The notes under the pieces: model-generated | Told to the model about the DNA's origin: nothing | Database searches by the model: none | The model's input: the letters and a program-made list of their open reading frames with translations, nothing else | Shown here: positions 1-64,000 of the stretch, in pieces | Numbering within the stretch: position 1 is the stretch's first letter | Layout: each line of letters begins with the position of its first letter | Translations under genes and position numbers: made by a program | Assembly: GCF_964340395.1 (NCBI RefSeq) | Contig: NC_135553.1 | Span: 804,001-868,000 of the forward strand | DNA from: Glandiceps talaboti | Taxonomy: Eukaryota; Hemichordata; Enteropneusta; Spengelidae | Direction of reading: 5' to 3' | Length of the DNA: 64,000 bases

Positions 1-188
1 CCATATTATTATTATTTTTACCTGCAGGTAAATCATGGTGTCCGATATTATGATTAAAAGTCATAACATCTACCTCACAAAATAGCTTCAAAAACATGTT
101 ACAGTTGCAGCTAACACAACTTTCAGTGTGATTTCAGATCAGAAGATGAACTATTATTCACTGTTGTGCTGCGGCTTGTTTTCTGTAG
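1..188 (+). other. intron of the PKC gene (5' edge of window)
   Basis: This is non-coding sequence ahead of the first kinase exon in the window. It has a short ATT microsatellite near the left edge and ends in a pyrimidine-rich acceptor (ttttctgtag) directly before position 189. The exons for the regulatory half of the kinase (C1 and C2 domains) and the glycine loop must lie to the left of the window. Confidence 0.7.
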
Positions 189-9669
<9,481 letters not shown>

Positions 9670-12600
9670 CCTTGATATGGTCAGTGTGAAAGTGAAAACT
9701 TCAAAAGTTAAAAGGCCACAGAGCATGTAGTGGTTAAACCAGTAGGCATGTTTATTCTTGATCTTACATTACTTACAGCCTTTCTATAAACCGTTTCTCC
9801 TTTTACAAAGACTTATATAAATTATGTGAACAAATGTGCAAAGTGACGACATAAAAACAAAAGTGGGTAATTAATACTGCCTCTTGAAAAATTATACTTT
9901 CTCAGGATTTTCAGTATGTTTTTTCTAATCATGAACATGAGTGGATATGATATAATGCAAAGTAGTAGTGTTCACATTGTGTTTTTATGGTGCAGTAGTC
10001 AGGTTTGTTAATTCCCAGCATGATATCACTCTACTCTATACATTGTGTTCAATGTCAGCTGTCTTCTTATAATTAGATATGGCAATGGCTGAACTAACAA
10101 TTGATAGCCTTTTTAGTAAAGATTCTAAAACTATGACAATCTAGGAGGTTGTGTTAGTTCTACTGCAGGGGAGGCAGCTGAACAACAGACATTATTAAAA
10201 ACAGTGTTAGATACTGTGCATTATAGAAAATGATAGCATGGATCATTAATAGCCAAGACAAGTGATATACAATGAATAGTATTCCTTACAATATTCGTGA
10301 TCTGAATAACTATTTAAAATACAAAAAAAAAAGTTATTTAAATGGAAAGCATGTGATGGATAGGCCTATAATACACTTTTATGAAATATTGACCTATGTC
10401 ATACATAACAAGTATACTCTATTGCAATGTTTATCAGTATTTCTCAATAAAAATTTGGATAAATAGCAAAGTAATTAAAACTATATGAAGATGGGATTAA
10501 GGAGAGGTTTTATGATATTGTTATTGGATGAATGGTTAGGATATTTATCCAAAGATATAGAGAATTAGACAAATTATTCAAGTTGTATAATTTATTCAAA
10601 GAAAAACTTATAAATATCTGAATTGTGTACATTTCTTACAATTATTGCATCAGTTATTTATTGCTATTTTTTTTGCATCAAACAATGTGAAACTATAGAT
10701 ATTTCAATATTATAGGTAATCACAGTTAAAATCTACTTAGAATGTGTGTATAGGACTGTAATACATTTAATACAATAACTGCCATGTTCATTTCTTATGA
10801 CACTGGACCAGATTAGGGTGTCACAACATTTCTGAATCAACTAAATACATGTCTAATACAAGACTAATTGCTTATCACCAAGTACTTTAATCAGTTGCTA
10901 TATATATGTATGACTATTTAATAAATAAAGCATGTTGGACGACAAGGTAGTATATTTCTAAAAAATACCTGCATTATAACCATTTATATAGAGATCCACA
11001 TTACAAAAATGATACACCACCTGTGATCCATCTATGTCAACATTGTGGATTATGGTTGAAAAGTTATAACCTGGTAATATTTGAATACTGATGATAACAT
11101 TATGATTACACATTTGATGGAAATGTGGTAATGTCATCAAATTTGATGAAATTCTCACATATCATCACAGTATTAAAGCTATACAATATGATGCAGGCAG
11201 CCATATTAATTGAATTATTGGCCATAGTAGGTCACTTAGTTGTGTCATTACATTTTACACTTGTATATAACATGTATTGATAGATGGGCTTACACTATGT
11301 GATGTCATAATACATTTCTCAAACTTGACCTAGGACTTGAAGTCGTGTAAGTCACATGACTTGACAGTCATGTTACTTGAGTTTAGTATCATGTGACTAT
11401 AGCAGAAATTGATGAAAGGTCACACTGCACTAAAACCCCATGATTGAGCAATTTGAATACAACTCTCTGTGAATACATTTATAAGTATTTTTAAGTAGCT
11501 GCAATAATGACATTGGATTAAAATGTTGAAAATGTTGTTCTTTTATTGCAGTTCCACAAGTAAATTAAGATACTTTGTGTGATAATACCATTAGTTGCTT
11601 TCATTCAAGACAAAGAAAAGATAAAAAGTCTAACACATTTTGCTCACTTTGTCAAATATGTTCACTGATGCACCTTCAACTCTACTTTTCAAATTTTATA
11701 GCTATCTACTTATGCATCAGAATCCTTGCACACCAGTACTCAAGTTATTAAGCCAACATTTCAATAGTGATAAACTTTAAATGAAATCTGCTGACAAGTA
11801 TGACCACAAGATACTATTGTACATATTTATTGAACCATGATGGGATTGATAAACCAAAATTAACTGACATAAAATGTGTGTACTTTCCATGTTTACTATA
11901 CTGCATAGCTAATTGCATAGGAAGCAATTAGTTACAGTACGGTAAGTAGAATAGCTATCAGATAAAAATTGTGACATCATAGCCAATTTTTAAAACAATA
12001 TTGTAGCACTGAAGAAACTACTCACCAATCTTATAATAGTCAAATTCTAAAAACTCAAATTTCAAGACAGTAGCTACCCTAAATCTATTTTGTAACATTA
12101 TGGCAAACAAAAAATACAATATTGCCACAACTTAGTAACTTTACACAAAGAACATTGTACAAAAAGACATTGTAGTAATACAAACTACGATTTGTTTTAT
12201 ATAACATCTCAAATACTTTTAGCAGCTGTTGATTTTCTTTTCTCATATTTTATATTCATGACATTTTAGTGTACACTGTATTCATGTTTAAAAACCAGAA
12301 GCTAATTAAATGAATTGTTTGACCAACTTTGTGCTGCAACAATTTCTAGTAAATAATATTGATAATACACTGTTCATTATATTCTAGATAAATTATAGAG
12401 ACTTGCCTTGATTTTCCATACCAGTTCATTTTAAATTATATACTTTGTATAACATTAGAAGCAGTGGCAATTACTTTAATCCTAATGCCAAGGTGTCTGT
12501 CTGCTATGTTAACATTTTTCAGAGCCAAATCCAGTCAAAAGCCATGCAGTTGATATTGATAGTTCTTGATGAAATCACTTGTTTGCCATGACGATCAAAG

Positions 12601-15470
12601 ATGAAACAAATGAAGGTGGTAAAGTTATTATGCAAATTAGGTAAAGCAATTTATAACAAGAATAGTTCCTAAAACAAAACCTTGTAATAATACATTTGAG
12701 TATGAACCATTCAATTCAATTTGAGTGTTTAGCTTAAACACTGCTCAACTATTTAAATTAAGAGCACTAGTTAATCAGAAGTAAGTTTTTGCAAAGGTGA
12801 CCCAAATCTTAAAAGGTTCAGATGATTTGAAAGTATTACCATGTGAATTTTAAATGTTCTATATTTTGAGTATTTTGTCCATAACCATAAAATTATTAAA
12901 CAGCATGCATAACTTGATGCTCTAAGGAATCATTTGCAGATGACATCATATTCAAATGATAATAAAAAGGTCTGTGAAATAATAACCCAAATGAAAGATT
13001 TATCAAATGACATTAGTTTATCCCTATCATTCAATATCAACTGGACAGGATGTAATAGATGGCATGAAGGGTTTATACAATCTAAATACAACCATATATA
13101 TAAAGTTACTCAGATACCATGTTTTTACTCAGTATAAATTTGACTTCATCTAAGTAGTCTATGTTACTTTACTTGAGGTCCTCTCAATCACTAACACATA
13201 AAGGGTTAGACAGGAGGTGTAACCAGGTTAGAATTGATAAACAATTTAAGGAACTGTTTCAGTTACAACAGACCTTTTGTAGAATTTAATTTGGTGTAAT
13301 TCTTAATAAAATGGGCAAACCAGGTGTAACTGTCTGTCTGTCTCAGTTCATCCATCTATCTGTGCATGTCCGTGTCATATTAATAGACATTTGTCTGAGT
13401 TCATCCATCTGTCTGTGCATGTCCGGTCATATTAAGACATTTATCCATCTCATCCAAAGCTGGTATCAGCTCTTTGTAAAATAATTAGCATGCAAACTTT
13501 ATGATTGACAGAATGAATTCATCTTCACATATAATATCAAAATAGTGCTTGTTTTTTCTTAATAACTCAGCCTCTGACTTCAACTTTCATATTCTTCAAG
13601 CTGCATAATATATTGTGTAACTATTACCATGCACCACATTTTTTTTGGTCCCTTTCAATGATCACGTGATTCTGGCTTCCAAGGGTTAACTAAATTCAAA
13701 TTTTTTATGTGTATACCCATTAGATTGTATGCAGGTCTTGTACTGAATTTTGTGACATTAACCTTGACTTTGAACAAACTACCTTAAACTATCATCATGT
13801 CCATTTGTAGTTTGGGTCTTTATCTTCCTGAAGACTTGTGTGTACAACATTGCAGTCTCAAAGATTAACGTATTGTGTTAACTTGCAGCCTCCAAATGTG
13901 TCTCAGAAACATGTGTGTAGTGTGGATGAGATACAACCAATAACCACGGGACTGCTTGTCTTAATACTTGGTCAGGGTTTGTTTTAATGTCTAGTTGTAT
14001 ATTTGACCAAAGTAAAATACACAGATCAGTGGTTTGCAGTAAGGTAAAGCAGTGACTTTTCAGTTGTGTATAGTTTTAAAAAAAATTTCAAAGTTGTATG
14101 CAAATAAAGTATTATATAACATTTCATTTATATAATATTATAGAAACATTGATGTGCTATCTTGTAGAATTGTTCCTAAAGATATTTGTATCTAGATAAA
14201 GAAATCTATAATAAGCAAAGGAGATCTCTACCTTGGCATTGGAATGGGTCAAGTAATGTGACTTTGATCAAAAGATTCAAACCTTCCAAGTATATTAGAT
14301 TATTATTGGTCAGTATTTAATTCCTAGAGGTGTCTTGATAACAAGTGTTCAAAGCATATTTTTAAAACCCATAGTATGCAATTTGGGTCTCAAAATTGCA
14401 TTCTTCATCAAAACACTCCAAAAATATAAAACATATATTCAGTTGGGCTTCACTGTCCATTGACTGCATTTTAAGCATACACAAAAATATCACATTTTAG
14501 TTTATATATCCAGTACTATCATTTCACATTTGCAAAATTGCTTGGATTTGTTCACATTTTGTTTATTTCTAAACCTTAGTACATGGTTTATATATCCCTA
14601 TCTATAATCTGCCAGAAAAACACAAAATATCACTTGCCCTTCACAAAGTAGTCATAATGACTATACTATATTCACCCAAATCAGATCATTTCAAACTCTT
14701 GTACCATTGCTCCATATCTACATTGCTTACATCATGACTTCTATCTATGCATATATTTTCATACTATTGCTAGTATTCATGTTATTTTCTGCTTTTTGAT
14801 AATTAGAATTTTGATAGCTTTTTAACCATCTTAATCTGTGGCTACTAATTTTTTTCACTTTTAATCTTGACTTCAGTCTACTCATCAAAGCTTGATATTA
14901 ATCCTATTTTAGTAAATCATTCTCTATAATATTTTAAGATGAACAGTTCAAATTTGTACAGAAAGTACCATATTTAGCTAGGCTTGGTATTTTTAGGTAT
15001 GGGTAAGCACAGCAGACAGTCAATCCTTATTATATTCATTTAATGTTAGAATTCTTTAATAATATTCAATGAAAAGTCTTTAAATGTCCATTTTGGCTAT
15101 CATGGTATCACTGATCTATCTGAAATGCATGATGTTCTTAATTCATTGTAGACCACAACATTTGATATGTCAGTTAACAAAAAAAACTACTCAAGATATA
15201 TTCATATTCAAGTCTAAATGGAGCTTGAAGTATTCCTATGATTTCATTGTTATTCCATTCTTCCTTGACATTATATTTAAACTATGAATCAAATGTAGGG
15301 CTTTATGATTGCTATAATAATGATTTGATTTAGAGTTTAGTTAGTTATATATAATGGTTCATGTGGTAGCATTTAGTTGTAGACATGTACACCTATCAAT
15401 GTATTCACACATTCAGAGCAACATTGAATGTTTTAAACAACATTAATAGGGTCCCGTTGTTGTAACACAT
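9670..15470. other. intergenic AT-rich spacer
   Basis: The PKC 3' UTR begins this stretch, with several possible aataaa signals. The rest is AT-rich sequence without an exon I can support. A short approximate duplication containing 'catccatctgtctgtgcatg' lies at about 13340-13440. Short frames (for example 10272-10466 and 15084-15287) show no protein-like composition. Confidence 0.45.
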
Positions 15471-15475
15471 GATGT

Positions 15476-15516
<41 letters not shown>

Positions 15517-15870
15517 TGCTGAAAGGTAAGATCATGGGTAAATGTAATATTGAATCACATCAACCTGTGTTGTGGACATGTACCATTTTTCTTCATAAAA
15601 TCTTTGAATGTGTGAATTGACTTGAATTCAATGTAAGTTAAAACTACTGGGTGCAATCTCTTTAAAGATTTTCATTTACAGTCATGTATCATCAATTTAG
15701 CAATACAACTTCTATTATCACAAGGCATGAATAAGAATTACAGTATACTGTAAGATGAGATGAGATGAGATACGATGAGATGAGATGAGATGAGTTGAGA
15801 TAAGATGAGATGAGATAAGATGAGATGAGATGAGATGAGATACGATGAGATGAGATGAGATGAGATGAGA
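15476..15870. repeat. GAT trinucleotide and GATGA pentanucleotide microsatellites
   Basis: A (GAT)n run lies at about 15476-15515 and a 5-bp (GATGA)n run at about 15752-15870, with a few substituted units. Between them is single-copy AT-rich sequence. Confidence 0.9.
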
Positions 15871-16085
15871 ACTATTGGTGTAAGATTTCAACTAGAGGAA
15901 TGAGTAAATTAACAATGTGAGTCAGATTCAATTTCTTCAAATCTTCACTATTGCTTATTTATCATTCTGGAATCAAATAAAAAAGTTGAAATGCATCTGT
16001 GTCACGTCTCAATCTTTACCTTATACCAGACTAAAGGCCAGGGATTCAATAACAGATTCTCTTATGAATGCCACAATTCTTTACC

Positions 16086-16425
16086 CTTTCTTACCCAATG
16101 AACATTCTCACATCTTAATGCCTCCACCCAATGAACATTCTCACATCTTAATGCCTCCACCCAATGAACATTCTCACATCTTAATGCCTCCACCCAATGA
16201 ACATTCTCACATCTTAATGCCTCCATCCAATGAACATTAATTCTCACATCTTAATGCCTCCATCCAATGAACATTCTCACATTTTAATGATTCCACCCTA
16301 TGAACATTCTCACATCTTAATGCCTCCATCCAATGAACATTAATTCTCACATCTTAATGCCTCCATCCAATGAACATTCTCACATTTTAATGATTCCACC
16401 CTATGAACATTCTCACATCTTCAGT
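16086..16425. repeat. 33-bp minisatellite
   Basis: There are about ten units of the form cccaatgaacattctcacat plus cttaatgcctcca. The early units are exact 33-mers and the later ones carry a small insertion or the variant 'attttaatgattccaccctatg'. The translated repeat in the plus frame is an artefact of the unit length. Confidence 0.9.
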
Positions 16426-18931
16426 CAACATGCATCTTATCATATACATCAAATTGCTAGTAAATTAAATATTTTATGTAACTGAGTATTTCAATTTGGA
16501 ATGGTTGTGACTAAATCAACAAAGATCATTTGTTCTTTAGGAATGACTGCCAATCAGACGATATTCCAGGTTCCCATTTATTTGTTTTTTGAATTATATA
16601 AATGTAAATAAAATGAAAGTATATGCGGTAGTCCTTCATTTACTTCTCATATATTAGAAGTTGAAATATCACATGAAAAATTTGATAAAAAATACAAAAG
16701 AAATTTAATAGAAAATATATCAGCCACAGATCTGAATAGAGTCAATGCTAATACATGTATGTTTTAATATATCAAATAACGATTCAAACTGACAGCTAAT
16801 CTTTAAAATGGGTGGAAAATTTTGTTTTTGCCAAAAAAAGTACCAGAAACAATAAAAAGAAACACATACTGGTCAGCAGATTCATAGTATTTTGGCAGTC
16901 AAGCCATATCCTTGTTTTCAATTTGTGTTTTCTTAATGATCAAAGAAAACAGTTGTTAAAAGCATGTCGTGGTAAACTATATACACATCACTACAGTCTG
17001 TACAATTATATTTCCTATGCAAAAATTGAGATGTATATTTTGCTTTCTCGGTTTATATGTGTACATTTGCATAACATCTGGGATGGCAGAAGAGCAGTAC
17101 ACAATTCGTTGTGCATTAAAAATGTACATAATTACAATATAAAATCATTCATCACATACAAAAGTGTAACATAAATAAAAAGAGTTAGCAGATGATAAAA
17201 TTGAGAGTCTGCATTATTTTTAATTGAGATTTTCTTCACAATATTTCGATCTTTAGAGACTTCCTGAAAGGTGGGTATACAAACTACGTTTAATTGTTTA
17301 TTGGTATTGATTTGGACTTGATTAGTTGTCAAATTGTTTACGTACGCTATACTCGTGTATTAACTACTGAGGATGCTGTTGCAATGTTTTATATATAACA
17401 GAACACTTGCATGGAATGCGTATTTCATCAACCGCAACTAAGGGAGATTTCTTTCAGTATTTACAAGGGAATGGGGGGGTCACTTTTACAAGTCGGCTCT
17501 CTTGGGAAGGTCATGTTTACATGTATATTGACTAATTTAAATGTTCAGCTAACTACAAAGTATACACTCAACGTTACTATTGTACAAGATCACACGACCT
17601 GGGTCACACGAACATTCAGGAAGAGCTCAATAGACAGAGCTTCGCCAATTACCTCTCCGAAAGAGATGGTTACTATACGTTTCCCCTTTAATATCTCCTT
17701 CTACTGGGCCCAGGCCTTTATTACCGAAACTCTTACTTCAAGAATGTGTCTACATTTCTATTTTAAATAATGACATCGTAATATCTTCTATGCTATGTGA
17801 CTGAATGTAAGAAAATGATGAAGTCATCGGTGATAATTAACTTAAAATGATCAGACAGTTATATTATTGTATAGAGCAGAAATTGATACATTTGTAGTAG
17901 TATGATTCGTGTAATGAACTGATGAGTTGGAAAACAGCAATCAAAGCGATATTAAGGACATGTCCATTTGATTGCATTGTCGTAAACCACAGCCTCTTTT
18001 ACGGCACCATCCAAGCCTCACCCCCTATTTCGCTGTGTCGCTGAAGAAATGACAGCTCAGGTTTGCGAGAATGTTTGACTGGGACAAGTGCGCGATCCTG
18101 GCATTGTTTTCCTTCTGATAAGAGTAAGGGAGCCTTCAGTAATTAGGGGACGGTCGGGGGAATGTGGGTCATATTTTACAAATTGGTTCTCGAGGGAGGG
18201 CCATAATTAAGAAACAAGGTATCGGGACGTCACATTTTAGGGCGCGTTCACACACAAAAGACTAGGGGGCAGGAGAATGGGGGGGGGGGGTACTCGAAAA
18301 TATTGGCGATATCCATGGGTACTTTAAAACAAGTAATTGTTTAAAGGTGGTACTTAAAAATATGGTGAAGTCTAGTCCTGCTTGCATATGGAGTAATCCG
18401 GGACTCGATTCTGACAATTGTCCCTCCTATTTAGTAAGTCAGTAATATAGACTCGTGCACCGTCTGTAAGCAGGACTAGGTGAAGTCCTGTTTGTTGGAA
18501 ATGAGTGTTGAGTATTACTCACTGTAACAAACATTTCCTACAAAGAGGATTTACAGTAAAGTTACCAAGGTGATAAGCAAAATATCAGGGAGGAGAATAT
18601 AGTATAAATGACTTGTAACAGATTGAGAACATTAATTGACACATGAATGGAGTTCCAATTCTCTCAAACCAGAGCTAGTGTTATTGTAATATTTCTTCCG
18701 CGACACTGCGAAATTTAGAGGGGCTGTAGTTTACGACGATGGGTAGTTCGAAATGGTAGTGTTCTCATCTCATTGGTTGAGTGTCATACTTTGTCCTCAA
18801 TGGAAGTAAGCCCCCATAGTTAGATTTTGGAATTTATTGTGCTTTTGTTTTTAAAAATATCAGGCTTAACCAAAACAAATTGTGTGGTTCCTATTACGCG
18901 CAATTTGAGAATAGGTGGGGTAGGTTATTAT

Positions 18932-18935
<4 letters not shown>
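16426..18935. other. intergenic spacer
   Basis: Mostly AT-rich. Around 17465-17515 and 18140-18200 there are diverged purine-rich stretches ('gggggggtcacttttac', 'gggaatgtgggtcatatttt') that look like remnants of one repeat family. A G10 tract lies near 18282. I see no supported gene; the 119-codon frame at 17411-17770 overlaps the repeat remnant. Confidence 0.4.
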
Positions 18936-18975
<40 letters not shown>

Positions 18976-19000
18976 ATTATTATTATTATATATATATTAT
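18936..19000. repeat. TA and TTA microsatellite
   Basis: An alternating (TA)n run passes into (TTA)n and back to (TA)n. Confidence 0.95.
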
Positions 19001-19337
19001 ATATCATATGTGAGTGGCTAGTTCAGGTAGTTATGTTTTCCGTTGTTTTCCATATGGTCTGTGTTATTTGTTTCTTCCCTTCAGATGTACATCCATTACA
19101 GATTGGAAGAACAGTTTTATGTTGTCTTCTTAAGTTGATATCAGTTTCCGCATCCACTATTTCTTGCGAGACTTCACAATTTTCGCGATTTTATTTTTTT
19201 CTCGAATATGTATAACAAGTTTAGGGTCTTCAGTGAAAAACTATGTGGGGTCGTGTAACCGGAATCAAACTATTATTTTTCTTTAGGCCTTAGTGTTACA
19301 GAAACCACATAATAGTTTAGTTACTGCCCATATACAT

Positions 19338-19339
19338 AC

Positions 19340-19406
<67 letters not shown>

Positions 19407-19745
19407 TGTACAGACAGACAGACAGACAGACGGACGGACGGTCGGTCGGTCGGACGGACGGACGGACGGACGGACAGACAGACAGACAGACAGTCAGTCA
19501 GTCAGTCAGTCAGACACACACATATACATACATACATACATACATACATACATACATACATACATACGCACACATCCATGCATACATACATACATACATA
19601 CATACATACATACATACATACATACATACATACATACATACATACATACATACATACATACATACATACATACATACATACATACATACATACATACATA
19701 CATACATACATACATACATACATACGTACGTAGGCACGTAGGCAC
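19338..19745. repeat. compound tetranucleotide microsatellite
   Basis: A (CAGA)n run changes to (CGGA)n and (GGTC)n-like units, back to (CAGA)n and (CAGT)n, then to a long (CATA)n tract ending in CGTA units. All long frames over it on both strands are artefacts. Confidence 0.97.
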
Positions 19746-20399
19746 GTACGTAAGCCTTCAACTGTAAGGACCAAATGACTTCCTATTCACCTTCCTTAAT
19801 TTAATATAATATGGGTTTTTGTTCCAACGAATACAATGACGTGGACTTCCTCAAAGTGAATCAACTGGGGTATTCATGTCAAAGAGGAAATTATAATTAC
19901 TGTATGAAGATTCGGAATAGGATGTCAACTGTATTCACAAATACTATACTGTAATATCAGTGTTCATTTTATTGTATTGGTCTTTTTGTTCGTCCCAAAC
20001 CTTTGTTTGTTGTTACACTTACATCTAAGGTATGTTGATTGTCAGAATACGCCCACACTATGCACCACATACTACCTGTAATGATATAGAATAGTATGTA
20101 GAGCTATGCTGATAGGACAGGGGATTGTACTGCTTCTCAACGATAACAGGCAACCTCTTGAAAATTAAATGCAACTTTCAACTTCAACTTCGCCAAGTCA
20201 AATAATGGTGACGAGAAAAGCGTTTATGATTAAATCACACATTGTACCTGTACTGGCTGTTCCCCCCCCCCCTAAGTTTGAATGGTTTCACCTATGCGGA
20301 ATTGATTGGTTTCCTTATGTGGCAATGTTATTAACATAAACGACGCCATAATCGATCGTGTGAATGTTTTAGCCGAGCACAATCGGTAAACGCTCAAAC

Positions 20400-20759
20400 T
20401 GTTGCATTTTTACCCTTTACTGTGTGATTTAACGATCTTCCAACAGTGAAAGAGAAGTACAACTAGGTGAAATCTCAATTTGAACACCGGGCCAGTTATT
20501 TGACAATAACGGAGAAAACGAATACGGACCAAAGGTTCACCACTACCGGTTTTGACATCTCAGTTCGGCTTGACTGTCTTTGCTACGGTTTGTACACCTT
20601 GAACTGGACAACATATTGGGTCACGGAGAGTCATCGGTGCGTGAAGATATACCTCAATGTTCTTCTACCTTCACCGCTAACAATGTCAAGTTGACTGGCG
20701 ATTTCCTATTGTGTAATTCATTGAACATGAATGGTGGTGTAGAAAGCTAGTTTGCCAGG
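20400..20759 (+). promoter_or_regulatory. likely promoter/5' UTR of the ARL4-type gene
   Basis: The base composition shifts from AT-rich spacer to a more balanced, CpG-containing stretch (for example gccgagcacaatcggtaaac, cggagaaaacg and accggttttgac) just before the GTPase start codon. This is typical of a core promoter and leader. No clear TATA box was seen, and the transcription start cannot be placed exactly. Confidence 0.4.
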
Positions 20760-21368
20760 ATGGGCAGCGGTTCATCTCGAGGTGGCCGAAGTCTGTTGGA
20801 ACATATACCAGCCTTTCAGACCCTTCAGATTGCGATGATCGGACTAGATTATTCAGGGAAAACTACAGCGTTGTATCGCTTGAAATTTAACGAATTTATT
20901 AACAGTGTTCCCACGATTGGCTTCAATGTGGAAAAAGTGAAGCCGACCTCAGGGAAGGCAAAGGGTACGAGTTTTACATTTTGGGACGTCGGTGGCCAGG
21001 ACAAACTACGGCCGTTGTGGAAATCATACACGAGAGGGGCAGACGGTATTGTTTTCGTTGTCGACAGCTGTGATATTGACAAACTTGAGGAGGCAAAAAG
21101 TGAATTAACTAAACTGTTAAAAATGCCAGAAAATCAAGGAACACCTCTTATCGTCATTGCAAATAAACAAGATTTACCAGCAGCTTTAAATGTGTCTGAA
21201 ATTGAAGCTAGATTGAGTGTTCCAGACATTGTTGGCCCTATGCAGTTGTGGCACGTCCAACCAGCTTGTGCTATCACTGGAGAAGGTCTATTTGAAGGAC
21301 TTGATGTTTTGTACGACATGATTATCAAGAGAAAGAAAACTCTAAAACAACAAAAGAAAAAGAGGTAA
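20760..21368 (+). CDS. ARL4-like: ADP-ribosylation factor-like small GTPase, ARL4 type
   Basis: An intact single-exon gene of 202 residues, close to the usual 200 or so of ARL4 proteins. ARL4 GTPases sit at the plasma membrane, recruit ARNO/cytohesin Arf exchange factors, and can also enter the nucleus. Seen here: Gly2 in an MGxxxS N-myristoylation context; P-loop GLDYSGKT at 28-35; switch I PTIGF at 51-55; switch II WDVGGQ at 75-80; KLRPLWKSYTR; NKQD at 135-138; CAITGEG; and a basic C-terminus with KRKKTLKQQKKKR, the hallmark of ARL4 that binds phosphoinositides or acts as a nuclear localisation signal. The absence of introns matches vertebrate ARL4A/C/D coding regions. Vertebrate ARL4s have Lys where this has Ile53, so the switch I here is ARF1-like. 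A polyadenylation signal follows at 21582-21587. Confidence 0.93.
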   Translation: MGSGSSRGGRSLLEHIPAFQTLQIAMIGLDYSGKTTALYRLKFNEFINSVPTIGFNVEKVKPTSGKAKGTSFTFWDVGGQDKLRPLWKSYTRGADGIVFVVDSCDIDKLEEAKSELTKLLKMPENQGTPLIVIANKQDLPAALNVSEIEARLSVPDIVGPMQLWHVQPACAITGEGLFEGLDVLYDMIIKRKKTLKQQKKKR

Positions 21369-21581
21369 CAAGGAAAAGTGCAAGATTTATTCGAGAATGT
21401 CTTTCAGTTTCAATCAGCGTCACATTTATTTAGCCTTGTTGTGTCCACTAAATTGTATGTCATAATGTTGTACAATTAAAAGATTTAGTACAGTTTTACA
21501 GCATGATCATCGACTACATGCCTTACTTTGAAAGGTTGTCATTTATTTATTTTATACGCTATTTGATGACTAAAGCTTAAA

Positions 21582-21587
21582 AATAAA
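21582..21587 (+). terminator. polyadenylation signal for ARL4-type gene
   Basis: An AATAAA hexamer about 210 bases past the stop codon is a plausible 3' end signal. Other candidates, such as attaaa near 21474, are closer to the stop. Confidence 0.4.
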
Positions 21588-21599
21588 CAAATTTCAGTT

Positions 21600-22650
21600 T
21601 ATGTAAAAGCTAATCAAACGTTGTTGACTATTCCCAGACCTTGTCTACATACAAGAGGTTTGCATATGAATAATGGTGTACTTCTAACAATTTAATTGTA
21701 GGCATATCATATGTGAGCTGCAAGGTTTTGCAAACTACATAAAGTTACGAGTATTTACAATGTTGTGTAGGCCAAACAAAAAAAATGATGTGGTTACAAT
21801 TATCTGATGGTTTGTTTGCCTTGTAGACCCTATAAACCTTTGTTATTATATAGTTTAAGAGAAAGTGTAATTAATGAAAATTACCAGAATATGTGAAATT
21901 AAAAAAGAAATGTATGGAGAATAAAGATGTCATTAACCCTGATAAAAAATCATTCTGAAAAAAACAATCAATACTGACCTGGCAATTTTTTGAAAGCTTT
22001 GTAATTGGAACCATAATATTTTTTTTAGCTTGGCCTCAGGTTATTGCAGATGTGTTACAGCAATGACTATAACAGATTTATACACTGTGCTAGGTGGTAT
22101 TGTGTTTACTGTCAATATAATAACATTGTAAAATGGTTAAACCTGCTCAGTTCAAAGCTACCTGTAGTAACACAAATGTTCAGTATTAAAAAAAAATTTA
22201 ATTTGTTGTTTGACTGTGGTTTGACAAAAACACTGCCATATATGTGAACATTGTCAATAAAGAAAACCTGATATGAACAAACACAAATCTCATTGGAATC
22301 AATAAATCATGTGTTCATTCTGACAGATTTACAAACAAAGGGTTTTGTATACCAAGGTGTGGCAGTGTGTATGTGTGTGTGGATGGGGTTGTCACTAGGT
22401 GTGTGGGTTGGGGTAGAATTGTGGAATAGGAAACGTCAGGGTATTGTCAACAGTACGAGCAATGTTAAAACAAAATTGGCAAGTTCCCAAATTATATAAT
22501 AGTTTTAAGAAAGAGGAGCGTGTTTTCATTTAAAACTCTAGAAACGTGTCTCTATTCATCTAAATTGTTAAACTTCAAAGACAGTCTGAAATATAATGGT
22601 GACAGAGGAATGAGGTATTGTAGTGTGTGTGATGTATACTGACTGTAATA
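21600..22650. other. intergenic spacer
   Basis: AT-rich sequence without a gene I can support. A GT-rich stretch lies near 22360-22400. Confidence 0.4.
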
Positions 22651-23232
22651 TGTAAGCTGGGACCTGATGATGTCCCCTTACACTGGAATGATGTATGCTG
22701 ACTGTAAGCCGGGACCCAATTCTGATGATGTCCCCTTACACTGGAATGATGTATGCTGACTGTAAGCTGGGACCCAATTCTGATGATGTCCCCTTACACT
22801 GGAATGATGTATACAGACTGTAAGCTGGGACCCAATTCTGATGATGTCCCCTTACACTGGAATGATGTATACAGACTGTAAGCTGGGACCCAATTCTGAT
22901 GATGTCCCCTTACACTGGTATGATGTATACTGACTGTAAGCTGGGACCCAATTCTGATGATGTCCCCTTACACTGGAATGATGTATACAGACTGTAAGCT
23001 GGGACCCAATTCTGATGATGTCCCCTTACACTGGTATGATGTATACTGACTGTAAGCTGGGACCCAATTCTGATGATGTCCCCTTACACTGGAATGATGT
23101 ATACAGACTGTATTAAAGCTGGGACCCAATTCTGATGATGTCCCCTTACACTGGAATGATGTATACAGACTGTAAGCTGGGACCCAATTCTGATGATGTC
23201 CCCTTACACTGGAATGATGTATACTGACTATC
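22651..23232. repeat. 58-bp minisatellite
   Basis: There are about ten units of the form ctgggacccaattctgatga, tgtccccttacactggaatg, atgtatacagactgtaag. Units are highly alike and differ mainly at aatg/tatg and atacag/atactg; one carries a 4-base insertion (actgtattaaag). The minus-strand frame over it is an artefact. Confidence 0.95.
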
Positions 23233-23565
23233 CCCGTACTACTTAACTCTAGGCTAAAACAGGGGTAACTGACTGGATGACTGCTGCTGTTACTACCATA
23301 TTCAGTGACTGTGAAGTATTGCAATGCTAGAAGTTACTTCCTTGAAAAGCGCATTTGATTTTGAGGAATTACTAACAATCCATCTGACTGGAGGAGGGAA
23401 CAATAAAAACAATCACCTGATCCACAGGTGCAGACATCCATACTGGAGTTGTTATAAGTTTAGTTTATGTCAGTGAATGCCTATATGTCAGTGAATGTTT
23501 ATATGATGGGGAATGTATATTTTAAAGATTTTGTAATTGTGATTTTCACCTAGTAGATAATTACC

Positions 23566-23663
23566 TAGTCTAGAGGCTATCCATTGGGTTTGAATGTAAA
23601 GATCTCTTTACCCAAATCTTTATCAGTTAGAGATGACTTGATACTATGTTGTCATCCAGACTA
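23566..23663 (+). mobile_element. short MITE copy (TAGTCTAGA family)
   Basis: An internally shortened 98-bp relative of the element at 2571-2918. It has the same ends (tagtctagaggctatccatt and gtcatccagacta) and shared inner blocks (tctttaccca and gttagagatga). Confidence 0.55.
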
Positions 23664-24555
23664 TTAATTACTAGAGTACCTTACAAAATTACAATATTGA
23701 TGAGTTACTACATTGTACATGTAATTGCAGTATTTAACAGTAGTACTTTGTCTGTTAGATGTGATGTGGCATGTCAACCTATCCTTGGTGTCTGTGAGAT
23801 ATGACATGTCATGCCAACCAATCATTGGTGGCTGATAGGGTGGCAGATAACACACAGACTTAGTTTGTAGAATAAGCATAACACTAACAGTATTTCACAG
23901 TGGTAGATAGTCTATAAGACATGACATGACATGCTGACCTATCAGGGGGTGACACAACATGACATATCATACAGACTAAGTGGGTTGTACATAGAATTAC
24001 AATGTTTCACAGTGGTAGTACATGTGACACAGTGACCCCATTGCAGTATTGCTACCTGCTGTATTTGTATGTGTGTATTTTATAGCTACCACTATGTTTA
24101 ATCTAGTCTATTAACAACATGAAGCAAGTGACAGGTGTGTTTTATTAGGGAACCAGAATGTCAAACATTCCAGAAATGTTGGTCCCATGAGAGCTATTTG
24201 GCAGGTAGAGAAGACATTGCCCAATCAGACATTGTGTTACAACAATAACCTTGAAGGTTGAAGTCATCCATGCATTCTTATAACGTCACATGCTTTCAAA
24301 GTAGTGTATTGTATATAGATGCATTGTGGAGAGAAGACAGTAGAATTAGATCTAAGTAGAGAATGTCAAGAATGGCAGGATCACTTCCACTGGTTGCATC
24401 AACAAGTCTGTTTTTCCAGTGACTTCTATAGTTGCGATGACAAAACCATTGAAAATAACGCAAATCAACTATTGAATCACAGGAAAGAAATTATTCATAA
24501 CTAGAAATATTTGCTACGGAATTGGTTGAAATTGTGACATCTTTATTTCCAGTGG

Positions 24556-24628
24556 TAGTCTGGATGCCAGTGTGGTTGATGGGTAAAGAGATGTTCAGAT
24601 TCAAACCCAATGGATAGCCTGTAGACTA
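24556..24628 (-). mobile_element. short inverted MITE copy (TAGTCTAGA family)
   Basis: A 73-bp reverse-oriented relative. On the plus strand it starts tagtctggatgccagtgtgg and ends aacccaatggatagcctgta + gacta, the complement of the left end of the family. The middle is deleted relative to 2571-2918. Confidence 0.5.
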
Positions 24629-24911
24629 TTTCAGTGGAACTTAGTAGTGAGACATTGGTAGCTCAGAGACTTATAGTTATCTGCTGAGATTATACTGGCT
24701 TGACAAATGTGTTTGTTGAAGGACATTGTCAAGCCAGATAGGCAAGTCTTAATTTGGTTTAAGACAATTTGGAAAACATTTGAATTGATGTCCCATATTT
24801 TGTAAAATATACCATAGGTTGCAATCTGATTAAAATCTGATGTGGTGAAAGTGGCTAGATGTCTTTATTTACCTTTCTTTCCATCGTTTTGTGTCAGTTG
24901 TTTTGTTCCAG

Positions 24912-24977
24912 GTGATCGCTGCCTCAGGAAGGCGGAACAAAACAAATGAGTACGGACACAAAGCAATGAAAACAGAG
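24912..24977 (+). CDS. possible isolated internal exon, 22 codons
   Basis: A 66-bp block is bounded by a good acceptor (ttttgttccag) and donor (acagag, then gtaaat). It is open in phase 0 and clearly richer in GC and CpG than its surroundings, as real exons here are. The peptide begins VIAASGRRNKTNEYGHKAMK. I do not recognise it, no partner exon is visible nearby, and it could belong to a long gene or an untranslated leader. It may also be chance. Confidence 0.22.
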
Positions 24978-27900
24978 GTAAATAAAAACATTAATTATTT
25001 ATCTGGCTTTCATTCACTACACCAAATTTTAATCAGATTGCATTGGTTCCTGATAAATTTATTTTGGTATTCAGACAAATTTTTCTCGTAACAAAAATAT
25101 GGTGGCTTAAAAGAGTTGGCAGGGATGAGACAATGACAATAATTACAAGGTCATTTGATACTGTATATCATATGTCATTAACTTAATGATATCATCAAAT
25201 ATCTATGTGCTGACAAAAACACTCTCTGTTGGTTTGCTTTGATGGTCATCCCATGGTGAAGATAGCAATGACTTTGTACACTACAGACTTAACTACATGT
25301 ATTACTTCTACTAATAGTACTATACATAAGTTGTTTTCAAGTGTCTTGAAGCGTCAAGGTTTCACTATCCCATGTTTTCGCATTAATGGTGCCAGGATAA
25401 TATATGATTATTCTTTTGTTCTGACCAACATTTGCTTTAATGTATCCAAACTAGTCCTTTTAATAGCTAAATGGCCCAGCAACAAAGTGAGTGGGCGTTT
25501 GTACCTACTCACATACATACATGTACAAGCATAGACTATAGGCTCTATGGTACAAATCAGTCAGTGGTGGGCATATGTATAGTTTATAACTGTATAGAAA
25601 CAACACATATGTAAATGAGATTGAGGCTAACAGCTGTTAGCAAAGTACTAAGCCATTTAAAATCAACTACCATTGTTCTAACATCAATGTCTCACATATG
25701 TTGTCACCTTGGACATTTAAAAACAAACCTATAATCAATTAAGTGTAATGTCATTTAAACAATCTTTGTATTTTTCATTGAATCTTGGCAGATTGGTTAC
25801 TGGTGATATTTTGTGTATCGTGTTTTGAACAATACCAGGGGAAACTTAATTGACAGCGTGTGTTAGTATGAAATATGTTAGCAGTATGCTAAGGTCATTA
25901 TAAATGACACTATTTCCTGCATCGTTATACAAGTCTCTGACTAGTCTGGTCAAATAACCAACAAATTTGATACAACTGTCGCCAATTATAGATCTCTCAT
26001 TTGTTTTTGCAAAGAACAGGAAATGATATTTAATATGGCATCACCATGACCATTTACGTCAAATGATATATCTTGGATTTTAATGTGATAGATGATATGT
26101 AATACACAGTAACACCCTAGTAGTTGTAACAATTCTCTTTTTTTGACCCCTGAAAAAAAACTTTCCTAGAAACAAATTGTAACTTTATACAATGTAGGTT
26201 GCTGATAAACTTTGGTCATCAAATGCAACAAAAGAAAGAAGTGAAAAACTAGAACAAAAAAAAAGATTTAAAAAATTCATTGAAATTTTAAAACAGAGAA
26301 CATGTCAATTCTAATCTATAGGTAATGGTCTGATGAGTCGTACTCAGTGCAATTGTGTTCTATCAAGCAATGTTGCTGAGTCACCTATCGTGTCAGTGGT
26401 AGATATAGCAGACAACATTCCCTACTACAGTCAGTCACTGTAAAAAAAAAAAAAAAAAAAAAAAAAATCCAGGATGTGAATTTTGCACAGAAAACTATGT
26501 GTTCCATAGTGTAGTGGCGGTATTTACACTGACATCATTACATGATGGCTGTATGTTGTACATTATTTGCATTTGTTTGGTCAATGTGTTCGTAATTTAT
26601 AGTGTTTGTCTGCCATGTTCAGTGTCTGGTGTAAATGTCAAACATCCTGTCTTTACATGTTATCAACACTTTTTTAGTGTGACTAGACCACTGTAAAACA
26701 TCACAGTGGTCAGCTGCTGTCATCTTTAATCAACTTGTTGTTATGACAACCTGCTTCCCTGCTGATATGGGGAAAGTGACTGCAAGGCCTTGTCAAAGAT
26801 GTGCATCTTCAGTGTTATCAGTATATTGAGTTACAGTTGTAAACATGGTGAAACAGGTTCTCTCACTTCACTGAGGCTTTGTGTTCTTTGTTGTATTGTA
26901 GGTATTGTCTTGAGATGCCAGGATTACATCATCAGCAACTGTTATATTCACCCAGTGTGCAGTGTCAATACTAATAGTAGCTGTATATAGCATGGGGTGA
27001 ATTTGACCATGGAAGTAGTGGGTGATACTTCCATGATTTGATTGGAATATATATCCACCCACAGATAGAAGAACAGCGTGATCCACTTCACAAGATGTAC
27101 AATTTAATCACTATTTATCTCATAGCATACTTAGTTTTAGTAAATGCCTTGGTGACCATGGTGATAATTGTTTTCAACCAACTACAAATGTTACAATCCA
27201 TCTTGAATTTTCAATTCTTCGTAGATCATTGTTCCTCTGTTCATAAAACTAACCATTTGTGGACGATGCGATGCATGACTAAAATCAGAAACTAAATTTT
27301 TTATTTCAATTTTAGACCATATATGAACCTGTAAGATAGCAGGTTGTTGATCAGTTTAAGGGGGGGGGGGGGAGAGATACAATGTCAAAATGTCTAGACT
27401 GCTATCATAACACATTGCAGTCTCACCAGCTGGAGGTCAACTATATTTATATCAGAATGACCTCTGACTCAAATATGTATATATTTAAATTAATATTTCT
27501 TTTGTTACACGAAACATCTTTTAATTACAGTGAGAAAACATATATCCTCTCCACAGTAATAAAATGTAAAATCAGAATGTGTATTGTAAACACTTTACAC
27601 TATAACTCCGATTTTCTTGGTAATTATACACCATGCAACATAACTTACGTTACCATGGTGATCGAGTCAGCTGGGTTTCTACTGTAGACTAATGCCTGGA
27701 GGCCATGTTCATAATCATATTTCCATCATCTACAATTACATGGAACTGTTTCTCATGAAGTAACAATTAAGCCCCAAGTAACTAGTATGGCTTAATCCTT
27801 TCACATCATTTGTCACTCTTTGTGTTCACACAATAATCAGTTTAAATGTAGAATTCATTACAACAAGGTACATTGTAGATAATTCCCATACTAGTTTGCA

Positions 27901-29420
27901 TTATAATGGACATTGGAGGCCAGGTCAACAGTTATCCTATACTCATCATCATGCATGTACAGTACTTTCTATTCAAATCATCAGTATATTCATTAACTTG
28001 TTGTGGTGTATAGCTTGAACATGGTAAACCCATTCAGCCCACCCCAAATTTACTAATATCTATTCAAGTAAATGTTAATGGTTGCTACTACTTCGTTTTC
28101 ATTTCAATATAGAATCAGTCAAGTAGAACTCTTTATTCTGTGCAGCCTTCTGTATAAAGTATTTGTTATACTGACATGCTGTTCTAGTGGCTGCAGAGCT
28201 TGACCTTTGACCTTATCAACTTCAATCATCCAACACAGTGTTTCCATTTATGTTTAAAAGTGTCTCCTACAAAGGCTATTATTATCTCAAGAATTTCACA
28301 CCAAAGAATTTTCTTGCTTTCTTTTGTAGTAAAACATAACTCAAGGTTTGGGCCAGTGCTAGAGGCATAGTAATGTGTGTGTGTGTGTGTGTGTCCAAAT
28401 GTGTGAACAACTTTAATAATACTTTTTTACATTCATAAAATTGTAAGTGCTGACTAAAACTGTTCAAATCAAATGATTACACCCAAAAGTTGTGCAATCT
28501 TACAAATTGATTTAGTAAATATCTAACTCAGTAACTGTGACTTTGTCAAAAGACTTAAACTAAAAAACCCTGGATATTTCATGGGTGTCTTGATAATTAA
28601 GAACTTGTTCAATACAAGATGATATAATTTTTGTTGTTAAAGTTTGAACAAAAATAATGATAGAGTGAATTGATCTCAGATATGTGTAGGGTGAATGTTC
28701 CTGGGGATGTTTGATTTAGTTCATGGAGAGAACCCTAACACAATGGGTCTAAAAATGTGGATTTGATTAAAACTGTCTGAACATACATATTGAATTTGAA
28801 GAACCTGATTATAAATTACAGACAGCTAGTGTACAGATCAGAGTATAATGATTGAATCATACATGACTTGGAATGAAAGAGATAGAAATCAAAAAGTCAA
28901 AAAATACTGAGTAGATTGCTGAGAATGCATGTATGAGTTAAGGGTGGGGGGTTGGTTAGCAAACACACACTTTATAGAACAGAAAATTAGCATTCTGAAA
29001 TTGGTACCTAAATTCCTGGCAACACTGGTTGGTACCATGGTTACTAATCACCTAATTGGGAAGTTTTTGGTCCATACAGTTTATGTTACTGGTAAATGAT
29101 AAGATAAGCTTCCAACATTGACACAAAAACAGCATCCATCTACTTTTAGCAACTTTGATTTTAAAGTTTTAGCATCTAATCATAAGAGTGCTTATAACAA
29201 ATTCAATAATTCAATGCAATACAAAGTACAATGACCCTATCAATGGCAAATTTACAACGGTGGGTGAACTTTAGGTTTATAACAAAAAACAAAAAAACAT
29301 TCCAAAATCATAACTTAAATCCCTAGCAACCATGACAATGGTCATAGCAATTGCAAATTTGCTCGAGTTGATGGGGATTCCTCTGATTTCAATGCCAATA
29401 AAAAAAAACCCAAAGCACTA
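24978..29420. other. intergenic spacer
   Basis: AT-rich, with a 27-base poly(A) tract at about 26441-26467, a poly(G) tract near 27361-27372 and a short GT run at about 28374-28394. Several 60-100 codon frames occur, but none has protein-like features. I see no RNA gene or mobile element that I can delimit. Confidence 0.4.
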
Positions 29421-29423
29421 AAC

Positions 29424-29493
29424 ATGTATGTTGTATGTATGTATGTATGTATGTATGTATGTATGTATGTATGCATTTGTGTGTATGGGTGTG

Positions 29494-29546
<53 letters not shown>
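29424..29546. repeat. ATGT and GT microsatellites
   Basis: A (ATGT)n run is followed by a long (GT)n run. The frames over it on both strands are artefacts. Confidence 0.95.
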
Positions 29547-29659
29547 ATGCTTTACATATTTTCTTTGGTAAGGTATTACACAAGATGTGGAGTGACTGTG
29601 AACTTATCCCCTGAAGATATTAAACCTACTGTGGATGGGGAGGGGGGGGGGGAGAAATA

Positions 29660-31385
29660 ATGAATGATATCATCATATGGAAATGAAAAACATGTGTACC
29701 AGTAATGAAACTGTCTTTCTTCTACATATATACTTGAAATCCCATGGGACTACTGTATGTAATGATATGATCTCCCTGAATATAACAACTGCATATTTGT
29801 AGGGACTTGTATATGTCAATGTAGAGAATCCATTCCCATAGAATAACATTTCTTTCATTTGTAACACAGGATACATAATAGAAAAGTATGGATATAACAA
29901 TGCCTTGTTGACAATATAAACATTCTGATATCGTAAAAGGTTAAACTGTAATCCTTCAAGTTGGAAACTTTAAAAAGAATATTCAAATAGATCAGATCTT
30001 TGATCCATCCATTAATATTGTCATTACTATATCTCAGATAGACCTGTACATAAATATTGTACTACACTTAAAACCAACTGTCATTTCTTCTTTTCCTGTT
30101 TTACTGAAATGTTGTACAGCTGGTTTTATTTACAGGATAGCTTTCAACACATCTGAATTGACCCTGTAAACTAATAAAGAAAACCCTCTTATTAAATCTA
30201 GGGATGGATATCTCAATGTGAGACAAACTGATAAAAGCTTAAATTACTTTCTCATAAGAACACACCCAGAGGTCATGTTAGGTCAACTGAATGCAATGTT
30301 CAGAAGGACACCCCTGATTATAATGGTGTCAGACTTCACAAGTTCATGACCTTTATATTGATAGTGGAACCACCTACTGATAATGTACAGTAAGCTAGTC
30401 AATGACAGTCATTCATTTTAACTAGTGACCTTTTAAGGGTGTATGTAGAGGTCAAGAGGTCAAGCACTACAATTCTGAATTACAGAGTAGTGATAGTTTC
30501 TAGGTTTTACTGGTTTCTCTTTGTGAAAACAAGCATGAAAGGCCCGATATCATTATACAAAAATATAAAATAAACAAATAAATGTACTAAGATAAATGAA
30601 AACATTGAAAATAGTACAAAAAAAATCAAGAATTTGGCATCTGCTTGTTAAGATGACAGCATTCAAGTTTCCATCCCCATTCCTAGAATCATGCCTATGG
30701 TGATGTTTTAACAACTACAGCTAATGAAAATAAGCCAAGCCAATATAATGTGTTGTGCCACCCTATCAACCAGAACTCACCGTCAGACCGATGAGGGCAG
30801 AATGATATGACCTACAGTCTGAATGACTAGATCCTGAATTATTTCTCCAATAGACTGTACATAAAGACGTTGGTGGCGCCATCACTCATTTACAGTAGTA
30901 ACACAGATCTAAAAGTGTGCTCATTCATTCATGCTGGCCTTGACAGCAAGATTGTGCAGGTTTTTAGCATGACTGAACATGACATTTTTTGTTTATTATA
31001 TTGCTGTACTTGTACAAATAGGTTAAGTAATTATCATTCTATGTCACAACAAATCTCATTTGTAAAAGTAGTTCTGTGTTACTTGAAATGTGAGTCAAAG
31101 CCAATCATAGCCATTTTCCTCAATCTTTCATAAATTAAATCTGCAATAGCTGCTGCAACCGGAATGTTTTCTGAAACCATTTTGTTAGATACTAGTATAT
31201 AAGGACTTCCTTGTAATCCAATAACATCCTGTACAGTATTGAGTCACCTGATGGTAAATGTATTTGTGCAGCTCTACACATGGTGTACACAATGTTGTTT
31301 TCTTAACAGATTCAATACAGATTTTGTTCTACATGTATTCTATGGTACAGTAAATCCAATCAAATTGATTTTTGGGTCCACACTC
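29660..31385. other. intergenic spacer
   Basis: AT-rich single-copy-looking sequence with a G-rich tract at its left edge. No supported gene. Confidence 0.4.
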
Positions 31386-31389
31386 AAAA

Positions 31390-31730
31390 TTACCTTCCAA
31401 TGCACTCACAATTGCACCCCAATGCACTCATATTTGCACCCCAATGCACTCACAATTGCACCCCAATGCACTCATAATTGCACCCCAATGCACTCACAAT
31501 TGCACCCCAATGCACTCATAATTACACTCCAATGCAATCACAATTACACCCCAATACACTCAAAATTACACCCCAATGCACTCATAATTACACTCCAATA
31601 CACTCACAATTGCACCCCAATCACAATTGCACCCCAATGCACTCATAATTACACTCCAATGCAATCACAATTACACCCAATACACTCAAAATTACACCCC
31701 AATGCACTCATATTTACACTCACAATTACA
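31390..31730. repeat. 22-bp minisatellite
   Basis: There are about 15 copies of a unit of the form cacaattgcaccccaatgca + ct, with variants 'ataattacactcc' and 'aaaattacacccc'. A larger block recurs inside the array. Confidence 0.9.
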
Positions 31731-32068
31731 ACCTGTTGCTGTACAATTAACCTCTAAATTAATTAAAATATACAATGTCAAATTGGTATTTTAACAATTT
31801 TCAGTGAGTATATTGTAAGTTGTCTGTACAAATGATACTTCAGTTACAGCTGGGTAGTATAGGTACAATTATACTATTCCCCAAAATGGGATCAGTCAGA
31901 AAATACTCACAGCAGTCAGAAAATACTCACATCATGACTTTTATCACTACAAAGATTTGTCTCCAACTCCAAAGATCAATTATGTCAATCTTATATTTCT
32001 TGACTGAACAATGAAACAAATTGATGAAAAATAAGTGTCTTCATACACGACAGGACGGCAGGGTTACT

Positions 32069-32136
32069 CCATGTGGATTGGAATTTCAAATTTTGCTTTC
32101 CAATCACAGCAAAATATAAAATCCCAATCCGCATGG
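32069..32136. repeat. imperfect 29-bp hairpin
   Basis: The arm ccatgtggattggaatttca (continuing to 32097) pairs with the reverse complement of 32108-32136, with about five mismatches around a 10-base loop. It lies just beyond the likely 3' end of DNAI2. The origin is unknown; it could be a small fold-back element. Confidence 0.55.
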
Positions 32137-32257
32137 ATTCCCGACTACGGTATTACTATTATTGATAAATTTGACTATGTGTTCATACACAAATAGATAA
32201 CACATATCTCTTATACAACTCCTCTATTAAAGAAAAACAATCTTGTAAAGCTTAAAA

Positions 32258-32266
32258 ATACTTTAT
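32258..32266 (-). terminator. likely polyadenylation signal of DNAI2
   Basis: On the minus strand this reads AATAAA within aaataaataaagt, about 650 bases past the DNAI2 stop codon. It is the clearest such signal downstream, but not proof of the 3' end. Confidence 0.4.
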
Positions 32267-32909
32267 TTATTTCAACTGAAATTTGATCTGTTGATCATTA
32301 CTACTGCTAAATCAGTAGAATATACCATTTCATGACAAATTACACAATTACTGTATACACACAAACAGGGAAAATATGTTAAATATGAAAATATACCAAC
32401 AAATCCAAAATTAATTAATAGTGATTTTGATGCATTGATGCTATCTATATACAAGGCACTGTTGTGTTTTCAGTTGCCATTCCATTCCAACCTGTCATTG
32501 TACAATTTTCTATGAGTGATAAATTGATGCATTCAAATACCAACATGAAAAAGATTACAAATGAAACAAAAGTCCTTGGTTTTCTGAGACTCTTGGACAA
32601 TAACATAGTTTCTTTTAGCTCTCAGCCAAAGTAGTATAAAGTGATGACTAATGATGGTAAATATAATTACAAAATAGTTTGTAGTTGTTTATCTTGTCTT
32701 TATAATAACTGGACAATTTTCTTATTTACAGATAGTAAACAGTGAGACAGTTTCACTGTTAGCGTCTTGTCTAATTGAATACTGTTGTTGTAAGATGTAA
32801 CGTTCAGAACTCAATCAAAGTGAAGTTATCAATTCAACAACACTTGTTTTGTCATGCCTATAATATGGCAGTGGATCACTCATCCATCCAGTTTTCACTC
32901 CTCAGATAC

Positions 32910-35900
32910 TTATTCTGCATTCTCTTCACCCTGTCAAAGAAGTAAAAAATTTAGAATTTGAACAAACGTGCGACTAAACTAGACACTTCTTGTAATCACC
33001 ATATGTAAATTAGATTGAGAGTTGTTGTCTTTGACGCTTCTGAAAGAGCGCCCTCAACAGCAAATATTTCATTATCTGTTGAAATGCACCTATATCAGAT
33101 CTGTATGCCTACAATTTTTCTCTTATTATTATTATTATTATGTAATAATTCTCCCATCAATAAGACAGTTTTATTTTTTTCAATGGATGTTCAATTTGAA
33201 TGAGATACCAGGATATTCAGAACTACTAAAATATATCACAGAAAAGTTTGTAACTATAGAATAAATTGAATTGTTATGTTAATTTGATAGGAAATCATCT
33301 CTCAATATTAACTAGACCAGGCAGGATACATTGCTGTAGTTGATACAAATTTCAATATGATTGGTGACATCAACTCCAGTAGGACTGACATTGTCATCCC
33401 ATAATTCATGTCTGCATTTGTACACTCACCTCCTTCTCCCCATCTCCTTTCTCTTCAGCAATTGTATCCTGCAAATAATACCATAAGGCTTGTTAAGAAC
33501 TGTAGCACAAATAATGTCATGTCTACAACTATTTGTTACACTAACAGAGTTATTGTATGACATCCATTAATTCACCAGTATGTTATACATATCAAGATAT
33601 CTGACCACTATCTAATATGTTATGAATGACTGGGTATTGTGAAACTTTGAGTCAATAGTTAGTGTTATACATGATTTGTACCAACCTGAATTGAGAAATG
33701 TAACCTTGATAGTACACTTCTGTCAGTACAACTGTTTATGTAAATTGTGTATATGAAAGGGACTTACAATCAACAACTTTTAATATTGATTTATCTCATG
33801 AATAGTAATGACCATACATGTTAATGACCACCCAGCACTCTGTTAGGACTGGGGAGAACCCTGATTTTATATCATATATCAACTCTCACCCCTTGATCTG
33901 CCTGTGCCTCTTCAGCTTCTTTTCGCTTTGCTTCTTTAGCTTCTCTGCTCTTCTTTTCAGCTTCAATGGCATTATAGAAGTCTTTCTCTGCCTGAGCAAC
34001 CAGGTCTTCCTCTTCAAACTGACCACCTTCTTCACCTTCATCTTGTTTTTCTTGTTGACTTGTACTACGTTGTTTTAACCTCATCTCACGATGACGTGAC
34101 TCTAGAATCTTCTCTCTTCTTTGTTCACGTTCAAACATTGCAGTGACTGAACTCTTCTCATTTCTTTGCATTGTACAAAGACCACTGGACAATTCTAATA
34201 ATGTTGTGGTACCACTCTGAGATCCTGTTGCAATAAATCTACCTTGGTCTTGAATACGTAGACTATGAAGGGCTTCATCAGTAACCTGTATAAAACAACA
34301 TCACTATGTGTTAATGTCTAGCTGACATCAAAGGTAACAATCTGTCTACAATACTGGTTATTAGTACGTCAACTGAGTTATGTACTGCATACATGTATAT
34401 GAATATTGTCTAGCTCTCCTTCATATGACTAAAGCCTTCACAATGTGCAGCTTTCTACATAGCATTTTCCAGAGAGAGAAAGAGCTCAGAGACCTGGAAC
34501 ACACTGTGTACAAGTAGTGCCACTTCTTGAATGATCTAGACACTATTGTACATACATACATGGTAAGAATTCTAACCCTGTCATTACAACTAACATACAC
34601 GACTGACCTGTAAACTAAGAGTTGGGTCATTCTGTTTGAATAGGAAATCCCACACATCCAATGTACCATCCATCTTTGTGGTAAAGAACACTGCTGGTCT
34701 GATAGGACTCCAACATCCATCTGTCATGTATGACATGTGGTACCTATAGTAATAATAATACATAAACATTCAGTCTAATACTCTAGTATTTACGATGTGT
34801 TTTGTCTTGATAGAAAACTATGTATAGATTAGTTTAGGAATAAGAGATTGGGAAACAACTGTCACATATGGCAAACAGTGTCACAAAAAAATGTCTCAAG
34901 AGTGATTACACTTGTTTACCCAAAGATTCACATTGTAAGTCATAATTCTAGTCACTATGGAAATGGAACACTGTAATAACTACAATCTTGCATGTGTAGT
35001 AAGTAGATGACGAAGGGGTCTAAATGTTCACCTTGGAAAAGAAGGTTGTGAACAAAAGTGATATAGCTGTCACAAGAAATTGGGGTGGGGGTGACAGACA
35101 TCAAACTGAAAACTTTCCACTGTTATTACCGGTACACCGATAAAGAAGGTAGTCTACTTACTTTGTCCACATTATAGAGGACTCACGAATGTCTTCTGAC
35201 CAAATCTGCATCAAACAACATAACATAGCCAAATTAATCATTACAAAGATAGAATGCTCTTAAAAATGTTTATGTAGCAAAGATAGACACTAGCTAAAAT
35301 CTGTGCCTCTGAAATCATTGCAATGGACATTATTTGTAACAAAAGAAGAGAGTATATCTGATATACATGTATAAGTGTATGGATGAATGTTAATGCAATG
35401 TGTAATGTTACATTGGTATCTAAACTTTCCATCACGTTAAACACACCAAGCACAAAGTTCCAGTAACCATAGCAAGGTATACTTTTATCACAATCGCTCA
35501 AAAATGGAAAATGTGACTACCGGGTTGGGTCCAATCTCACAGCACCTAAAATCATTTAAACTGTTGCCATATTATTGTATCTCACTCTGTCACCATATTA
35601 AGTATCAACAGTTACCCCTTCTTGGCTATACGTCAGCAAGGAATTAGTCTGGAATAAGAATGAGTACTATGTATATTGTATGTATTTCTTACCCTTGCTG
35701 TCCAATCACCAACTGTCAGGAAGTTCTTAGGGAAGAATGGATTCCTTTGCAGTGAATATACAGGTCCTAGATGTGCTGGGTAGATGGATACAATCTTCTC
35801 CATTGGTGTCTTAGCTTTACGATTACAAGAAATAACTGTACCTTGCTCTGTTCCAACCATGAACTTGGTAGGCTGGAATAAGACAAACATGTAAAAAATA

Positions 35901-37091
35901 TTATAAACTGTTTGGAAGCAAACAACTGTTAAACAGAAATAATCCTTGGATGTTACAGTTAAAACCTACAAATATGCTTTCATAACATGGCAATGCACTG
36001 TGGAAAGCCTTTATAAAGATCTGTTATACAGTACATGTATATGGTTAGGTCATAACAATAGTAGGGGTGTGTCTGGAACCAGTGTTCTTACTGATCTGTA
36101 CACACTATTTATAATTGGCTTTGATGTACTATGATATCTTGCTTGGCTTCATTATGATAATAACTTTACATTTTGACAAGCTTATATTAATGAACATAAT
36201 GATATATACCAGTATATGCTCCCATAGTAAGTCATCTTGTTTAATAACATACCTAAGTTTGAAAATAATTGGCCTAGACATGGCTAAAGATGGAGGACAA
36301 CACATATGTATGCATGCATGCACGCGCGGGCGGATGGATGGATGGACGGATGAACAGACAACTTAATCCATGTGGCAACATTTATACTACACAAGTGACA
36401 CTTCACACATATCATTATGTAGTGCAGGGCTGGTGAATTGGAAATGAATTCTTTATCTGTACTGTAAAACTGTTGATATGATATGATCACAAGTGAATAG
36501 TCATATAAACATCTGTATGGATTCAACCACTTCACCTAATTTCATACATTGATATCTTTATTAAACTTACAATAGTAGGTTCATATTCCAGTGATATGAC
36601 ACCCTGTGCTTTCTCTAGATTCATCTTTTTGGATGGGTCCATTATGAGTTTTTCTGTTGGTTCACCTAACTTCCTAGTATCCCACCATAAGACTTGACCA
36701 TCAGTGGATGCAGAGAAACATTCAGTTCCAGTTTTGGACTGTAGCCAGATAACTTTATAGACTGGGTCCCTGTGGCTGTGTTCAACAGGTGACATCTCTA
36801 CTGGCTGTGATCCTTTCCTAGTGTCCCAGTAAGCTGTAATTATATATCAAACCTTTTAATCTTATAGACATCAAATACAAATGAACTATTATCTGCATTC
36901 AAATTGTATTGCATAAATATATTTTTCTTCCTATATTATCTTTAACATGCCATGAAAGACTGTTAGTGCAAGGGGTAATACTAATAGAGAGAGTGGACAT
37001 GTTGATAGTTTTCTAGAAAATGAATTGTGATGTCTCACTACAATTATGCTATATGATAGACATGTTTTACAGACAGACAGACAGACAGACA

Positions 37092-37154
<63 letters not shown>

Positions 37155-40010
37155 TCTCAGCTGTATACATGCATTTACAACTATAAATCTGTGAATTACA
37201 AGGATGGGTCAAAGTGTATAATAAATAATTGTAATATCTTACCAATTTGTCCATTGTAGCAACCACCCACCAAGACGTGAGAGTCTTTAGGATTGTATTC
37301 AAGGCAAACCAATGGTGAAACAGGTTTGATTGTGAAATCAGGTTTGTTAGGGTTCTCTGTAAATATTCAAATAACCAATTTCAGTATTAATAGACAGACA
37401 CAAGTTTTCATTTCAAACAAGCAACAAAACAGATGGAACTTAAATGGTTTAACTAAAGTATGCACTTGGTCTTCTTTACATTCTGATGCATGGAAAAATG
37501 TGGAGAAATTCAATTTTCATCAAAAAACAAAACATTAAAGATATTAACAGAATAACTACAGACAACATTTTGTCATGAGAATAAATTAATCCTTTGTATA
37601 TGCATATAAAACATGAAATTGAAAGCAATATGAATATTATGATGTCTTAAAATATTTTCGCAATGAAAATATTATAAAAATGCATATATTGTCTAGTATT
37701 AATCTGATACAGGTTGAGCTCAGGATATATGGAAATCACCTATAATGCTACAACATATCAAAGTAATTTGGCCAGTAGTCACAAAGAAATAAAGTCAAGA
37801 CATTTTGACCAAAATACCAACAACATAGTAATGATAAAATGAATTGGTATAAAAGTGAATTAGCCAAACACTTACCAATATCCCATATATAAGAATCCAT
37901 GCTGGTATCAGATGATGATTTCTGAAACTCTAGATTAGAGTAAGCTACTGCCAATTTGCGTGCACCATCAGGATACCACGAAAGATGTGTAGCTGTTCGT
38001 TTTATTTCATTAGGATCCCTGCAATGAGAGATACAGATATTTTAAATCCAGCACAACTATGTTATATATACCAAACATTATATGTAGTAGAGTATTTCAC
38101 TTCCAATCCAATGCACAACTCAGTTTTCTTTATAAATTCACAACAAATGTTAGCAAGCAACAGAAGATGTCACGTTGAAACTTTTATTTGGAGACCACAA
38201 TCTCCCAATATCATTCTTATTGATGTTGTCAAACTGTCCATGTTTGTTATAAACTGCTATTGGAAGTAACAATTATCATAATTACCTAAATACATTGATG
38301 GTCTTTGCTGATGGTGGTTCTTCTGTTTGCTCCACTTGGAGGTCATTAAAGTAATCTTCATAAATATCTATGGCATTATTTTGCTTAATGGTATGCTCCA
38401 TGACCTGACAAAGTGAAGACAGATAAATACAGAATTTAACACATAGTGGTTATGATCTGCTATTCTCACTTTTCATCTGGTGAGACAATTTGACTTCACA
38501 TCAATGGCAGTAGTAGTACTATTCAGGGATTAGGACATCCACACAAATTGATTGGATACAATAAAAGACATTTCATTGAGACACATTATAGTTTTCAGAC
38601 ATTTATTATGTAAATATATATTGTATGACATCTTTCTTGTGTAAAAGACTGGTACACAGCCAGTTACCTGGTATACAAAGCACTTACTAATTTGACACCA
38701 TTATATATTTCAGACATGTTTGCTAGTATTGCTAATGTATCATCATGTAATACCAGACTCAGCAACCAAAGAAATGTTTTATATGTCCTGACAGCAAAAT
38801 TAACCACAATGTCCACTGGTGCAATCTGATCTTTAAAGTGTAACAACTGTAGTGAAACAAATTTGGACCTCATCTACGTAAGGACTACTTTGACTAATTT
38901 CATCAAAGCCTATTTTAAATTTGAGTGATTTTGTCCTATCAATTTTATTGAGTCCTTATTCTGTAATTGTTTTATATTTACATCTCAGTGTTTGTTGTCA
39001 TGTCTTATCTCTGCTGTCATTTTAGAGGACCCTATGGAAGACTAGCATTTAGCTATACAGGTTATCTGTATGGTTTGTAACAAACTTTAAATAAAGTTTA
39101 AATAAATAAATAAATAAAAAAAGATACAATTTTAATTAACAAGAATGACCTGTGCTAGGTTTAAGTTGAAAGAAACCAATCAGGTTTAGAATGCTGAAAT
39201 ATGTTTATACTTACACCACCTAACATTTGAATGGTATTAATGTACATCTCATCTTTTTCCACTTTCTTCCTATATCTGAGAACTTGTTCAACCTCTGATG
39301 GATTCACATCCTTTGGCCAACCACCTTCAACATGATTTATTCCCCGACTTTCTGTCTCAAACCTCTCTGTGTTAACCTGTTGAAAAGAAACAGAACAGAA
39401 TTACTTGATAATCAAATTGCATAACTTGTAGATAGACAATATCATTGCAGTATTACAGTATATAGTAAACAGTGTGTACAATGCAATGTGGTGATGGCAG
39501 GACAGTGCAGCCAGCTAAACAACAGTGTAATTATGTGGAAGTGGCAGGAAAGTGGAACCCTGCTGTAATGTAGCATAACATTGTACCCCTGCTGGCAGTA
39601 ATGTTACAATGAAAGTGGACCTTGCTGGTTGCAATGCAACAGTGGCACACTACTGGGTGTAATGTAGCATTGATATAGGAGAGTGGAATTCATCCTGGGT
39701 ACACAGTGGAACCCTACTGGGTGTAATAATGTAGCAATGGCAGGATTGTACATATGTAACTTTGTTATCAAATTATCAATATGTGAAATAAAGTATAAAA
39801 CTGTCAATCATGATTCATCACACCTACCTCATGTTCTGACATTTCTTGGACACACTGAATGCCAGTATCAACTGGATTTTTTTCAACAAAGTTGGCTGAC
39901 AAACTTTCATCTGGTAAGATGTCGACATGAAGTTCAGCCTGCCTGTCAGAGAAGTTGCACTGACGGCCAAATTCATTTCGCTTCTTTGTGTAAACATACA
40001 CAATCTCCAT
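32910..40010 (-). CDS. DNAI2: dynein axonemal intermediate chain 2
   Basis: WD-repeat intermediate chain of the ciliary outer dynein arm; with DNAI1 it anchors heavy chains to the axoneme. Coding exons, in transcription order: 39828-40010, 39215-39376, 38286-38404, 37876-38018, 37243-37356, 36571-36833, 35693-35872, 35162-35205, 34608-34743, 33890-34285, 33430-33468, 32910-32930. All phases agree and the sum is 1800 bases (599 residues; human is 605). The start [20 protein letters not shown], then [13 protein letters not shown] and NPVDTGIQC, matches human DNAI2 closely. WD signatures include SYIWDI, VLLGG-like [62 protein letters not shown] and DGTLDVWDF. After the propeller come [20 protein letters not shown] and a long Lys/Glu-rich coiled tail. 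The gene shares its start region with the divergent CaaX gene. Confidence 0.95.
36300..36356. repeat. ATGC/GGAT simple repeat in a DNAI2 intron
   Basis: Short (GCAT)n and (GGAT)n runs in the intron between coding exons 6 and 7. Confidence 0.7.
37069..37153. repeat. CAGA and CA microsatellite in a DNAI2 intron
   Basis: A short (CAGA)n run passes into a long (CA)n tract in the intron between coding exons 5 and 6. Confidence 0.95.
38648..39120 (+). mobile_element. 5'-truncated LINE fragment (CR1/L2-like) in DNAI2 intron 2
   Basis: Antisense to DNAI2. It retains the reverse-transcriptase ORF C-terminus (a stretch like [18 protein letters not shown], followed by an [13 protein letters not shown]-like block) and a 3' tail ending 'ctttaaataaagtttaaataaa' with TAAA repeats. 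The same family, with the same tail, is at 63213-63724. The tail repeat marks the LINE 3' end; the 5' part was never copied or was lost. Confidence 0.75.
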
Positions 40011-40962
40011 GGTGGATTTATTTAGTTATATATCCTTGTATAAAATCCCTGTGAAACAAGAAAATTTGTATTTTCATGCAATGAAATTAAGTAAAGAAGT
40101 AAATAATGCTATGTAATTTTATCAGCTTGAGTGCTTTGTATCATATTGTTTTAGTGTAATAACATTCTTTTCTTTAGTGTATATTGGGCTGATGGCTTTC
40201 AAATACTTCAAGTGTAAATGCACCTATCAATCATATTGTCAGGATTTTTAGCTAAAAATTGATGTGCAATATAAGAGTGCACCATTTTGTAACATATTGA
40301 TACTATCATGAAGATAATGATTCCTGTAGTTCATTACCTCCTTTCAGAAAGAGGGCTGAAACTAGCGCATCATGCTGTAAAGTTACAAGTAAGGATCAGT
40401 CTCTCTTGTCAACAATGTAAAGTGACCAGACTTACGGCTGTAAATGGTTTAGACATTGTGTCTGCAATAAGAGGGGTCTATTGCAAGCATAGTGTATCTA
40501 AACCATTTGCACCTGTATGTCTTAATTTCTAAAAACAATATCGATCACTGACCACACAGTCATTCTTTGAAATCGTATCTGAGACCGGGATCTGAGAACG
40601 CCATGTAAGTTGTTAAACGACAACGACCAACGTAAATGGTCGACTCGTAGTCATGACGCTATACTCATGGTTACACGAGGTCGAGGATATAACCATATTT
40701 TTACAAACAAAAAACCCAGAAACTATTCAGTGCTTTCATTGACACTAATATAACACTATTTAAGGGGTCTTGAAAGCTGAACTTCTTCGGGTGTTATCGC
40801 ACGGCCATTACTTGTAACTGTTAGTGTTACGTGTTGTTATTGCTACAAACCGTGCTTAGACTTTAAGTTGTTGGAAGCAACACATTATTTACAGGATTTG
40901 CAAAATGTGTCTCCTCTGGCTGCATAATGTATTAATCAGATAAATAATTGTATTGCACTTAC

Positions 40963-41040
40963 TCTGTTATTTCTTGTTGCTCTCCTGCTACTGACAGTGT
41001 CACCGTGAAAACTCAAAAGATGTCCGTCAGTTCACTATGC
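40963..41040 (-). other. non-coding first exon of DNAI2 (predicted)
   Basis: On the minus strand a good donor (aacaga, then gtaagt) lies at 40963/40962. The exon holding the start codon has an acceptor (tttcacag) before 40048. I infer a 5' UTR exon ending at 40963 and an intron of about 0.9 kb. The right end of the exon, and hence the transcription start, is approximate. Confidence 0.5.
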
Positions 41041-41303
41041 TGGTCGTTGTTGCTAAGGTGCGAGAGCATGCGCAAAATAGAGCTATGCCTTCCAACAGCG
41101 CCTCCACCGACGAAACGTTGACTTGATGAAAAGACTGATCATGATGTGACCTTAGGTGGAGGACACCGGACAATCATATATATATAGTTCATCTGTACAG
41201 TAATAAAGAACAGTCCGGGAGAGTACAGAGTTTGATATATTGATACCAAGTAGCTGCGGTGTTAACATAAGAGAGAAAGACCATTTTTAAATTTTATCGT
41301 GAC
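41041..41303 (+). promoter_or_regulatory. shared head-to-head promoter of DNAI2 and CaaX gene copy 1
   Basis: Only about 260 bases separate the DNAI2 leader from the copy 1 start codon. Visible elements are an RFX/X-box-like half site GTTGCTAAGG at 41049-41058, an NRF1-like GCATGCGC at 41066-41073, an AT-rich atatatatata stretch at about 41177-41187, and a leader block (gatatattgataccaagtag) conserved in copy 2. An RFX site would suit a ciliary gene. The start sites are inferred. Confidence 0.5.
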
Positions 41304-42064
41304 ATGAGCGGGAAGGCATACAGTTTTGAAGGGGTAGCGTATTGGTCAGGAGGAGCCTCAGGAGGTGGGGCTTCGGCGGGGGCTTCGGCACCACCGCCAG
41401 AGTATGATGAAGTTGTTTCGTCTCGACCTCCGTCACGACCATCTTTTCATTTGATGTATGAGGATTTTTTCCCTGAATGCCTAAAAACTGGAGGAATGTT
41501 ATCGGCTCCGGTCTTCGAAAGATTTGAGTAAGTGTCAATGTTTATGTACAAGTTGACATATAAAATTGCTATAATTTCACATATTGTAAACATCTTGTGA
41601 TCAGTAGGAAGTGCTATGTTTTGGAAACCTTTAGATAAATTATCTATTGTGTAGTATTGATCTGTAACTTTAATTATAAGTATAAGACATTCTTTGTAAG
41701 ATATGTGCTTATACGTAAGAAAGTCAACTTAACAGTGTATGCTATCAGGCATGATTGTGTATGAATTAATTAATTAACTTAAAGTTTATTACTTAACAAC
41801 ATGCTGTGGAAAGCATGGTATAGTAAACACAATACAATACAATACAATACAATACAATACAATACAATACAATACAAGACAAAAATACAAATATGAATAA
41901 CCATGAACAGGAAAAACTCCTTGTTCATATATCAAATTCTCTAATTCATTATTATCATTGTATTCAATACTGTAGTTTAGGGTTTTATCTATATTTATAA
42001 TTATCTATTATGTTTTTGTTATTTCTGTATGTTGTTTTTGACTCTAGATAATGTACTTTTTTTT

Positions 42065-42107
<43 letters not shown>

Positions 42108-42108
42108 G

Positions 42109-42158
<50 letters not shown>

Positions 42159-45100
42159 TTTATTGCATAACAACATGCCATAGCAAGCATAATAAAGCAT
42201 ACAGAAATAACACACAGAAATAAAGTGAATACAAATACAGTCATTTTAGCCAACAATTTACATTATTTCATGTCAAATAAAATATACTCTATACTAATTA
42301 CTACAGTATGATATATTTTTCATTTGTACTTTTTTAATGCAATATTAATTTGTCTGGTGATTGGTCCAGAGCAACTCATTGGGTAAGCGTTCTATGTACT
42401 AGTATTTGGAAATAAACTGTGCACTATATAGTTTGGATACAGTTATCATGTACAGGTATAATAGAGCCAGACTATATAGTACATGTGATGACCTTATTTC
42501 ATTTCACACCATAGCCCATAGTCGTCATCTGCTAAAGGTTCTGCTTCTGCTTCTGCTTCTGTTTCTGTTTCTGTTTCTGTTTCTGCTTCTGCTTCTGCTT
42601 GATACTGTGCAAAACACCATGCGGTTATCACACACAGGTCAGTGTGGAATTGATGTCCTGTCATCTGCCAATGGTCTGAAGTCTTATTTATCATTGTTAA
42701 TTGTCATTTCTACATGTACACATACATTGTACATATATTTGTATCTTTATTTTTAACTGACTGACCAACCCATAATTGTTAAGGTGTTATGATGAAGGAA
42801 ATGGAAGATATGGGTACCCTAACCAGTGTGAGTGAATATGAATATGAATATGATGGTAGCTTCACACTCGTGAATATTTAAGTGTTCTGATTACAGGGTC
42901 AAAAGGTCATTGACTTGTGAAAACAATTGTCCAGTTTCAGATGGAGGGCTTTAAAGTGAATAAAATTGTGAATATTTCGAATTCATATTTAATTGCATTT
43001 ATGTATGAGTACCTCTAAAGGTATATGTCGCTGTGATACATGCCTCATAATTTGACAGTTTGTTTATTACCATATATAAGATTTTTTTTTTACAGTTCGC
43101 ACAATAAAGTAAATACAGGTTGATAATTTGGGAATGGGAGTCAGAAAAATAGTATAATGCTAATTATTAATTCCATAAGAAACAAAGTTATAAAATTACT
43201 CTGTAAGACTTACTTGTTCCAGATGAGATTTTGTGATTTTATTTACGTTCAATGCAAGTTGACATTTTGAACTGATTATTATTCTCTTATTTTCCAGTGT
43301 TGTGATGCAGAGAGCAAACCAGTGGCTGCAAAGAAACCCACAAATTGAGATAAAGACTTGTGAAAGTTTAGAGAAAGGCACTTTAAAAGTAAAGTATCCT
43401 GTCAATCCCAATTCATCAGTAAGATATCAATCAGGCGAGGGTTACCAATATATGGTAAGGGGGTTAAGGTAAGTGCCAACTGTTAATTAGGAGCATGGTA
43501 AGGGTCATGGTAAGTTGTTGTGGTAATTAAGGGTCAGTATGGTAAGAGATGTAAGTCATTAGAAGTAAATGATAAGGGAGATAAGATAAGTGTTAGTTGT
43601 TAGATGCATGGTAAGGGATGTCAGTAATTAGAAACTACATGGTAAGGGGTGATGGTAATTATAAGTATCAGTTGTTAGATGCATGGTAAGGGGCTTCAGT
43701 AATTAGAAACTACATGGTAAGGGGTGATCGTAATTATAAGTGTCAGTTGTTAGATGCATGGTAAGGGGCTTCAGTAATTAGAAACTACATGGTAAGGGGT
43801 TACAGTAATTATAAGTGTCAGTTGTTTGATGCATGGTAAGGGGCTTCAGTAATTAGAACTACATGGTAAGGGGTGATGGTAATTATAAGTGTCAGTTGTT
43901 CGATGCATGGTAAGGGGCTTCAGTAATTAGAAACTACATGGTAAGGGGTGATGGTAATTATAAGTGTCAGTTGTTAGATGCATGGTAAGGGGCTTCAGTA
44001 ATTAGAAAGTACATGGTAAGGGGTGATGGTAATTATAAGTGTCAGTTGTTTGATGCATGGTAAGGGGCTTCAGTAATTTGAAACTACATGGTAAGGGATT
44101 ACAGTAATTATAAGTATCAGTTTGTTAGATGCATGGTAAGGGGCTTCAGTAATTAGAAACTACATGGTAAGGGGTGATGGTAATTATAAGTATCAGTTGT
44201 TAGATGCATGGTAAGGGGCTTCAGTAATTAGAAACTACATGGTAAGGGGTGATGGTAATTATAAGTATCAGTTGTTAGATGCATGGTAAGGGGCTTCAGT
44301 AATTAGAAACTACATGGTAAGGGGTGATGGTAATTATAAGTGTCAGTTGTTAGATGCATGGTAAGGGGCTTCAGTAATTAGAAACTACATGGTAAGGGGT
44401 GATGGTACTTATAAGTGTCAGTTGTTTGATGCATGGTAAGGGGCTTCAGTAATTAGAAACTACATGGTAAGGGGTGATGGTAATTATAAGTGTCAGTTGT
44501 TAGATGCATGGTAAGGGATGTCAATAATTGGAAACTACATGGTAAGGGGTGATGGTAATTATAAGTATCAGTTGTTTGATGCATGGTAAGGGTTGTCAAT
44601 CATAAGAACTGCTGTAAGTGTCACTTAGCATGGTAAGGGGTGTCTATCATTAGAAAATACATGGTAAGTGTTAGTTGTTTAAGGAGCATGGCAAGGCATG
44701 TATAATTATCTCAAAGTGTCTGTTATATTCAAGGACTCAACTGTTCACACAATTTGTTACATCCAACATTTGCATGAACCAAGGCCATGCATATAAAGCC
44801 TGACAATTGAACAATAGGTAAATTGCTGTATTTTTTCAACAGACTTTGGTATGGTCCAAAAAATACAAGTTCTGGAAGTCCAGATCAGTTGCGTTATTTA
44901 AACTGTGTACCAGGATGTATTAAATCTGGAGGATTCTTCTCTGGTTACCCTCAGTTTGAGTCACTTCAAACCTCTTTATCTAATCTCAATACATATCTAC
45001 AACGGCAACCTATCCCAGGTAGGCAGTAAACCTATCCCAGGTAGGCAGTAAACCTATCCCAGGTAGGCAGTAAACCTATCCCAGGTAGGCAGTAACCCAT

Positions 45101-48100
45101 CCCAGGTAGGCAGTAAACCTAACACAGGTAGGCACTAAACCTATCCCAGGTAGGCAGTAAACCTATCCCAGGTAAGCACTAAACCTATCCCAGGTAGGCA
45201 GTAAACCTATCCCAGGTAGGCACTAAACCTATCCCAGGTAGGCACTAAACCTATCCCAGGTAGGCAGTAAACCTATCCCAGGTAGGCAGTAAACCTAACA
45301 CAGGTAGGCAGTAAACCTATCCCAGGTAGGCAGTAAACCTAACCCAGGTAGTCAGTAAACCTATCCCAGGTAGGCAGTAACCTATCCCAGGTAGGCAGTA
45401 ACCTATCCCAGGTAGGCAGTAACCCATCCCAGGTAGGAAGTAAACCTATCCCAGGTAGGCAGTAAACCTATCCCAGGTAGGCACTAAACCTATCCCAGGT
45501 AGGCAGTAAACCTATCCCAGGTAGGCAGTAAACCTAACCCAGATAGGCAGTAACCCATCCCAGGTAGGCAGTAAACCTAACCCAGATAGGCAGTAACCCA
45601 TCCCAGGTAGGCAGTAAACCTATCCCAGGTAGGCACTAAACATCCCAAGTAGGCAGTAAATGTATCCCAGGTAGGCAGTAACCTATCCCAGGTAGGCACT
45701 AAACGTATCCCAGGTAGGCAGTAACCTATCTCAGGTAGGCACTAAACCTATCCCAGGTAGGCACTAAACCTATCCCAGGTAGGCAGTAAACCTATCCCAG
45801 GTAGGCAGTAAACCTATCCCAGGTAGGCAGTAAACCTATCCCAGGTAGGCAGTAAACCTATCCCAGGTAGGCAGTAACCTATCCCAGGTAGGCAGTAAAC
45901 CTATCCCAGGTAGGCAGTAAGCCTCCAGGTAGGCACTAAACCTATCCCAGGTAGGCACTAAACCTATCCCAGGTAGGCAGTAAACCTATCCTAGGTAGGC
46001 AGTAACCTATCCCAGGTAGGCACTAAACCTATCCCAGGTAGGCAGTAAATCTATCCCAGGTAGGCAGTAAACCTATCCCAGGTAGGCACTAAACCTATCC
46101 CAGGTAGGCACTAAACCTATCCCAGGTAGGCAGTAAACGTATCCCAGGTAGGCAGTAACCTATCCCAGGTAGGCATTAAACCTATCCCAGGTAGGCAGTA
46201 AATCTATCCCAGGTAGGCAGTAAACCTATCCCAGGTAGGCACTAAACCTATCCCAAGTATGCACTAAACCTATCCCAGGTAGGCTGTAAACGTATCCCAG
46301 GTAGGCAGTAACCTATCCCAGGTATGCACTAAACCTATCCCAGGTAGGCACTAAACCTATCCCAGGTAGGCACTAAACGTATCCCAGGTAGGCAGTAAAC
46401 GTATCCCAGGTAGGCAGTAACCTATCCCAGGTATGCACTAAACCTATCCCAGGTAGGCACTAAACCTATCCCAGGTAGGCACTAAATGTATCCCAGGTAG
46501 GCAGTAACCTATCCCAGGTAGGCACTAAACGTATCCCAGGTAGTCAGTCTGTCTACCCTTGTTTTACAGAATGAATTTGAACATTTGAAATACAGAATAT
46601 AAAGTATTCAGTTTCATGGGCTCTGTGTTTTGTCTGTCTACCCTTGTTTTATAGGACGAATTGTCACTGTTGAAACCCAAGATATGAAGTGTACAGGTGG
46701 TTGGTCATCTGCAGGCATAGATCCAGATCAGAGCTGGTGGTTTGAGTCTGGAAACCAGGACAAATTGTATCTATTTATCATCCGTGTTTTCTATATAGTG
46801 GGACCAGCTCATTATGAGGAAATAGGCAAGTTCATAAACAAACTTAACATGTACTACATGTATTATGATGAAAATCCATAATAAGTCATGATATTAGTAT
46901 AGTATAGTAATGTCTGTCTCTATGCCTTTGAAATGATTTTTTTCTTTACTTGAGTGTCCACTGGTGCAATCTTAAGTGAACAAAAATCTTACGGCATTCA
47001 GTTTACACAAGGCATTCAGTTTACACAAGGCATTCGGTTTACACAAGGCATTCAGTTTATACAAGGCATTCAGTTTACCCAAGGCATACAGTTTACACAA
47101 GGAGTTCGGTTTACACAAGGCATTCGGTTTACACAAAGCATTCGGTTTACACAAGTCATTCAGTTTACCCAAAGCAGTCGGTTTACACAAGGCATTCGGT
47201 TTATAAAAGGCATTCAGTTTACCAAAGGCATTCAGTTTACACGAGGCAATTAGTTTACACAAGGCATTCAGTTTACACAAGGCCTTCAGTTTACATCAGA
47301 CCTTCAGTTTACACAAGCATTCAGTTTACACAAGGCATTCAGTTTACCCATGGCATTTAGTTTACACAAGGTATTGGGTTTACACAAGGCATTCAGTTTA
47401 CACAAGGCAATCGGTTTACCCAAGGCATTCGGTTTACACGAGGCCTTCAGTTTATACAAGGCAATTAGTTTACACAAGGCATTCAATTTACACAAGGCAT
47501 CAAGTTTACACAAGACCTCCAGTTTACACAAGGCATTCAGAATACACAAGGCATTCAGTTTATGTCTTGTTTATGCATCAACTAGAACTTGTATATAAAT
47601 AATGGTGATAATGTTTTATTTTTTACTATTAGGTGTTGCTGACTTTGTACCTCAATTGGAAGGTGGCAATACTTCCAGTTCTCCAATGTTTTTCACTCTC
47701 CCAGCATCAGACGCCTATCACAGTGTTATGTCAAAAGCCCATAACTGGGTCAAGGCACAGCAGGGTATTAGGATAACCAATGTTAAGGCCCTTGACATCA
47801 AGTTCCATACAAGTGGATTCTCAAGTAAGAGCCATTCCTTGCAATATTGATGTCAGATTATTGGAAAAACAAAATATTGTACATTCTGGCCACTAGGAGT
47901 GCTGTTCTGTTGTTGTTTTTTGACCAAATGGTGGCCATATTTGTAGTTTCAATATTTACTGCATTAGGCACAAAAACTGTAATACACAAACACTCCATTT
48001 GAGTGTTTACCCCATATTATCAGATGCAAGCTATCTTTGGAGATCTTGACCTCCAGGGGCAATTCTCAAGCCAATTCGTGCCTATCACAGACACATTGTG

Positions 48101-49813
48101 GTGTTTACTTATTGGCAATTTCTTGTAAATCACGTTTACAAGTGACAGTGCAGAAAGGAAACTATACACAAGCATTACTTTTGGTGCTCATATCACTTTA
48201 ACCGAATGGCAACCATATTTGTAGTTAAATCATTATTTACTGCATAACTCAAAAACTGTAATACATAGAGACTCCATTCAAGTGTCTACCCCCATACTAT
48301 CAGATGCGAGCTATCTTTGGAGACCTTGACCTTCAGGGCTAATCATTAAAATCAAGCCATTATTCCTGCCTATCACAGACACATTGTAGTGTTTACATTT
48401 TGCCAGTTTCTTTTAAAGCATATTTACAAGTAATATTGAAGAAAAGAAGTATACACAAACATTATTTTTGGTGCTTATGTGATTTTTAGTGAACAGTGAA
48501 TGGCAGCCATATTTGTAGTAAACAATCCATGTATTTACTGCATAACTAAACAACTTCAGACATGGACTATATACATAGACCATCAAAATTAGGCTACTAC
48601 TTACATATTGCAAACACTTTGTAGGGGGGGGGGGGACCATCATTCATAACACACCTTCACCCTCTATCATTAGCTTAATTATTACAAAGTAAATTGAGAA
48701 CTGTTTTCTTCTTCCTTGCAAAGGTTCTGTATCCTTTGATACACAAAGGACCAGCTATGTAGAGAATGGGAAGGGCAAAACTGCGTTCATTCGCACTGTA
48801 CGTATTGCTTATGTGAAGCCACGTACTCCGCTACCACCAACTCCACCACTGCTGTTAACATACAGGACATTTGTTCCCATTCTATTAAAAAAAGGAGGAA
48901 TGATGTCCATGCCTCACTATGAATCCCAACAAGAGACTCTGCACAGAGCTATGGCTTGGTTGAATGCTACAGGTAAATATTGCAATGACGTTCTTACACA
49001 AGCTGTCATTGGTCAGAATCAGATCACATGACATTCTTTAAATTAAAAAAAAATTTTTTCCAGTGTTGCACACTCAAGATGACAAAATCACTACAGTGAG
49101 ACATACAAGCTCATTTCTTGCAGAAATTTGTATAAATATAAATTGCAGATTAGCTATGGGGACGCTCAAGCTCCTACAAATAATGCCATATCTGCATTCA
49201 GTGGTTATCCACAGTTTAGAAATACACCATCTATCGATGACAAATGATGATGAATGAAGATTAGCTATGTGAATGATTGGACAAATGATTGGATGGTGTA
49301 ATAAAATTACTAACACATGCGCTCAGGAAATATCACAATTTAATGCCTGCCCTTGAGTTGGCACTCTGTACCAAATTATGATGATGCCAAAAGTTTTGGT
49401 AAAGAATGCCAACCCTTGTGCAGGCACTAAAATTGTGATATTACTCTCGCTGGCATGTGTTATTATTTAAATATAAACTGACATTTTAGTACCCTGGCAC
49501 ACTGCAGTTATACATTATACAGTAAACCATAGTGATTTGCATGGATTTACTGTGGCAGTGTATAATTGTTTTGTTTTGTTTTTCATGTGTAGGAGCAGCT
49601 GTATTGGGTGCAGAGTCAGTGGAAATTAAGCTACATAATCGTAAATATGCAGATGATGAAAACACCATCTATTGTGAATATGGTAAAGAACTTATTGTAT
49701 ATGTCAGTGCATTGCGTATTTATCTTCACGGTATTTATCAAGAGCCTCCAGCAGAACTGTTACCAGCTGTTCCAAGTAGGAAGAAATCTGATTCAGATTG
49801 TCTTATCATGTGA
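41304..49813 (+). CDS. four-repeat CaaX/PPxY protein, tandem copy 1 (unrecognised family)
   Basis: I do not recognise this family. Coding exons: 41304-41527, 43298-43468, 44843-45018, 46655-46825, 47633-47824, 48724-48972, 49593-49813; phases agree and give 467 residues. Seen in order: a Gly/Ala/Pro-rich N-terminus with PPEY (a PPxY WW-ligand motif, about residues 31-34); then four diverged repeats of about 90 residues at roughly 50-137, 150-241, 252-344 and 361-441. The repeats share a 'VP..(I/L)K.GG..S.P.(F/Y)ES' start, a central 'W(L/V)', an 'I.(V)....(L/V)(E/D)(I/M)K' strand and a closing '(L/V)R(I/V).Y'. The end is DSDCLIM, a CaaX box whose Met favours farnesylation. There is no signal peptide or membrane segment, so I infer a prenyl-anchored cytosolic protein that could bind WW-domain partners. 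The intron after 46825 has a GC donor (GCAAGT). Confidence 0.85.
41757..41880 (-). mobile_element. LINE 3'-tail fragment with ACAAT microsatellite
   Basis: Reverse orientation in intron 1 of copy 1. The complement (ctataccatgctttccacag, then catgttgttaagtaataaa) resembles the LINE tail at 56500-56556 ('tttaccatgcttactatggc', 'atgttgtcatgcaac'). A pentanucleotide (CAATA)n run abuts it. It is absent at the matching place in copy 2 (about 54300-54320). Confidence 0.55.
42064..42240 (-). mobile_element. LINE 3'-tail fragment with AATC microsatellite
   Basis: Reverse orientation in intron 1 of copy 1. The complement reads 'atgctttattatgcttgcta', 'tggcatgttgttatgcaata', then (GATT)n, as in the LINE ending at 56556. 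The (AATC)n run is the expanded 3'-terminal repeat of the element. The copy 2 intron lacks it. Confidence 0.65.
42360..42700. repeat. CTTCTG/TTTCTG hexanucleotide array in conserved intron block, copy 1
   Basis: The hexanucleotide run at about 42537-42602 sits inside an intron block that is nearly identical in copy 2 (54385-54790, run at about 54629-54704). The array therefore predates the gene duplication. Its antisense Glu/Thr frame is an artefact. Confidence 0.8.
43469..44660. repeat. 75-bp minisatellite in intron 2, copy 1
   Basis: There are about 15 units containing cagttgttagatgcatggta, aggggcttcagtaattagaa, actacatggtaaggggtgat and ggtaattataagtgt. The array starts right at the exon 2 donor. 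The exon end and donor (atatggtaagggggttaagg, then taagtgcc) resemble the unit, which carries two or more ggtaag donor-like words. Copy 2 has only a few degenerate units (57046-57345). Confidence 0.9.
45007..46545. repeat. 22-bp minisatellite made of the exon 3 splice donor, copy 1
   Basis: About 70 units of aacctatcccaggtaggcag + ta, with cacta/cagta and cgt variants. The first unit is the true exon 3 end: cctatcccag (coding, to 45018) followed by gtaggcagt (donor). So nearly every unit repeats the exon end plus the 5' splice site CAG/GTAGG. The in-frame taa in each unit means use of a downstream donor would add a stop codon. Confidence 0.95.
46549..46654 (+). promoter_or_regulatory. duplicated 3' splice site before exon 4, copy 1
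   Basis: The pyrimidine tract and acceptor 'tgtctgtctacccttgtttt' + acag (AG at 46568-46569) recurs about 85 bases later as the real exon 4 acceptor (same tract + atag, AG at 46653-46654). The bases after the first acceptor (aatgaatttg) resemble the exon 4 start (gacgaattgt). Copy 2 has the same pair (AG at 58265-58266 and 58350-58351). Confidence 0.8.
46985..47565. repeat. 18-bp minisatellite in intron 4, copy 1
   Basis: About 32 units of ggcattcagtttacacaa with point variants. Because 18 is a multiple of three, open frames appear on both strands; they are not genes. Copy 2 has a shorter related array at 59575-60030. Confidence 0.95.
47925..48560. repeat. large tandem duplication (about 280 bp) in intron 5, copy 1
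   Basis: The phrase 'ggccatatttgtag..tatttactgcat' begins near 47931, 48207 and 48502, with downstream text (aaaaactgtaatacac, atcagatgc, cacagacacattgt) repeated in the first two units. Copy 2 keeps a much shorter version (60381-60590), so units were gained or lost after duplication. Confidence 0.7.
49311..49462. mobile_element. MITE with about 60-bp terminal inverted repeats
   Basis: The left end taacacatgcgctcaggaaa, tatcacaatttaatgcctgc is matched in reverse complement by the right end (tgccaacccttgtgcaggca .. attgtgatatta .. tggcatgtgtta). It may have TA target duplications, as in Tc1/mariner-type MITEs. It is in intron 6 of copy 1, and the matching intron of copy 2 lacks it. Confidence 0.7.
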
Positions 49814-50926
49814 AATTATCCAGATTTTCTTGACTTGCCAGATTTTCTCGACTTGCCAGATTTAATAGACTATATTATCTGTGATATTATCCAGACTTTC
49901 TAAACTTGCCAGATTTTCAGTATTAGTTGTTTAAACAGATTTAACAAAATATACCTCATGTTAGTTGCTTAAACAGATTAATTAAATTTACTTGAAGTAA
50001 CAAGTACTATGTATGTTGATCATGGAAGTACTATGATTCATACACAACTTCTCTTCCATTTTTTATTGAGAAACAGATATATTGTGAACAAATCACTTGT
50101 CCTTCTTTAGTGTCTAACTGGATCTGATAAAATGATCCAAATTTGCTGAAGGTGTTGAGTAAACAGATTAACTAAATTTACTTGAAGAAACTAGTATTAG
50201 TTGTTTAAACAGATTTAACTAGATTTACTTGAAGTAACTAGTCTTAATTGTTCAAACAAATTTAACTAAATTTAGTCAACCTAGTTATTTATTCAATATA
50301 GTATTAGTTGTGCGAACTGAAGAGCCTTTGGCTCAAAGGTCTATTGAGTTTAAATAAAGTCAAATAATAATAAATAATAATAATAATTGTCTTTAGTAAC
50401 AGAACTACAATGTTTTCTGAAATCAACTTGATATGATGCATAGACAGTTTGGTAAATAGTTTTTAAAAATTGTTGAATGTACAATGTGTACAAAACAGAT
50501 GAATTATCAGATTGTTTTACCTTTGCGGAGTTTTTAAAAGGAATTGATTCAATATTTTTGGCATGATGTCTTGAAATTATTATGTATTCTGTGATGAATT
50601 ATTAGATATTAGAAAGCAATTTGTAATCTCATTTTATCTCAGTCTTTATTGTCTGGATTAACTTTCCATTATTGCAGTACAACTCAGGAGCCAAGTAGTG
50701 CTGTTGGTGCAACAAAGTGTCAGATATATTTTCCAATTTGTAATCAAGTTTTATCTCAGTCTTCACTGTCAGAAAGTGTGTTTTATTTACTATAGCATAA
50801 CAGAATTACAACAGGGAAGTGACACATTTCTTTTAAATTACACCTCAGAGTTAAGATTTAATAAGCCAAAAATAAATTATTTAATATTTTTACAATATCG
50901 AACGAACACATTTAGATTATGTGTGT

Positions 50927-51008
<82 letters not shown>

Positions 51009-52150
51009 TATCAGTATAAAGTCTATGGATAAACTCAAACATACTCTATTTCATCACTGTAATATTGTAAACTCAATTATTGATATTTTCAAGCACACTG
51101 TACTCTGACAAGGTGTATACGGGTGTAATGTAAAATTTGTAATATAACTATAAAGGTAGTGGTTGTTCTGTTTTTAGTATGCAACTGGGATGCATGACAT
51201 TAAACAATGAAATATACTTGGGGACATATTTTATTTCCAATTTGCACAACTGAACTTAAAGTAGTGTTATACCTATGGCAATGTGTCTCTGTTAATATGA
51301 TAGGAATCTGATTGTGCTTTTGGTCTAGTAGTGGAATTATTTGATGCAAAGTTAAAGAATTACTGATATATGTCAAATCATGTACAAAATTATCTTTCTG
51401 TCAAACAAGTTCAACTCAAAAACCATTGGATTAGTGAGTGCAACATGTTCCTATGGTTTATAGATGAAACATTGTTCAAAGCAATTTGAGTTAGTACTTA
51501 GTATGCAAATTTGGTGTAAAAGTGATTTTGGTCAAAAGACTTAAAAAGGAAAGAAACTAAACCAATTTCCCTGCTGGTGTTTCATTTTAGTGTCTAGTTA
51601 GGTGATGGCAAAGTGATTGGCTCTGTAAAATACAAAGTGAAAATGATTTTAATCATGTCCTTACTCAAGTAAAAGTCAGAATTCCAATCCTTGTCACTCA
51701 TTTACAATTCTTCACATCCTCAAATATCTGCCAGCAGCATTGTACATGAGGATGTGTCTTCTTTTATATTTGTTGAAATTGTATTGGTATTAAATCTCAG
51801 ATTACTACGTAAGATATTTCTTATTTTGGGTCTGACATTGAACAGACATTACTTTGCTTTTAGCCAAGATTTTTTCCATCAGTTTTTTAAATCAATTGTA
51901 AATGCACACTACTAAATGAAATGCTTTTCATATGATAATGATTTTGATTGGAAATAAAAATCCCTATTATAGTTATATAATAAAGGGTATCATTGCGTAT
52001 AATAAAATGGAATGAATTACTTTCATTAATTAACACCACTAATTGTGAAAAACAAAACATCATTGATCATATATTTTTAACAACAGGAATGTTGGAACTC
52101 AAAAGGTTTATAATGTACCGGAAAGGACATTAAGATGTTGGTATGTCTAG
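49814..52150 (+). other. 3' flank of copy 1
   Basis: The copy 1 3' UTR begins here, with repeated phrases 'tgccagattttct' and 'acagatttaactaaatttac'. A possible LINE-type 3' tail (gagcctttggctcaaaggtc, then tattgagtttaaataaagtc) lies at about 50320-50396, and a long (GT)n at about 50919-51006. From about 51030 to 52150 the sequence matches the flank of copy 2 (61745-62590), so this is part of the duplicated unit. Confidence 0.6.
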
Positions 52151-52970
52151 TTAATCTGTCAACCATTGATTCTTCCTTTGCTTGGCCTAAATTTAAACAC
52201 ACCATTATCCTACATCAATTAATTCAAACCAATTGCCTGACCCGATTGATCATATCAACATTGGCTCTGTACCCATTACACCAGTCACATCAGATCGTAA
52301 CATTGGAGTATTCTTTGATAATATCTACATGTTTAACTACCATGTCAAGAATACCTACAAATCAATCTACACACACGTTCATCGCATTGCATCCATAAGG
52401 CAATACATCACCGATGATGTTTGTTGTACTATAATCCATGCAATCTACAGTTTTGACTACGGTAATGTATTATTATACAAACTTCCTGACACCCTGCACC
52501 ATAAACCTATTACAACGTGCTCAAAATACAGCGAGGATCATCTCTCATACCAAGAAGTTTGAACACATTTCTCCAGTTCTCATCAGCCTGCATTGGTTAC
52601 CAGTTCATTTCAGCATTGATTACAAAATTTTACTTTTGACATATACATACATTTGTGATCTTCTTCAGCCATACACACCATGTCGCACTCTACATTCTAC
52701 AAACAAGAATCTGGTTACAACAACAAATCACAGACAAGTCACCTATGGAGGTCGTTCATTCCCCCCCCCCCCCCCCCCCATACTATGGAACTCTTTTCCA
52801 CTTGACATTCACCAAGCCTCCGGCCAGCCTGGATTGTTTCAAAACAAAACTGAAGACTTATTTGTTCACCAAAGCATATGAAATTGCTTTAGTCATTGCT
52901 ACCCTAGGGTACTGAACAGAACTTTGCTCTTGAAATCAACACTATAGAAATTTGATTGATTGATCTAGAC
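52151..52970 (+). mobile_element. 5'-truncated LINE insertion (CR1/L2-like) between the tandem genes
   Basis: It encodes the C-terminal part of a LINE reverse-transcriptase ORF in more than one frame: a 'SDRNIGVFFDN' block, RAQNTARIISHTKKFEHISP, then SLHWLPVHFSIDYKILLLTY and an ILWNSFPLDIHQAS-like block typical of CR1/L2 LINE ends. The 3' end is 'tttgattgattgatctaga'. The empty site survives in the copy 2 flank (gtatgtctaaacataccata, near 62575), so insertion followed the gene duplication. A C-tract near 52770 and frame changes show it is dead. Confidence 0.8.
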
Positions 52971-53043
52971 AAAAGGTGTATGACAAATGTGGAATGTAAA
53001 AATTATAGCATGGCTAATTCTGAAGCATTGTACAACTCATTTA
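52853..53043. repeat. direct repeat, left member (191 bp)
   Basis: The LINE 3' end plus its flank (aagacttatttgttcaccaa to tgtacaactcattta) recurs at 53371-53560 with only a one-base length difference seen by reading. Confidence 0.9.
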
Positions 53044-53370
53044 CAAGACGAGTGCGAATTTGGGGGGACTCCTGGAGTAATGACTCGAAAAGTAGGGGAC
53101 GATTACTCACACGGAGCCCGCAGGTGCTATGTTTGCCGGGCCTGGGTGACTCTGGGATAGCCTGTGGACTGACTGGGAAAGCCTTGACAGTTCCACAGCA
53201 ACGTGATATAGAGCGTGCTACATAGCCCTGTCACGTAGTCCCAAACCCGAATGGGTTAGAGATCTGTAGCATTTGTGTTTGTTTGTGTGTATTTGTCTGC
53301 ATAACAGAAAATCGCTGGGAGGAATTCCCAGCACAAAAATTTAAAAAAAAAAAAGAAAAAAGAAAAAAAA
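53044..53370 (+). mobile_element. unrecognised insertion with A-rich 3' end (SINE-like candidate)
   Basis: A 327-bp segment, richer in GC than its surroundings, starts caagacgagtgcgaatttgg and ends in an A-rich tail (aaaaaaaaaaaagaaaaaag). It lies between two 190-bp direct repeats. I see no convincing tRNA-type A and B boxes. The flanking repeats are far too long for a retroposon target duplication, so it may be a rearrangement or an assembly join instead. Confidence 0.4.
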
Positions 53371-53560
53371 AAGACTTATTTGTTCACCAAAGCATATGAA
53401 ATTGCTTTAGTCATTGCTACCCTAGGGTACTGAACAGAACTTTGCTCTTGAAATCAACACTATAGAAATTTGATTGATTGATCTAGACAAAGGTGTATGA
53501 CAAATGTGGAATGTAAAAATTATAGCATGGCTAATTCTGAAGCATTGTACAACTCATTTA
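53371..53560. repeat. direct repeat, right member (190 bp)
   Basis: Second member of the pair with 52853-53043. It ends at tgtacaactcattta, directly before the start of the second duplicated gene unit. Confidence 0.9.
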
Positions 53561-53599
53561 ATTAAAGATATACATCCAGAGCTAGCTATAAGGGCTATC

Positions 53600-53873
53600 T
53601 CGGTCGTTGTTGAAGCGCGAGAGCATGCGCAAAATTCATGATTAGAGCTAGGCATCTAGGCATCCCAAACAGCGCCTCCACGCGACGAAACTTTGACCTC
53701 ATGAAAAATAGTAAAAGTGACGAGTACTGATAATTAATTAGTGGAGGGTGACGTTACTAGTTCGTCTGTACAGTAATACTAATAAAGAACTAGAACTGTC
53801 TGGAAGAGTTTGATATATTGATACCAAGTAGCTGCGGTGTAAACGTAACAGAAATACCAGTTTTTATCGTGAC
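53600..53873 (+). promoter_or_regulatory. duplicated promoter of CaaX gene copy 2
   Basis: The match to 41041-41303 starts at 'tcggtcgttgttg'. Kept: the NRF1-like GCATGCGC at 53623-53630, the cagcgcctccac block, 'tctgtacagtaat' and the leader 'gatatattgataccaagtag'. Lost: the GTTGCTAAGG X-box-like half site and the atatatatata stretch. No DNAI2 exon accompanies it. Confidence 0.55.
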
Positions 53874-56800
53874 ATGAGCGGGAAGGCTATAGGTTTTGAA
53901 GGGGTAGCGGATGGGTCAGGAGGTGGGGCTTCGGCACCACCACCGCCAGGGTATGATCAAGTTGTTTCGTCTCGGCCTCCGTCACAACCATCTTTTCGTT
54001 TGATGTATCAAGATATTTTCCCCGAATGCCTAAAAACTGGAGGATTATGGACGCCCCCGGTCTACGAAAGATTTGAGTAAGTAACAAGTCTGTGGACCTT
54101 GACATTTGCTATTTATAGTTTAATACATATTGTAAACAACAATTGCTTTGCTCTGGTGATCAGTACGAAGTGCTATGTTTTGGAAACTTTTCGATACATT
54201 ATCTATTGTGTAGTAGAAGTTTCATTATAAAGTATAAAACATTCTTTGTAAGATACGTACGAAAGTCAGCCTAAACAGTGTATGCCATCAGGTATGATTG
54301 CCGTGTGGTTATAACGGGACAGGAAAAACTCCTTGTTCATATATATATCATATATTTTACATTTGTACTTTTTTAATGCAATATTAATTTGTCTGGTGAT
54401 TGGTCCAGAGCAACTCATTGGGTAAGTGTTCTATGTACTAGTATTTGTAAACAAACTGTGCACTATATAGTTTGGATAATAATAATAATAATAATAAATT
54501 CTTACAGTTTATACAGTTATTATGTACAGGATACAGTTATTATGCAGGTATGATAGAGCCAGACTATAGTACATGTGGTGACCTTATTTCATTTCACACC
54601 ATAGCCCATAGTCGTCATCTGCTAAAGGTTCTGCTTCTGCTTCTGCTTCTGCTTCTGCTTCTGTTTCTATTTCTGTTTCTGTTTCTGTTTCTGCTTCTGC
54701 TTGATACTGTGCAAAACACCATGCGGTTATCACACACAGGTCAGTGTGGAATTGATGTCCTGTCATCTGCCAATGGTCTGAAGTCTTATTTGTCATTGTT
54801 AATTGTCATTTCTACATGTACACATACATTGTACATACATACATACATACATACATACATACATACATACATTCATTTTGTATCTTTATTTAACTGACCG
54901 ACCAACCCATAATTGTTAAAGTGTTATAATGACAAACATAGAATATATGGCCATGGGTACCCTAACCAATATGAATATTCACTGTAATTAAGCTGCTGTT
55001 AAAGTATTTGTATAGATAAATTGTTGATGGAAATGGTTTATTGAGAGCAGCCTATATGTCTTCTATGTGTTATTCAAAATGGGGTATTTGTATAAGAAAT
55101 TTACTTGATAAATATAGTGAGAACAGTATGGTCAAATCTTGGTAAGTTTAATTCTACAATCAAGAAGGTTCATGATAATTTATGTCAAGAATTTTGTAAA
55201 TCTTGGTACAGGGAATTACATAATGACATTAGAAGAAATAGGACTAATAAGAACAAAATCAGAACATATAGATTGTTTAATTAAACTGTTTTTGGTTTTT
55301 AGAAATGACGTCTTCTGCAAATTAAAAATCCTGTTAGGGATTCTTCAGCCGGGGAGGGGGCTGGATTTGTAAGGGGGTCACCCTGTTTTTGAAATTGACA
55401 GTAGGGGGGTCATGATGTTTCTGATACTTGATGGTGCTGTCTTGTAAAGCATGGATTAAGTTCTGAATAGACTAAATATTGGCTTTAAGAGTAAAAATCC
55501 CCCAGGGCTTTTAGTGGGAGACCCCTCAGACCCCCACATGAGGTGAACATATCGCAATCTCAAGCTTTTCCCCTCTTACTGTCAAGATGCTATCAAACTA
55601 TATTTCAAAAGTATTTCAACCCTATGTAGTTGCTCTTTACATGTTGGTGCTGTCTTGTAAAGCTTGGAAATTATTGTCTGAAAGGGTCTGAATAGTCTCA
55701 AAATTGACCTTTCAGAGTTAAAATCCTCCTGGGCTTCTAGGGGGAGACCCCCTAGGACCACCATAAGAGATGTACATATTCCCTTCTCTAGCTTTCTGCC
55801 TACCTTTCACTGTCAAGATGCTATTAAACTCCTTTTGGAATATATTTACCCTGTGTAGTCAATAATTATAATTATGATAGAGCTAACCCGGAATCTTATA
55901 AAGTAGATGCAAGATAGTCAAGCAGTCCACACTGAGTCACGATCAAAAAATACCTGTCATGTGAATATTATATATGGGGGAGGGGGTCATCATGTTTTAG
56001 AATTAAGTGATGGGGGTCAGCCTGTTTGTGGTTTTACAGATGGGGGGGGGGGGGTTCAGTGATATTTTATCGGCCCGATTTAAGAATCCACCTCCCCCCC
56101 TCCCCCAGGCTGGAGAAAATGACTGGGCCCTTAGTAGAAAACTAGTGACTAAATTTAAATTTTGGACTATAATATTCAAATTGAGTTGGGGAGACGGTGT
56201 ACTCCTAAGATTCCTGTAGATGAAAGATTCAGTAAATTTTGTCAAAGTATGGTAGAAGATGAATTTCATAATTTCATTCTTTGTTTTCATTATACAAATG
56301 AGAGAAAAGCACTTTTTTCTTCATTGTCATTAAATAATTCAAATTTTCATTCCTTAAAAAACAAAAGTAAATTTTTGCACATTTTGACCTCCGATGATAA
56401 ACTTCCTCTTGGAAAATTTCTTGTTGATGTAAACAGTCCTCCAGGTGTTGTCAGAATGACTGTATTGTATTCATTTTATTTCTGTATGTTATTTTTGTAT
56501 GCTTTACCATGCTTACTATGGCATGTTGTCATGCAACAAAGATTGATTGATTGAATATTTAAGTATTCTGAGTACAGGGTCAAAAGGTCATTGACTTGTG
56601 AAAACAATGGTCCAGTTTCAGGTGGAGGGCTTTAAAGTGAATAAAATTGTGAACATTTCAAATTCATATTTCACTGTAATTGTATTTATGTATGAGTACC
56701 TTTAAAGGTATATGTCGCTGTGATACATACCTTATAATTGTATGGAAAATAGATGAAACAAAGTTATAAAATTACTCTGTAAGACTTACTTGTTCCAGAT

Positions 56801-58828
56801 GAGATTTTGTGATTTTATTTACGTTCAATGCAAGTTGACATTTTGAACTGATTATATAATATTCTCTTGTTTTCCAGTGTTGTGATGCAGAGAGCAAACC
56901 AGTGGCTGCAAAGTAACCCACAAATTGAGATAAAGACTTGTGAAAGCTTAGAGAAGAGAACTTATTCAAAGTATCCTGTCAATCCTAATGAATCAGTAAG
57001 ATCTCAATCAGGCCAGGGTTACCAATATATGGTAAGGGGATTAAGGTAAGTGCCAACTGTTAATTAGGAGCATGGTAAGGGTTGTCAAAAGATACAACTA
57101 CATGGTAAGAGGGTCAAGGCAAGTGACAGTTTTTAGGAGCATGGTAAGGGATGTCAATTATTAAAACTACCAGTACATGGTAAGGGTGATAAGTGTCAGT
57201 TGTTAAGAGCATGGTAAGGCATGTCAATCATAAGAACTATATTGTGAGTTGTTAAAGGTAATTGTGTCACTTATTAGGAGCATGGTAAGGGTGTCTATCA
57301 TTAGAAAATACATGGTAAGTGTTAGTTGTTTAAGGAGCATGGTAAGGCATGTATAATTATCTCAAAGTGTCTGTTATATTCAAGGACTCAACTGTTCACA
57401 CAATTTGTTACATCCAACATTTGCATGAACCAAGGCCATGCATATAAAGCCTGACAATTGAACAATAGGTAAATTGCTGTATTTTTTCAACAGACTTTGG
57501 TTTGGTCCAAAAAGCACAAGTTCTGGAAGTCCAGATCAGTTGGGTTATTTAAACTGTGTACCAGGATGTATTAAATCTGGAGGATTCTTCTCTGGTTACC
57601 CTCAGTTTGAGTCACTACAAACCTCTTTATCTAGCCTCAATACATATCTACAACAGCAACCTATCCCAGGTAGGCAGTAAACCTATCCCAGGTAGGCACT
57701 AAACCTATCCCAGGTAGGCAGTAACCTATCCCAGGTAGGCAGTAAATCTATCCCAGGTAGGCACTAAACCTATCCCAAGTAGGCAGTAACCTATCCCAGG
57801 TAGGCAGTAAACCTATCCCAGGTAGGCACTAAACCTATCCCAGGTAGGCACTAAACCTATCCCAGGTAGGCAGTAAACCTATCCCAGGTAGGCACTAAAC
57901 CTATCCCAGGTAGGCAGTAAACCTATCCCAGGTATGCACTAAACCTATCCCAGGTAGGCACTAAACCTATCCCAGGTAGGCGCTAAACCTATCCCAGGTA
58001 TGCACTAAACCTATCCCAGGTAGGCACTAAACCTATCCCAGGTAGGCACTAAACCTATGCCAGGTAGGAAGTAAACCTATCCAAGGTAGGCAGTAAACCT
58101 ATCCCAGGTAGGCACTAAACCTACTCCAGGTAGGCACTAAATCTATCCAAGGTAGGCAGTAAACCTATCCCAGATAGGCAGTAAATCTATCCCTCAGTAC
58201 TGGTAGGCAGTAAACCAATCCCTGGTTGGGGAAACTGTGTTTTGTCTGTCTACCCTTGTTTTACAGGATGAATTGTAAGATTTGAAATACAGAATATAAA
58301 GTATTCAGGTTCATGGGCTCTGCGTTTTGTCTGTCTACCCTTGTTTTATAGGACGAATTGTCACTGTTGAAACCCAAGATATGAAGTGTACAGGTGGTTG
58401 GTCATCTGCAGGCGTAGATCCAGATCAGAGCTTGTGGTTTGAGTCTGGAAACCAGGAAAAATTGTATCTATTTATCATCCGTGTTTTCTATATAGTGGGA
58501 CCAGCTCATTATGAAGAAATAGGTAAGTTCATAAACAAACTTAACATGTACTACATGTATTATGATGAAAATCCATAATAAGTCATGATATTAGCCTAGT
58601 ATAGTAATGTCTGTCTCTATGCCTTTGAAATGATTTTTTTCTTTACTTAAGTGTGTTGCAAGAAATGTTGTGTAGCTATTGACATTTCCTGACAGGAATG
58701 ATTCTTTTTATATCATTGTAATATATTAACTCTCTGTATTAAAGAAGTTCAATATGTCAGTGTGATTAAACAATGAGTAGTTTTTTTCTTCCGTAAGGAA
58801 GAGATATATTTATGGGTGGAAGTCTGTG

Positions 58829-58859
<31 letters not shown>

Positions 58860-61525
58860 GTCATCGTTTTCTCCATAAAGGCTTGCTCAATTCAAACGAA
58901 ATTTTGAAGACGTATTTTGTAGGGTAATGGCAAGACTTGATTAGGTTTTGGTAAAAATCCCTTGAATATTAATGAGCAATTTACATAATTAATGAATTTC
59001 GGTAATTAGGCTATATCTCAAGAATGCACGCTTCAAATTCATTATAACTTGGTACACACATTTGCGATACCAAAGCGCACCTGTCCTAAAAATATTCCTA
59101 AGTAGCTTTTAGTTTTAATAAATTATTGGCATATTTTTGTAGGCCACTAAAAAGGAAAAAATAGTTTCTCATCAGAAATGTTGTCTAAAGTAGTACGACA
59201 ATGCGCTTATATTTTTTTTACATTCTCAACAAATGTCATAGAACATGTTATGGTTGGCCAGGAGATCACTAACAGCAATGAGCAAATAGCAATCAATGAG
59301 AAAAAATAACTTATTACATATGTTCTGTTGTATTCCAACAATTGTCTGTAGGAACGACAATCTCAAAACTTTGCCCTTACGGAAGACATTCAGTTTACAT
59401 CTGGTTTACATGATGAATTATATCTGTCTGTATCTTAGTATAGTATGCAAGCTTTACATTTCATAGAATTTGGTATAATTGATTTGCCTATTAAGGGGTA
59501 TATCATGATGGATAGCTGTAGCTCAGAATTTTGAAATACAACAATAACTGTATGTAGGAACAAAAATCTAACGGCTTACACAAGGCCTTCAGTTTACACT
59601 AGGCCTTCAGTTTATACAAGGCATTCAGCTTACACAAGGCCTTCAGTTTACACAAGGCATTCAATTTACGCAAGGCATTCAGTTTATACAAGGCATTCAG
59701 TTTACCCAAGGCATTCAGTTTACACAAGGCATTCAGTTTACCCAAGGCATTCAGTTTACCCAAGGCATTCAGTTTACCCAAGGCATTCAGTTTACCCAAG
59801 GCATTCAGTTTACACAAGGCACTCAGTTTAATAATAATAATGTTGGGTTCTTATATAACGCTTTCCCACTTTGTGCTCAAAGTGCTTTACAATTATTACA
59901 CAAGGCATTCAGCATACACAAAGCATTCAGTTTAATACACAAGACATTTAGCTTGTACAAGGCATTCAGTTACACAAGGTATTCAGCTTGCACAAGGCAT
60001 TCACCTTGTGCAAGGGATTCAAGTTACATGCAGTTTAGCCATCAACTAGAACTTGTATATAAATAATGGTGATAATGTTTTATTTTTTACTATTAGGTGT
60101 TGCTGACTTTGTACCTCAATTGCAAGGTGGTAGTTCTTCCATGTTTTTCACTCTCCCAGGATCAGAGGCCTATCACAGTGTTATGTCAAAAGCCCATCAC
60201 TGGGTCAAGGCACAGCAGGGTATTAGGGTAACCAATGTTAAGGCCCTTGACATCAAGTTCCATACAAATGGATTCTCAAGTAAGAGCCATTCCTTGCAAT
60301 ATTGCAATGTCAGATTATTGAAAAAACAAAAGATTTTATCTGATCACTACGAGTGCTGTTCTGTTGTTGTTTTTTGACCAAATGGTGGCCATATTTGTAG
60401 TTTCAATATTTACTGTATGATTCAAAAACTCTAATACAAATCATGTTTACAAGTAATATTGAAGAAAAGAAGTATTAAATTAGTATACTCAAACATTATT
60501 TTTGGTGCTCATGTAATTTTTACTGAATGGCAGTCGTATTTGCAGTAAACAAACAATATATTTAAAATTGCATAACTGAACTGGGGTAGCATCATTCATA
60601 AAACATCTTAACCCGCTATCATTAGCTTCTCAATTTGTTAAGAAAGAAATTGAGAACTGTTTTCTTCTTCCTTGCAAAGGTACTGTATCCTTTGATACAC
60701 AAAGGACCAGCTATGTAGAGCATGGGAAGGGCACAACTGCATTCATTCGTACTGTACGTATTGCTTATGTGAAGCCACGTACTCCACTACCACCAACTCC
60801 ACCACTGCTGTTAACATACAGGACATTTGTTCCCATTCTATTAAGAAAAGGAGGAATGATGTCCATACCTCACTATGAATCCCAACAAGAGACTCTGCAC
60901 AGAGCTATGGCTTGGTTGAATGCTACAGGTAAATATTGCAATACTACTCAGACATTCCCTTGTGATATGATGTGTAATAATTTGAATTAAGCTTTGGCTT
61001 TGTAAATTGATCATGACAAAAACAGAATGTTCATAATTTCAACAGTTTAATGTATATAAATGAGAACAATTTTTTCTACACTTCAAAAGACAATTAGATA
61101 TGACGTGCAGTAATTTTTAATTAATTTAACAAATTACATGATTGTATTACATAAATCATTACTGGATATATTTTATCCATAATTTTAAACTGACATTTTA
61201 CTTCCTATGCACACTGCAGTTATACATTATACTCTAGGCCATAGTAATTTACATGGATTTACTGTGGCAGTGTATAATTGTTTTGTTTTGTTTTTCATGT
61301 GTAGGAGCAGCTGTATTGGGTGCAGAATCAGTGGAAATTAAGCTACATAATCGTAAATATGCAGATGATGAAAACACCATCTATTGTGAATATGGTAAAG
61401 AACTTGTTGTATATGTCAGTGCATTGCGTATTTATCTTCACGGTATTTATCAAGAGCCTCCAGCAGAACTGTTACCAGCTGTTCCAGTTATGAAGAAACA
61501 TGATTCAGATTGTCTTATCATGTGA
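53874..61525 (+). CDS. four-repeat CaaX/PPxY protein, tandem copy 2 (unrecognised family)
   Basis: Paralogue of 41304-49813 with the same seven-exon plan: 53874-54076, 56878-57045, 57494-57669, 58352-58522, 60097-60279, 60680-60928, 61305-61525 (456 residues predicted). All exons are open with canonical GT-AG introns. Differences from copy 1 are mostly conservative or in the low-complexity N-terminus (shorter, PPGY in place of PPEY) and in the linker of repeat 3 (three residues fewer). The CaaX box CLIM, the GG-turns, Trp residues and closing 'LRIY'-type strands are kept, so both copies appear to be under selection. The exons are much more alike than the introns, which have gained different insertions. 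It could have a different expression pattern, since the X-box-like half site is missing from its promoter. Function unknown. Confidence 0.85.
54829..54875. repeat. CATA microsatellite in intron 1, copy 2
   Basis: A (CATA)n run follows the sequence 'tgtacacatacattgtacat', where copy 1 has no expansion. Confidence 0.9.
54985..56556 (+). mobile_element. LINE fragment in intron 1, copy 2, split by another element
   Basis: Recognisable LINE ORF C-terminal pieces lie on both sides: 'FCKSWYRELHNDIRRNRTNK' with KIRTYRLFN near 55180-55290, and 'KIPVDERFSKFCQSMVEDEF', HNFILCFHYTNERKALF near 56200-56330, the Cys/His-rich block typical of LINE ends. The 3' tail is 'tggcatgttgtcatgcaaca' + agattgattgattga at about 56519-56556. 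It is missing from copy 1, so it inserted after the duplication. The left border is approximate. Confidence 0.75.
55345..56112. mobile_element. purine-rich non-autonomous element nested in the LINE
   Basis: About 770 bp interrupts the LINE. The left end (cagccggggagggggctgga) and the complement of the right end (ccagcctgggggaggggggg) form G-rich inverted repeats. Inside, a unit of about 213 bp (beginning tggtgctgtcttgtaaagc at 55432 and 55645) is tandemly repeated. No coding capacity. It resembles the purine-rich remnants near 17470 and 18150 only loosely. Confidence 0.45.
57046..57345. repeat. short degenerate donor-derived repeats, intron 2, copy 2
   Basis: Four or five irregular units containing 'gagcatggtaaggg' follow the exon 2 donor. 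They match the junction-proximal part of the large array of copy 1 (43469-44660), so expansion happened mainly in copy 1. Confidence 0.7.
57658..58210. repeat. 22-bp minisatellite made of the exon 3 splice donor, copy 2
   Basis: About 25 units of aacctatcccaggtaggcag + ta, starting with the true exon 3 end and donor (cctatcccag to 57669, then gtaggcagt). Same design as copy 1, so the array existed before the duplication and has since changed in length. Confidence 0.95.
58241..58351 (+). promoter_or_regulatory. duplicated 3' splice site before exon 4, copy 2
   Basis: The tract 'tgtctgtctacccttgtttt' with acag (AG at 58265-58266) is repeated about 85 bases later as the true acceptor (atag, AG at 58350-58351). 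After the first acceptor come gatgaatt and a donor-like gtaaga, which could in principle define an 8-base micro-exon. Confidence 0.75.
58788..59385. mobile_element. non-autonomous DNA transposon with CTTCCGTAAGG ends
   Basis: A 598-bp element in intron 4 of copy 2. The ends CTTCCGTAAGG (58788-58798) and CCTTACGGAAG (59375-59385) are exact 11-bp inverted repeats. Inside are a (TCTG)n run and AT-rich sequence without a transposase. The matching intron of copy 1 lacks it. Superfamily not assigned. Confidence 0.7.
59575..60030. repeat. 18-bp minisatellite in intron 4, copy 2
   Basis: Units of ggcattcagtttacacaa, interrupted near 59830-59903 by an inserted retroelement tail. Related to 46985-47565. 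Confidence 0.92.
59829..59905 (-). mobile_element. LINE/SINE 3' tail (inverted) inside the minisatellite
   Basis: The complement reads 'ttgtaaagcactttgagcac', 'aaagtgggaaagcgttatat', then aagaacccaac and (ATT)n. This 'gtaaagcgctttgag .. agcgctatat .. (ATT)n' design is a widespread 3' tail of animal LINEs and their dependent SINEs. It is inserted into the 18-bp array and absent from copy 1. Confidence 0.55.
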
Positions 61526-62695
61526 AATTATCCAGATTTTCTAAACTTGCCAGATTTAATAGACTATATTATCTGTGATATTATCCAGACTTTTTTAACT
61601 TGCCAGATTAATAGACCAAGTATTAGTAGTTGTTTGAACAGATTTAACTAAATTTACTTGAAGTAACTAGTATTGGTTGTTTAAACAGATTTAACTAAAT
61701 TTTCTTGACGTGACTCATGTTAGATTTAACTAACATACTAGATCATCACTGTAATTTTGTAAACTCAATTATTGATATTTTCAAGCACACTGTACTCTGA
61801 CAAGGTGTATACGGGTGTAATGTAAAATTTGTAATATAACTATAAAGGTAGTGGTTGTTCTGTTTTTAGTATGCAACTAGGATGCATGACATTAAACAAT
61901 GAAATATTCTTGGGGACATATGTTATTTCCAATTTGCACAACTTAACTTAAAGGTTCAGTAGTGTTATACCTATGGCAATGTGTCTCTGTGTTAATATGA
62001 TAGGAATCTGATTGTGCTTTTGGTCTAGTAGTGGAATTATTTGATGCAAAGTTAAAGAATTACTGATATATGTCAAATCATGTACAAAATTATCTTTCTG
62101 TCAAACAAGTTCAACTCAAAAACCATTGGATTAGTGAGTGCAACATAATCCTATGGTTAAGTGTTTCGTTAATTAGGTGATGGCAAAGTGATTGACTATG
62201 TAAAATACAAAGTGAAAATGATTTTAATCATGTCCTCACTCAAGTAAAAGTCAGAATTCCAATCCTTGTCACTCATTTACAATTCTTCACATCCTCAAAT
62301 ATCTGCCAGCAGCATTGTACATGAGGATGTGTTTTCTTTTATATTTGTTGAAGTTGTATTGGTATTAAATCTCAGATTACTATGTAAAATATTTCTTATT
62401 TTGGGTCTGACATTAAAAGGATATATTAGTTATTTATAATAAAATGGTATGAATTACTTTCATTAATTAACACCACTAATTGTGAAAAAAAACACCATTT
62501 GTTATATATTTTTAACAACAGGAATGTTGGAACTCAAATGTTTTACAATGTACCTCAAAGGACATTAAGATGTTGGTATGTCTAAACATACCATATCCTT
62601 CATCTCTAGATAAAATGTGGAATGTAAAAATTATAGCATGGCTTTTTCTGAAGCATTGTACAACTCATTTAAACAATAAATTGTAAGTATATCAC
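61526..62695 (+). other. 3' flank of copy 2 and end of the duplicated unit
   Basis: 3' UTR and flank matching 49814-52150 of copy 1, with a segment of about 0.7 kb (GT run and retro-tail region) missing. Homology ends near 62680 at tgtacaactcattta, the same words that end the copy 1 unit at 53560, marking the duplication boundary. Confidence 0.65.
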
Positions 62696-63212
62696 ATCAT
62701 ATTCTGTAACATTTAGTTATCCCCCCCCCCCCTCTGAAATTGCGTTTATCAAACATAGAAGGTAAGTTAATTACTTTGCTCTGTAGCAAATTCTCCATAA
62801 GCTAGCTTAAGGTTGTTGCATTGGCTATTTCTCATCTCCATTCTTTAATTTGTAAAAATGCTGCAATTGTATTACAAGCAAGATACCAACTCCATATTTA
62901 CACTGTTTCTCCTTTATATATTCAACATGTTAGCAAAAAACAAAAAGAATTGTTTGTGTATGTTGTGATGATATTTGACACCAGTGTATATTAATAAATC
63001 ATATTTTTCCTTCTTATTTTATCCAAGACAATTGTTCAGGTGTTGCTGTATTTTCTAGGTTTTATTTCACCACTGTCATCAACAAACTCAAACTAATTAC
63101 ACTATGACAGGTTGGTGTAATTTTTCTTCCAGATACTGACAAAGCTTGTATTTCTCAAGTGCCACCATATACTGTACATGGTGACACAATCAACTTCATT
63201 GGCCCTCAAATT
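62696..63212. other. spacer, no gene seen
   Basis: AT-rich, with a poly(C) tract near 62721-62732. The last 100 bases may already belong to the LINE fragment that follows. Confidence 0.4.
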
Positions 63213-63724
63213 GATTATGGATGCCCCCAGAACTGCTCCATCTGCACTACAGATGCAGAATTATAACCGCACGAGAAAGAATCGAATACAGAACCAGTTG
63301 CCTTGTTTACAAAGCACTTAACAATTTGACACCTCAATATATTTCAGACATGTTTACAAGGATCAATAATGTATCATCCAGCAATACCAGACTCAGCAGC
63401 CAAAACAATGTTCTATATGTCTCTACAACCAAATTATTGACATCTAAAGCATTAAGGCATTAATAAGCTTACTGAAAAAATTCGGTGTTCATCGTCTTTA
63501 AGCACTTTTAAGACTAATTTTTAATATAGAAGTATATTTTAAACGAGTGTTTTGTTAGTTTTATTGATCCTGTATATTTTATTTGTCTTACATTTGTATT
63601 TCTGTCTGTGTTTTACTTATCCTGTTTTTGTTGTCTTTTAGAGGGTCCTGGGGAAGACTAGCTGTTAGCTAACTGGGTTATCTATATGATTTTTAACCCT
63701 TTTAAATAAAGTTTAAATAAATAA
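63213..63724 (+). mobile_element. 5'-truncated LINE fragment (same family as 38648-39120)
   Basis: It encodes RIEYRTSCLVYKALNNLTPQ, YISDMF and SSNTRLSSQNNVLYVS, the C-terminal part of a CR1/L2-like LINE ORF. The tail (gactagctgttagctaactg .. ttttaaataaagtttaaata) matches the DNAI2-intron copy. It ends just before the GGCT terminal exon, in opposite orientation to that gene. Confidence 0.8.
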
Positions 63725-63760
63725 GATGAATCATCATTCAGTATTTTACTTTCATTCATT

Positions 63761-64000
63761 TTATTTAGATTCAATCCCTTTTTTAATATCTTCCATGATT
63801 TCAACTTTGCCATCAAAGCCATTGTGGGGTTTTCTCTTCAACATCTGTATATACTCTGTTGGTAAGCCTATCTGTATAGCGCCATCCACAATAACACTAA
63901 GATACTGTGGTGATGGCAATCCTTCATGTTGTGGTGGGCAGCACATCTCCAAACAGCGACATTCTACTTCCTCACCAGTGGGTGTTATCACTGTTATTGA
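63761..64000 (-). CDS. GGCT: gamma-glutamylcyclotransferase, last exon (partial)
   Basis: Glutathione-cycle enzyme that turns gamma-glutamyl amino acids into 5-oxoproline and the free amino acid in the cytosol. The frame is open from the window edge to a TAA at 63761-63763 (79 residues). It reads SITVITPTGEEVECRCLEMC, then LPSPQYLSVIVDGAIQIGLP, TEYIQMLK and a FDGKVEIMEDIKKG tail. This fits the C-terminus of human GGCT (ITCRSY, PPSPQYKKIICMGAKENGLP, LEYQEKLK, YTGKV..EIEDIIKKG). The catalytic Glu and the N-terminal YFAYGS-type loop lie beyond the window. An AATAAA overlaps the stop codon on the minus strand. Confidence 0.88.
   Translation of the reverse strand, partial: SITVITPTGEEVECRCLEMCCPPQHEGLPSPQYLSVIVDGAIQIGLPTEYIQMLKRKPHNGFDGKVEIMEDIKKGIESK

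Follow-up and report, generated by a model that had tools for sequence, protein, structure and literature searches.

Splice-donor minisatellites at the exon 3/intron 3 boundary of a paralogous gene pair

Mirages, minisatellites whose unit spans an exon-intron boundary and keeps the AG/GT splice signals, were reportedly first described by Canestro et al. in 2002. This kind of repeat is known but rare. Mirages have been recorded in lancelets (PMC3087553), where the described cases are Adh3, TnC, the globins BflGb6 and BflGb9, and PGBD5, with splicing reportedly undisturbed (PMC3087553, PMC3902484). Human IFI6 (6-16) likewise contains a minisatellite with multiple splice donor sites, according to the title of Turri et al. 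1995, and PMC4526556 describes its units as alternative donors that yield three mRNAs, two downstream repeat units being used. In potato RdRp a tandem duplication also crosses an exon-intron boundary, and one such duplication gives birth to a new intron (PMC4974935). Recursive splice (ratchet) sites are related through their juxtaposition of AG and GT.

The locus described here shares features with each of these systems and departs from each. The unit counts given for the lancelet globin BflGb6 are 6 and 3, compared to 71 here and 120 TRF copies at one further array of the same genome (L055). Unlike the lancelet mirages, a single gene here carries two donor arrays together with an acceptor duplication. 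Later donors would reach a stop codon within the first unit retained, in contrast to the IFI6 units, and an existing intron has acquired a long array with no new intron evident, in contrast to potato RdRp. Most units contain the AG/GT juxtaposition of ratchet sites, but the acceptor context is weak and the spacing is 22 nt. The reported hosts of mirages are lancelets, which the present host does not appear to be; we treat host range as part of the record of mirages rather than as part of their definition.

Anatomy of the intron 3 array in the two paralogues

The window, which is the whole stretch of 64,000 nucleotides that was analyzed, contains two gene copies, A and B (Table 1). These are the sole members of the gene pair found in the 590-Mb genome, both paralogues are intact, and no relatives of the protein were found in prokaryote genomes. 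In both copies the intron 3 array starts 12 bases 5' of the exon 3 donor and its unit consists of 12 exon bases and 10 intron bases, such that the unit spans the exon-intron boundary. TRF assigned a period of 22 to both arrays, with 71.0 copies and 91% matches in A and 24.5 copies in B. Parsing into units gave 71 (A) and 26 (B), the last unit being degenerate in each, and the AGGT splice signals are intact in 67 of the 71 and 22 of the 26. An initial annotation had proposed a 22-bp unit made of the exon 3 end and the splice donor, with about 70 and 25 units following the donor and exon 3 ending at 45018. The parsing bears this out, the last 12 bases of exon 3 lying inside the first unit in A and B; with exon ends at 45018 (A) and 57669 (B) the reading frames are free of stops over their full lengths.

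Table 1. Coordinates of the gene pair, its arrays and its duplications within the window.
Feature	Position	Strand	Description
Gene copy A	41304..49813	+	7 exons; 467 aa; no Pfam or PDB match
Exons, copy A	41304-41527, 43298-43468, 44843-45018, 46655-46825, 47633-47824, 48724-48972, 49593-49813	+	last with stop
Gene copy B	53874..61525	+	7 exons; 456 aa; protein 90% identical to copy A
Exons, copy B	53874-54076, 56878-57045, 57494-57669, 58352-58522, 60097-60279, 60680-60928, 61305-61525	+	last with stop
Exon 3, copy A	44843..45018	+	final 12 bases (aacctatcccag) are bases 1-12 of the 22-base unit
Donor array, intron 3, copy A	45007..46548 (TRF limits)	+	22-bp unit, 71 units, AG/GT in 67; consensus AACCTATCCCAGGTAGGCAGTA
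Donor array, intron 3, copy B	57658..58193 (TRF limits; degenerate units on to ~58237)	+	26 units parsed, AGGT in 22
Intron 2 array, copy A	43586..44592	+	75-bp unit similar to the exon 2 end and donor; each holds about 2 donor-like sites of ATGGTAAGGG type
Intron 2 array, copy B	57063..57319	+	~70-bp unit, donor-like sites of the same type as in copy A intron 2
Acceptor-side duplication, intron 3, copy A	46547..46654	+	upstream acceptor copy would give exon start 46570; real exon 4 start 46655
Duplication of intron 3 acceptor and exon 4 start, copy B	58235..58395	+	85-bp tandem; upstream acceptor copy would give exon start 58267; real start 58352

The match between exon end and intron exceeds chance. 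The donor-side 30 nt of exon 3, when scored against intron 3, ranked above all control exon windows (238 for A, 231 for B), and the donor-side exon ends matched their own introns above every control window in 4 of 12 introns, these being introns 2 and 3 of both copies. Selection on the donor 9-mer within the units was also considered: its columns contain 1.2 mismatches per column compared to 5.5 elsewhere (A), and 0.7 compared to 1.6 (B), but the excess elsewhere arises mainly from a few columns. An Rfam search returned nothing at gathering scores, and a 17-base unit searched for in viral contigs was not found there. We also considered introns 3 and 6 as homologous positions of an internally repeated protein; the alignment places them one residue apart and BLASTP gave no match, and we do not claim this relationship.

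The arrays of A and B begin at the identical first base, and the unique flanks that adjoin them are 96.6–96.9% identical. The array thus probably predates the A/B duplication, as had been proposed, with gene conversion as the alternative. Conversion could be the sole cause of the arrays in both copies, but 7 of 9 unique stretches exhibit 92–97% identity (exon 1 and upstream, 79%; just 3' of the stop, 89%), which makes a special tract unnecessary.

We consider it likely, with a probability of roughly 80%, that intron 3 opens with a mirage in which splicing uses the first unit and the other units are decoys inside the intron. The minisatellite would have grown by tandem duplication across the boundary, each unit copying the 12 exon and 10 intron bases, and slippage or unequal exchange could account for the change in unit number between the paralogues (71 compared to 26). 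Frame and homology suggest that the first-unit donor is the one used in vivo, spliced to the acceptor before 46655 (A) or 58352 (B) with the reading frame kept. The array itself may have no function. It would be tolerated since the donor nearest the exon prevails, and since any slip further downstream runs into a stop a few codons on, the product probably being degraded.

Strength of the repeated donors and choice among them

Predicted U1 complementarity does not set the real donor apart from the later units. Array A has 62 sites on the + strand whose pairing with U1 equals or exceeds that of the real donor (-10.7 kcal/mol or better, within 1.5 kb) and array B has 18, the real donor counted in each, in agreement with the initial description of dozens of near-identical 5' splice sites in series. 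Intron 2 has 2 such sites in A and 2 in B, the exon 2 donor counted in each, and the remaining 60,097 bases of the window, outside the arrays and introns 2, have 4. When 24 tandem arrays of the window were scanned (a selection from 57 TRF rows that excluded overlapping rows and most simple repeats), + strand sites with U1 energies of -8 or lower were present in 4, the intron 2 and intron 3 arrays, at 0.8–1.9 per unit.

This concentration of sites brings up the U1 sink suggested in the initial annotation, in which many U1 snRNPs would sit on the nascent intron and might recruit splicing factors or suppress premature intronic polyadenylation. The contrast of 62 sites in 1.5 kb with 4 in 60,097 bases speaks for this, but ensemble predictions put most array donors in paired regions, with a median unpaired probability of 0.03 (A) and 0.01 (B), and we regard such a role as very improbable.

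The pairing itself could bear on donor choice. The exon-derived CCUAUC is predicted to pair with the donor GGUAGG, such that decoys might fold upon one another while the first donor, being transcribed first, is read before the rest exists. All 6 pairs can form within the unit in 48 of 71 units (A) and 21 of 26 (B), and when all of the consensus unit but the donor was shuffled, the donor was hidden equally well in only 14 of the 300 shuffles for A and 13 of the 300 for B. The stability of the RNA speaks against this: compared to dinucleotide shuffles there is no excess in A (z -0.21 and -0.46), although the stretch from B does show one (z -2.20); folding as DNA gave z +0.67; and the intron 2 array stretch is less stable than its shuffles (z +2.20). 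The real donor is also mostly paired in the model, with unpaired probabilities of 0.12 (A) and 0.02 (B) that rank it 10th of 68 and 8th of 24. Masking of this kind is on balance unlikely.

Only the first donor gives the full-length product among the donors tested. With the later donors (65 GTAGG/GTATG sites in A and 23 in B), translation would meet an in-frame TAA in the first unit retained and end at 193 aa (A) or 185 aa (B), as expected from the premature stop that had been predicted for downstream donors. The accompanying claim of an in-frame TAA in every unit holds for that first retained unit but not for the series, the 22-bp period not keeping the same frame. One might suppose, in line with the noisy donor choice of the initial annotation, that several units do act as donors, generating poison isoforms that adjust expression by way of nonsense-mediated decay, the length of the array setting the level. 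The uniform truncation and the 61 decoys of array A whose U1 energies match or surpass the real donor's speak for this proposal, and the alternative use of IFI6 units (PMC4526556) suggests that multiple use could occur here as well. Against it, the lancelet mirages are reported with normal splicing in PMC3087553 and PMC3902484, the paralogues are both open despite a nearly 3-fold difference in array length, and in other genes the homology found across the joint made with the first donor is what a productive product would show, though side products may also arise. We judge a regulatory series of donors to be unlikely.

A final possibility is recursive splicing, in which each AG/GT would act as both acceptor and donor and the array would be removed stepwise, the donor being restored each time. 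Steps of 22 nt are too short for an intron. A short C/T run precedes each AG/GT, and there are 22 copies of a branch-site-like CACTAAAC in A and 11 in B, but the strong polypyrimidine tract of a recursive splice site is lacking: by a small matrix built from the 12 acceptors of the gene pair itself, the median acceptor score of the array AGs is -0.4, which places them near the 83rd percentile among AGs of the whole window and under the acceptors of the genes (0.7 to 11.0 with the exon in question left out). The duplicated upstream acceptors scored 13.5 and 16.2, although the near-identical sister of each is part of the matrix. Recursive removal of the array is hardly credible.

Other arrays in the gene pair and in the genome

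The mirage reading places the intron 2 arrays (Table 1) beside that of intron 3. The initial annotation had mentioned neither these arrays nor the acceptor-side duplications, the arrays of other genes or the published name. The acceptor-side duplications were recognized from alignments and one TRF row rather than by the exon-window test, in which the first 30 exon bases showed no excess against intron 3, 65 of the 238 control windows scoring as high in A and 31 of the 231 in B. An 18-bp array in intron 4 was rejected as a third mirage; among the control windows, 14 of the 238 for A and 24 of the 231 for B equalled or exceeded its donor-side score, and its units contain zero + strand donors at -6.5 or better. 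At 22664-23229 the units of a 58-bp array carry roughly one donor-like site each on the - strand; no exon end was seen there and the array was not counted.

Outside the window, 8 of the 14 donor-bearing arrays inspected in the genome begin at an apparent exon end (6 of the 8 arrays examined with CAGGTAAG and 2 of the 6 with CAGGTGAG), and the other 6 have no recognizable exon end. Genes among the 8 encode DEAD-box, VPS13, homogentisate dioxygenase and BIG/Sec7-like proteins. For L055, L058, L066 and L067, which had no Pfam match above the cut-off, the exon calls are a reading of open frames, together with acceptors for the first three; L067 is open along the whole stretch. When the first unit's donor was joined to the next exon in the homogentisate dioxygenase, VPS13 and DEAD-box genes, the phase matched, the acceptor was AG, and the products matched known families (Pfam HgmA_N, 1.8e-32; VPS13_N, 1.5e-23; DEAD, 9.7e-16), the VPS13_N and HgmA_N joins aligning without gaps across the joint to PDB chains of solved homologues. 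That first-donor joins give family-matching proteins in three other genes favors the first donor for productive mRNA. The motif-matched control was weak, the 5' edge lying inside the fetched stretch in only 2 of 5 control arrays. Matches to the donor motif and to the backward motif numbered 1062 and 434 for CAGGTAAG and 350 and 274 for CAGGTGAG; a few long arrays dominate these counts, which were not taken as proof.

As far as the literature searched goes, these arrays add a further deuterostome group to the lancelets as hosts of mirages, and show them at several genes within a single genome. Our tentative generalization is that splice donors may be recurrent birthplaces of minisatellites in this ambulacrarian, with many unrelated conserved genes carrying up to about 120 donor copies and the spliceosome picking the exon-proximal donor, maybe aided by self-folding. 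Work on the choice among identical neighboring donors usually relies on engineered constructs with only a few sites; here, open genes offer natural series that range from a few near-identical donors to about 120. In the genes of the window the readout would be 22-base steps and a stop, visible in long reads, and strict use of the first donor would favor a first-come rule over site strength. The extension also bears on the origin of minisatellites, new exon ends and new introns.

By its mitochondrial gene order and genetic code, the host is more likely an ambulacrarian than a lancelet. CYTB sits between ATP6 and COX3, unlike in lancelet orders (PMC2034537). The code resembles the ambulacrarian code (PMC2697986): the AAA codon is absent in 7 genes, and of 16 ATA codons 9 face isoleucine and 1 faces methionine when COX1 and CYTB are aligned with their best PDB chains.

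A donor-bearing minisatellite in two tandem paralogues

The window, positions 804001-868000 of contig 6 in a 590-Mb genome, contains two tandem paralogues on the plus strand with seven exons apiece (copies A and B), each read without a stop through all exons to give proteins of 467 and 456 amino acids, respectively. The proteins are 90% identical (dN 0.054, dS 0.080), and the 14 exon matches obtained in a genome-wide search, seven per gene, belong to copies A and B only. Searches with the copy A protein found nothing in Pfam up to an E value of 0.1 or in PDB up to an E value of 1. The proteins contain four repeats of about 90 residues that are weakly alike (23–31% identity to the first repeat).

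Intron 3 of both copies is opened by a 22-bp tandem array whose first base lies 12 bases 5' of the donor. As the initial annotation stated, the unit consists of the exon end plus the donor. We parsed 71 units in array A and 26 in array B, close to the 70 and 25 estimated originally, with AGGT kept in 67/71 and 22/26 of them. A 21-base piece of the unit had 32 exact matches in the genome, all within these two arrays. As a measure of U1 complementarity we used the duplex energy with the U1 5' end. The real exon 3 donor gave a value of −10.7 kcal/mol, and with this donor counted in each case, array A has 62 sites and array B 18 at that energy or better, which substantiates the claim that dozens of near-identical donors lie in series. 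At the same threshold or better there were two sites in intron 2 of each copy (exon 2 donor counted), four in the rest of the plus strand (60,097 bases of the window), and none on the minus strand of either intron 3 array.

Hypothetical mRNAs were translated for the GTAGG or GTATG donors (66 in A and 24 in B). Use of the first donor yielded the full protein in both copies, and all later donors (65 in A and 23 in B) led to a stop at 193 and 185 amino acids, respectively, inside the first retained unit. The premature stop foreseen for downstream donor choice was therefore recovered. An in-frame TAA had been ascribed to every unit; that of the first retained unit does stop the frame, and those of later units lie in other frames, so that the TAA is effective only once.

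These arrays are, by structural definition, mirages, the name given in lancelets to minisatellites that span an exon-intron boundary. The lancelet papers describe mirages in Adh3, TnC, two globins, and PGBD5, on donor and acceptor sides, with splicing reported to be normal (PMC3087553, PMC3902484). A minisatellite in human IFI6 gives multiple donors, two downstream units of which are said to serve as such (PMC4526556). No report of mirages under that name outside lancelets was found in the limited library searched. The original observation is true and clear and its anatomy was correctly read; it concerns a known kind of repeat in a new group. A U1 sink and regulated decay are candidate functions only. 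With arrays on this scale, the choice of donor would be open to testing in a natural setting.

Features of the window and of one locus elsewhere in the genome
Feature	Position	Strand	Remarks
Arf-family GTPase, single open frame	20751-21368		Pfam Arf, 2e-54
58-bp minisatellite	22664-23229		One donor-like site per unit on minus strand; no recognisable exon adjoining
Axonemal dynein intermediate chain 2-like open frame	33872-34300	minus	PDB match, 2.7e-35
Copy A	41304-49813	plus	Seven exons
Array A	45007-46548		Opens intron 3
Intron 4 donor, copy A	46826-46831		GC (TAG/GCAAGT)
18-bp minisatellite, copy A	46993-47562		Intron 4, GGCATTCAGTTTACACAA
Copy B	53874-61525	plus	Seven exons
Array B	57658-58193		Opens intron 3
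Intron 4 donor, copy B	58523-58528		GT
18-bp minisatellite, copy B	59576-60021		Intron 4, GGCATTCAGTTTACACAA
39-bp donor array, locus L060	4880-5392 (locus coordinates)	plus	13-codon unit

Duplicated boundaries, turnover and decoy donors

Two further duplications had been missed by the initial annotation. A second array lies in intron 2 of both copies, with a unit of 75 bp in A and approximately 70 bp in B; its donor-like sites with an energy of −6.5 kcal/mol or better number 1.9 per unit. Intron 2 was matched better by the final 30 bases of exon 2 than by any control exon window (238 in A, 232 in B), a test passed in 4/12 introns, namely intron 2 and intron 3 in each copy. When a longer exon 2 boundary stretch that included 45 intron bases was aligned to the unit, the scores were 34 and 36, compared to maxima of 30 and 29 for 500 shuffles. 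A duplication also affects the acceptor side of intron 3, of which a copy stands 85 bases upstream of the real boundary (alignment score 55 in A and 82 in B; shuffle maxima 24 and 30). Taken by themselves, the initial 30 bases of exon 4 were not outstanding against control windows in the exon-window test; the exon part of the upstream copy has thus decayed. The upstream acceptors rank at the 99.8th and 99.97th percentile among AGs of the window, on a scoring matrix that includes their near-identical sister. The donor array and the duplicated acceptor together place decoys, splice-site copies inside the intron, at both ends of intron 3. The intron 4 donor differs between the paralogues, and the intron 4 minisatellite of both copies showed no derivation from a splice boundary by the tests used.

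Seven of the nine unique stretches compared between A and B were 92–97% identical, those beside the intron 3 arrays being 96.9% and 96.6% identical; values were lower for exon 1 taken together with the sequence upstream of it (79%) and for a short piece 3' of the stop (89%). Given these flanks and the same starting base in both copies, the simplest reading is that the arrays arose before the gene duplication, as claimed originally, although conversion after duplication is a possible alternative source of the arrays in both copies. The order of units differs between arrays A and B, and array B has a three-unit periodicity (0.39 at lag 3 compared to 0.14 expected; 0/500 shuffles), a sign of internal turnover.

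The decoy donors might be hidden by units folding upon each other. In ensemble folding the array donors were mostly paired (median unpaired probability 0.03 in A and 0.01 in B) because CCUAUC of each unit complements GGUAGG, and when the donor was kept and the rest of the consensus unit shuffled, it was equally hidden in just 14/300 and 13/300 cases. However, the stability of array A was not above that of shuffles, which only a stretch of B exceeded; folding as DNA was unremarkable; and the first donor was itself largely paired in the model. We consider such self-masking a minor rival to a first-come, exon-proximal donor rule, which would work without any structure.

Donor arrays elsewhere in the genome

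A genome search for three CAGGTAAG in series gave 1062 matches on both strands, many within the same arrays. Among the matches listed (on contigs 1 and 2 and within the initial 8 Mb of contig 4) were at least 8 arrays, all 8 of which were inspected. Six started at an apparent exon end (L054 to L058 and L060, with 81, 120, 19.5, 5.2, 2.6, and 13.2 TRF copies, respectively), and L053 and L059 did not. For CAGGTGAG, at least 9 arrays were present among the matches listed; of 6 inspected, L066 and L067 started at an apparent exon end and four had no exon end visible at the start. Overall, 8/14 inspected donor arrays started at an apparent exon end. Backward-motif controls gave at least 5 arrays among the matches listed, and none of the 5 inspected was seen at an exon end; three of these stretches lay wholly inside an array, leaving two informative controls.

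A Pfam search of the array exons took in L054 to L058, L060, and L066. Predicted exons at several arrays have homology support: the exon together with the next exon matched DEAD at L054 (9.7e-16), VPS13_N at L056 (1.5e-23), and HgmA_N at L057 (1.8e-32), and the L060 exon alone matched Sec7-like_HDS (8.3e-06). There was no Pfam match for L055 and L066, and L058 gave CENP-F_leu_zip alone, below its cut-off. AG precedes the downstream exon in all four joined pairs (L054 to L057). The exon joint was aligned without a gap to PDB homogentisate dioxygenase (1ey2) for L057 and to VPS13A (PDB 9yg4) for L056, as predicted if the donor of the first unit is used. At L060, where the array-bearing exon is BIG/Sec7-like, the array is open in frame over its entire length, so that splicing from a later donor would lengthen the protein by repeats of 13 residues.

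Mitochondrial genome

Contig 40 contains the mitochondrial genome assembled in tandem, with COX1 recurring every 15,435 bases. The gene order is COX1, COX2, ATP6, CYTB, COX3, ND3, ND4L, ND4, putative ND5, ND6 (other strand), ND1, ND2, the genes being identified by Pfam except for ND5, for which a long open frame was taken. No AAA, AGA, or AGG codons occurred in the seven mitochondrial genes checked. The 16 ATA codons of COX1 and CYTB, counted by eye on alignments to the best-matching PDB chains, faced isoleucine in 9 cases, valine in 4, methionine in 1, and others in 2. According to PMC2697986, echinoderms and hemichordates share ATA as isoleucine, and AAA is absent from the hemichordate Balanoglossus carnosus. 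Lancelet order, as given in PMC2034537, is vertebrate-like or has the Asymmetron rearrangements; CYTB lies here between ATP6 and COX3, which is found in neither of those orders. In the two hemichordates covered by PMC2697986 nd5 adjoins cob, and the order here fits neither. We conclude that the animal is an ambulacrarian, probably a hemichordate, rather than a lancelet.
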